A DNA stretch of 64,000 nt. Origin: Ilex aquifolium (lineage: Eukaryota; Streptophyta; Magnoliopsida; Aquifoliales; Aquifoliaceae). The notes under the pieces are model-generated. The model saw nothing but the letters and a program-made list of their open reading frames with translations. It had not been told where the DNA came from and did not search any database. Every line of letters starts with the position of its first letter. Positions within the stretch are counted from its first letter, which is position 1. The translations under genes and the position numbers were made by a program. Location: contig OX637405.1 in NCBI GenBank assembly GCA_951799425.1, forward strand, positions 25,337,635-25,401,634. Direction: 5' to 3'. This document shows, piece by piece, positions 1 through 64,000 of this stretch.

Positions 1-271
1 TCAATACTTGAAGGACTAAAATAATGCAATTGAAACATTGATGATCAAAATGAAACAAATCCCATATTTTGGGGACCTCTAGTGCAATTAACCCTTTATT
101 ATATAGATTTGCTTATCTAATTTACTACAATAATTGGATTGACTGCGAGTTTTATCAAATATTAAAACTTGGTATTAATCCAATGGTCATAATAAAACCA
201 CATCATTAGATCAAACAAATTTTTAAATTTGAATTACATTCCTCATAAAGCTAATTAATGATAACTCGGTA

Positions 272-355
272 TGGGCCGGGTCGAACTCAAAATACTGTCC
301 ACGAAAGAAAACAGGCCCAGTTAGAAGTTAAACGGGGGAGGCTCTCCAACGGTTA
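272..355 (+). promoter_or_regulatory. Promoter of the serine-rich gene: two site II motifs and one MSA element
   Basis: Site II motifs (TGGGCC) lie at 272-277 and, inverted, at 314-319. At 345-355 the sequence TCCAACGGTTA matches the plant M-phase-specific activator consensus YCYAACGGYYA at every position. That element is bound by three-repeat MYB (MYB3R) factors and drives G2/M expression. The ATG at 593 is about 240 bases downstream, a usual distance. A TC microsatellite at about 430-449 sits in the probable 5' leader. The motif matches are seen; the regulation is inferred. Confidence 0.6.
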
Positions 356-592
356 ATAATATTTTTACAAATAATTTATTCAATTTTCGGAAACCGCCTC
401 TATTCGAGAGTTCAAAAAATTCCCCTTTGCTCTCTCTCTCTCTCTCTCCAATTTCATATTCACTTTATCTGGTTCAGTCCTGAAAAGTATCTTCAATCCT
501 CTTTTGCATACGATTAAATTTGATTAGAAAATAAATCTTTGATCAATTGAGATTAACCTCAGATTTTGCGATCGGCGAAGTGAATTTCTTTA

Positions 593-3500
593 ATGGGAGA
601 CAGTGGGAGTACCGATCTGGATGTGAAAGGGCTCAGTCTCATCGATTTCTCGTCTGAGAATGATAGTCTCATCGTTAGTTCTTCGTCTGCTACCATCATT
701 GGTCTCAACGACCATCAATCTTCAGGTCATTTTCTCGAGTTTTTGTTTATTTACTTGATTTGTCTTCATAGATATATTTTTCTTATTTAATTGCCGCTTT
801 GAGGAGGTGAGGTTCTTTTTTTTCTTTCTTTCTACTATTGTTACGACCATGGATGCTAGTATTAGTTTTCCTTTTTTCTAGCATTAAGTTTCTGTTATTT
901 ACTTATTTGATTGCCGATGTAGCCTTATCTTGGAGAAGGTGAGGTTCTTAGTTTTTTTCTTCTATTGTTACCGGACACGAATGCCAGCATTACTTTATTT
1001 TTTCATCTTTTTTGAGTAAGATGAAGCTGTTTTTTAGAATTGATAGGTTCTGTATGTCAGTGTCTCGATCTTTTATGATTTTTATTTTTTTGTAATTTTA
1101 CCTAAATTCAATTAAAAAGTCAAAATAAAACGACGCATCTTACTATCTGCATCCAAGGCCATTGGGTTTAGGTTTTACAATCTGTGGACTGCAACAAAAA
1201 GGGGTTTGAGAAACTTAGGGATCTATGTTTGGTTGTCCGAAAATGATCTCAATTATTTTCTATATGAAGTTAATACAATATGTTCATCTGTGCGATTACT
1301 CTAATCGCATAAACCATTGGAAGTCAAAAATGTTCTATGAAGACACAAGCAAAATGAGTAGAAAAATCTAACTTAGGGGTGCTTCCTGAAAGAGGTAGCA
1401 TTTTTGAAGAGATAGTCCTTGATGATGATGTTATTTCCCACATTGTAAGCCTATATCCTTCTTGCCTCTATTGTTTCATTGACTCTGGTGTAACTTTGAA
1501 AACTTTTCTTCACTGTCCATACTGTTAGGACTATTGGTCTGAGTAGAATGAGAAGACAAGAATATGTCTTACCTCAAGCAGTTGAGGATTGTAGCCGCGC
1601 TTAGATGTCACAATGTTCTCCTACCTTATTGGATACCTGATAAAGAGTTATGATTACCCCAGCATGTTGGCTCTCTATTTGTTGGGGGCTTGGTACATGT
1701 GCCAGTGGTGCGTGATATTCAATCTTCCATTTAGGAGAGGAACTTGGAAATAGATGGTAGCATAATTTGATATTTTCTGTCAAATCATTTCGCTTCGTCA
1801 TATTTGGAAGGCATAGGATGTGTTGTCAGTTCCTTCCAAGTCCTAAGAGGCTTTCCAAATTCCAGGTTTTGTGTTGTAACTTATCTTTTCAGCAAACCAG
1901 ACAGCAATCTCTCTCTCCCCCCCTCCTTTGCTCCAGTTGTGTGAACAAATTATGCGATAGACATGGGAAGCTAATGCAGCATTTTTCACTTGAAAGTTGT
2001 TCACAAATGTAGATTATGTTTAGATAACATGTTATTCCATCTCACATTCAGTATTGTTAACTGGATTCCCAACTTAATGTAAACTAATCTAAGCTGAATG
2101 GAGTTCAGAAACTCAGAATGGGCCCAGAAGTTTTGAGCTGTTGGGACCCGTGGATGCTGACAAGGAAGTAGAGGTGGCCCACATGAGTGGGCCGAGTGAA
2201 GAATTGCTTCAACTGCCTGAAACATTGGGACCAGAAAGAACAAGCAAAACTGGCAAGTGTAATTTGCGCAAAAGTTTGGCCTGGGATAGTGCCTTCTTTA
2301 CAAGTGCAGGTACCCTTTGAAAATTTGAATATAAAGCTGATTTTAGGTCATCATCTGTTGGTAGGTAATCACTAGATATTCCTCGTTATATATGCATACT
2401 CAAGCTCATTGTTGATATATTTTTGATATATCCAGGAGTATTAGATCCTGAGGAGTTGTCAGGCATGATTGAAGGAGCTGAGAAGCGTAAAAAACACATG
2501 CTACCTGGAATTGAAGAGGATATAAGTAGATCTGCTGATTCAATTTCTACATTAGCAAGTGATACTCTGACACTGGAAAGCCCTGAGGGTGATTTGTTTG
2601 AGGACATAAGAGCCTCAATCCAGAAGTCACATAAAGCAACCAATGTGGCAAATTCAAGCAGCAAGGAAGCTTCTGCAGAGACAGATTCACAACCTTTCAG
2701 TTGTAAGTATTTTAGTACTTGTTCCTTGCAGAAAGATGAGGACACGTCTCTTTATATTTTCTGCCTCAGCATGCCAGTAGGGTGTGTACAGAGGCAAAGG
2801 ACTGGGGAAGCAGAAACTGAAATTGGAATGGTTGCCTTCCATCTACCTCTTCCTCGAAATATCGCAACCTTTGTTCCTCTGCATCACTGAAGCCAATTCT
2901 GCTGCCTCTTTCTCTTGCATTGTCTATACATCTTGTATGACTTTTCTGCTACCAACTCCAGTACCATCTCATTCAGTTTCCACTGCTTTAGGGGCTAACA
3001 AATCCTCTCTTTCTGGTTCAATTACCCATGTCACCTTTTTCCTGTGGGCTCTTGCACAACTGTCTCAACTTGTTGCTTCATTTCATCTTTTTAGACTGCC
3101 TCCAATGCACTTTCAATACCAATTTGCCTAATCTCTTTACTCCCATTTTTGACCTTTTCCTACCTCTATAATCACAAATGAGACCAGTGAGTTTGCAGAT
3201 CCCAGCTTGTTCATACGAAAGCAGATTGTAGTCAAAGCAAGCTAAAATTGATGCCCTTCAGGGTGTATGTGCGTCAGGGCCCACTGAAGTGAACCAAGTG
3301 TTCAGTGAGAAAATTGAAACAAACATTTAATAGTCATAGATCACAATTTTTATTTTCAAGTCGGATCAATATCAATGTGTACTATTATATATATCAATCA
3401 ATTAGGGGAAGAAAGCTTGGGAAGCCTTCTCTCCCATAGATTAATTTTTCTAGAATTTTGACAATTTTTACTGCAAAACAGGGTTTCATCCAATCTATGC

Positions 3501-6355
3501 TCCACACTTGGGCCATGTAACCATCCTTCCACTATCTCACAAATTAACCACCACTCGCTACGATTTTTAATTATTTGGATGCTTCAATATTGCACTTACT
3601 TGTTATACAGTTTTGAGTCGCCCTTCATTTCTAGTTGCACATTTCCTTGTGTTTTTCACTGGCAATGGGATTTGTATTCTGCAATGCTGAATCAGAAATT
3701 TGCTCTCTTCTGAGATATAACTGAGTGGTTTTGGTGATTGGTTTTTTGCAAAATTATTAATGGCCCATTTTTTTACAGCTTCAACGGCGGACCTTACTTC
3801 TCAAAGTAAGGTAAGTTCAGTTACATGGAGAGGACTTTGTTAGTTGTCATTGCTTATGTAACTTCTTCAGTGACTTGGATTGTTTTGTCAAAATACCAGC
3901 TGAAGACAAAAACTGCTTTGAAGAAGCAAACTATAGGCATGCACGGGTCAGGGAAAACAATAAAGCAGGCTTCTGGTCATCCACAAGTCACACAGGCATG
4001 TTATCGTTCATGCTATTTATCTGTATACACAAATATAACTGCAAAATTTACTGGCATCCAAATTGGAATGGGCAGTACCCATTTCATATTGATGATATGC
4101 ATGTTATTATCTATGATCCTACTCTATCCAACTCTAATGTTTTCTTCCTTTTTGAGCATTTGAATCCTTCCCATTCAAGAGATTTCATTGGCTTTCTGAT
4201 TGTGCAATTTATTAGTGTAGTCCATGTCTAGATTGGGTCAGTTTATTAGGAACATACTTCTGACTTTTGATGGGGTTTGGCTGACACCATTTATATGTTC
4301 CTTCTTGACTAGATGAAGCCTGTTGTTAGAAATAAAAACTCGATTTCATCACTTCCAAAGCCACCCAAGACAACCAGCAGGGCTAATCCTGTCTCAACAG
4401 CAACAACTAAAAGGGCTTCTTTGGGTGCCAGTCGTGTCAAATTTGAAAATGATAATGGGAAAGGTACTTCTAGTGAATAACTCTTGTTCATTCAAATTGA
4501 TATCTATAGGTGAGATTGGAATATTTTACTTGGGTCTGAACACTTGTAACTTTGAACTAACAGTCGCAAGTAAAGGGAGCATGGCATCAAAAGCACCTGC
4601 CTTGGGTAGTTCCCGTGGGGTTGTGCCAAAGCCTGCATTATCTTCTAAATCCTCTTCTTTGAGTTCTTCAACTGCAACCAAGACACAACACATAAGATCT
4701 TCCTCCTCCTGTGACAGTTCAGGGAGTGCTTCATCTGACAACATTGGTAAGTCTACTTTGACTTCTGCGAGAAGAAGGATCAATACCAGAATTGTTAATC
4801 CACCTTCCTCTGGTTCAATTCTAAAAACCCCGTCAAACACTGCATTGAAGACCAGAGCAACATCTGGGGATTCTGCTCTCTCAGTGTGCTTGATGTCATC
4901 CAACCTCTCTTCAAGCATTTCGCCCGCTAGTTCAATTAGTGAATGGTCCTTTGAGTCATCCTCATCATCTTCTACAGTCAATCAAAGGTCTAACAAGCCT
5001 AGGGCTAGCCTCAATACCAGTTCTTGCAGATCCTTAACCAGTGATGTCCCTCCTGCCTTGAATGCGAAGGTCCATTCCAATGGTCAGACATCAGATGGCC
5101 GCGAAAACCAGGTAACAGGACCTGGTCAACAAACGAAGAAATCTTCAGCACAAAATGACATACTTTCTCGGTCAGCTTCCACGAAACCCTCAGGCCTTCG
5201 AATGCCATCTCCAAAAATTGGGTTCTTTGATGGGGTTAGTTTTACATTTTTCTTAGTACTTGTTCCTATTTTCAGGTTTTCCATTTGAAGTAATTTTGCC
5301 AAGGCAATTTGGTGGCAATGAGAAAGACGTTTTGAAGGATTGGCTGAAGTGTTGTAGAGTTCTGATTCTGGCCTGCTAAAGATTGCCTAAGCAAAATTAT
5401 ATCTTTTCATCAATTGTATAGTTTTTAGAGCTTGCTATTACTCCATGTCATACAGGTGAAATCTGTTGTTCGCACCCCCAATGGAAGTATGAAATCTCAT
5501 TCAGGCTTACCAACCGGTATGGCTAAAATCGGAACTGGGATATGTAGCCCGAATGGGAGTGGAAGCAAAGCAAAGGTTGGAAAGCTTACTCCTGCAAGAA
5601 CGGTAATGCCAATCACAAAAATGAAGCCTGATATGCAGACGCCTGTTTCTCCTACACCATTTGAGGAACCACTCAATGCTTCAACAAAGGTCTCTAATCA
5701 GTCCACAGATGTAAGAAGTTGCCCTAGCTTATCTCCTGGTGTTCCAAATGAAATTGGTGGAAGAAGTTGCTTGAAGGCTGTGGAAGTAGGAACTGAAGAA
5801 ACTGAGCGAGCTAAACATGTTCCAGATTCAGGATTGAAGGCTGTTATGGATGAAAATCAAGGTGTATTGAAGATTGAAATGAGCTTAGATGCGCAGGGGA
5901 GTGTTGGCTCAAAGGATATCAAGATCGTTCCCATTGAAGGGGATACAAGTGATTCGAGTTTTAATTGTTTTATTGAAAATTCAAGCCCATTTCAGAAAGC
6001 TGGTGAAGATGCAATAGATGGCTTTCCCCATCACAAGAAGGAAAATGGTGAATTTGAAGGTCAAGCAGATAGTACGAACAAAAAAGTGGGAGACATAAAC
6101 TTAAAACTGGAGGTTCAGAAAGAGCTTTATGTTTGTGACCTCAAAGAGGAATCTCCAACTGAACTGTCACAGCCCACTTCACTCTCCACTGCCCCGAGTA
6201 TCTTGAAAATTTCAGCGAGCAGGACTCCTTTTGCTGTCAAGAATTCTTCTTGTAATAGTGAGGAGATTGGTTTTTCAAAAGAACTGAGCCTTTTGGCCCT
6301 AGAGAATACGGCCACCTTGCCTTCTTCAGAGATTGGTTCGAAAGAGAACAGTTGA
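593..6355 (+). CDS. Serine-rich, disordered plant protein with SLAWDSAFF motif (about 816 aa, 8 coding exons)
   Basis: Exons by splice sites and phase: 593-725, 2109-2309, 2436-2702, 3779-3810, 3900-3995, 4313-4463, 4564-5234, 5456-6355; total 2451 bases, 816 residues, stop TGA. The N-terminus is acidic and serine-rich (SLIDFSSENDSL). Exons 2-3 join to give SLAWDSAFFTSAGVLDPEEL, a block I know from an uncharacterised plant family. The middle is very rich in Ser, Lys and Pro and ends SGLRMPSPKIGFFDG, also typical of that family. No enzyme domain or membrane segment is visible. A basic, Ser/Pro-rich, unstructured protein with a mitosis-type promoter would fit a microtubule- or nucleus-associated role, but this is inference. 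Exon 2 could start at 2094 instead of 2109. Exon 5 ends either at a GC donor (3996) or at a weak GT donor (3987); both keep frame. The terminal exon is the least conserved-looking part. Confidence 0.8.
726..2108 (+). other. Long first intron of the serine-rich gene
   Basis: The donor is GTCATT at 726. A branch-point-like CTAAT near 2084 precedes the TTCAG acceptor ending at 2108. The interior is AT/T-rich with no coding signal I trust and no recognisable transposon. Small frames inside it show no family resemblance. Confidence 0.6.
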
Positions 6356-7724
6356 AAACAGTTATCAGCGATGCAGCGTATTTTTTCAAGGTACATGCAT
6401 AGTAGCTGCCAATACATAGAACTATGATCAGATCATCTTGTTAAGTTCTTGCACTTGAATTAGGACTTCAAGGTTATTCTTTTTGACATCAAGGTGTCCA
6501 TTAAAATTTTCCGTGATGTATTAATGGCATGCAGGAAGTATTAGGCCCGAAGATGCTCCCGAGCAAAGCTTGTTTGGCAAATGAGAGGAGCATATGACAT
6601 ATTTCAGAATATTGGACCTGAATTTGAGGATGTTGATTGGATTTTCTCATGTTCACTGTGCAAAGTTGTTTGAAGTTCATATTCGATTCGAACACACATT
6701 AGAGGAGAAGATGTTGTTTTTGAAGGAGAGAAACCTTCTTGTGATGTACCCTGTTAATGTTACAGTTAATTAATTTCTCATGCAGTGCATAACTATGTAC
6801 TTCAGAGACATATCAATCTCATATTGAATAGTGTTTTCTACATTGGTGCAGCATTATAATATTTATATATTTTTCCGCTTGTTCAATAAATTCCTAATGT
6901 TCTCATGTTTCCTTGTGCTATCTGCCTGTTCCCAAACATTGTGTGTGTGTGTGTTATAGGCTACAAGATATGAGACAATGGTTTCATTGCAATGTATCTG
7001 CTTATTCCCAAACAGTGTGCGCGTGTGTTTTAGGCTACAAGACATGAGATGATGTTTTCGGTACAAGTTGGAAGTCTCTAGCAATCTGGGGATGTGTATA
7101 ATTCTTTCACTCATTGCAATCAATTGTTGGAACATCAAAGTCCGTTTGTACGAGATTAAACATTGATTTTATTCCCTTCCTTCAAAAATGGGAAGGAAAA
7201 TGAGGCTGAAGTATGAAAAAACGATTCTTGATGTGATTGGAAGGTTCTCTTCCTATTGACAAAGAGACCTAATGATCCCAGAAAGGTCTTCAGAAACGAA
7301 AAATGGTCCTAAACAGAATTGAACAAGTCATGTAACCAAGTTACTATTGTTAAATTCCATGCTCATCATTTTCATTTGGAACTCAGAAGAATATCCACCT
7401 GCTTATCAACCCAGTGCAAGCAACTATTTTTTTTTCTTTTGCAGGAGCCCATCCATGCCTTCTCATATCGAGATCGATGAAACTCCTGCATCAGTCTGTG
7501 TGCTCATGAGAGAGAGAGAGAGGGATATTGGGAGGATTGGCAATTTGCAACTAATGATAGTCTAACATTAAATATCCATTCCGCAATTTCCAGTACCTCA
7601 ATAGGAGGATAGATAGTAAGTAGATCACCAACAAAATCCAATCAAAACTGGGGAAGTACAATTACATAACTTGGAAAAAAAAGGTAGCAAAATACTAGGA
7701 AGAAGACGATCTCCCTCTAGCAAA
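6356..7724. other. Convergent intergenic spacer between the serine-rich gene and RPS23
   Basis: This holds the 3' untranslated regions of two genes that face each other. Between 6890 and 7070 a segment of about 80 bases, 'TTCCCAAACA-TGTG' followed by 'TTTAGGCTACAAGA', is repeated twice with GT-rich runs. A short GA run lies near 7510-7523. I see no further gene or RNA. Confidence 0.5.
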
Positions 7725-10371
<2,647 letters not shown>

Positions 10372-10401
10372 GGTGAATGAAAGAAGTGATTCGACGAAGA
10401 C

Positions 10402-10628
10402 TAGGGTTTGCGAGGACGAAGAAGACGAAGAAGAGACTGCCGCCGAATAAAACCCTAACCTTGTAGAGCATGTTTATATATTTGAAGTGGTTGGAGATTG
10501 GGCCGGATGGATTTGTCCAAGACGGTCACTCAGGCCCATTTGGTTGAGTGGCTTTAGACATGTTGGCATCCAGATCTGTTTGGACAATATCATTGGGCCA
10601 AAGAAGAGTCCAACAACATCCAAGCCCA
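10402..10628 (-). promoter_or_regulatory. RPS23 promoter and leader: telo-boxes and four site II elements
   Basis: Upstream of the ATG at 10371 lie AAACCCTA (minus strand, 10402-10409) and AAACCCTAA (10450-10458). TGGGCC/TGGGCT site II motifs follow at 10499-10504, 10533-10538, 10594-10599 and 10623-10628. Telo-box plus site II is the usual arrangement in plant ribosomal protein promoters, where TCP-type factors act on site II. The closely spaced set supports the 5-base first coding exon and the start chosen. Confidence 0.85.
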
Positions 10629-10639
10629 GCCTCTAATAA

Positions 10640-11913
10640 TTAGGATAATTTAGAAGCCGGTACAAAAATTTAGACTTATTTTAGCTAAATTACATTAAAA
10701 AAACTTATTTTGTTCTAAGTGCATTTTTTTGAAAAAAGACTAAAAGGGTATTTATTACTCCATTACTCTCTCTCCTCTCTCTTCATTACTCTTTCACTAT
10801 CTCTTTCCTATTTTCTCTATATCTATTTCTCTCTCTTTCTCTCTCTCTCTCTCATATTGATAAATTTTTTTTAAATATGTAAAGATTTGATTTAATTTTT
10901 TATCTCTCTCTCCCCTTATTTTTTTTTTCTCTCTCTCTCACTCCTTCTCCCCTTATTTCCTTATTCTCTCCCTTTTTCTCTCTCCTTATATCAATGTTAC
11001 ACAACACAATTATACTAATCAGTTACACCAATTAGTTATAATTACCCTATAATACACTAAACAGTTACTCATGTATTATAATAAACTAAACAGTTATACT
11101 AAACAATTATACAAAATTACAACACCAACTCAATTTGTCATTTTGTTATTTACATAAATCAAAGAGTTACATCATTTAGTATCACGACATGGTTACATCA
11201 ATTATATACACCAAATTAGGTTTATCATTACACAAAAGACTTTATCATTATACTAAATTTGATATATATGATTGGTGTAACGATGTCGCGATACTAAATA
11301 GTGCAACTATTAAGTTTATGTAAACAACTGAATGACAAATTTGGTTGATATTATAAATTTGTGTAATTGTATGGTGTAACTGTTTAGTTTATTAGAATGC
11401 ATGAATAACTGTTTGGTGTATTATAAGACAATTGTAACTGATTGGTGTAACTGATTAGTGTAATTATGTTGTTGTAATGTTGATATAAATAAAGAGAGAA
11501 AATAGGAAGAGAGCGAAATGGTTACAGAAAATAAAGGGAGAGAGATGAAAAAATAAATCAAATCTTTACATATTTGAAAATAAAATAAATTATCAATGAT
11601 AGATATAGAGAGAAAATAGGGGAGAGATAGGGAAAGTAAAGGGGAAAGAGAGAGAGAGATGGAGAGAAAATAGGGGAGAGGTAGTGAAAGAATCTAATGA
11701 AATCTTTACATATTTGATTAGATATATAACTGTCAATTAAGAATGCATAAATTAAGGAAGGGTGTTTAGGTAAAAAAGATTTTAATTCATTTGAATTTTG
11801 TACCTAAACACAAAAATTTTTATAAAAATTGTACTTAATGGAATAAACAACTTATCCATACACTTTTGCCTAAATAAGTCTAAAAAATTGTACCTACACC
11901 TAAAAAACCCTAA
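10640..11913. mobile_element. Fold-back element: 1.27 kb long inverted repeat
   Basis: The two halves are inverted copies of each other. The left end GGTACAAAAATTTAGACTTA pairs with the complement of the right end, GGTACAATTTTTTAGACTTA. Internal matches include AAATATGTAAAGATTTGAT in both arms, and paired CT-rich (left) and GA-rich (right) tracts. The arms meet near 11235. The ends TTAGG...CCTAA are flanked by TAA on both sides, which could be a 3-bp target duplication. No coding capacity is seen. The superfamily is uncertain. Confidence 0.75.
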
Positions 11914-11954
11914 TAATTAATAGCTGCTGGTCTTGACAGGGTTAGCCACATAAG

Positions 11955-12252
11955 ATTAATAATTGAGCCGAGCTATTCGGATTCGGTTCGGGCTCGGCTC
12001 CGATAGGATTCGATTCGAAATAAGTCAAGTTTAAACAATTTTTTAAACTTGTTTAAAAAATGGGCCTAAAAGGCTCGGTTTGAACTCGTAAAATTCTACT
12101 CGTTTGTATGTAAAATAGTTGAGTTACTTGGTTTTGACTTATCTTATTTTCTAAACGAGCTGAGCTTGAATAATTTTTTAGACTCTTTAAAGAAAACGAG
12201 CTTGACAGACTCCACTCGAGCTTCTAGAACTCGGTTCGATTATCAGCCCTAC
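11955..12252. mobile_element. hAT-like MITE, GGCTCG-rich family
   Basis: Rich in TTCGGGCTCGGCTC-like stretches, with TTTAAACAATTTTTTAAACTTG in the middle (in two parts) and the right terminus CGATTATCAGCCCTA. The same signature occurs at 7906-8043 and 18384-18640, so this is one of three copies in the window. The left boundary is not exact. Confidence 0.5.
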
Positions 12253-12430
12253 GGGTACACAATTATTTTTTTTATAAAAAAATAGCAATAACTAGACAGA
12301 CCTAATTCATTGTAGTTATAAATAAATTGTGAGTTTCAAGGTTGGATGCAACATACTTTCAATCTAACCGCTGTAATTAATTAGATCTCTAAATTAGATT
12401 CTCACTTTAGATCCAAATAACACCTATCTA

Positions 12431-15400
12431 TCTATACTACTATAAAATGTCAACAAAAGCGAAAATTTTTTGTTTGACAAAAATAACCTTAGTAAAAGAA
12501 CTAACTCCCCTTATATTTCACCATGTCATATTCCCTCTTCAATTTTCCTCTACTATTACTTTTAAATTAAATTCCTACAATTAAATTAAATACATAATAT
12601 GAATTAATTAGCCCAAATGCATCAAGACTCTTAGTCTCCCACAACATATGTTTTTCTTCCTCATCTAGAGTGGATCGCCTCTTAAAAGGGAAGAAAAAGA
12701 GAATCCAATTAAAGTTTAGGAATGTGTAGCGTGTTGAGTTAATTGGCCAAGAGTTAATTGCTCTGGGGGTCTCTGGGTTGAAGCGGGTTGCAAGAGCATC
12801 TCGTTCAGATAGGGAGTTTAGAATAGTGGTAAACAAGTTGCCCTAATTCCTTGTTGATCATATATATTCCAATATTTAGTTTGGAGATTGAGTACTTGCT
12901 TTGTAGATAGGTACTTTTAAAATACTCTGAATTTTTAGGAAGTTTAAGTTATTCTCCAAGGCATATGCATTTCAAGGTTTAGAAACTGTTTGTGTTTGCC
13001 TTTGGTAACTTGAATCAATGAATTTTGCATTTTGTCAATGATAATTCCTTTTTCTTTTTCTTCATTTGTTTGGCATTAAATAATTCTATTGTACTTTTTT
13101 CTAGAATTAAGTTACTTGAACTGATTTATCGTGTACCACAAGTTTATCGATTTACTTGTTTATCAATTTATGTGTGCTGTCAATGGATATGCATGATTTC
13201 TTGAAAGCAAATGGCAGATGGGTGAGTTTCTATCTTTGCCTTGGAGGTTGAATATAAGCAAACTTTGCTCCAACTTCCTATCTGTGTATTTTCCCTTTCG
13301 AGGTATTATGCAAAAACGAGAAAAAGAAAGAGTTTTACTTATTATATGCCGGAGTTTATTGAGATGACGTCAATCATCCAATTTTGCTGTATTTTTTCTT
13401 TGGCTGCTTCTAAGATGTAGCAACCAAAGTTGGTTCATCGCTCTAATTAGATTACATGAGTTAAATATGTTCGATTTTTAATGCAAAGGGTCCTAAATTC
13501 ATCATCTTAAAGTATATCTATCAATGCTAATATAAAGAATAATGTTATTTGGACTTAAAAATCTGACTTAATTTATTGATCTAATGATGTAGTTTCAGTG
13601 GAATCATTGGAACAATACCAACTTCCAATGTTTGATGGGGATCCAAATGCCTTAGTAAATTAGGTCAGCAAATTAGGCCAAGTAAATTAGGTCATAATAA
13701 CATTGCTCTAATATAAACTGTCAATATCTCAAAACTTTTATTTTACCTTTTTACCCCCGTAAGAATACAATTATTTTCTCTAAGCAATGAAAAGTTGACA
13801 CATCAACACAAACATTTCCCTTACCTTTATGTTTTAGACCTTATAGCTCCTACAATTAAACTTTTACACCAATTCAATATATCTGTCAAACTTAAGAGTG
13901 TTAGTAATGGGGACTAAAACAATTTCAAGAATTACACTATTCATCTCTCAAACACTTCTCCTTCACCATATGTCTCTACAGATGTAGAGGATCGGGTTTA
14001 ACAGGTATTGATTTTATCTCTCTTTTGGCGATTACATTCTTATATTCCAAAAAAAAAAAAAGAATTGCACTGGCAATGATTAATCCCCTACTAAAGATTC
14101 ACAAAATTGCATATTTTTATGATACACATGTATACCGCAAAGAGATGGTTTGCCACAAAAAGGTTGGCAATGATCCGATCATCTTTAAGCACTTGTCAAG
14201 TGCTATCACAGTTTTGGGTTCTGCACTGGATCTGAAATTTGTGAGAATTGGGTTCATTTTTTGGTATTTTATTAGCAATTGGGGTTTCAACTATGCTTAG
14301 AATCTCAATTCTGATAAGTTACTGTTTGTGTTCATGTTGTGTTTACACTGTCAAATTTTTGTCATTCATATTTCACTGATCTTTGTTTTTCCTTTGGGAA
14401 TGGTGTTCAGTACGTTGTATCTTTTCTTTGTAGTACCGCTAAAGGATTTATGTCAATTTCTTCATCAGAGAGGAGAAATTTGCTAAATGTAATACGGGTA
14501 ATGGCTTTTATGATAAGTAGATATTGATTGTTCTAACATGATTCAATGCTTATATTGTCTATCACTTGGAGTTTTCTTGGCATTTTATATTGGTACTCAG
14601 GGCCTCTCGAACTACTCTTGTGTATTTCTTTGATCACTCCATTTTTTTTTTGCCTGCACAATCATCAGTTGGTGTGTCCTTGCTTTGTTTACTGTTAACT
14701 CACTTTCTGGGTGAGTTCCATTTTCTATTTTTGTTTACTGGTATTGTAGCAAATTTGTTTGTGATCCTTTTTTTTTTTAATAGAATAATATGTCCTATTT
14801 GAATCTCTTTATCTTGTGTATGTAGGGATTCCTATGTAATAACATGAACTTGATTCTTACAATTCTAGAAAAATTATGGACTTGTTTGATCACGAGATAT
14901 GAAGTTTTCATTTTTCATTGTCAACTAATTTTAGAATGTCTTGGCAGGTTCACTACAACCCACAGGTGATATCAGTGCAAGCTGCATGTGACATGTAAGA
15001 CATTTTTGAAAAGAAAAATGATAATCATAGTCCATAAAAACCTTACTACCTGTACAGGCTCATAACTTTTGCTGAAGATAGATATTAGTAGGCTTTAGGA
15101 CAAATATAATCAAACATATACTAAGTTTTATTTTATTGAAAATCTTCGTTGACATACTCATATTTCTTAGATTAGAACTGGTTACCTACTTTATTGGGTT
15201 GAGAGAGGAAAAAAGTTCTTAGATATCTATGTCGTCCTCTATGTTATTAATTTCTTTCAATGATTATATATGGAGGAATTGGCTTTCGTGAGTTGTGAAA
15301 AATTCCCATAATAAGATACCGTTCAAAAATTTTCAAAGAAGTTTTTTCCCCTCATTTGTGGTAAATACTATGCACTGATTACTTGAAAAAGATCTTATCA

Positions 15401-16100
15401 TTTTCTTATCATTTTTCTATATAAATTCTTCTCTCAACCTCCATGTTTAACGTCAAAATCTCACTCATTCTCACTTTTTGCTTCATTTTATTTCTTTTCT
15501 TTCTTGGATATGTGTGGCTGGTTATGTTGTTTTGTTACTTATTATATGTTATCTACATTTTGGTCATCAACTTTAGTTTTTGCTTTTGTTGTTTATGCTT
15601 GTGCCAAAATTTACAATATGACATTTTTCAAAATTTTATTTATTTTTTACATGAATTTATTTAATTAAATATTTGGATTAAGATATCTCTTAATATTTGG
15701 ACAAATTTTGATTTTTTTCAACTTATGCAAGTTTAGCTAATGAGTCATCTGTGTATTTTAGATATTGGTTGTCCTTGTTTACTGTGAATATTGTCATTGT
15801 GAAAATTTTGGTTAAGCGATTTTAGCAAAAAAAAAAGAGACTTGTAATTTAGCTTAAAAAGGTTTATATCTCTTTACTAAAATAATAGTTTATGAAATTG
15901 TTCCCCCCATTAACTCATAAGAGTTAAGAAACTTGTCTATAAATTGTGACAAACACATATTTTGTTTTAGGGTACAAAATTGAGGACCCCTTATTGTATC
16001 AGGATCTAAAAATTAAAATAACTAATAGATATTACAACAAGAGTGAAAAATTTTAAATACTTGAAATATTACACGTGCAACGCACGTGTGCATCAACTAG
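12431..16100 (+). mobile_element. Non-autonomous Helitron (3.67 kb)
   Basis: The 5' end is TCTATACTACTATAAAATG after an A. The 3' end has a perfect 8-bp hairpin (ACACGTGC, loop AAC, GCACGTGT at 16071-16089), seven spacer bases, then CTAG at 16097-16100, followed by T. Insertion between A and T with 5'-TC, a hairpin and CTAG-3' is diagnostic for Helitrons. There is no target duplication, as expected. The interior is AT-rich with no Rep/helicase coding, so it is non-autonomous. A related short copy is at 33973-34500. Segments such as 12650-12840 look less AT-biased and might be captured host sequence, but I recognise none. Confidence 0.85.
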
Positions 16101-17054
16101 TATATATAAACATACAAATTAAAGGGTAGAATGCTTGAAAAGCCTTCCCTCCATATTTTTTTTTAAATTTTTTAGAGTTTTAATTTTTTTAATTATCATA
16201 TTAAGACTTCCTCCAGTCACATTTTATCATGTGTCTTTTGTAATAACCCCTCAATTCTCCCACTAAGTGTCTACTATTTTCTAAAATTTAATTACATAAA
16301 ATTATTTTTTCTATTTAATAATTTAATATTATTTTACTATCTATCTTTTTAAATAATAAGAAAACAGTGGGATATAGGGAGAATGAGAGAGAAGGGATAA
16401 GTTATGGGCTTATGAATATTCAAGATAATATGATAAGAGGATGGTATCAATCCAGCGAGTCATACATAGATAGATACACGTGAACAAAAAGGTCAATCAA
16501 AATTTGTCCCTTTTGGGGACATGCTTTAAACTAGTTTAAATCATGGTGATTAATTGCTGAATTTGAAAGAATAGTCGGCGTAAGTCTGATCACCTTGTAA
16601 CAAAAAAAAAAAAAATAAAGAAAAGAAAAGAAAAGAAAAGAAAAGAAAAGGAAAAAGTCACTCAACGAAAATGTTCACACCACGTCATCATTGGATTTTA
16701 TTTGGTTGGTGATAGCACGTTTGTTTAATTTTAATTAATTGATTATACGATACCACATCACTGTTGGATTTAGTGAGGTATGTTAGTCCTATTTGTTGGA
16801 TTTTAATTGGTTGGAGATGCAACGTTTGTTGTATTTTAATTATATAAGTGATATATCACGTCATTGTTGGATTAAGTGATGCATATTAGCCCCTTTTGTC
16901 AGATTTTAATTGGTTAGTTACACTATTTTGATGTACTAGTTATTCTCTGTACCTGAAGATACGGAGTAATAAAAAAAAATAGTCAACATATTTGTATTCA
17001 CACCCAAAATCAAATCACAAATATAGAAGAGAGATAAAAAAATTTAAGCACCGA
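16101..17054. repeat. AT-rich spacer with an AAAAG microsatellite and about 100-base related units
   Basis: Between about 16683 and 16925 variants of 'GTTGGATTTTAATTGGTTGG' plus 'CACGTCAT' recur roughly every 90-110 bases. The same unit reappears near 18290-18400 and 18640-18695, on the other side of the G-rich tract. An (AAAAG)n run lies at about 16617-16652. No gene is seen. Confidence 0.55.
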
Positions 17055-18035
17055 TTGTAGTGGAGGTGAGCGGTGGTAGTGGTGGTGGGCGACAGTGGTG
17101 ATGATGGGAGACGGCGATGGTTGTGGTGGGTAAGACGACGATCATGGTGGTGGTAGCAGTCGTGGGTGGCAATAATGATGGTGGTGGTGAGTGTGGGTGG
17201 TGGTGGACGACGGTGATGGTGGTTGGCAGTGGTGGTGGTGGGACGACGACGGTGGTTGTGGGCAGTGATGATGGTGGTGATGGGCGACGATGGGTGCTTT
17301 TAGGCGATAGTGTGATGGGTGGTGGCGAATGACGGCGGTGGTAAGCGTGGTGGAGGTAGGTGACAGTGGGTGACTGCAGTAGTGGACGATGACAGGTGGT
17401 AGTGGTAGGTGTGGTGGGGTAGGTGACAGTGACTGGTGGCGATGGATAGTGGTGGGTGCTGACAGTGGACGACGGTGGTAGTGAGATGATAGTGGTAATG
17501 ATAATAAATATAAGAATAAGATGACGATGGTGGTGGGTGGTGGCCATAGACGACGATGGTAGCAATCGGTGGTGACCATAGACGACGATGATAGCAATCG
17601 GTGGTGACCATAGACGACGATGGTAGCAATCGGTGGTGGTGGCGGCTGTGGGGGCAATGAGGGTGGGGCAGTGGCGGTGGTGGGGGTGGTAGGGGTGATG
17701 GTAGGACAGTAGCGGTAGTGGTAAAGTGCGACAACGATGGTGATGATGGTAGGGTGCGGCACTGGTGATGGTGGTGGGGCGGTGGAAGTGATGGTGGTGG
17801 TGGTGGGACGGTGATGATGGTAGGGGGGGGTGGTAGTGGTGGGCTGTGGTGGTGGGGCAATGTAAATGGTGATGGTGGTGGCAACGACGGTGGTGGTGGT
17901 GGTGGGGTGGTGGGTATAGTAGGGTGGCGATAGTGATGGTGGTGGGTATGGTAGGGTGGTGATAGTGTTGGGGGTGGGGGTAGGGGTGGGGGTGGTGGAG
18001 CAGTGGGGGTGGTGGTGTTAGAGGTGTTGGTGGAG
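17055..18035. repeat. GGT/GAT-rich strand-asymmetric tract (about 1 kb)
   Basis: Nearly a kilobase is built of imperfect GGTGGT, GATGGT and GGTAGT units with almost no C on the plus strand and few long A runs. A roughly 33-base unit with 'GGTGACCATAGACGACGATG' is tandemly repeated near 17565-17630. Long open frames exist on both strands only because the composition lacks stops. They would encode Pro/Thr/His-rich or Val/Gly-rich sequence with no domain, so I do not call them genes. Confidence 0.85.
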
Positions 18036-18383
18036 CGGTTCCAAATACTATTTTTTTTTAAAAAGTATTTATGAGAAATAATTCTTATAAGTACTTTTAA
18101 AAATTCATTTCAAACACACCATTAAGGGTCTATTTTTCATATTAAATTTGGGGTGTTAATATTAACTGTTAGATTAACTTTAAAGTAAAATTTAAAACAA
18201 TCCCAATCGCGAATAGCAAAAGTCATTTTGTTTATCTTTTGAGATTTGAATTGTATTGTACTTTATTATATAGATTTAATTGGTTGATGACACCTCGTAA
18301 TCATCAGATTAAGTAAGGATACTAGTTTTGTTGTTAAATTGTAATTAATTAGTGATACCATGTTATCATTGCACTGAGTGAGG

Positions 18384-18640
18384 TAGGAGTGTTAATCAAG
18401 ACGAGTTACTCGGGTTTGACTCTGGTTCGGCTCGGATTCTAAATGAATTGTTCGTAAAGCTCGGCTTGTTTATATGTAAAATAGTCGAGCTATTCGGACT
18501 CGGCTCGAGTTTGGTCTGGGTTCGGGCTCGACTCGAGTTCTAAATAAGCCGAGTCTAAACAATTTTTAGACTTGTTCAGAAAAATGAGCTCGACAGGTTC
18601 GGACTCAAGTTCGTAACTCTCGGCTCGATTAATATCCCTA
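18384..18640. mobile_element. hAT-like MITE, GGCTCG-rich family (257 bp)
   Basis: Ends TAGGAGTGTTAATC and the complement TAGGGATATTAATC match at 11 of 14 bases. The flanks GAGTGAGG and AGGTGAGG look like a worn 8-bp target duplication. The insertion splits one of the ~100-base 'GTTGGATTTTAATTGG' units, whose halves continue on both sides. Related to 11955-12252 and 7906-8043. Confidence 0.7.
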
Positions 18641-19399
18641 AGGTGAGGTAATGCTAATCATATTTGTTGGATTTTAATTGGACGATGATACTACACTAGT
18701 GGCAAAAAAATAGGTATATTTCTTTCTATAAATACCGGTGAGATCCAATGTTTCCAATGCAACTAACTCATCATCGAATATTTCTTTCATATAAAGACAA
18801 TGGGTGGCTCCTTCTCCTCCTCCTCTTCTAAAGTGTCTATAATCTTCGTAGCACTCTTTTTCATGCACTTACACAAAGTGTACCCCCTTGGCCCTCCATG
18901 GACAGTGATGCCAGTGAATGCATGAAGACACTCCATGTTGGGCATAGAGAAAAAGGACTTGGCTCTAATATCACCGACTCACTGAGACCCTGTGTAAATG
19001 TGTGATGGAGGAGTGCAAGTTCCAAGCGCATCTGAAGAGTAAAACGTAATCAAATGAATTGATGCCAAACTGCTTTTTGTTAGAACCTAAAGACAATACT
19101 AATCTCGAATATTGTAGTTATTATTTTTCTCGAATAAAAAAAGGTGGTGTTCGTTTTATTGCTAGAACTTTTTTTTTTATTTTGAATTAGTCTCATGGTA
19201 CTAGTAGGTAATGTAAGAATGGTTGATTCAAATACTTTCTTTCAGATGTGTCTAGTACATTGGGTTTGGTAGTTGACCGCTATGCTAATCTAGCTAGGTT
19301 CGTTTCTGAGAAGAGTAATGGGGGCGGTTAGGAACCTCATAATCCCACCAGTGAGAGCTTATCGGGATGGTCTCTGGACACTTTCCTTTGCCCCACTCT
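18641..19399. other. Spacer with no supported gene
   Basis: Short open stretches occur on both strands (for example minus 18674-18868) but none shows a domain or a good splice model. The T-rich and A-rich runs near 19130-19180 are unremarkable. Confidence 0.4.
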
Positions 19400-19579
19400 T
19401 TTTTAATGAGCAAAAAAAAAAAAAAATTTTTGACCTACCTCAAAGTTTTACATTACAAAGCTCAGTTTCAAGATTTTTTGAATCCTCATTTATTCCTTTT
19501 TCCTTCCGGTGAATTCTCATCATTTCATGAAGATGTTCTTAACCCTTGCAACTATTATTACCTACATCAACATGGAGTT

Positions 19580-22500
19580 TGATGGGTGAAGCCCAAGGGC
19601 CCAACTCATGTTATAAGCTCAGTCTGAATTAATAGCTCAACTCTAAGAGATCCAGTAAGTCTAGCCTAAGGTGGTTCACGCCTGGTCAAGCTCATCTGGT
19701 TCGAGGAGCTACATCAGCAAGGGAGCATGCAGGTCATCCAAGAGCCTCATCCACGCCGCCCTAGAAAGAGTCAATCCCACATCATCCTTTGACCGAATCC
19801 TATAGAGAGCACCGTAACTGCCTCATCAGCTGAAAAGAGGTGCTAGCTCCACCATATCAGCCACTTAGTTAATAATAACTCGTCCAAATTTGTTATGAGA
19901 CGACTATAAATTGTAAGCCCTGCCAACACTTGGGGGGCAGATCACACTCAGTCGAGCACATCTGTCCTATCTCTCTTAGTTTATAACTCCTTACTCTCCC
20001 TACACTCCTTAAAGTAATAAAATACCCCGACAACCCTAGCCATTCAAAGTGGACGTAGGTCACGTTGACCGAACCACTATAAATCCTTGTCTTACTTGTG
20101 TCTCTATATCTCTCTACTTTACTACTGTATTTATTACTGCTCAATTGGACAGATGGTGTACAAACGCAATTTGTGCATCATCATTTATTACTGCTCATCT
20201 GACAGGTGGTGTACAAACCTAATTTGTGCATCATCAGTTTGACACCGTCTGTGGGAAACGACAAAGTTCTCACCCAAGCACTCTTCTTCCTATACCTATG
20301 GCGATCACCACTAGATTCATGAATCAGCCTGAAGAAAATCCACCAGGAGAGGATGTTGTTGCCCCTCCACCAACCAATCATGTTCTGAACACACAACAGA
20401 TGCTGAAAACAATGCAGCAGCTCGTGACTCAGAATCAGGAAATCCTGCAACTGATGCTTGCTGGACAACAAGGAGGAGCACAACCCGGAAGGCATCAAGC
20501 CAGAGGAGCTCTACGCCCTGGGCATCAAGGAGCTCCCCACTTGGGTGCCCCCTTGGGTGACGCATACAGGGGAGCCCCGCGTTAGAACTATGAGGGAGCT
20601 CCATCTCATATTCTAGCTCCCTCTTCTCATGGTGGAGACCCTCATTTCCAAGAGGATGAGGGCAATAATCAAAGTGTGGAGCATGTGAGCCATTTTCATG
20701 ACAATTTCAAAGGAGCCCAAATCACTGGGACGAAAAAATCAAAGAAATATAGGATCAATTGGGCGACGTCTTCAATACCATGAAGACACAAGGACCAGAA
20801 AATGTGGAGTACCTCGTAAGGCGAACTGACACACCTTTTGTGCCAGATGTGGCAAACTCCCCTCTTCTCCAAAAGTTCAAACTGCCATCCGTCGACCTTT
20901 GACGGAACAAAAGACCCACTTGATCACCTTGAAACTTATAGGTCCTTAATGCAGCTGCATAATATTCCTAACTAAATCATGTGTATGACATTCTCGACTA
21001 CCTTGAAAGGGTCTGCCCGACAGTGGTTCACCAAGCTCATCCCAGCCTCCATTGGCTCATTTGCTAAACTCAACCGATTCTTTGTGACACATTTCATTGG
21101 TGGACGCCGCCACCAGAAGCCTGCCATCTACCTGCTCAGTATAAAACAAGACCGGGATGAAAGCCTGAGGAGTTATCTCACTCGTTTTAATGAGGAGGTC
21201 CTCCGGATTGAGGAGCCCGATGATAAGGTCACCATGACCGCTTTCTTGGGAGGTCTACGCTCATCTAGCTTTCTCTTCTCAATGATAAAACACCCACCAA
21301 AGAGTATGCCAGAATTGTGGGCAAAAGCTCAGAAATACATAAACGCCAAGGATGTTACCAAAGCTAAGCGAGGTGAGTTTTCGCCATCATCATCACCACC
21401 TACGCCCGACTCCAAAAAAAAAGAAGCCACAAAGGCACAGGCATTAACAGATTTTGTGGCTGATCTCACACCTCTTGAGGAGAGAGATTATCAAGAATAC
21501 TCAGCGCTAGGCGCCCAGCACCTCCAGCCGCCCAGCACTGCGCCCAAGCCCAGGCGCCGAGCACCTAGGCGCCCAGCTCTCAGCGCCCTCCTCATCTCAA
21601 TCTATTGGAATGAGCCTTCGACTTGGTACCCTTCGATGGGCTAACCCTCAAATTCTCTACTCTGCTCTCAAGCAGGCAGCCTATTTCCAATTTAGCGGCT
21701 CTCTCATAGGTCGTCAAAAGCTTTGCCTTTGCATTGTTCTCAAGCATGCATCCTGTATCTCCAGCTTAGCGGCTCTCTCATGGGTAGCCAAAAGCTCGGT
21801 CTCAAAAGGTGTAGCTCTTTCATGAGCAATCCTAAGACTCTGTCTTTGCTCTCAGGCAAGTAGTCTGGCTTTCTCTCTAGGTAATCATGTTAGATATTTT
21901 GATGTTGGAATAACATTATTTTTACCATCTCTAGGCAATCTTTTGAAACTCAGGCCGTCTGCAACCCGCGGGACTATATTAGATTGAATGTCAACAATTG
22001 GGCTTTATCTTTTTGCGTCCATCCAACAGCCCCCGTGCCATAGGCGCCCATCCAGCAGAGCCATGGGCGCCCGTCTAGCAGCGCCATGGGCACCCGTCCA
22101 ACAACGCCCAATGTCATAGGCGCCCCTCCTGCGTGCCTAGCCCGGGCAGCAGCCCCTCCTGCGCGCGCATCAGCCTTTCCTGCGCGTGCAGCAGCCCTTC
22201 TTGTGCACGCATTAGTCCCTCCTGCGCACGGCCAGCTCGCCCACCTCCAAACGGGGCCCATAATATATCAAATCGAAGCTCTCGGCGAGCCTTACAAAAC
22301 TCACTTCCTTTGGTTGTGATAAACGCTGTTAAAATCCCAAAAAAGGACTAGAAGCATCTGTTTTGGACTCCCGAAGTTTTTCCAGTTGTGCGTTCAACCG
22401 AAATTCAAACTCAACTGAATGCCCTCCTCTCCAAGTTCCATTGAACGCAGGGCATTGGGAGACAAATGATGGGTCAAGCCTAAGGGCCCAACTCATGTTA

Positions 22501-23126
22501 TAAGCTCAGTTTGAATTAATAGCCCGACTCCAAGAGATCCAGCAAGTCAAGCCCAAAGTGGTTCACGCCCGGTCAAACTCATCAGGTTCGAGGAGCTACA
22601 TCAGTAAGAGAGCATGCAGGGTCATCCAAGAGCCTCATCCACGCCACCTTGGAAAGAGTCAACCCTCACGTCATCCTTTGATTGAATCCTATGGAGAGCA
22701 CCGTAACTGTCTCATCAGTTGAGAAGAGGGAGCTAGTTCCACCAGATCAGCCACTTAGTTAATAATAACTCGCCCAAATTTGTTATGAGGCGACTATAAA
22801 TTGTAAGCTCCGCCAACACTTGGGGGGCAGATCACACTCAGTCGAGCACATCTCTCCTATCTCTCTTAGCTTGTAACTCCTTACTCTCCCAACACTCCTT
22901 AAAGTAATAAAATACCCCGACGACCCTAGCCATTGAAAGTGGACGTAGGTCACGTTGACCGAGCCACTATAAATCATTGTCTTATTTGTGTCTCTATATC
23001 TCTCTACTTTACTACTGTATTTATTACTGCTCAATCTGACAGGCGGTGTACAAACCCAATTTGTGCATCGTCATTTATTACTGCTCATCTGACAGATGGT
23101 GTACAAACCCAATTTGTACATTATCA
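19580..23126 (+). mobile_element. Gag-only LTR element (non-autonomous, Ty3/gypsy-related), 3.5 kb
   Basis: LTRs are 19580-20236 and 22467-23126, both starting TGATGGGT and ending ...ATCA, flanked by the 5-bp duplication GAGTT (19575-19579 and 23127-23131). Just inside the left LTR a gypsy-type primer-binding region (TTTGACACCGTCTGTGGGAA) is seen. A purine-rich stretch precedes the right LTR. The inner part has a gag-like region (about 20298-21560) with the typical retrotransposon gag features GSARQWFTKL and RSYLTRFNEEV. No protease, reverse transcriptase or integrase is present. From about 21560 to 22440 the sequence is unrelated GCGC-rich filler. The LTRs differ at several percent of sites by eye, suggesting a few million years. 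It is a broken fossil with several breaks in gag, inserted in the ICR copy. Confidence 0.9.
20130..20236. repeat. 54-base tandem duplication at the LTR end
   Basis: TTTATTACTGCTCA...GTACAAACNNAATTTGTGCATCATCA occurs twice back to back (20130-20183 and 20184-20236). The right LTR has the same doubling at about 23020-23126. The duplication was therefore present in the parental copy before this insertion. Confidence 0.85.
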
Positions 23127-23657
23127 GAGTTTGGTAACAAGTTCCTCCAATGAATACACTCGAGTCTTTGATTGTTCCAATTCCAAAGCCAGGGATTTGT
23201 ATGCTTCCATAGCTTTAAGGCCTTCTAACCAGATTATCTCCTCAGTTATGTTTGCCATTTTCAACTGCATTTGAGCTTTACTAACTTCTTCTAAGGCCTG
23301 AGCTTCAGATTCTTCTCTATCACTTACCAAGGTTTTCAGTTTCTCAACTAGTGCAAGTGTTTCTTTAAGTTCCAGTCTTACGTTATGAATCTTAGCATGT
23401 GTTGATTCGGCATGCCTAGCCTGAGAGCAACATCATATTCGGCCACCCTGGCTATTTGGTTCTTGAGCTTCTGGATCTCATTCATGGAAAAAGATAGAAT
23501 CCATGGAGTGCTGCTTCTAGACAGCCTCAATTTTAGACTGCCATGCTTCATCTCGATGCCGTGAGATCTTGCAGAGCTCTTGGACCCGAGCTTCCTCAAG
23601 AATCAGAAAACTTCAGCAACTGCTTTTGAGACTCTTCAAGTTTTATTGACATTGAAG

Positions 23658-24193
23658 CAGGGGTGACTTAAGGTAATTTGAGGCTTAAAGCGACATTATT
23701 AAATAATTTTTTTTTTAAAATTTTTAATATTGATTTTTTTAAAAAAATTAATTAATTTTTAATTTATTATGTGAGAGAGAGACAGAAGAAGTACGTGCTA
23801 GTGTTGTTTAGAAAAATATTTTAACTTTTATTTTTATTTTTTTTTTATCATAGAGAGTTTAATTTCAACTTTTTTATATATATATATTTTTTACTTATTT
23901 TTACATAGAGAGAGTGTGAGTAGGGGTAAATATGAGTTGACTTTTGAGTATTTTTTATTTTTTTAACTTATGATTTTTAGATTTAAAATGTTATGGATTG
24001 AATCATGGATTCAAATTATTACAATAAAAATTTTAATTGTATTAAGTTTTTTAGGACCTTTTCTTTTTAGGGTTTAAAATTTAATGGATTTAAATTTTTT
24101 CCAAGTTAGTAATATACCTAAAATTATGGGGTCTTCTAAAAATTTAAGGCCTAAAGCCCAAGTTTTTTTTTTAATACTGTAGGGCTGCCCCTG
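23658..24193. mobile_element. hAT-type MITE (CAGGGG ends), 536 bp, inside the ICR copy
   Basis: Starts CAGGGGTGACTTAAG and ends GGGCTGCCCCTG. Flanks CATTGAAG and CATGGAAG form an 8-bp target duplication with one change. A second copy with the same interior (GCCTAAAGC, TTAAGACTTAAA-like ends) lies at 47447-47948. The core is AT-rich and non-coding. Confidence 0.85.
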
Positions 24194-24639
24194 CATGGAA
24201 GCAAACTGCTTTTTTGACTCTTCGGTTTCCTACTGGGCCTGCCTCTTCTGAGCTTTTGACACATCCCGAGTAGTTTTGAAAAAAAAGTCCTAACTAAGGG
24301 TTGATTCGAAAATAATTCCCAAACCCAGGTTCTTTTTAAAAACGTCAAGTGGACTGACGCCTTTAAGCTAAAAACGTCAATCCGTTTGACGTTTTTAAGG
24401 TTGAAGATCCGATTACAGGAACGTTAAAAACGTCGACATTTTAATTAAAAACGTCAGTTGTACTGATGTTTTTAACTCAAGCGTTGTAGAACCCATTTTT
24501 CCCTCTTCTCTCTTCTTTCCTTTCCCTTATTTTCTCTTCTTCCCCCCCATTTGAGCCCTAGCTCACTCAGGCGACATCGCGGCACCCCCATAGCCATTCT
24601 CAATCAGCAGCTAACCGCAGAACAACCACCATCGCAGAA

Positions 24640-24765
24640 CCACCACCATCCTGCTTCACCATGCAGCACCACCCAGCGCCACCCACGACCACCCAGTGCC
24701 ACCCACGACTACCCACGACCACCCACGACCACCCACGACCACCCACGACCACCGACCTCCAGCAA
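24640..24765. repeat. CCCACGACCA minisatellite within the MULE left arm
   Basis: About ten imperfect copies of the 10-mer CCCACGACCA, most regular from 24705 to 24755. A frame open across it on both strands reflects the lack of stops in the repeat and is not a gene. Confidence 0.8.
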
Positions 24766-24859
24766 GCACCAGGGGCCACAAACGACAACCAGCACAAAAG
24801 GCCCAAATCTGCTCCACTGTTGGCTGTTGCTCTTCCACCAGGTTAGTATACTCCATTAG

Positions 24860-26949
24860 CTTTAATTAAATTTTAATTTAATTTAATTCTTTTGTTCTAA
24901 TTATAGATTTGTACGAATGATGATGACATGGTAGTTCCCAGAAAGCTTGTATCATTTTGATAACATGGTATTGAAAATTCCATTTAAATGAACTGATTTT
25001 TTGTCACTACATCTATATAAGGTAGCCCTGATTCTGATATTTCAACATAGCTGCTTAAATGGTGGTTCAATGATTTCCAAGCCAATTCGGTTTTATATAT
25101 AAACATCCTGCAATAGTGTGACTATTTCAGTTCTTTATTGTTAATATATTTTTCATATCTATACTTAAATGCTATTTTTGTTAAGATATCCACAATTCAT
25201 TGTCTTGCCATGAGGTGATCCTAAATACGTTTTCTCACTGCTCAAATCCCTTTCAAAAACTAATTAGCTCCAGTGTTTATTAGATCCGACATGCCACTGT
25301 TTCATGAAAATGATTTGGTTGAGTTTTCAGATGAGTATGACTTGTGTTGGATTGAGGTTGATCACCATCAAATTGACACTAAATTGAGTTTTTATCATAG
25401 GTTTATATGGTTGACCTTTTACTCTAAACCCCCTGGTCGACTAATTTCAGTACCTGTATATATATTTTTATGATCGAACTTCACAGTTTACTAGCCCTTT
25501 TATTTAGTCTATATAGTTTGTGTTATTTGAAGTGGACAAATTTATCTTTGTTTAGTCAGTACATCTATATAGTCAAGAAACAGTAAAAAATATATCTTTC
25601 TTCAATAGACCTAAAGGGACGACTGAGGTAAGAAAGTTGTAGGTACTGGCTATGTGGCAGGGTAGGGGACTTTAAGTTGCGATCTTATAGCTGTGAGTGA
25701 ATGAAGATCATATTATCATTTACATGATAATGGACATAGTTGTACATAGTACTACCCTTGTATCCTAGAACTCTACTGTATCCTAGAACCCTTGTATCCT
25801 GCAGCTTTCTAACAAAATCTAGTAATGGACATGTTTTCGAATCAAACCAGTATCAATTTGATTCTATTAATCATCTTTGATTGCTCCATTCTCTGTGGTG
25901 CATAGATTGTAATATTTATATATCTCTATCCATATTGTGAAGATATATTAAAATGTTGACACATAACTCTAAATAAAAAAAAGTGTACAAGTTTTTCATG
26001 ATAAAATCAAGGGGAAACAACACAAACATAGGTTTCCTAAAGCATTCCTACATAATAAAGCATTGATTATTGATTCTTCCCCATAAATTGATGCTCCTCA
26101 TGATAATAGCTTTAATTAAGGCATGACTACTCTTTCCAAAAGGTTAATTGTGATTGGGCCTCAACTATAAACATTATTATTTTTTTGGGAGAATTACACT
26201 CAAACCCTTTGAGGTTTGTCACTTAATCAGTCAGACCTCCTTAAGGTTTGGACACACCTAACTCAATCCCTGCCGTCAATGTCCGTTAGTAAATTACACT
26301 CAAATCCCTTAAAGTTTGTAGGTTTTCTACATTTTACTTGAAAATCAAAAATGCATTCTTTTAATGCTTCGTACATTTTTTTATTCTTTTTATTCAAAGC
26401 CTTGATATTTGTTTCTGGATTTGAAGTAAGTCCTTTGTAATTCAACATCAGTACGAAGCTAAAATTCTAAATTAAAAGAATAAAAAAATCCAGAAAATTC
26501 TATATTCCATGTATGTCTTTCTCAATCTTAATCGAACTTTAGTAGTTATTTATCTTAGGCATCAAACACCACATTTATCTCAAAATAAGCATGTTGATTT
26601 TGAATCAATCAATTTACTCCAGTATTGTCATCCTACATTGTTTTTCTTCTTGATAACATGTTTCACCTCTTAATTCAATACATGATAACATGTTAGGAGA
26701 TACCCTTTTGTGGGGATTATTTATTCAAACTTCCATATAAAAGTTGTATCTTCATCTTTCTTAGTATCATACAAGTACACTTCATCCTTGTAGGTTGTTT
26801 AATTGATAAATTCTTCTAGGTCGCATGCGGTAGATTTACATGGGACTTTGATTAATCGTTGATCTATTATTCTTCAAGTATTAATCGTTTCTATCTATTC
26901 CCAGGTTCTTCTGAATTCAGAACTTATTCCACAACTGAAACTATATGAA
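24860..26949. other. Non-coding 5' part of the MULE
   Basis: AT-rich sequence between the terminal repeat and the transposase start. A stretch at 26187-26330 (GGGAGAATTACACTCAAACC..., then a second AAATTACACTCAAATCCC) has a repeated half and resembles an internal MITE fragment. A 66-codon open frame at 25273 has no recognisable domain. It could include the transposase leader or an intron. Confidence 0.4.
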
Positions 26950-28659
26950 ATGGCGGGAAAACAAGTTACCATTTTGCTATATTGGGGTGGACAAATGACT
27001 TATGGATCGTAGGGTTTATCATACAGTTGTCCACCCAAAGATGGTATTGTTATCAATAGTGGTACACAACTGCCGGAGTTATTGAGTAAAATTTACACTG
27101 TAATGGGGTTGGACAGGGCGCATAACAAGTTGAAGTTGACTTGTAGATATCCTTTTACAGTTGGAACAGGACCAGGACCAAACATAAATACATATGTCGG
27201 TCTGGAAATTGTCAACGATGAACTAGTGACTTCTATGGTTAATGTGGTACTTAACAATCTCAGCATTGCTAGTGTTGCTTTGTACGTGGAGACGGAGGAC
27301 ATCAATCCTGGCATAGGCAGTAGTCAGAACGGAAGGGTGCATAACAACAACTGCTATGTCTTACACTGAGTTGCTTAGGCGAGAAATGGGTCCATTGGCA
27401 TATCCAACTTCTGGTGTGACGGGTGAATGTTCAACTCCCGTGGGGATGCAGGTAATGGATGAGTTTGGGCAGTACTTTTACACCCAACAAAGAACTGGAA
27501 CAGAGACATACGGTGGGAACTCAGCCAACAATTCATTGAGTTAGAATTTTGAAATGGGTGAGGCGAGAATTGAGTTGGGTGAACAAGATGATGTCCATCA
27601 ACCAATAATACAACAAAGCCCAATTCGGGAATATGAAGAAATGTGTGCCAATGATCGTACAGATGTCTCCGATGACGACGACGAAGAAGAAGAGTTTGAG
27701 GAAGTAATGATTGATGAGGCAGCTGACGAAGATGAGAATCGAGAAGACTTTGAGGCTGCTTAGGTGGTGGAGATGCATAAGCCTTACTCTACCTCATTCA
27801 CAACCACTGAATTTGGTCAGTATACTGAAGCAGATAGCTTTGATCGCCAGTTGAACAGAATTTGTGGGATCTGGTGAAGATGGAGTTGGCGAAGGGCATG
27901 ATTTTTAAGGATAAAGTTTCATTGATTAGAGCTGTTAAATGATATTCAATCAAGCTGAATCAGAATTTTATCGGGGTCGAGATGAACACAACTGTGTGGG
28001 CTGTCCAATGCATCATGTACATTCAACCTAACTGCACGTGGAGACTGCGTGCTTGTTTTAGGAAAAAATTAAAAATGTTTCAGATCACGCAATATGATGG
28101 ACTCCATACCTGCTTCTACTCTAGGATGAGTCGTGACCATCGGCAGTTAGACTCTGACTTCATTTATCATTATATACTAGGACTCGTGGGTGATACACCA
28201 CAAACCAAAATGTCGACAATTCAGAAGAATATAAATGAGAAGTTCAAGTTTGATATTTCCTATAAGAAATCATGGATTGCGAGGAACAAAGCAATTGCTA
28301 AGATTTTCGGTGATTAAGACTCGTCATATGACATGTTGCTAAAGTTTTTGGGTGCTATCAAGAAGTATAACCCTGGCTCAATTGTGAAGTGGCGGTATGC
28401 CTCTGAAACTCCTGAATATAATGTTTTTTTACGAGTATTTTGGGCATTCAAGGTAAGCATTCAAGAGTTTAAATATTGTCGACCTGTTGTCAGTATTAAT
28501 GTGACATTTTTGGTTGGAAAGTACAAGGGAAAACTGTTAGTTGCGACTGCTTTTGATTCTAATAAACAGTTGTTTCCCATTACTTTTGCTATTGTCGAAG
28601 AGGAGAATTCGTCAAGTTGGGCTTTTTTTTCCTATATTACCTTCAGGCAGATGGGGTAA
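26950..28659 (+). pseudogene. MuDR-type MULE transposase, decayed
   Basis: Starts MAGKQVTILLYWGGQMTYG, the usual N-terminus of plant MURA-like proteins, followed by an acidic linker (DDDEEEEFEEVMIDE at about 27700). The zinc-binding region has HTCFYSRMSRDHRQLDS near 28105-28160. The catalytic core starts KYNPGSIVKW and SINVTFLVGKYKGKLLVATA (about 28350-28560). In active relatives the latter motif is SIDGTFLKGKYKG, so the first catalytic Asp is replaced by Asn here. There are in-frame stops (near 27008, 27542, 27761, 28314) and the core ends at about 28659, before the remaining catalytic residues. The enzyme would bind the terminal repeats and cut and paste the element. It is dead in this copy. 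Confidence 0.85.
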
Positions 28660-28674
28660 CTAAGCTATCGGTGT

Positions 28675-29403
28675 TTGTCAGCTCTTTCTGAGCTTCGAAG
28701 ACTTGTGCAGCCACCGGCAGACATTCAACAACCAATTGTTGTAGCCCCAGTGTATGCACGACAACGTGGTGTACGCATACCTCGACCGCCATCCGCACGT
28801 GCACATGAGCAGACTCCCCCACCGGCTGTGGATATTGCTGCGACATCATCAGAGGCAGGCCCATCGACAACATATGTTCCCCAGACTGCTGCAGAGGCAG
28901 GCCCATATACCCCATATGTCCCAGCTTTTGATTTTGACATTCCTACACTAGTCGTTCACAATGAGTCTTCATCAGCGCTTGATCGTCCTACAGTTACATC
29001 ATGTGGGCCATCGCTGACCTCATGTGGGCCATTGCTGACCTCAGCAGGTGTTGATGCATCGGCGACTCCATCCACACCTACACCAGAGCCAGTAGTTACA
29101 ACAGATACATCACTTCCAATGGCAGACATGGTTATTCCACAGGGTGTTCCACCGATGCCCACACGACCTACTTCTTCTATTCCATACGAGGATAGTTCCG
29201 ATGATGCTGATGTTCCAGTTGAGGGAGTTACACAGGAGCCATCACTGTCACGCAGAGGTCGAGGCAGAGGTTGGCATGCAGTCGGTCGTCATACACACCA
29301 TACACATGATCCTGTAGCTGGTGGAGTGACACAAGATATACCGGCTCCGCATGATGGTCAGCGGCCCAAGCGACAGAGGAGACCACCACCTTGTGGGACA
29401 TAG
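28675..29403 (+). pseudogene. C-terminal tail of a plant-mobile-domain (MAIN-like) type protein, truncated
   Basis: An open frame of about 240 codons, Pro/Ser/Thr-rich with a direct repeat (SEAGPSTTYVPQT and AEAGPYTPYVPAF). It ends in a basic tail: RRGRGRGWHAVGRHTHHTHD, then GQRPKRQRRPPPCG. Tails of this kind are familiar to me from plant-mobile-domain proteins carried by, or derived from, transposons. The globular domain that should precede it is missing; the frame follows the broken transposase core directly. An internal deletion joining the two genes would explain this, but that is inference. The frame has no good ATG at its start (TTG at 28675). Confidence 0.5.
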
Positions 29404-29697
29404 TATTCTTATAACATGTATTGTAAACAAAATGTGATTATTGTTGTTGTATATAAAATATATTTGTGTTCATAGTTTAATATTATGTTAATTCATTACT
29501 GCCCTTTAGATGATTTATCCAATACTATAAAAAAATGTTTATTGAATAACATAACATAAATTATTGAAATTTGATGGACAATACAAACTGGAGTAGTCCA
29601 CCATATTACATAGAAACATAATACATAAACATATTGCAAACACAAGTACGACAACCAAAGTGTAAATGTTACAACACAGAAAATTCATGACACTTCT

Positions 29698-30192
29698 TCA
29701 TGTGTTTTCATCTTCGTTAGACAGGTAATGATCAGAAATACATCCATCTTCACCACTCAATTGGTAGCTTAAAATTGCTTCTTGCATCCTCCCTTCTGCA
29801 GCACGGTCGCTTGCAATACGGCACAGATTGTACCGATTGCAACGGATTGCTATTCGATTGTTCTCAACTCGAATGCAAAACAATGCTCGCTCTAATTCTT
29901 GAGGAGTGGTAATAGACATAGTAATGACAACTTGTCGAGGTCTTCTTATGTTGCAAGAACGTAAATCTAAACTTAGATTTTCTCTTTCCGTCAAGCGATA
30001 TTGCCATTCCGCCATCATTGTGTTTGTAGCTGTTAGTGAATAGCGCAAGCAAGGATTTGTTGGGTAAAATAAATCATCCTCTAAAGCCCAATGATAACCC
30101 AGAGTTTCAAACAGGGTTCTAGGACTAAAATTCATGGTTAGAGATGAATTCTGTATATTCAACATTTCACATGAGTTCAAATTTATATGCAA
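29698..30192 (-). CDS. Hypothetical protein inside the MULE, opposite strand (164 aa)
   Basis: An unbroken frame from MHINLNSCEMLN to LSNEDENT with balanced composition: 8 Cys, a basic middle (NIRRPRQVVITMS) and an acidic end. An inner ATG (MNFSPRTLFETLGYHW) is as likely a start. The frame opposes the transposase, as accessory genes of Mutator elements (MURB-like) often do, but I see no similarity to known MURB and claim none. It is intact while every neighbour frame is broken, which is notable. It may be a mobile-element accessory protein or chance. Confidence 0.45.
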   Translation of the reverse strand: MHINLNSCEMLNIQNSSLTMNFSPRTLFETLGYHWALEDDLFYPTNPCLRYSLTATNTMMAEWQYRLTERENLSLDLRSCNIRRPRQVVITMSITTPQELERALFCIRVENNRIAIRCNRYNLCRIASDRAAEGRMQEAILSYQLSGEDGCISDHYLSNEDENT

Positions 30193-30221
30193 TTTATTAA
30201 TGTGAGTATGTCAGTCTACAG

Positions 30222-30707
30222 CCTAAATGAATGACATTACAAGATTGTGTAGTCACGGTCATTGACATTTCACACAATGTGTTGTCACAATGACGTACAA
30301 TGTCACAATTGTCAATCATTGTATCTATTCCTTATTCACCAGCACACGTTATTGAAGACCATACATTGCACTTAAATGCAGTGGTATGTTGGCACATTCC
30401 ACATCCTGTGAGAGCACAGTAGTTAACAGCCACAAACCCTAATTGAATAACATTACAAGATTGTGTAGTCACGGTCATTGACTACACAATAATATCTACT
30501 AACACATACTGAGATTTAAGCAGTGTTTAGTCACAGTAACACAGTGTGTTGTCACAACGACGTACAATGCTACAATTGTCAGTCATTGTACCTATTCCTT
30601 ATTCACCAACACATGTTATTGAAGACCATACATTGCACTTAAATACAGTGGTGTGTTGTCACATTCCACATCTTGTAAGAACACAGTAGTTAACAGGCAT
30701 AAAGGTG
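30222..30707. repeat. About 240-base imperfect tandem duplication in the MULE
   Basis: The block from GAATGACATTACAAGATTGT to CACAGTAGTTAACAG occurs at about 30222-30432 and again at 30448-30697. The second copy has an extra ~45 bases. GTGTGTTGTCA-type motifs recur inside it and continue at 31330-31480. Non-coding. Confidence 0.75.
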
Positions 30708-30809
30708 ACTACACATTACTGCACTGCTGACAAATATATTTATTTTAGACAATGAAAACCACTATAAAAACATAAGATAAGGTGATTCTTATAACATGTA
30801 TTGCACATT

Positions 30810-31251
30810 ATGTCTACTTCAAGAGCACGAGCAATTGATACCAACCGTAGGCATGAACCAGTATGGTTATTAGAAGAGCGAGATGATGATTACAAGAGTG
30901 AGATTTTCTGATCCAAAGGAGTATTATGCTGGACTCCGTCGAGAGTGGGCTTTTCGTACTAATGAATCACAGTCGTTATGCACATATTTGAAAAAACTAG
31001 GTATACTGGTGCCACATAGAATTTCACTTACCATGTAGCGAAGGAATACAATTAACTATGAAGCAGCAGTTAAACGTGTACGAAAGGAGAATAATAAGAT
31101 GATGTTGCGTAAGTGTCGATATTATATGCTCCAAATAACATCTGACATGGTGACAACTGCATTTGGCAGGGAGCTAACAGCTACTAAGCGATCTAATGTA
31201 TTGACTAATGAACAATACCTATCAGATGAGTATATGTTTGATGAAAATTAA
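30810..31251 (+). pseudogene. Unrecognised MULE-borne reading frame, broken (about 147 codons)
   Basis: Starts MSTSRARAIDTNRRHEPVWL. It continues after a frameshift as FSDPKEYYAGLRREWAFRT and, past one stop, as YEAAVKRVRKENNKMMLRKC, ending in DEYMFDEN then TAA. Codon-like composition across two simple breaks suggests a former protein of about 147 residues, basic in the middle and acidic at the end. The family is not recognised. It lies between the transposase and the right terminal repeat. Confidence 0.5.
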
Positions 31252-31692
31252 AAATTTTAATTACTGTCCACCTTATTAAGCATATAACATTTATGTTTAT
31301 GTCCTATTTACTTTAATCAATGTTGTCGCTTTGAGTTTATTCAGTGTGTTGTCATATCTCAACTTTTTCATTGTCACATCCTGTAATTGTCAATGTATGC
31401 AGTTTGTTGTCACTTTAATCAATTTATGCAGTGTGTAGTCAATCAATATGCAATGCAGTTTGTTGTCATATCCAAACTTTTTCATTGTCATTTTGCATCA
31501 CTGGCAAATCAGTTCCAAACTATGCAGATTCATGTCCTTCCACTGTAATTTTAAATTGCCAAACCGAGAATATATATACTACCTTTCACAGTTGTGTAAA
31601 TGTACCACCACCAAACAAAATGTATAGGAGCACATCACATGCAAGATGATTTAAATATGTATACGTTTTATCATCATCCATTCAGTTTAAAG

Positions 31693-31965
31693 ATGGTTGG
31701 TATTGGTAACTGGTATTGATTTCGAGAAGACCGGGAGAAAATAATCCTGAAGAACTGCGGAGACTTGGCCGAAAAATTGTTCCGATTTGACTCCATACCA
31801 CTTCATGTGCGCCAAGAACCATTACCCATGGGGGCTATCTTTAATTGTTTAAATCAATTATGGTTAGGTATCATTGTTTGGGAGAATAACATCAGTAGGA
31901 CACTTGAGGCATAGTATGGTGAGAAAGTATTGGGTGTAACCGTTACAGTTTGTATGGGGCCTTAA
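31693..31965 (+). pseudogene. Unrecognised MULE-borne reading frame, broken (90 codons)
   Basis: MVGIGNWY, stop, FREDREKIILKNCGDLAEKL, LFRFDSIPLHVRQEPLPMG, FNCLNQLWLGIIVWENNI, stop, then TVTVCMGP and TAA. Two in-frame stops only. The composition is protein-like, but I do not recognise the family. It may belong to the same former gene as 30810-31251. Confidence 0.35.
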
Positions 31966-32677
31966 ATTTAATTATATGTATACGTTTTCGATTATTAAAG
32001 TTTGATATGCTAAAAAATATAAGTATTTTTAAATTATCAAAATTTATTTATTGAATGTAATTAAAATTTTAAAATATTTATTTATTGAATGTAATTGAAA
32101 TTTATGTATTTTTAAAATATCAAAATTTATTTATTAATTAAATTTTTTATTAAATAAACATTTAACATTTTACTCAAAAATAAGGCAGCAAAACCTATCA
32201 CTAAAATTTTTTTTAGCTATTATAAAATGCTTTAATTTAAATAAAACAATTAAAATTTTGGTTCTAATTTAAAACCCGAAAGAAAATTTAGGGGACAGTT
32301 ATGATATTTACCCAAACAAATATTAATTTATTTAGGCATTAGATATTTGGTGAAGGTCTTTGTCGGTGGAGTCATCTGCTTAGAAGTTAAAAGGTAGTCA
32401 ATGGGCTGAATATGCCATGGAGAAAGGCGTCAGTTGGCCTGACGTCTCTTCTAAAAACGTCAGTCCAACTGATGTTTTTCATGGGCTCAGTGGACACAAC
32501 ATTTGGCTTAAAGATGTCAAACGGACTGACGTTTTTAACTTAAAGGCGTCAGTCCATTTGACGTCTTTAAGCTAAAAACGTCAGTCCGTTTGACGTTTTT
32601 AAAAGAACCTGGGTTTGGGAATTGTTGGGACTTTTTATTCAAAACTACTCGGGATGGGTCAAAAGCTCGCCTCTTCC

Positions 32678-33496
32678 ATTCCGATGAACTTAGTTGGGCT
32701 TTCACGCTTTTTAGCTCTTCTTGAAGCTGAACAAGCTGAGATTCTAGTTCAAACACTCTACTTGGGCACTTTTTCTGAGGCTCAAGACAAGGTATCACAA
32801 TGTCAGATGGGCAGACAACAGCTTACTAAAACTTTTGACAAAGGTAATGGAGAGTGTCAAGCATAAAACAACAACTAACTAAACAGACTGGCCGTAATAT
32901 AAGGAAAAAACATGAATTAATGAAGTGGAATTGCAACATGGTTAAAAGACACAAGAAGATAATGGGCATCGTTAAGCAAAAGGGAAATAACTAAATAGTC
33001 TGACCACAATATAAACAATAAAAAATAAAAAACAAAGGAAAGAAATGGGAGGACAACATGATTGAAAAAATAATTGGTTGCGGATTACAAGTGCGTCAAA
33101 CCAACAGGTTGGGTTAGCTAATTGGGGTGGAAAACATAAAATTGCTGAACAAGGAGCAATGAGCCTATTAGAAGTGCCAACATCATTGTGTTCTGTCATA
33201 GATTTCTCAAATAAGCTCTTGCAGTAACAGTTAAATGATATGTCAGATGGTGACTAAATATGATAGTCAACATATTCTAGTCTTTCAAAACTTTCACAAT
33301 TGGACAATTAATGTGATTAAACTGTCTAAAAAGACATTTTATCCTGGACAAGCAACAAGTTTGATATTGCCAACTACTCAACTGGTCAAAAGGATCGTGC
33401 AGATAAATAGTCACCAAAGAATTATAGTTGGATCTTCTTGCAAATTTGAGAATTAATTTTTTATAACTTTTCATTTATCTTCATTATTATTAATTT
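32678..33496. other. Flank of the ICR copy with no further gene
   Basis: Beyond the ICR remnant (to 32798) I see only AT-rich sequence with two similar short blocks, 'AACTAACTAAACAGACTGGCCGTAATATAAGG' in pieces at about 32870-32905 and 'AACTAAATAGTCTGACCAC' at about 32990, so a ~115-base stretch is duplicated in tandem. The N-terminal exon of the ICR gene is not found. Confidence 0.45.
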
Positions 33497-33874
33497 CGGC
33501 TTCGACATTATTTGTATAAAGTAGAACTCGCAAATGACAAATTCTTTGAAGGACGACTAGTGAAGGTAAAGAGTGAACAAGATCAAAAAGCTCTGATTGG
33601 ACGTGCATTTGCTTGATATCAAGGGAATCAATCTCCACCGTCTGTGTCAGTCGTAGAGGTTCAACAACGTAATGTTGAATCAACCAGAGAAGCACAAGAC
33701 TCGGGCACACCATTTTACAATGGTTTTGATGATGACTTTCATGATCTTCCCAATAGGATATCCAATGGTGAGCTACGATAATCTGATGGTTCGAGTCAAG
33801 CACAAGACTCGGACAAAAGTTACAGTTTGTATGATCAATTAAGGTATGCAATTGTAATAAATGTTATTGATTAA
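33497..33874 (+). pseudogene. Unrecognised gene fragment, two in-frame stops
   Basis: The frame reads ...VELANDKFFEGRLVKVKSEQ, DQKALIGRAFA, stop, SPPSVSVVEVQQRNVESTRE, AQDSGTPFYNGFDDDFHDLP, stop, SSQAQDSDKSYSLYDQLRYA, ending TAA near 33874. About 125 codons with only two stops and a hydrophilic, acidic, AQDS-repeating composition look like a decayed exon. The antisense frame is open too but has an odd composition. No family is recognised. Confidence 0.4.
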
Positions 33875-33904
33875 TTTTTTATTTTTTAGAATTTAAATTT
33901 AAAA

Positions 33905-34790
33905 CTGCAAGAAGGCTATTACTTTGAAGGATGAAGAGTTTGCTGAACTTAGAGTCATTATCTACATCTATATCTATATTACTTATAAATGTCTGCGAAT
34001 TTTTTTTGATTTTTTATTTTATCCCTAATTATTATAATAAAGTCAATTATACCTATATATATATTTGCATCTAATTTTGATTTTTTACACTTATTTGACT
34101 TTCAACTTGTTTTGAACTCTTTTAAAAGGACTTCTAAATTATTTTGAACTCATTTATTAGTAATACAGTTATATTTTATTTTTTGATATGCAATAAAATA
34201 ATAATATTATAAGCGATTTAATCAATTTATTTAACAAAAATAAAAATTAATAACTTTATATTATAATTAGATGTGCAAATGTTTAAAGGGGCCGAAAAAA
34301 TATCTAAATAAATGACATATTAGTTACTTAAAAATTTATCGAATAAATTAATAATTAAATTTAGTAATAATTAAATATGAATTAATTATTTGACACCTAA
34401 TTTTTTTTATTTTATTTTGATTATACATAAAATTCATATTTTTTATAAAAATAATATTATTTAAATTCATTTACGTACAACGCACGTAATGCATTGCTAG
34501 TTTTGAAAAGTGCAAATATAGGCAAGGCTTTTGCAGTTAACTCGCTTTTAGGGATCGTCCAATGAGGTGTTTGAAATCGAAGAAGCTGTTTGACAATAAG
34601 ATGACAACACTGAAAAAAGGCTATGAAAATCCAAAGGGTTTGCCAAGCTTAGAGTCAAATTGAAATATAGGCAAGACTTTTGCAGTTAACTTCCCTTTAG
34701 GCATCGTCGAATGAGGTGTTTGAAGTTGAAAAAGCTGTATGACAATAAGATGAGAACACTAATGAGAGGTTATGAAAATTCAAACATTTA
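33905..34790. repeat. About 155-base tandem units, the first split by a Helitron
   Basis: Unit 1 (33905-33972 plus 34501-34608) and unit 2 (about 34609-34760) share TTAGAGTCA, AATATAGGCAAG, TTTTGCAGTTAAC, GAGGTGTTTGAA and TGACAATAAGATGA in order. A third start follows at about 34755. The Helitron at 33973-34500 lies in unit 1 exactly where unit 2 is continuous. The origin is unknown. Confidence 0.65.
33973..34500 (+). mobile_element. Short non-autonomous Helitron (528 bp)
   Basis: 5' TCTATATTACTTATAAATGTC, like the start of the element at 12431. The 3' hairpin is TTACGT...ACGTAA (34471-34489), then seven bases and CTAG, followed by T. Same geometry as the larger Helitron, with a decayed stem. 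Inserted between A and T. AT-rich, non-coding. Confidence 0.8.
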
Positions 34791-34794
34791 ACCT

Positions 34795-36824
34795 TTGTCT
34801 AAGACGCTTATGAGCTTGCACTTTCCAAGCTCCCGTGCAACACTTAGACAATAACAGACTCTCTAACTCTCTTGAAAGTGTTGAGTAAACCTTCCAACCT
34901 AGCTAAAGCTCGAAATGCTAGAAAAACACAAGGAGCGAGAGCAAAAGAGTTTTGAGAGAATGTAGAAGTGTATAGCTTAAGAGAATATACAACTTGAGAT
35001 TTAGTGAGTGCAAATGAGACCTCGCCCTTATAGGGCTTTGGCATTACAATGAATGACTAGGATCATTCCAAGTGTCAACTATCTAAGATACCTCTAGAAT
35101 TTTCTACCAAAATATCTAGATATTTACATATACAATAAACTCTAAAATTCTCTACAGGGGCGTAGCCAGAAAATCTTCCTAGGGTGGGTACTTAATTTTT
35201 TTTCTACTCAGTAAAATTAAGATGATACACTAATTATATACATCATATTTGACATTTAAAAGTTCTCCAAACAAAAAACTGTTATGCATAGTTTATACAA
35301 GCAAAAAATAGAAAAAAAGACTATTTACAATTCTTTATATAATTACAATCATTTATAATTTCAACCAATTTTCACATGTTAAAATCATATTATCAGTCTC
35401 ATAATTATTATCCATTCGGTTACGAAATCGAGTTTTCACACTTGTTATAGTTCAAAATTATCTCCCTACAATAACAGATGTAACTAGTAAAATTAATGAC
35501 AAAGCCACAAGTAAATAAATTAATAGATATATTATATATTTTGTAATTAATGCTAAAGTATACATCTTTGATATAGTTGTCAAGGAGGTCAAAAAGTGCT
35601 AAGACCAATCTAGTATGACAGTGTTGTTGTCGATTATCCAGACCTCAAGGTAGATCTTGTATTTTATTACATAATAATCCTAATTTTATAAAATATCAAT
35701 AATATATGTCCAAAATTTATTCAGATGTGTTCGTAATGTATTTGAAGCGTGTCCAAAAATTTATAGTCATTTAGATATCTATACCAAATAATATGACAAC
35801 AAAATAATATAGGGTGGACAAATCAAAATATACACAAAGTTCTGAAATTATACGTAGGTAATTATTGGAAAAAAAAATTAGGGTAGGCAGACTAACCTAG
35901 CTCTACACATGGCCATGGACGGAGCTAGCATATGCATCGGGGGGGAGGGGGGACATGCCCATCCTCAAAATTTTTTCCTCAATATTATATATATATATTT
36001 TAAGTATTTCTTCAATATTTTTAATTATGCCCACCCTATTTTTTTGGCATATCAATTAGTATACACTTAGATCAAATGAATATGATTTTTTTTTGGACAT
36101 ATTTTGGACATGTAATGTACTGATCTAGATAAATTTTGAATATACTAGAATCAATTTATACTTCGTAAGACTAGAAAAGACATGATATATATATTAGCTA
36201 GTTTATTTGTGATTTTGATATTTATTTTGCTAATTATGGTAGACATTATAGAGTGCACATTGAACTGCATAATCGAATGAGTGATAAATACCGAAGTGAT
36301 GACATGATTGTATATATAAAGAATAATAAAATTGTTATGGAATGATTTTCAAGGATAAAATTCACCAGAGTCAATTTTAAATAATTTTAATTAGCCTATA
36401 TTTTATAAAAGGATATAATTAGTTTTTTTTTTATTTTTTTATTGCTGTAGTTTGTATATACTAGGCTTACTAATTTTTGGTCTAATGTGTTTAATGAACT
36501 TTTAAGTATTAAATAGGATATAATTAAATATAAATTATTATCCTATTTCTATAGATTGTAAGAATAAAAAATTAGTTTGTAAAATATTCATGCCCACATT
36601 GACATGATTTTTTTGCTTTGCCCATGCCCATGGCTCTCTGGAATCTTTTGAAAACGGAATATGAAGAGGTTTATCTTCGTGATGAGAATGGTAATAGGTT
36701 AATGACAATTCAATCTTTTTTTTTTTTTGAAAACTCAATTAATTTTACGTTTCAATGACTCAATAACATTTCCTTGACTGAAGACTTCAAGAAATGCATG
36801 ACTGAGTTGGTTGATTTAAGGAGT
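34795..36824. other. Repeat-derived, AT-rich stretch without genes
   Basis: 34800-35160 resembles LTR-type sequence in base composition, but no ends are found. 35155-35910 may be a hAT-type element (CAGGGGCGTAGCCAG start, CTAGCTCTACA end). 35930-36640 has 'GGACGGAGCTAGCA' and 'GCCCATGCCCATGGCTC' ends and a G-run near 35939-35952, perhaps a second one. Around 36640-36860 the plus strand has protein-like snatches (LLKTEYEEVYLRDENGNRLM and LTEDFKKCMTELVDLRS), unrecognised. Confidence 0.4.
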
Positions 36825-39402
36825 AGCAACTCTGCGAGAATTACAAAAGTTCCTTATATGGATTGGTACGTTTAAAATTTGTTTTTAGGATTAAATTTAT
36901 ATTAAAATTTACATACAAGAGAAAAACACTCAAATTTACCAAATAAATTATACAACAAAGACTAGCTCTTTTTATTTCAATTGACAACAATCAGAGCAGT
37001 TTTAGATAAAAAAAACACCATTCTTAAAATTAACATTGACAAAATACACAATTGAATCATTAATTGGATTGGTTGTAATATCAATTCAAAAGGACGTAAT
37101 AGTAAAACTTGCATATAAAAACTTTATTATTAATTTATCATTCCAAACAAATTAACATTGATACTACAACAAATAGGTATATATGAAATTGTCGTGAGAT
37201 GGTTCTGAAATAACTTGATAGAACTTTACTCCTAATCTTTATGTGATCGTGAGTAATTTGAAAATCATTGGCACCAACATACTACCGAATGAGATAATTT
37301 ACTATGAAATTGAAAAGAGAAAACTACAAATCAAACACAATTGTCCTTACCTTCAATGACAATATCTACTTATGATGGAAAATCCAAAGATGATAGAGAG
37401 GATAAAGATCCGAAAAAAGACAATGACAACTTAAATAACAAGCATGGAGAGGATTCAGGTGAGGGAAAAGAGGGAAGAGTGAAGGTTATAGTTCAAAGAT
37501 GAAGACACTTCGATTGTGTATGTTGCATAGGTGATTTGTTTGTGCATTGTATTATATTGCCGTAGAAATGATCTTTTCTTCACTCGGTTTTACAAAGTAT
37601 GAAGTGTAACATCCAATTTTTTTCATAAAATAAATGTTAAAATTGGAGATGATATAAAGTTTGTAATATGTAAATTTGGATATGTTTTTATATTTTGAGA
37701 TTTAATTATCAATTTAATTTTTATTGGGATAATTAGAGCTCTGAGTTGTGTAATTAAAAATATTTTGTTGATTTGGTCAATTGATTTATATTATAAAAAC
37801 TAGGGCGATACAGAGTGGTATAAAAACATACTCATCATTTGAAGAGTATACCATTTATTACTAGGTTAATTGATTTATATTATGAGTTGGGTCGGGGCGT
37901 TGAGAGAAAGAGAAGTAGTATACAATATACTTCTTTTTTCAAATCTCTTTGCAAAAAGTGTCTTATTGATTATCTTAAAATTCATATTCCAATTCTCTAT
38001 TTTTAATTGAAATGAAATTTTGTAAGTTTTGTTGAACTGACCTGCATTTTGGACTAATTACTTTGAGATTGATTGGTAAATGTAACAAGTTCGCTTTAGA
38101 CAAATTTTGTGAAACGTAATTATCGCCCTACGGGATGTGATTGGCCCTACTGGGTGTGATGGATGGATGAGTTTTGATTGATGTCCGAGTGTCACTTGTC
38201 ATGTTACCAAGTTGAACCGAGTATGAGACTATGCATGTTGGAAGTTGATTTTTGTGATATGTCATATTTCATTCATGATTCTGTAATTTTTTATTGATTG
38301 AGTTATTTGATATCGATCATTTGCACTTGTTATCGTTGAACACATTGTTTCATGTCATATTGTATATTTCTCTGCTTAATTAACTTTTTAGGAGGATTAT
38401 GGAACAGAGTTCATGATTGGAGTATTTGAGAAACCGGAAATGATATAAATTTTGTATTATATAAATTGAGGTGATTCATTTTTATATTTTGAAGACTTTA
38501 TTACCGATTATTTTTACTTGTTATTGAGGTAATTAGAATTCTAATATGTGTATTTGGAGATATTTTGTGGAGTTTTGTTAATCAATTTATCAAATCACGT
38601 ATCCAAAAAATCGGGGAGTTATAGAGTGATATCAGAGCTTAGGTTTCAGCTATTACATGGGTACTATAAGGAATGAATCAATTAAGTTTTCATTGTTAGA
38701 ATGTATAAGGCGATTATGATATTAGAGTGCGCAAGAAAAGTAATTAGTTTATCAACTGTGAATTTCGATGACGAAATTCTTTTTGACGGGGTAGATTCTA
38801 TCATCCAATTTTTTTATATAAAATAAATGTTAAAATTGAAGATGATATAAATTTTGTAATGTATAAATTTGAAAATGTATTTGTATTTGGAGATTTGATT
38901 ATCAATTTAATTTTTATTGAGGTAATTAGAGCTTTGTCCCGTGTACTTGAAAATATTTTGTTGGATTGGTCAAGTAATTTATTAGATAATTTATTACAAA
39001 AACTAGGGCGTTACATGAATGGTCTGCTTTAATGAGTAGGAAGTATCAAACGGTGAAGGAACTGAAGTTGGAGAAGGGTGCAATAAGGTTAGTATTCTCG
39101 AAGTGTAATCCAATAAGTATTTATTATTGTTATGTCGAAACAAAACATGATATGATATCTTTAGGTTTCGGAGGTGGTGTATCTACTAATTATTGCTATA
39201 ACTGTTGAGATCGAGAATTCAATATGGATGTACATTGTTCATCATTCGCTAGATGGAGATCACATCAATGCATATCTAACGTTTACTTTGATAATAAATT
39301 TATAAGTAGTAATATGTTTCATCTTCAACAAGATACTTGTCTCATATGAGAATTTTCATACGACTTGGTCCAACATGCAGTCATTACGACCAACGAAATA
39401 GC
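36825..39402. repeat. Direct repeat unit A of a duplicated ~2.6 kb block
   Basis: From about 36825 to 39402 the sequence matches 42925-47200 nearly throughout, for example CAACAAAGACTAGCTCTTTT versus CAACAAAGATTAGCTCTTTT, and TTGGTCCAACATG near the right ends. Both units contain a small LTR element at the same place. Unit A lacks the 1.5 kb MULE-like insertion of unit B and thus shows the empty site. No intact gene; fragments near 39020-39380 are unrecognised. Confidence 0.85.
37605..39015 (+). mobile_element. Small non-autonomous LTR element in unit A (1.4 kb)
   Basis: LTRs of about 210-219 bases at 37605-37812 (TGTAACATCC...GGGCGATACA) and 38797-39015. Right after the left LTR lies GAGTGGTATAAAAAC, a worn form of the TGGTATCAGAGC primer-binding site. 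A purine/GGGG stretch precedes the right LTR. Flanks TGAAG and TGAAT may be a target duplication with one change. The inner 1 kb has no gag or pol. Family probably Ty3/gypsy from the LTR type. Old; not coding. Confidence 0.7.
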
Positions 39403-42400
39403 TGATGATGCACAAAATAGACTTATGCAAGATCAACAGTCGAGTGAATGATGTAGGGAATTAATGAGACAATTAATAAAGCAATCAATGACAAAAACGT
39501 AAATATCGGGTCAACACACAAATATATAGTGGTTCGGTCTGGCTGACCTACTCCACTTCGGGAAACAACAACGGTGGCCGGAGAACCTTTATTAATGAAG
39601 TAAGGTGAACGGGAGAGTGGGAGAGAGTAATGATTAGCTCTGGGAGGGATACAATAGCTAGAAGAGAGAAAAACTATGTGAGGGGTGTGTAGAGAGGTGT
39701 AGAATTAGATGTCTTCTCATGTAGAGATCGTTTACAATTTATAGGCACAAAGCCTTGGTTAAGGCGGTGACGTGAGGGTAAATGTACTAGATTTTCGGGG
39801 AGGATGACTACAAAAGGTAAGTACGATTAAAGATTGCCTTGGTCTTCGAGAGTGATTATCCCGATGATTGCTCTGCACGTGTTTTAATTTTCTTGGATTC
39901 CTTGGACCTTGGGCTGGCTCGAATTCACAAACTAGGCTTGAACTGTATTTTAGCTGATTTGAGCTTACTTGATTTATTGGGCCTGACCTAGTTGAATCTA
40001 GGCTTGTCATTTGTCCCCCCATGCCCCAAGCCCTTGAGGTGGCACTGCCTTGCCTCCAACTATTGGTAATATTTCTTTAGGTGCTCTACGTTCCATGGAT
40101 GGGCTAGAATTTTTCCCTCAGAATTCTGAATTTTGTAGGTGCCCGGTATTACAACTTTCATGACCATGTAGTGTCCTTCCTAGTTAGGTCCTAGTTCTCC
40201 TTCCCGAGAGTCTTTGGTAGACAGAATGACCTTTTTGAGGACTAGGTCTCCAGACAAGAAGGAGCGAGGCTTTACTCTCGAGTTGTAGTACTTGATCATG
40301 CGAAACTTGTACTTTGCATTCCTGAGCATGACTATCTCCCTCTCCTCCTCTACCAAGTCGAGGTTGATGCAGATGACTTCTTCATTACTGGTAGGTTCAT
40401 GGTGCTAGACCCTAAGGGAGTGTACTCCAATCTTAACGGGTATGACCGCCTCTATCCTGTAGGCTAGGGAAAAATGGGTCTCACCCATGGGGCTTCTTGG
40501 TGTCGTCTGGTAAGCCCACAACATTCCCGGGATTTCGTCTACCTATCGTCCTTTCACACTCTCCAACCTGGTTTTCAAATTGCAGAGGATGGTCCTGACG
40601 GTGACCTCCGCCTGTCCGTTCGCTTGTGGATGGGTAGGGCTGGTGTGGGGCTGCAGAAGCTGTTAAGGAGTTTATTGTCAAACTATTTGGCGTTATCGTT
40701 TACAATTGCATGAGGTATTCCGAAACGAAAAACTATGCTCCTCTAGATGAAGTCTGTTATCTTGGGCAAGGCCAAGGCCTCGGCTTCTGTCCATTTAGTA
40801 AAGTAGTCAATCACTATCATTACGAACTTGTACTGGCCCTGACTCATGGGTAGGGGACCTAGGATGTCGATCCCCCACATGGAGAAGGGCCACGGGCTTT
40901 GAATGATGATGAGCTCTTCAGGTGGCTGTCTGGGTACAGTTGCGAAACGTTGACACTTATCACACTTCCTGATGAACTCTCGGATGTCTTTGATCAGGCT
41001 AGGCCAATAATAGCCTTACCTTACTGCTTTGTGGGCCAGTGCAAGCCCTCCCGAGTGATTTTCACATATCCCCTCGTAGATTTCCCTCATAGAATAATTG
41101 GTTTTCTCGGGGGTAAGACAACGGAGAAGTGGCAGTGAGTAACTCTTTTTGTAGAGTATGTCGCGTAAGATGACATACCTGGACGCTCTCATCCTCAACT
41201 TTTTGGCTTCCACTGGGTTGTCCGGGAGAGTGTCTTCCTCTAGATAGGCTCGAATGGGTGTCATCCGGTTGGTGTCAGAGGATGTACAATTAACATCGTC
41301 TTCCTCTGCCTTGAAAGTGCTTGGCTCGAACTAGTGGCCTGGACCACTGCTAGGTACTCTTGCATCTTTTCCTCCTTTGTTCCAAAGTCTCCCTTTATCT
41401 GGTTGACTATTAGCTATGAGTCACTGTAGGCTTTCAGGCAGAGGGCCTCCATCTTCGATTCGAGCTTCGAGCCTGATATGAAGACCTCATATTCAGCTTG
41501 GTTGTTCGATGTAGCAAAGTGGAGGGAGACAACATACTTGAGTGGAGTGCCATAGGGGCTGATCAGCACTAGTCCTGCGCTGCCGCCCTCGCTGGTGGAG
41601 GACCCATCCATGTATAGTCTCCAACATGGTATAGTAGATGGTAGCGAGGGAGCGGAGGGCGTGGAGGGCTCTGGTGGAGTATGCACAAGGGAGTCGGGCG
41701 CCTCTAGTCTCAGAGTGTGGTCTCCCGAGGCCTGTGGAGTTGTCTCCGAGACGCTGGGCCCTCTCGAAAATAGTGTCTGAGCTTGCCTCATGGTGGGTGA
41801 AGGCCTTATGCACTGAGCAAGTGAGTGCAGGGGAGTGTGATACTTCCTCCCGGGACTCCTGTGGCGGTGTAGACTCGTCCACGAAGTCCGCAACTGCTTG
41901 CGCTTTGATGGCCGCCCTCGGTTGGTACTACACATCGAACTCACTTAACTTGACGACCCACTTGAGTAGTCGGCCGGACACATCAGACTTTCCCAAAATT
42001 CTCTTGAGTGGTTGATCTGTGACAACCACGATGGTATGACTTTGAAAGTAATGACGTAGACGCCTAGCGGCGATGACAAGTGTGAGAGCCAACTTTTCAA
42101 GCTCCGAGTATCTTACCTCTGCCCCTCGGTATGCCCTACTTACATAGTATACAGGCTTCTGGATGCCTCCATCCTCCCTGACAAGGACGGAGCTCATGGT
42201 AAAGGATGAAGATGAGAGGTAGAGGTATAAATTCTCTCCCAGTACAACATGGAAGAGCAAGGGTGGTGTGATGAGGTAGGCTTTTAGCTTCTAGAAGGCC
42301 TCCTCTGCATCTGGTCCCCACTGGAAAGACTTGCAGAGGATTTTAAAGAAAGGCAGACACTTGTCTGCTGACTTTGAGATAAATTTGTTGAGGGTTGCTA

Positions 42401-42895
42401 TCTTCCCGTTAAGGCGCTGAACCTCCTTCACTAAGGCTGGGGACTTCATCTCTAAGATATCTCTGATCTTGTCTAGGTTGGCTTCAATGCCCTTTTTGTT
42501 GACCATGAAGCCTAAGAATTTTCCTGAACTAACGCCAAATGCGCACTTTTTAGGATTCAGCTTCATCCTGTAGGCTCTCAGTACATCAAAGACCTCCTGG
42601 TGGTGTGTCACATGGTCTGCCGCGACCATACTCTTCACCAACATATTGTCTATGTAGACCTCCATGGTCTTCCCGATCTGAGTCTCTAACATTTTGTTCA
42701 TGAGGCACTGATATGTGGCTCCGGCGTTCTTGAGTCCAAATGGCATCACCCTGTAGCAGTAGGTGCCCTTCGGGGTGATGAATGAAGTTTTCTTCTAGTC
42801 TGGAGGGAACATGCTGATCTGGTTGTACCTGAAGTAGGCATCCAAAAAACTCAGGAGCTCGTGTCCCACGGTGGCGTCAATGAGGAGATCGATGC
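39403..42895 (-). mobile_element. Truncated Ty3/gypsy element (Tat-like), 3' half only
   Basis: Minus-strand orientation. An LTR of 607 bases (40009 down to 39403) starts TGACAAGCC and ends CATCATCA, preceded by a polypurine GCATGGGGGGACAAA. Upstream in element sense are integrase-like sequence (about 41260-40400), a second RNase H-like domain (41800-41414, YMDGSSTSEGGSAGLVL), RNase H (42260-41928, VVVTDQPLKRILGKSD) and the C-terminal part of reverse transcriptase (42780-42300, MPFGLKNAGATYQ, VYIDNMLVKS). The extra RNase H suggests the Tat lineage. The 5' LTR, gag, protease and the first part of RT are absent; it stops where unit B begins. A broken fossil with several breaks. Confidence 0.85.
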
Positions 42896-45156
42896 GTGGC
42901 AGTAGTAGTAACAAAAATAGTGACGGTGACAGTAGTAGTCGCTCTATAAGGATCACAAAAGACTTCTTATATGCATTTGTACATTTAATATTTGTTTTCA
43001 GGATTAACTTTCTATTAAAATTTACATATAAGAGAAAAAACACTCAAATTTACCAAATAAATTGTACAACAAAGATTAGCTCTTTTTATTTCAATTGACA
43101 ACAATCGGAGCAGTTTTAGATGAAAAAACATCGTTCTTAAAATTAAAATTGACAAAATACATAATTGGATCGTTAATTGGATTGGTCATAATATCAATTC
43201 AAAAGGATGTAATAGTAAAACTTGCATATAAAATTTTTATTATTAATTTATTATTCCAAAAAAATTAACATTGATACTACAACAAATAGGTATATTTGGA
43301 ATTGTCGTGAGATGGGCTTGACATGACTTAATGAAACTTTTCTCCTAATCTTTACGTGATCGTGAGTAATTTGCAAATCATTGGCACCAACTTAATACCA
43401 AATAGGATAATTTACCTATGAAATTGAAAATAGATAAATACAAATCAAACATAATTGTCCTTACCTTCTATGACTATATCTACTTATGATGAAAACCCAA
43501 AGATGATAGAGAGGATAGAGATCGAGAAAAAGATAATGACAACTTAAACAACAAGAAGGGAGAGGATTCAGGAGAGAGAAAATAGGGAAGAGTGAAGGTA
43601 GGGTGCTATAGTTCAAAGATGAAGACACTTCGATTGTGCATGTTGCACAGAAGAGTTGTGTGTGCATTGTATTGTATTGCCGTAAAAAATATCTTTTCTT
43701 CACTTGGTTTTACCAAGTACGAAGTGTAACATCCAATTTTTTTATAATAAAATAAATGTTAAAATTGGAGATGATATAACATTTATAATATGTAAATTTG
43801 GATAAGTATTTATATTTTGAGATTTGATTATTAATTTAATTTTTATTGGGGTAATTAGAGCTCTGATTTATGTAATTAAAATATATTGTTGATTTGGTCA
43901 ATTAATTTATTAGATAATATATTACAAAAACTTGGGCGATACAGAGTGGTATCAGAACATACTCATTATTTAAAGTTTGTATCATTTATTACTTGTGAAA
44001 GCTATTAGCGTTCTGATTTGCATGAGTTGGGTCGGGGCATTGAGAGAAAGGGATATATGTGAGGCGTCAAAATCAACAGCGAAATAAACATCGATTAAGA
44101 TGAAATTTGTGCATGTTGCTCGTAAGATATTGTTGATTAAATCTATTGATATAATTTTTTTGTTTGAGGTATGAAGTCGTATACAATATGCTTCTTTCTT
44201 CTAATCTATTTGCAACAAACGTCCTATTGATTATCTTGAAATTTATATTCCAATTCACTACTTTTAATTGAGATGAAATTTTGTAAGTTTTGTTAAGCAG
44301 ATAATTATTTTGGGATTGATTGGTAAATGTAGGAAGTACACTTTAGACATATTTTTTGAAACATGATTATGGCTCTACGGGATGTGAGTTGGGTGTGATG
44401 GATGAGTATGAGTTTTGATTTATGCCCGACTATTACTTGTCATGTTACCAAGATGAACCGAGTATGATGTTATGCATGTTGAAAGTTGATTTATGTGATA
44501 TGTCATATTTCATTCATGATTCTGTAAATTTATTTTGATTGAGTTATTTGGTACTGATCATTTGTACTTGTTATTGTTGAACATATTATTTCCTGTCACA
44601 TTGCATACTTCTCTACTTAATTAACTTTTCAGAAGGATTGTGGAACAAAGTTCATGATTGAAGTATTTGAGAAACTAGAAATAATATAAATTTTGTATTA
44701 TGTAAATTGAGGAGATTCATTTTTATATTTTGAAGACTCTATTACTAATTATTTTTACTTGTTATTGAAGTAATTAGAATTCTGATCTGTGCATTTAGAG
44801 ATATTTTGTGGAATTTTGTTAATCAATTTATCAAATCACATATTTGAAAAATCGGGGAGTTATAGAATGATATCAGAACTTAGGATTAAGATATTACATG
44901 GTTATTCTAAGAAATGAATTAACTAAGTTTCCATTGCTAGAATGTACAATGTGAATATGGTACAAAGTGCGCAAGAAAAGTAATTAGTTTATCAACTGTG
45001 AAATTCGAGGAAGAAATTCTTGTTAAGGGGGTAGATTGTATCATCCATTTTTTTTTTTAATAAAGTAAATGTTAAATTTGAAGATGATATAACTTTTGTA
45101 ATATGTACATTTGAAAATGTATTTATATTTGGAGATTTGATTATCAATTTAATTTT

Positions 45157-46684
45157 GGGCAAAATCCAGTTTACTCCCTTGTGGTTTGGGTGTTTTGCAC
45201 ATGGCCCCCCTATGATTTGAAAATCAGCACATTACCCCCTTATGCTTTTGGACCGATATGCACAGTTAACACCGTAAACAAAAATGATAAAATGACTTTA
45301 GTACCCTCAACTATTCATCATCTTCTTCCTCCCTCTCAATTGTTGCCTAATTTTCTGAAAAATCAACCAACCACCCAAGTTTACAAGCTTTTCTCTCTCT
45401 CTACAAAACACCAAACTTCCTCAAACCAATGCCAATATCCTCTACTATCAACCTAGTTTTAAACCCCACAGACTTGTTTCCTTAATTAGCCCTCGTGACC
45501 CACGAATTTAAGCTCAAATGTGATCACAAACTCATTTTGACAGGTTATGTATATACCAGATTTTTTTTCAACATTTGGGCCAACTTTGGCCCTTAAATTC
45601 TCCCTTGTTTCTCAACTTTTTTGGGTGATTCAAATGCCTAAATTTAACCTATTTCTACCCTCTTTCCAACCATGTATTTAGTTTGTCCAGATCATGCACA
45701 AGGTAAGTGGAAATCGAGCTCCAAAGTGACGGGTTCATCATTTTCAAAATTGTCACGATTTTTAATTCAATTTTTCACCCACCAAACCTCATTCTTTCTC
45801 AATTCTAACTTCAAAAATGGATTCCTTGACCCTAAAAACGGTGGATTATGACCCCCTTCACCGCCGAAACTCGAAATTTTGAATACCCAAAAATTCAAGT
45901 TTCAAGTTTATACCAGATTTTTTTTCAACATTTGGGCCAACTTTGGCCCTTAATTTCTCCCTCGTTTCTCAACCTTTTTGGGTGATTCAAATGCCTAAAT
46001 TTAACCTATTTCTACCCTCTTTCCAACCATGTATTTAGTTTGTCCAGATCATGCACAAGGTAAGTGGAAATCGAGCTCCAAAGTGACGGGTTCATCATTT
46101 TCAAAAATTGTCATGATTTTTAATTCAATTTTTCACCCACCAAACCTCATTCTTTCTCGATTTTAACTTTAAAAATGGATTCCTTGACCCTAAAAATGGT
46201 GGATTAGGCCCCCCCTTTACCTCCGAAACTCGAAATTTTGAATACCCAAAAATTTAAGTTTCAAGCTTAAACAAGGGTTTTGATTTTCTCTCACTATACA
46301 CCATGACCACTGTTCACTGTTCTTGGCTTCTTTGCTGCGCTTTGTAAGGTCGACTCAGAGAGAGAGAGATTACATTGACGGAGGCGCTGGGGTTTGGAAG
46401 CCATGAGGATGAGCTTGTGGAAGGCCAAGGAGTATAACATCTGTTAACATAGCATAAGAGGGTCATTTTTTACATTTGGGTATATTTATTTTGGAGGGAA
46501 GCTGATAACTTTGTTGATCAATCGCTAATGGGGCGCGTCCTATCCACTTCCGTCTATTCTGACGGAAAACCTAACAGTTGCAGTTTAGTCCATAACCACA
46601 GGGGGGTGATGTGCTTATTTCCAAATCATAGGGAGGTCATCTGCTCAAAGCACAAACCACGAGGGGGTAAACTAGAATTTGCCC
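45157..46684. mobile_element. MULE-like non-autonomous element (1.53 kb) in unit B
   Basis: Long terminal inverted repeats: GGGCAAAATCCAGTTTACTC at the left against the complement GGGCAAATTCTAGTTTACCC at the right, extending about 90 bases (both with CTATGATTTG and AAATNAGCACAT). The 9-bp target duplication TTTAATTTT lies at 45148-45156 and 46685-46693. Unit A at about 38905-38915 shows the uninterrupted site. The inside has a 350-base tandem duplication and a GC-richer part near 46310-46440 that could be captured host sequence. No transposase. Confidence 0.88.
45548..46265. repeat. About 357-base tandem duplication inside the MULE-like element
   Basis: TATACCAGATTTTTTTTCAA through AATACCCAAAAATTCAAGTT occurs at about 45551-45908 and again at 45909-46264, differing at only a few sites. 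A recent duplication, or a mobilised duplicated host fragment. Confidence 0.85.
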
Positions 46685-47200
46685 TTTAATTTTTGTTGGG
46701 TAATTAGAGCTTTGCTCCATGTAATTGGAAATATTTTGTTGAATTGGTTAATTGATTTATTAGATAATGTATTACAAAAACTAGGGCTTTATATAGAGGG
46801 CTTGCTTTAATGATTAGGAAGTATCAAATGGTGAAGCAACGGAGAAGGGTGCAGTAAGGTTAGTATTCTCAAAGTGTAATCCAATAAATATTTTACTATT
46901 ATTATATCGAAACCAAACATGATATAATATCTTTAGGTTTTGGAGGTAGTGTATCAACTAATTACTGCTATAACTGTTGAGATTGAGAATGCAATATGGA
47001 TGTACATTGTTCCCCCTTCGCTAGATGGTGATCACATCAATACATATCTAACGTTTACTTTGATAATGAATTTATAAGCAGTAATATGTTTCATCTTCAA
47101 ATTTTCAACCAGATACTTGTCTAATTTGAGAATTTTCATGCGACTTGGTCCAACATGTAATCATTATGACCAACGAAATGACTATCATGGGATGTGATGA

Positions 47201-48290
47201 ACTTTTAGGACAGATAATTAACATAGTGCAATGTATTATGTCATCTAATCACAAGTTTGATCTCAACTCGCTAACTAGGTGGTATATATGTACGTGATTC
47301 ATGATAATTTATTTAGACTTTAAGTTTTTTCTATTGTGGGGTTTTGAAAATGTATTGTAATAAATTCAATTGAGCTTACCCTTTTATTTAATTCTAGCAA
47401 AAATTCATTGCGCGCACCAATAGTGGAAAAAATGTAACAGACTATCAGGGATGGCTTAAGGCAATTAGAGGCCTAAAGCGAAAACACTAAATAAGGTCTT
47501 TTTTTATTTTTAATATTAATTTTTTAAAAAAATTAATTTATTTTCAATTTATTATATGAGAAAGAGACCTAAGAAGGACGTGCTAGTGTTATTAAAAAAA
47601 AAAAAAAATTTAACTTTTGTTTTTGTTTTTTATCAGAATGAGAGTTTAATTTTAATTTTTCTTTAATATTTTGTACTAATTTTTTCACAGAGAGAGAAAA
47701 TGGGTAATATGAGTTGACTTTTGAATAATTTTTATTTTTTCAACTTATGATTTTTAGATTTTTAATGTTATGAATTAAAATCATGGACCCAAATTATTAC
47801 AATAAAAATGTTGATTGTACTTAATATTTTGGGGCATTTTTTTAGAGTTTAAAATTTAAAAGATTTAATTTTTTTATGAGTTAATAATGTATCTAAAAAT
47901 TTAAGACTTAAAACCCATGTTTTTTTTTAATGTTGTTGAGCCGCCCTGCTAACTATAAGGGGTACTCCAAAGTCTACTTGGCCAGTACATTGCTGACATC
48001 AATAGGTGTCCATTGTTAAAAGAAATATATTATGTTTGGGAAAGGCTTCTTATGTCACATGGTGAGGTTTTTTTTTTTTTGGGATATATATCCCCAGAAA
48101 TGACCATAACAAACATTGATATTTATGTGTTATAGATGTACAACATAAGCATATAATCCTTCTAGATACCCTTCGAAAAGAAAAAAGGGAAATTATTCAG
48201 CATAGTAATGTCAATAGCTTTTTATGCAATGATAAATAGATCTATTGTCTTGAACCAAATAAATTGGGGCGTGTTTATTAAATACATATT
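47201..48290. mobile_element. Second copy of the CAGGGG hAT-type MITE (47447-47948) and flanks
   Basis: 47447-47948 begins CAGGGATGGCTTAAGG and ends GAGCCGCCCTG. Flanks CAGACTAT and CTAACTAT agree at 6 of 8 positions. The interior matches 23658-24193 (GAGGCCTAAAGCGA, TATGAGTTGACTTTTGA-like parts). The remaining flanks hold no gene I can support. Confidence 0.75.
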
Positions 48291-48314
48291 TATAGAATAG
48301 GATGCGGTGTTGGA

Positions 48315-48554
48315 TTGCCTACTTGCCCAAAAGGATGCTCAATTTCAAATGTTTACGACTACTTGACCGGTAGTTGGACCAATATAGACTCCAACACAAC
48401 TGAATTATGTGACTGTAAAATTTATGTTGTTCAAATAATCCATGCTCCGCCCTTGGGTCTTGACTTCACAACTAGACACTATACACTAGAGTTAGACGTG
48501 AGAGGGGATAAAGGTAAAAATTATATGTTGGTAACAGATTGTGGATGTTGTTAA
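48315..48554 (+). CDS. Hypothetical cysteine-rich frame (79 aa or longer), unrecognised
   Basis: MPTCPKGCSISNVYDYLTGS..., with TELCDCKIYVVQIIHAPPLG and LELDVRGDKGKNYMLVTDCG, ending GCC then TAA; eight Cys, several paired (CPKGC, CDC, CGCC). The frame is open upstream from about 48294 (RIGCGVG before the Met), so it may be the last exon or a fragment of a larger protein, with a possible acceptor at TTTATAG. No family recognised. The stop codon lies in the TTAAAAGT duplicated by the adjacent hAT insertion. Confidence 0.4.
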   Translation: MPTCPKGCSISNVYDYLTGSWTNIDSNTTELCDCKIYVVQIIHAPPLGLDFTTRHYTLELDVRGDKGKNYMLVTDCGCC

Positions 48555-48558
48555 AAGT

Positions 48559-49231
48559 AGGGGTGACAATTTTTGACACGACACGATTACTCGATACGAA
48601 CACGATACGAATAAATGAGTTTGAGTTGACTATTTTTTGGTACAAACCCGTGTATAATATGACCCGTCAACATGAAGTGTTAATGGGTCGTATTCGGGTT
48701 CAACCCGTTTAATCCGAATTGACCCGTCAACACGAAGCTTTTAACTCGAAGGAGATTGATCTGGCCTTTTCGTTGCATGTATGAGTTTTCATGTTTTGAT
48801 GGCTTGTTTTTTCCATTACTTCTGATGTTTAATTTGGTTGCGCGATATACGATTAACATATTTAATTAGTATTATAGAAATAAAATATTAATTATTTATA
48901 ACTGTTGATCAAACACTGACATAATTATTATATAAAAAAGATATTATTACTCATTATTATTATTATTATTATTAAGTTAATTTTTAGTTTGTAGAAAAAG
49001 TATGAGGAGAGATTCAATTAAGTGAAAATAAAATCTTAGCGTTAAATTTTTTATTCAAAGTTTATGTGGGTCAACACGAATACGAAAACGAACACGACAC
49101 GAAAATAAACATGTTAACTCGACACGACACGATTAGTTAAATGAGTTGGGTTAGGGTTGATTAATGTTTAACATGAATAAAGTTTGACACGACACGAACC
49201 CGACACAACACGACTCGATTACCACCCCTAA
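48559..49231. mobile_element. hAT-type non-autonomous element rich in ACACGACACGA
   Basis: Ends AGGGGTGACAATTTTTGACA and the complement of ...GATTACCACCCCT, flanked by the 8-bp duplication TTAAAAGT (48551-48558 and 49232-49239). Both arms carry repeated CACGACACGA and GACCCGTCAA units. The core is AT-rich with an ATT trinucleotide run near 48953-48975. Non-coding. Confidence 0.8.
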
Positions 49232-49239
49232 TTAAAAGT

Positions 49240-51060
49240 AACATGGTGTGTACAAATACGTATTCATTTGCTGGATTGTTCGGACAATGTGCGAAGGGGT
49301 ACTGCAACGAAGACGATATCCATCAAGACAACAAGCGGGATGCAACCATTGGCAAGACAGTTGAGTTCGGAAAGAGAATACCTTGATTTTTCTTGAATTA
49401 GTAGTAATTGCGTCGCATATATGTAAAGGATATAGTTTAGTTGTAGAAACAATTGGATGATTGTTCATTGTATTCAATTTGTCGTAAATGAAGTGGCATA
49501 ATTGTTACACAAAAGTGGTATAAATTGTTAGACAAAAATGATATGCAGTTAATCGTGTTTTTCAATTTTTAGTATTTTAGTGATATTTGGGACCATTTGA
49601 ATTAAATAGATAAGGTGACAAATAAAAAATAAAAAATAAAAAAAATTAAATAGGTAAGCCAACGATCGATCCTCAACATGACGGATCAATCACAGAGCGA
49701 CGTTACCAATTGGATTAAACTGGTGTGGTTTTTGATTGATCCTAAAAATTACTAATTAATCACAGAGGTACTAGACAATTTGAATTAAACAGATTTAAGT
49801 TTGTGATCGATTCGAAATATGAAGGATCGATAACAAAGCCACTAGAACAATTGGATTAAGGTTCATGATCGATTGATCCCAGAGCCACTGGACTAGTTGG
49901 ATTAAACGGTTCATGATCGACCCTAAACATAAAAGATCTATCACAGAGGTCCTGGACTTTAATCTGAAAGGGATTTTACGATCGATCTATAATTGGTCAT
50001 AAACTAACTTGAGTTATGATTTTTTGCTATTTAATGTGTGTTACTCGTATCTTAGCACAATTAAGGAACTATCCATAAAACTCAGAGGGTTTGAGATGAA
50101 AATGCACTGCATAAAAGATTAACCATAACTTAAGCACCAACTTGGGGAAAGATTGTACAACTCCCCAATTTACCAACAATGTTCCACTAACATCCAACCC
50201 AATAGAAGGGGCGGATTTACACTAGGGGCACAATCCTCAAACTTTTGGGTTCATTTGAAATTTTTTAAAATTTGCCCCACTCAAAAAATTATCTAATTTT
50301 TTTAGCTCTAAATAACATTATTCTTTATATTTTAGTGAATAAGTGAGATTCTTTTGACTTAAAAAATTATATATAAGTTTCTTTCATACAATTTAATGTC
50401 ATCGTTTTCTTTTTAATCCCTATAGTATGCGCATGTGTCTCAAATATGAATTAAAATTGAAATTGAAATTTGAAATTCTAATTTTAAAGTTCTAGTTTAA
50501 ACTTGTAAAGCCTAAAATCCAACCAAAATATCGGCGAATTAATATGTTTGCAATATAATTATATAGTCTTGATTTTAATTTATCAATGAGTCAGAGATTG
50601 TCCCCACTAAATAAAAATCGTTGCTCCACTTCTGCCCAAGGGTGTTACATTCAAGAAATAGGTTTACAATTATGTCCAACAATAAATATCCCGACCCATT
50701 CTACAAAATATCATTTACATGTGAAATTCACATTCACTTTTACATTTACCACATTCACCTTTACATTTGTCATATTCACCTTTAGCATGTCTCGAGTTAA
50801 TGTCTAAACCTGTCAATGTGTTTACAACTGAAAACTATGTGACTCAAACTATAACTATGCTCAAACAACACAAATGGAAACAGTTGACAGTTCAGTTTGG
50901 CCTGTTGAGTCCATGCAATTAGATCACCTGAAATGCCTTGAAGTTGGCCTTCCATATTGGGTTGACCTTTGAAGTATTAGGCACGAGGTGTTTGTACTAA
51001 ATCCATTGGCAACATATATGTTAATCTGGTTGGTTTTAGCATCTGCATTGAAACGGAAGT
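49240..51060. other. AT-rich region with a GATCGAT-containing repeat and a possible hAT fragment
   Basis: 49650-49985 has six or so loose copies of a ~60-base unit (GATCGATCCTNAACAT, ATCACAGAGNNACT, GGATTAAAC). 50203-50640 begins GGGGCGGATTTACACTAGGG and ends GTTGCTCCACTTCTGCCC, a likely decayed hAT-type element. A CATTCACNTTTACATTT run lies at 50720-50780. No gene is supported. Confidence 0.4.
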
Positions 51061-51062
51061 CC

Positions 51063-51580
51063 GATGCTCCGTTTAGTATGAAGAATAGAAAATAAGAGGG
51101 ATAAAAAGTAGGAGAGATACACTTTTTATCATTTAAAGAAGAAAAATAGAAATGATACACTTTCCTTCATTTGTGTTTGGTAGGATGGATGAAAAATAAA
51201 AATAATTAATTTTTTTTTGTACTTGGTAAGATGGAAAAAATATATTTTTTTTCAATTTTTAATTTTTTATTAATTTTTTAAAAAAAAAGTATAAATAGAT
51301 ATTTTATCATTATATTTATATATAAAATTAATATATACATAATATATGTATATATCAAAAGATATATAGATAAATAAGATACATTTTAATACAAATAATT
51401 AATTTTTTATCCATTTTCCTTCCTATTTTAGAGGGATTGATTTTGGTGAGTCGAAAAGAAAACTCATTCATCTATTTTTTCCATTCTTCTTATTTTCCTT
51501 CTTTACCAAAAATAATATTTTATCTATCCTTCAAATTTTTCATTCTTCTATTTTTTCATCATACCAAACGGAACACACTA
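51063..51580. mobile_element. Probable MITE with CCGTTTGGTATGA ends
   Basis: The left end GCTCCGTTTAGTATGAAG and the complement of the right end GTTCCGTTTGGTATGATG form inverted repeats about 25 bases long, both followed by ATAGAA-like runs. Internal TTTTTAT-rich sequence, no coding. The target duplication is unclear because the right end is doubled (ACTACCAAACGGAACAC follows). The PIF/Harbinger or hAT group cannot be decided. Confidence 0.5.
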
Positions 51581-51747
51581 CCAAACGGAACACACGAGTG
51601 ACGACGGTTGAGAACCCACTCATGGTTACATGTATCAAGCTACATCAATATTGAAGGTCCATGATCCATCTTTGATGAGATGGCAAATCAGTTTTTAATT
51701 GCTTGGGATGGATAGATTTTGACAAGTCTTCCTAATATTACTTTTAA

Positions 51748-52321
51748 GGCTAATTATCATTCACACTCCCTCTAAATAGACATAACTTCAATGAAATCTC
51801 CTCTATTATCAAAAACATCACTCACACTCCTTCTAATTTATATTTAAACATCACTCACACCCTCTATTGTTAAACCATCGTTTCTAAAAAAAAAAAAAAA
51901 AAAAAACTCATCTAAAAATACCAAAATTACCCCTACATAAAACCAAAACAATCTTTCCACATAAAATTTAATTAAAATTCAAGCTAATTAAAATTTATTT
52001 TTCTACATAATAAAATTTAAACTAATTAAAATTCAATTTATAATTTTAATACGTAAAAAATAATTTTTAATTGAATCAAATTTTAATACGTAAAAAAAAA
52101 TTCTAATTAACTCAAATCAAATTATAATCAGCCTAAATTTTAATACATAAAAAATTTAGAAATCAGATGAAGTCTCATTAAATATATGTCTATTTAGAAG
52201 GGATTGATGAAATTTTTGCTAAAATATATCTTGAACAATTTAATAAAATTATATTCTAGTTAATGTCATTAATCTGACAGGAGACCTCATTATTTAGAAG
52301 AGGTGTCAATGATAATTACCC
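51748..52321. mobile_element. MULE-type MITE (574 bp)
   Basis: Inverted ends GGCTAATTATCATTCACAC and the complement of GGGTAATTATCATTGACAC, with a perfect 9-bp target duplication TACTTTTAA (51739-51747 and 52322-52330). Internal AT-rich sequence with an A-run near 51886-51906. No coding. Confidence 0.88.
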
Positions 52322-52330
52322 TACTTTTAA

Positions 52331-52925
52331 CAACAAAAGTACCATTATCACAGTTACAAAGATGAAACGATGAAATTTTGGGTGACAGATCACTCTATAA
52401 GAATTGGATTAGGTTGGCAAAAGTCTCGTGTACAGAGCTTCTTATTGAATATATCGAGGGAACATGAGGAAAATAGAAGGTATATGACAGTTTTGAAGCA
52501 GAAAATTTCAGATCTTCTCTTGCCTTTTCTTTTTTCAATTTACTGGTACAATAACAATAAATTGAAGCAGTACATTTCTATTTGGATCTTAGATACATGG
52601 GCACTCGTCTATTACGTTGGATCTGACGAAGCCATAGGTCAGTGATTCCGAGATAATGTGAGGAGAACATCCAATTTGAGTATTTCCCCCCAAGCTTTCT
52701 CACCTCTATTGCAAGTAAGTGCTGCAAGCTTCACTAGACTTGAGTGATATTTCAAATCAAATGAACACAATATAGACCTCAACGAACTAGAAGAAAAAAG
52801 AGACAAAGTTGCATGAGCTACCGACTAGATGTCTTCTCAAACTACAAATGCTAATGGTGTCGTAACTTATAACAATCCAGAAGCAGATATAAAGCTTACC
52901 CAAGATACAACTAGAATTAATGAGA
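52331..52925. other. 3' flank of POP4
   Basis: This probably includes the POP4 3' untranslated region on the minus strand. A 91-codon plus-strand frame at 52370-52645 has no recognised domain and lies antisense to the transcript end, so I do not call it. Confidence 0.4.
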
Positions 52926-55900
52926 TTATGGGACCACAGTTCTGGATGTAAGTTTATCTCCATGGAATGTAATCTTCCAGCAATCTACTTGGAGTATAAA
53001 CACAGAATCCTTTTTTGGCACAACTGTAATAGGTTAAATAACAAACATGATTAGATAAACAATCCTTAGGACTTGCCAACAAGAGAGAGGGAGATCCAAC
53101 AAAAAGTTGAACAATCATCTATGCATACAATCCAAGATGCACTAATACTGCTAGAAGGCCTCAAGGTCATGTGTATTAAAGTGAGATCATTTAGAATAGA
53201 GAGCAGAACCCGAGCCAAATAAAAAAATAGTAAAAAAAATATCCACAATAAAGTTGCAAATATTATTGACAAGTTAGATATAACAACAGTACTAGGGCAT
53301 ATTTAGCATTATATGCCTTGCAAAACATTTGGAAGAATTAGACAGCAAAAACTGAACAATCAATGTAATATGATTTTGAACTGGTAATTGTATTACCTCG
53401 AAATTTGTTATCTTGTGTAATTATACCAAATGTCTTGGCAGTTTCACGAATCATGATACCACTCACTCCGATGAAGGCAGCTATTTTTGACTGAGCAACT
53501 GCCAGCAATTAGACAATAACTAAATCAACATATGTTAAAGTACAAGAGTTTTGTGTGTATGCCTGAAAAGGAAGTTGATTCATATTCTTCTTAATACCCA
53601 TAAAGAACATCCTATTAGACATCAATACAAACTTACACAAAAATGCAATATCTAATAAAAGTTTAAAGGGGCCTTGCAGTAAAGATCATACTGGTCTATG
53701 CCATCTACTCAATATTTTTCATTTGTGCAGGCTTTTTGACTTGTGGCCACTGGAAAATTCCTTATTCATCAATCGTGGGTACATTCATAGTTCACCAGGA
53801 GGCCTTTTCTAATAGAACTTGCTTTCATTACACCACTAGCACACTCATTTCTTCTTCAGCAAGATCTTAGTCACAAATCACAATGTATTTTATGATGCTA
53901 TCCTTAATACTACTTCAAGGTGTCAGGCCAAAGCTCGTGGGTCCCCCAATGAAGGAGAAAATATTCAATGCAACAGTGATACCACGTTAGCATTGCCACA
54001 TGGTATCACCATCCAATACTAAAAAACCAAATAGTCAAGGTAAACCACATGTGGGTAGTTATTGTCTTACATGGAGAGAGGGTCGATAGTTATTGTATTA
54101 CATGGATTGGTAGTTATTGTCTTACATGGAGAGAGGGTTGATAGTTATTGTATTACATGGATGGGTAGTTATTGATTTTGTGTAAGGTCCACTAATTTAT
54201 TTGTTAACATATTATTGGATGGTGATATCACGTGACAATGCTAACGTGGTATCACTGTTAAACTGAATATTTACTCCCAATGAGGGACCTGACCACAACT
54301 CATGTATGTAAGCTAGCTTGAGAAACCCATAGTAGTCTAATTTAGAGAGGGGATGGGAAGTTGGGGCAAAGAAACTCAAGCACTAACAGCCCCGTAACAT
54401 TTCAAATACAACCAATCTCGGAAGTTTCCAAAGATTAAAAACAAAAATGAAAGCAATCTAATGCTATGGGGAAAAATTTATTGAATTGTCTACCTAAAAT
54501 AAGTGCACCATGCAGGTCTGCACTAAGAAGACATTGTGCTAGCTGATTTGTCCTGCAAGATAAAGTGCAAGTATGCTAAGAACATCTGCATAACTGCAAG
54601 ATAATCAGGAATGTCAAGAAGAAATATATCTCACCCAACATTTTTCAGAAGTTTGGCAATGTAGTCTGTCCACATTTCATGCATTGGCTTGAAAATTTCA
54701 TATCTGTATCCAAAACCAAAGCAAGAATTTGAAGAACAAACAGGTTAAAAAGAAAGCCGTAAACAAAGATAAAAAAAATTGTGCAAGGAAGTGATTCTTC
54801 AATGTACATCACCAGATCTGCATCCACCAAATAAATGCATTTTGAAAAGTTTAATTTGTAATTATTTACTAGGAGGACCGCACCACAGCTATTAACATGA
54901 CATGCAGAGACATTATGTAGAGTATTGGCTAGCACCGTGCTGATCAATAATACACCAAAACATTAATAAATAATATAAGATGGATGGGCGCAGAAAATGA
55001 GTAAACAGTCCATGGACTAAGATTCTCGCAACAAAGAGCTATCAGCTATGTGATACCAGCATAAGAATGAAATTACCAGACAATTAAAATAATTGGAAAT
55101 CAGCAAGTATAATCGGAGGAAGAAGACTACAAGTGCAATAATATGTCAGTAGAGAAGCATAAGACTCACTTATGGAGCTCCTGAGACAAATTAAATGATC
55201 CACATTTTTTATGTTGCTTCATGGACATGTGCTTTTTAGATCGTCTTGATAGGCTCCGTAAAGCCCTGCTATGGGAACCAGCAGATGCATTACTTTTTTG
55301 TACAAAATTATCAAGAAGGATATAATTGTCGATTTTCATGCTTCTTGATCCCTGCATGTATTTCTTGGCTGAGTCACCCTTTTGGAGAAGGTCATGCAAA
55401 ATCTGATCAACTACAGTTCCTCGTCTATTAGAAATCTGCAAGATGCAAAGAGAGATGGTACACATTAAACTTTTTGTAAAATCATGTATCTCACTGATTG
55501 AAGCAACTTTGAGTCAAATATAGGTTAAGACAGAAAGATTACCTTGGCATTGGTAGTCAACAGATTCTCATGCACAGGATGAGAGAGTTGAGAATATGTT
55601 GGATCATTTACTTGCACATCTGCATGTTACGATAGACCATTGCCTTCTTGTTACTAAAAGATTTGCAAATACACATGATCAAATATATCTATGTCCACAT
55701 TTATGAGAAAACCAAACACATGGCACAGAGAAAAAATTAAACCAGACCTTGTGTAGTAGTATGACCCGAAAAAGAAATATTTCCTACAATGAGACATACC
55801 AATGAGGAGAATGCAGAAAATCAATAACTGATGCAAAACATAAAAATCCTACCTCAACATTGAATTACAACAAATAACAGGTAAATATAGAGACCAAAAA

Positions 55901-56766
55901 TTTACAACTTGTGGGCAGAGGAATGAACAGGCTAATATTCCGGTAGTTCCTCACTCAATACCCCCCACAAACAGCCTCTGTACAAAGAGCCTCCTTGATC
56001 ACGAGAATCAAACTCCTTGTTTAATCCTCTCATTTAGAATTCATGCCAAACCTTTACAATGTACTACAAGTCTACAATGGTTTTGGAAACTACCAATAAA
56101 GGGCGCCTTAGACACTATTATACCGTACGAAATACCTTGGATAAATTGCACCCAAATCAAATTCAATCCAACAAGTGACTCAGCACCAGAAATAAAAAAC
56201 AAAATTAATGACCTTTCATCAACAGTTCCCCCCATCCGGCAGGTCAAGATTACATTTTTTTCAACGGTATCAAAAGTGAAATCACTTATTTTAGATAAGC
56301 AAAACAACGCAAATAGAGCTATATCCCCAATCAATGGCCGCCTATTAAAAAATTCCCCATTAAATAAACATATCATCTCCTAGATTTCCACTAACCAACA
56401 GTTAAAAAGCAAAAATCATCCTTTCACACATTCAAAAACAAAAAATTCAAAATCAGAATCTCAGATTACAAGTTGTTCACCCACACATACAGCTAGATAG
56501 ATTGCAACACCCAAAAGCAGAGGCAGCGTTCATACAAGTGTGAAAATCGAACCTTTTTTTGACAAGGGATTCGACGAGTGTTGGGTGACAGATGCATCAA
56601 TTGACGAAGAATTGGTGTTAAGAGCAACTTTGTTTATTTCTTCACCAGGTCTCTTCTTGCTCTTCTTTTGTTGTAGACGAAGCTCGGCTTCAGCTAGGGC
56701 AAACCTTCGCTCTAATGCCTCCATTGTTCGTTTCTTCTGGTCTTGATGAGCTGCGTCAGTCGCCAT
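52926..56766 (-). CDS. POP4: RNase P/MRP protein subunit POP4 (Rpp29), eight coding exons
   Basis: Minus-strand exons: 56766-56553, 55783-55748, 55619-55543, 55435-55170, 54703-54635, 54552-54494, 53498-53397, 53023-52926; 921 bases, 306 residues, TAA. All phases close. It starts MATDAAHQDQKKRTMEALER (basic coiled N-terminus), has LSHPVHENLL, DSAKKYMQGSRSMKIDNYIL and a basic SRRSKKHMSMKQHKKCG. The C-terminal Rpp29 Sm-like fold follows: LAQCLLSADLHGALIL, KIAAFIGVSGIMIRETAKTF, GIITQDNKFRVVPKKDSVF, ILQVDCWKITFHGDKLTSR. POP4 binds the RNA of RNase P/MRP and acts in tRNA 5' processing and pre-rRNA cleavage in nucleus and nucleolus. Oddities: exon 2 is only 36 bases, and exon 1 ends at a poor donor (GTTCGA) chosen because it alone keeps the KKGNISFSGH junction in frame. 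Intron 6 holds a MITE. It looks functional. Confidence 0.95.
53959..54271. mobile_element. MITE in POP4 intron 6 (about 310 bp)
   Basis: The ends share GTGATACCACGTTAGCATTG in inverted orientation, and a further ~20 bases inward (TATCACCATCCAATA). AATATTCA lies at both tips, so the inverted repeat is at least 45 bases. The middle contains a 56-base tandem duplication (GTAGTTATTGTCTTACATGG, from about 54054). The target duplication is not clear. Non-coding, in the intron between exons 6 and 7. Confidence 0.8.
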
Positions 56767-56930
56767 AGGAGAGAGAATAGAACTATTTCTGGCTTTGATT
56801 CAGAGAGGAGGTTTGAGTTTTTCTACCCTCTTCGCTCCCTCCCGAGAAACAACTAGGAGAGAACAGTGTCAAGGTCATTAGAATAATATGACACCGTTTC
56901 GTGTCACCGCTTGAAGACATGAATCGATGG
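56767..56930 (-). promoter_or_regulatory. POP4 leader and proximal promoter region
   Basis: GA/CT-rich sequence immediately upstream of the POP4 ATG. I see no clear TATA box, telo-box or site II motif here. At about 56930 a repeat-like CCGG-rich sequence begins, so the native promoter could be as short as 160 bases. Confidence 0.4.
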
Positions 56931-58690
56931 TTTTAAAATCCGGCCTGGTTAACGGCTTACTGGTCTAATCGATGATATAATTAAAAAATAAAAAATAATT
57001 ATAAATTGGCTAAAAATCAAAATAATTATGAAAAATAGCATCAAACTTGGAAAGTTAAATAGAGAAAAATCATGAAACATGGATCCAATGCATTCAATTT
57101 CTAATACAAGTTGTAAAGTTAAGTAGAGAAAAATACCTCAATTTAAGTTCAAGACTCTAAGTCTCCGACTATGCACTAATCCAAGTATAATCCATGTAAT
57201 TTGCACTCTTCTAAGTTCAAATTCAAATTGTAGTAAGCAAGACACATGAAAACATAATGAAACACATGAGCATAGCATAAGGACTCAAATAAACAAAACA
57301 CAAAACAAATTACCCAACCATTGCCTAGTTGTAATCCACTTGAAAATAAAAATATTACCACTATTATCAAATAACTAATCTACAACCCAATTATATGTAA
57401 TGAACAAGAATTCTCAAAATTATGCTCTTACCGCAATAAACAAGTCACAAGTTCATAATCTTTAACAAACATAAAACACACAAATAAAAAGTATAATACC
57501 ACAAACTCACAATTAATTAAACCCCACAACACACCAACTTGAAACTATAAAATAAGATACATAAGACAATAAACCCAACAACATCTCATTTCATAGCATC
57601 AAAGACCACCATCTATATAATAAAACCCATAACAACTTGAATTTTATCCCTTACATATTTTCCCTCTCAAAAATATCACATTACCCATTTTTATCACATG
57701 TCAATCATTTAATATTTGATTAATTTATAGTTTAACATAGTTTTTTTATTTTTGACATTATCCATACACAATAGTATACACATGTTGAGAAAATTGTCAA
57801 ATTATGTATTTTGAGAAAATTGTTAATATTTTTAAGAAAATAATGAGTGAAAATAAATTTTAAATGATGTAATCAAAGAAATGAAGGAAAAAAAAAATTA
57901 TTTAATATAGTGAGATCAATTTTTTGGACGAGTTATGAATAATATAACTATATTTTTTATATTGTTGGGATGTTGCTGATGCTAATCAACAATCTGCTCA
58001 AGCTTACAAACTACAAAACTCTTGCATCAACTTTCATAAATATACCCAATTTTCCCAATCTGCACAAGCTCAACCCGCAGGCATAAGCAAAATAAAAAAA
58101 TTGCCCTAATCGCTCAATTGATCAAACAATAGCATTATCATATATTCAAAGATTGACCAAAAAATCAAAGCTTCAATCAGTCAACTTATAAAATATAGCA
58201 TTATCAAAGATTCAATGTATAAAAATCAAAAATAAATATAGCAGAGAGAGAGAGAGAGAGTGAGTATGTACCTGAAGCAGCCACGATGGAGCTCTGAACC
58301 AGCCTTCTTCGATTGAGCTTGAGTCCCTTGTTTTCTCGCAGCGTGGAGAGAGACCGAGACTGAGAACAGAGAGATAGAGAGAGAAAGAGAGACTCAGGCT
58401 GAGAGGGCCGTCGACCGTTCGCAGCAAGGCAGAAGCGCAGAGCAGTGGGTGCCTCGCCTGGGGTGGGAAAGAAAACGATTTAGAGCAAAATGCCCAAAAG
58501 GGCCAAAGCAGCGTTTTTATAGTAATTCAATAAATCCGGCCGGTTTGTTTAAATCGTCCGGGTTGAACGGTTGAGAGGGTTTCCTCTGGTTTTGGTGCAC
58601 AAATGATCCAATAAGTGGACCGACCCGGTTTAGGCTCCGGTTCACTGGGGTAATTCCACCGGGCCGGGTCAAAATTTAAAACACTGCATG
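56931..58690. mobile_element. Possible TIR element carrying an orphan exon-like segment
   Basis: The left side (GGTTTTAAAATCCGGCCTGG) and the complement of the right side (GTGTTTTAAATTTTGACCCG, then GCCCGG) are inverted and similar in design, with CCGGTT-rich inner flanks on the right (58535-58670). Between them, 58265-58430 on the minus strand is GC-richer and exon-like, ending in a good donor (TTCAG, then GTACAT). The frame LSTLRENKGLKLNRRRLVQS precedes it. I cannot name it or find a second exon. Most of 57000-58200 is AT-rich and empty. Confidence 0.35.
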
Positions 58691-59411
58691 AAACGCTTGG
58701 ATCAGTGTTTGAAATATGACATTATAAAATATAGGTTTTTGTTAAGCGAATCTAATTTGTGAATAAATAGACTCGACACAACTACGATTAATAAACAAAT
58801 AAAGTAAGTGTGAAGTCAATAAAAAAAAATACACGATACAATTCGTTTATATATCGATTATACGTAATTTATAAATGAGACGATTTAATAAACGAATTGC
58901 ATATGAATAGAGCGTTTTTAACATGAATATACTAAAACCCGACATTAACCTGTCTCACCACATACACCAAAAAATCACTTATCAACTTTGCCCAAAAAAA
59001 CAATCACTGATCAATCCCGACCCCTTATGACCCGTGTAATTGTGTCAATGAGGACCCGTTTATTACAAGTGTAATCCGAACATCACGTTGTCACTTGTCG
59101 ACCAGAAAGCTTAATCCAAGAACTTGTAAACCTGTTATTCCACCACTGTAGAATTGTGTTTATTTTTTGTTGAACAGTTATGAATGTTTGAGTTAATTTA
59201 CGTGTAAATCGACTAATTTCTCCTTCGTCTGGTCAAAGGTAGACCATGACCTAATCCCAAATAGTTGTCAAGATCTGAACTCAAGACGTTTGAACTTACA
59301 GATCATCTCTATTACCACTTAAGTTACTCTTGGGATTAGAATTTGCGTATTTTACTATTTGTGTAAAGCAATTCAACAATCTCGACAAATCGAGTATAGG
59401 GGCCTCGGGCC

Positions 59412-59468
<57 letters not shown>

Positions 59469-61244
59469 ACTAAAAAGGGGTAGCAGAGCTTAACGTTCAA
59501 ATGAATCTAGTGTTAGCTTAGAATTTTCCTATGGATAACTATTTGCTTAGATCTCGACAAGAGGTGAGAGACATCAGAATCAGAATTAGAATGGATAGGG
59601 GCTGTAAATATTACCACTGTAAATGTTTCATTTTATGAAACGGCATGATTAATAAACGAATCGGATATATGTGAAACCAACTGAAAGAAATATATAACAC
59701 TGACTCGTTCATATACCGATTATACACGACAAAAAACTAAGGCCTAATACAAACCCGCCTCCCAGCACGACTGCCAAGACTAAGTGGGTTGAATTTTTAG
59801 TGTTTTCGTGTTATTGGCCCCATGAATAATAAAACGAATCAATTGTGTCAAATTCAAATAACACGGGTTTAATGTGAACACAATACGTTAATTTTTTGTG
59901 CTAATGAATTATGTCAATTTTTAAGTAAATATTAAAAATGTATCAATTCTCATCTCCATTTTCAAGTCTGGCAATTCCGGTCTATCAACATTAGATGTGC
60001 GGATTTTTTTGTCACTTTTCTCCAAAATCCTGTTTGAAGAACTTGATTTTCACGGGTTGGTTTGTGGTTACCAATCAATTTTTAAGAAGTTTTAACTTAA
60101 TACGTGTGCACATGCTTTCATACTACCGAAACTGCTATGTAAAGCACACACACACAAGGTGCCATTGAAATGTACTTTTCTATGTTTTTTGTTAAGAAGT
60201 TGATCATGGAATTCATCAAAAAAAGGATTATACTCTAGTATTGTCACCCTACTTGAGTTTCACTTAATAGACACGTGTCCACTAAAAAATATATGACTGG
60301 TGAAACCGGTGTATCCAAATTATTTATCTATTTTCACCCCAAAAAAATTATACCTTTATCAAAAAATTGTAATATAACCCCAAAAGTTATAACACAGTCC
60401 TAAAAGTTGTAACACCATCTAAAAAGTTGTAATGCCACCCAAACAATTCAGGGTCTCAAGGGAAAATTTTATATGAGACTCTATTAATATTTTGTCTATT
60501 AATATATATGATTTTTAATTATTATAATTTATTTTTTTATTTAAAAAATATATATTTTTTTATTTTTTTAGATACAAAATATTGATCAAGTTCTTATATT
60601 TAAGTTTTAATAATAAATCTTTTTTAATAGATAATATGGTTATTCATTCAATTTTAATTGATCATAAATAAGATATTATCAATTAAGTTTTGAACAAGCA
60701 ATTTAATGGGCCTATAAAATTTGGACTTAACCAAGTATAGAGTAATTTTGGACCAACAAAATTAGATATTGATTTGAATTCTTAAAATTTGGGTCCTAAA
60801 AATTTGAATAATATCTAAAAAAGTTTTTTGTGAGCCGGTACTTAATTTACCACTTAATTGTGGAAAAGTACTATGTACAAAATTTTGTATAGAAGTACTT
60901 TTTTCTTGGATGACAGAAATGCTCACAAGGTAACAATTATACGGCACAAAGAGTGGATAAGGAAACTACCATAAATCATGCAACAATCCCATTAAATTTG
61001 ACAACTGGTATATCCCTCAAAATACGGGATTTCAATTTTCAATCAAAAAAAACAAAAATATTAAAGCACCATTAAAGACCGATCTTCTTTTTGTTCCGAT
61101 TCAAATTTTCGATAATGTGATATTACAGTGATACATGACTGTTTAACACCTACATTAACACTTTAATCACTGACAAAAAAGTTGTGAAATTACATTCACT
61201 GATTCATACACAATCTAAATAGCATACATCACAAATGTGACATC

Positions 61245-61287
<43 letters not shown>

Positions 61288-63626
61288 CATTGCAAAGTGA
61301 TATTATTGTTAGATTTGAGAACCACCAGAGCCGTTTAATATTAAAAAATAATATAAAAAAATGAATTTCAAAATTTGGGCCAAGCTGTTAAGGTATATTC
61401 CACGTGGTATAATTTTGAATTTCAAATACGTTCAATCCCTTAAAATATTAAATCATTAATATAATAAATCAAATCTCATAAAAAATGGGGCTGCCACACT
61501 AACTAACAGGTCTTCAAATAAGGAAAATTGTATTTTAGTGAAGAAAATATTTGAAAATTTGTCAATGAGTATACATTTGAAGTCAAAGGTACTTATCTAT
61601 AAAAGATTTTAGTCAAGGTTTTTTTTTCACAATTAATTAGTTTAAAAGGTACCTGCTCACAATTTTCTGTATCTAAAATACAAAACAAAAATTAGGCCTA
61701 CAATACTAAAGGGTAAATTTTTGGAGGTCCTCTAAAAGTTAGGTTTAACCAAGTAGAGTAGAGAGTAATTTTGGACCTAAAAAAATTAGATATTAATTAG
61801 AATGTTTAAAATTTTAAAATTTAGATCACATCTAAAATAAATAAAAAAAAATTATGCCTACTCTACTAAAGGGGTAAATAGTTTCTCATTCACTCTTTAG
61901 CAAGATATGATGGACATGTAAACTATTGTTCTGGACTTATAGTTGTGCATTTTATTCATGCTTATTATTTTATTTTTCATTTATATGTTGAATGATTGAA
62001 TGTATCTAACAAAAATAAAATGCTTTATACAATCATAGATCACCTATAGACAAGTTAAGTCTTGACATAGGTGATTCTAATGATTCCCAAAAAGTACCCA
62101 AGCTAGGTCTACATGACAATCTTTTAATCGTTACTTACATTGTGCTTTAACTCATGATTGAATAACTTAACGGTTGTTAGATGCTTTGTAGAGTTATTTG
62201 ATTGCATATAGACGAGTTGAGTCTCGACATAAGTAATTCTTATGATTTTCTACAAAGACATCAGAAATATGGTCTTAATCCACACATTCGATCTTTATCC
62301 TCTGATTAACTTTCTATTGACGTAGGAGTTAATTTAGTAATCAACATTGCACAACTATAGCACCTGAACACATATGCACATGTCCGGATATTCGAACTAA
62401 AGAGTGACTTTTATTTCCATTTAAAAAATCTTATATTTTGTTTAGAAAACTCCATCACCATCTCAACTTCTAAATTCAAGATTTTCGTTCACCTTTGTCT
62501 CTATTGATCTTAACTTCGAACACTAACGTTAGTTCCTTGTGAATTCGACTCCGAACTTAATCGGATTATAACTACAACTTGATCACTTGCACTTGGGTGT
62601 ACATATTTCGGATCAAGTCAAGCATCTCATCCATTGACCTGTAATTCTTACTTGCTATTAATAACCAAATACCATAGTTATTATTTTTTTCATTGGTAAT
62701 CTCCAAAGTCACTTACCAACTAAAGCTATATTGTTTTCCTTCAAATTTTCCACCAAAAGGCCACCTTTGGCTTTTGTTCTTAACACTACTTTTCAATTCA
62801 CCAAATGATCCTCATTCCCTTCACCATTCCTTAGATAAAATATCACATCATTATCGTTAGTCTCATTGCAATTTTCTCTAGCATCTTAAAGATAGATAGA
62901 AAGTAAATACGTATGCTAGTCAAAACTGATTGGTGTCCAATTTGAGTTTGGATCATTATGTATACAAGGTTTTTAAAATAGGAATTCTACCTAGGATTGA
63001 TGGGAAATGTTAAAGGATCAGGATTGTAGGAACGAACCGAGAATTATAAGATCCCACCAACTAAAAAATAAACAACAATCCAAAATTCTTAAAGACAAGA
63101 ATTAAACAAGCATAATATATATGTAAATAGGAATGTTATGATAGATATGAATTATAAATATGTGAGAAACTATAATCTGAGCATTAAAAAGGGTTGGAAA
63201 TCAAAGATGGTTTGTTAATCTCTTGAGATTTTGCAAAGAGTAATGGGAGAATTGAAGTACTTCAGAGATAGAGTGATATAAAGGAAAAACCGAAAAATTA
63301 ATATTTTATTGAATCAACAACGTTGACTGTTCAATATCGAGAAAAAAAAGCATAAGAGAATGCAAATGAAAGACTATCTGACTATGATTGCTCATCGATT
63401 AAGGAAATCAAACCTAACCGTTGCTTTCAACTTTTTCAGTCAGATATACGAACAAATGAAGAAAGCTTTTTGTAACGAAGAAAACTTTTTGTGCCTTTTG
63501 TTATCCATCAAAGTTCCCCAATAGACTATCAATCTTCAGATTTGGGTCATCTCTTTAAGTATTAAAATAAGAAAGATAGATTGGGTCAAATTGATAATTA
63601 AATGCGCCTAACAAACAAATACAACT
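58691..63626. other. Gene-poor right flank
   Basis: No coding sequence is supported. 58740-58925 and 59620-59895 hold decayed ACACGATACA/AATAAACGAATTG-type sequence similar in style to the hAT element at 48559. A (TG)n(GA)n microsatellite lies at 59412-59466 and a (CA)n(TA)n at 61245-61286. 60724-60830 and 61741-61850 share AACCAAGTA, GAGTAATTTTGGACC and AAATTAGATATT in the same order, a dispersed repeat. 62040-62330 holds two similar ~170-base stretches (GACNAGTTNAGTCTNGACATA). Confidence 0.45.
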
Positions 63627-64000
63627 TGATGAGCCCAGATTTGGCTGGGTTTAGGCCCAATTCATGGGTAAGCCCAAATCTGCTGGAAAAGCAGGTCAAG
63701 CCCAACTCATGAATTCAGCCCGGTTCAGAGTTCAAGGAGTCCAGAAGGATTAGCGCACGTGGAGAGTAACTACCGGGATAGCTACTCTCTAAGATTAAGA
63801 CTATCTTTAATTGTACTTATTCTTAACTATAGCCATCCTCTCCGAAGGATTAGTCACCAGTCACTTCACGCCACTGCCTCAACCAAGGCTCTGTGCCTAT
63901 AAATTGTAAGCTCTCTCCACTTGAGAGGGGCATCTCTATACACACATCTACACATTTATCTCTCTCATAGCTACCATACCTCTCCCAGGGCTTATCTTTG
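63627..64000 (+). mobile_element. Left LTR of a Ty3/gypsy-type element running off the window
   Basis: Starts TGATGAGCCCAGATTTGGCT after a possible target CAACT. Its inner part (CAACCAAGGCTCTGTGCCTA, then TAAATTGTAAGCTCTCTC) matches the LTR at 39403-40009 read on the minus strand. The remainder lies beyond base 64000, so completeness cannot be judged. Confidence 0.7.

Follow-up and report, generated by a model that had tools for sequence, protein, structure and literature searches.

The window, a stretch of 64,000 nucleotides on contig C15 of Ilex aquifolium, carries on its minus strand a broken copy of an ICR/RIP (interactor of constitutive active ROPs) gene whose pieces run from 32,932 to 19,430, collinear with one gene, and are separated by an LTR retrotransposon, a non-autonomous hAT-type element and a Mutator-like element (MULE) (Table 1). 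The first-pass annotation had proposed one ICR/RIP coding copy split by three mobile elements, each gap corresponding to one element with its own target site duplication (TSD), and this anatomy was confirmed, the element borders and TSDs being fixed by exact string matching, with chance agreement at the three preset borders of ∼1e-3, 4e-4, and 1e-4. The three elements are also, as had been said, not nested relative to one another. The limits proposed for the gene (19400 to 32798) are refined: homology ends at 19430 on one side and reaches ∼32932, in the upstream intron, on the other.

Table 1. Features of the broken ICR/RIP copy, its inserts and the neighbouring RPS23 gene (window coordinates).
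Feature	Position	Strand	Remarks
ICR remnant 1	32669..32932	-	Intron end, then last-exon start (EPQKKCPSRVFELESQ...SSE-WKR)
MULE TSD copy GCCTCTTCC	32669-32677		Within ICR remnant 1
MULE, 8419 bp	24250..32668	+	TIR and TSD; transposase truncated
Second MULE TSD copy GCCTCTTCT	24241..24249		Exact string match
ICR remnant 2	24202..24240	-	Host between MULE and hAT duplications
hAT TSD copy CATGGAAG	24194..24201		Exact string match
Non-autonomous hAT-type element, 536 bp	23658..24193		CAGGGG...CCCCTG ends
hAT TSD copy CATTGAAG	23650..23657		Exact string match
ICR remnant 3	23132..23649	-	Coiled-coil core, broken by frameshifts and a stop
LTR-element TSD copy GAGTT	23127..23131		Exact string match
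LTR retrotransposon, 3547 bp, gag only	19580..23126	+	LTR pair and TSD
LTR-element TSD copy GAGTT	19575..19579		Exact string match
ICR remnant 4	19430..19574	-	Homology breaks off mid exon at 19430
RPS23, three open exons	7726..8893	-	Syntenic neighbour placing the ICR remnant

When the last exon of the ICR gene on C9 was compared with the window by tblastn, protein residues 2-42, 35-56, 54-73, 74-232, and 231-275 matched positions 32783-32664, 24259-24194, 23658-23599, 23597-23127, and 19580-19443, respectively, all on the minus strand, an order and orientation that agree with the earlier claim that the remnants fit one ICR protein in sequence. Once the inserts were left out, the joined host sequence aligned to the C9 ICR gene as a single block (host positions 23-947) with 712 of 940 positions identical (76%), with no gap within any TSD and a 3-base (one-codon) gap immediately outside the MULE TSD. 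Identity to C9 was 69.6% for remnant 1 (window 32668-32932 against 9870221-9870474) and 74% for remnant 4 (against 9869506-9869653), while the ICR gene on C19 matched the joined host at 69% across 303 bases and at 70% across 79. A derivation of the pieces from different ICR paralogues, or a different order, which had been named as what would contradict a single copy, was examined and rejected, as all pieces fit C9 in this one block and in order.

A genome search with a 97-aa ICR piece gave three matches (four candidates scored), namely the window itself, C9 (66%) and C19 (42%), and the two latter are open-frame relatives; in C9 the last exon is open. Over the QWRKAA region, the C9 protein matches barley RIPb (9t3e_B, E 5e-21); this motif is described as the ROP-binding site of barley RIPb (PMC13195091), and the C9 copy shares this C-terminal region with the ICR/RIP scaffold genes. 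In contrast, the window copy is broken and lacks the C-terminal half: homology ends before the QWRKAA region and the motif is absent, so that the copy represents an ICR relic rather than a working member of the family. The C-terminal half also has two more remote matches with open frames, on C10 and at C4:40.3 Mb (35-37%).

The element closest to the 3′ break has the properties of a gag-only LTR retrotransposon: a pair of LTRs of 657 and 660 bp (19580-20236 and 22467-23126) with TG...CA ends, a 5-bp TSD and a Retrotrans_gag domain (PF03732, E 2.6e-14), while neither pol nor any other Pfam domain was found in its eight internal ORFs (70 aa or longer), all of which were searched. The best other match of the 5′ LTR is the 3′ LTR (92%, the next being 89%) among the 40 places scored out of 3437 candidates. 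Between the two LTRs there are 52 differences in 657 sites (41 transitions and 11 transversions), or 0.040 per lineage (K2P 0.085, SE 0.012, 656 sites). A genome-wide scan for the pattern GAGTT...GAGTT was uninformative. The end of the 5′ LTR (20129-20236) contains an imperfect tandem duplication of ∼54 bp that is present in the 3′ LTR too.

The 8-bp TSD, the CAGGGG-type ends and the many dispersed copies of the second element are those of non-autonomous hAT elements, from which it did not differ in any of the features tested. Its TSD copies match at 7 of 8 bp. Forty of 1738 candidate places in the genome were scored and 29 further copies fetched; 12 of these had ends that failed to align and were set aside, and among the 17 with both ends aligned the TSD was perfect in 13 and had one mismatch in four, although the 17 are not all independent, as the same TSD recurs within two pairs of copies. 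FastTree branch lengths for this family were inflated relative to K2P and were not used.

The ends of the third element are identical at 43 of 47 positions in inverted orientation and its TSD copies match at 8 of 9 bp. MULE TSDs are ∼9 bp long, and a sibling on C10 is flanked on both sides by the 9-bp TSD AAGCCAACA (9/9). These features are shared with Mutator-like elements. For the transposase, the element has a partial MULE domain (PF10551, E 1e-7, profile positions 1-50 of 99, the first half only), and a match to DBD_Tnp_Mut remained below the cut-off (17.2 of 25 bits). The family gave 96 matches at the 40 places scored among 2915 candidates. The parts flanking element position ∼4400 are separated by an additional ∼3.5, 1.7, and 1.5 kb in the members on C6, C4, and C1, respectively, and the C6 and C4 relatives show a 13-bp overlap of the query at this junction. 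This overlap and the additional 1.5-3.5 kb suggest that the window element, unlike these members, was internally deleted between short repeats, in which case the missing part would be the rest of the transposase. Two ORFs within the MULE (28675-29403, 242 aa, and 29698-30192, 164 aa) have no Pfam match, and the region recurs in family members.

Over 269 codons, the joined host and C9 differ with a Ks of 0.50 and a Ka of 0.196, and the host carries four stops and nine indels relative to C9, eight of them frame-breaking. Private changes at codon positions 1, 2, and 3 numbered 33, 13, and 25 in the host and 13, 15, and 24 in C9, a marginal excess for the host at first and second positions taken together (46 vs 28, p 0.047). 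An estimate of the fraction of time that the host had evolved neutrally (0.86, bootstrap range 0.09-2.8) was discarded. Any one of the three insertions would by itself destroy the coding sequence, and a transposon could have killed the gene, with the stops and frameshifts following afterwards. The difference between the LTRs, 0.040 per lineage, has however to be set against the host-C9 Ks of 0.50 over both lineages. Furthermore, 12 disablements were counted in 829 host bases (820 aligned), whereas 3.5 would be expected since the LTR insertion from the LTR pair, with three indels read by eye from the LTR alignment; about 5% of substitutions create a stop, and this value was used in the expectation. 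Under this expectation the full count of 12 has a probability of 3e-4, or 0.01 with a doubled indel rate. When the cluster near the 3′ end is collapsed to give a total of seven, which is a judgement call, these values rise to 0.07 and 0.30, and such conservative counts are compatible with a transposon as the killer. Taking both sides together, we consider an insertional death unlikely, and the ICR gene was likely dead before the LTR element arrived.

Regarding the order of the insertions, the first-pass annotation had noted one mismatch in the hAT and MULE TSDs against a perfect LTR-element TSD and had taken this as a hint that the LTR element came last. The counts are right, but the MULE TSD is 9 bp long and its mismatch falls in the ninth base, the 8 bp quoted earlier being identical in both copies. 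The mismatches cannot rank the insertions, and a TSD-based order was rejected for want of usable signal: at the observed LTR-LTR difference of 52/657 a 5-bp TSD stays perfect with a probability of 0.66, a TSD of 8 or 9 bp should show one or more mismatches in about half of all cases, and mismatches of 0/5 (LTR) and 2/17 (hAT and MULE) do not differ (Fisher p 1.0). Nor does the host sequence alone date each insertion, as had been proposed; dating relies on the LTR pair and on other members of the element families in the genome. Compared with two siblings, which have 70 and 65 changes of their own, the MULE carries 73 private changes over 3650 sites (six three-way sites left out), giving 0.020, an upper bound that fails if the window copy was the donor of the siblings. 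The hAT element, whose nearest kin are two neighbouring copies on C10, has 23 private changes in 518 sites (two ambiguous sites left out), or 0.044, also an upper bound, so that the age of its insertion is bounded from above only.

Change per lineage is higher in the LTR pair than in the MULE (0.040 against an upper bound of 0.020, p 2e-4), and the gap remains when CG and CHG sites are left out of pairwise counts (35/563 vs 116/4116, p 1e-4, and vs 109/3711, p 2e-4). Transversions alone do not separate the two (11/1314 vs 23/3650, p 0.44). The hAT element differs from the MULE (p 0.0015) and not from the LTR pair (p 0.69). An LTR element that came last would agree with its perfect TSD and with the transversion counts, but the TSD comparison and the per-lineage values of the LTR pair, the MULE and the hAT element speak against it, which leaves this order improbable. 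If anything, these divergences, which span hundreds to thousands of bases, would place the MULE after the LTR element. The locus shows that TSD mismatches are unfit for ranking insertions where LTR pairs and sibling copies exist.

The surroundings of the relic bear on its origin. RPS23 lies ∼10.5 kb below the ICR end; its last exon matches PF00164 (E 1.4e-16), and it is identical to the C9 copy at all 139 residues compared. Window positions 7726-10729, comprising RPS23 and its upstream region, are collinear with C9:9858025-9860052, and on C9, C19, and C15 alike RPS23 is followed by ICR, with strand and order unchanged. The RPS23 exon occurs at four places in the genome (four candidates, all scored), on C15, C9, C19, and C4, with a Ks of 0.249 for C15-C9, 0.262 for C19-C4, and 0.58-1.11 for the four cross pairs. 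Genome searches with ICR pieces, including the C19 exon, revealed no ICR trace near RPS23 at C4:10.4 Mb, although the C19-exon search matched only C19 and C9 and missed the window relic, so that an equally decayed relic on C4 could escape it. Of the other neighbours, the window gene at 2.4-6.4 kb has no second copy in the genome (one ORF searched) and the C9 gene at 9854 kb gave six matches, none on C15; the evidence for collinearity is therefore confined to ICR and to RPS23 with its upstream region. The open frames of this window gene lie on the plus strand (2423-6355), one of them serine-rich. A C/T-rich tract at 16931-18279 reads as His/Pro-rich frames, and the same repeat family lies near the C9 ICR (C9:9874.6-9881 kb).

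The alignment of the joined host to C9 includes the end of the intron that precedes the last exon, and this part taken alone scored 38 in local alignment, a modest margin over the maximum of 35 in 500 dinucleotide shuffles. As the intron end has been kept, the relic is a genomic copy and a retrocopy was rejected: that a dispersed or retroposed copy landed here and was interrupted later would fit the fragmentary state of the copy, as a search of the window for the C-terminal half and for a single upstream exon detected neither, and a poly-A run that adjoins the 3′ break, but C9 and C19 have the same arrangement of RPS23 next to ICR, and the A-run is on the plus strand whereas a retrocopy of this gene should have its terminal A-run on the minus strand, which makes this origin very improbable. 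Just ahead of this 15-base A-run, which touches the ICR break at 19430, ends a dispersed repeat of ∼150 bp (19256-19406), found at 39 other places among the 40 scored of 487 candidates with 79-83% identity; it is possibly a retroposed short element.

We consider it very likely that the window holds an ICR/RIP gene copy that is a syntenic duplicate in decay, which goes back to a duplication that was most likely of the whole genome and was hit later by three independent insertions. The duplication of RPS23 and ICR was probably a whole-genome duplication; against a single event, Ks is twice as high for ICR (0.50) as for RPS23 (0.25), although both would date from the same duplication. In the proposed course, this duplication would have copied ICR/RIP together with the adjoining RPS23; the C9 copy retained its open frame, while of the C15 copy one intron end and the first half of the last exon can still be recognized, with stops and frameshifts. 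Free of constraint, the C15 copy would then have taken three independent insertions, those of the gag-only LTR element, the non-autonomous hAT and the internally deleted MULE.

The pattern across C9, C15, C19, and C4 is ordinary loss of duplicates. It shares with fractionation after plant whole-genome duplication a syntenic neighbour that was kept, one copy that stayed open and another that decayed and was invaded by transposons, and there is no difference in kind. The case is a clean example of such loss, as an open sister copy, an older paralogue and a retained neighbour come together with three bounded insertions in one kilobase of host sequence. Both younger RPS23 pairs have, as far as searched, one open-frame ICR each. 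It is conceivable, and we propose it tentatively, that RPS23 kept four copies over two rounds of duplication while ICR was cut independently to one working copy per younger pair, as if ICR resisted duplication through dosage or scaffold balance.

Elsewhere in the window, a search against Rfam gave no match at gathering scores. A reverse transcriptase (PF00078, E 6.7e-16) is encoded on the minus strand at 41417-42749, together with an RNase H match below the cut-off, and this is probably the remnant of a separate LTR element.
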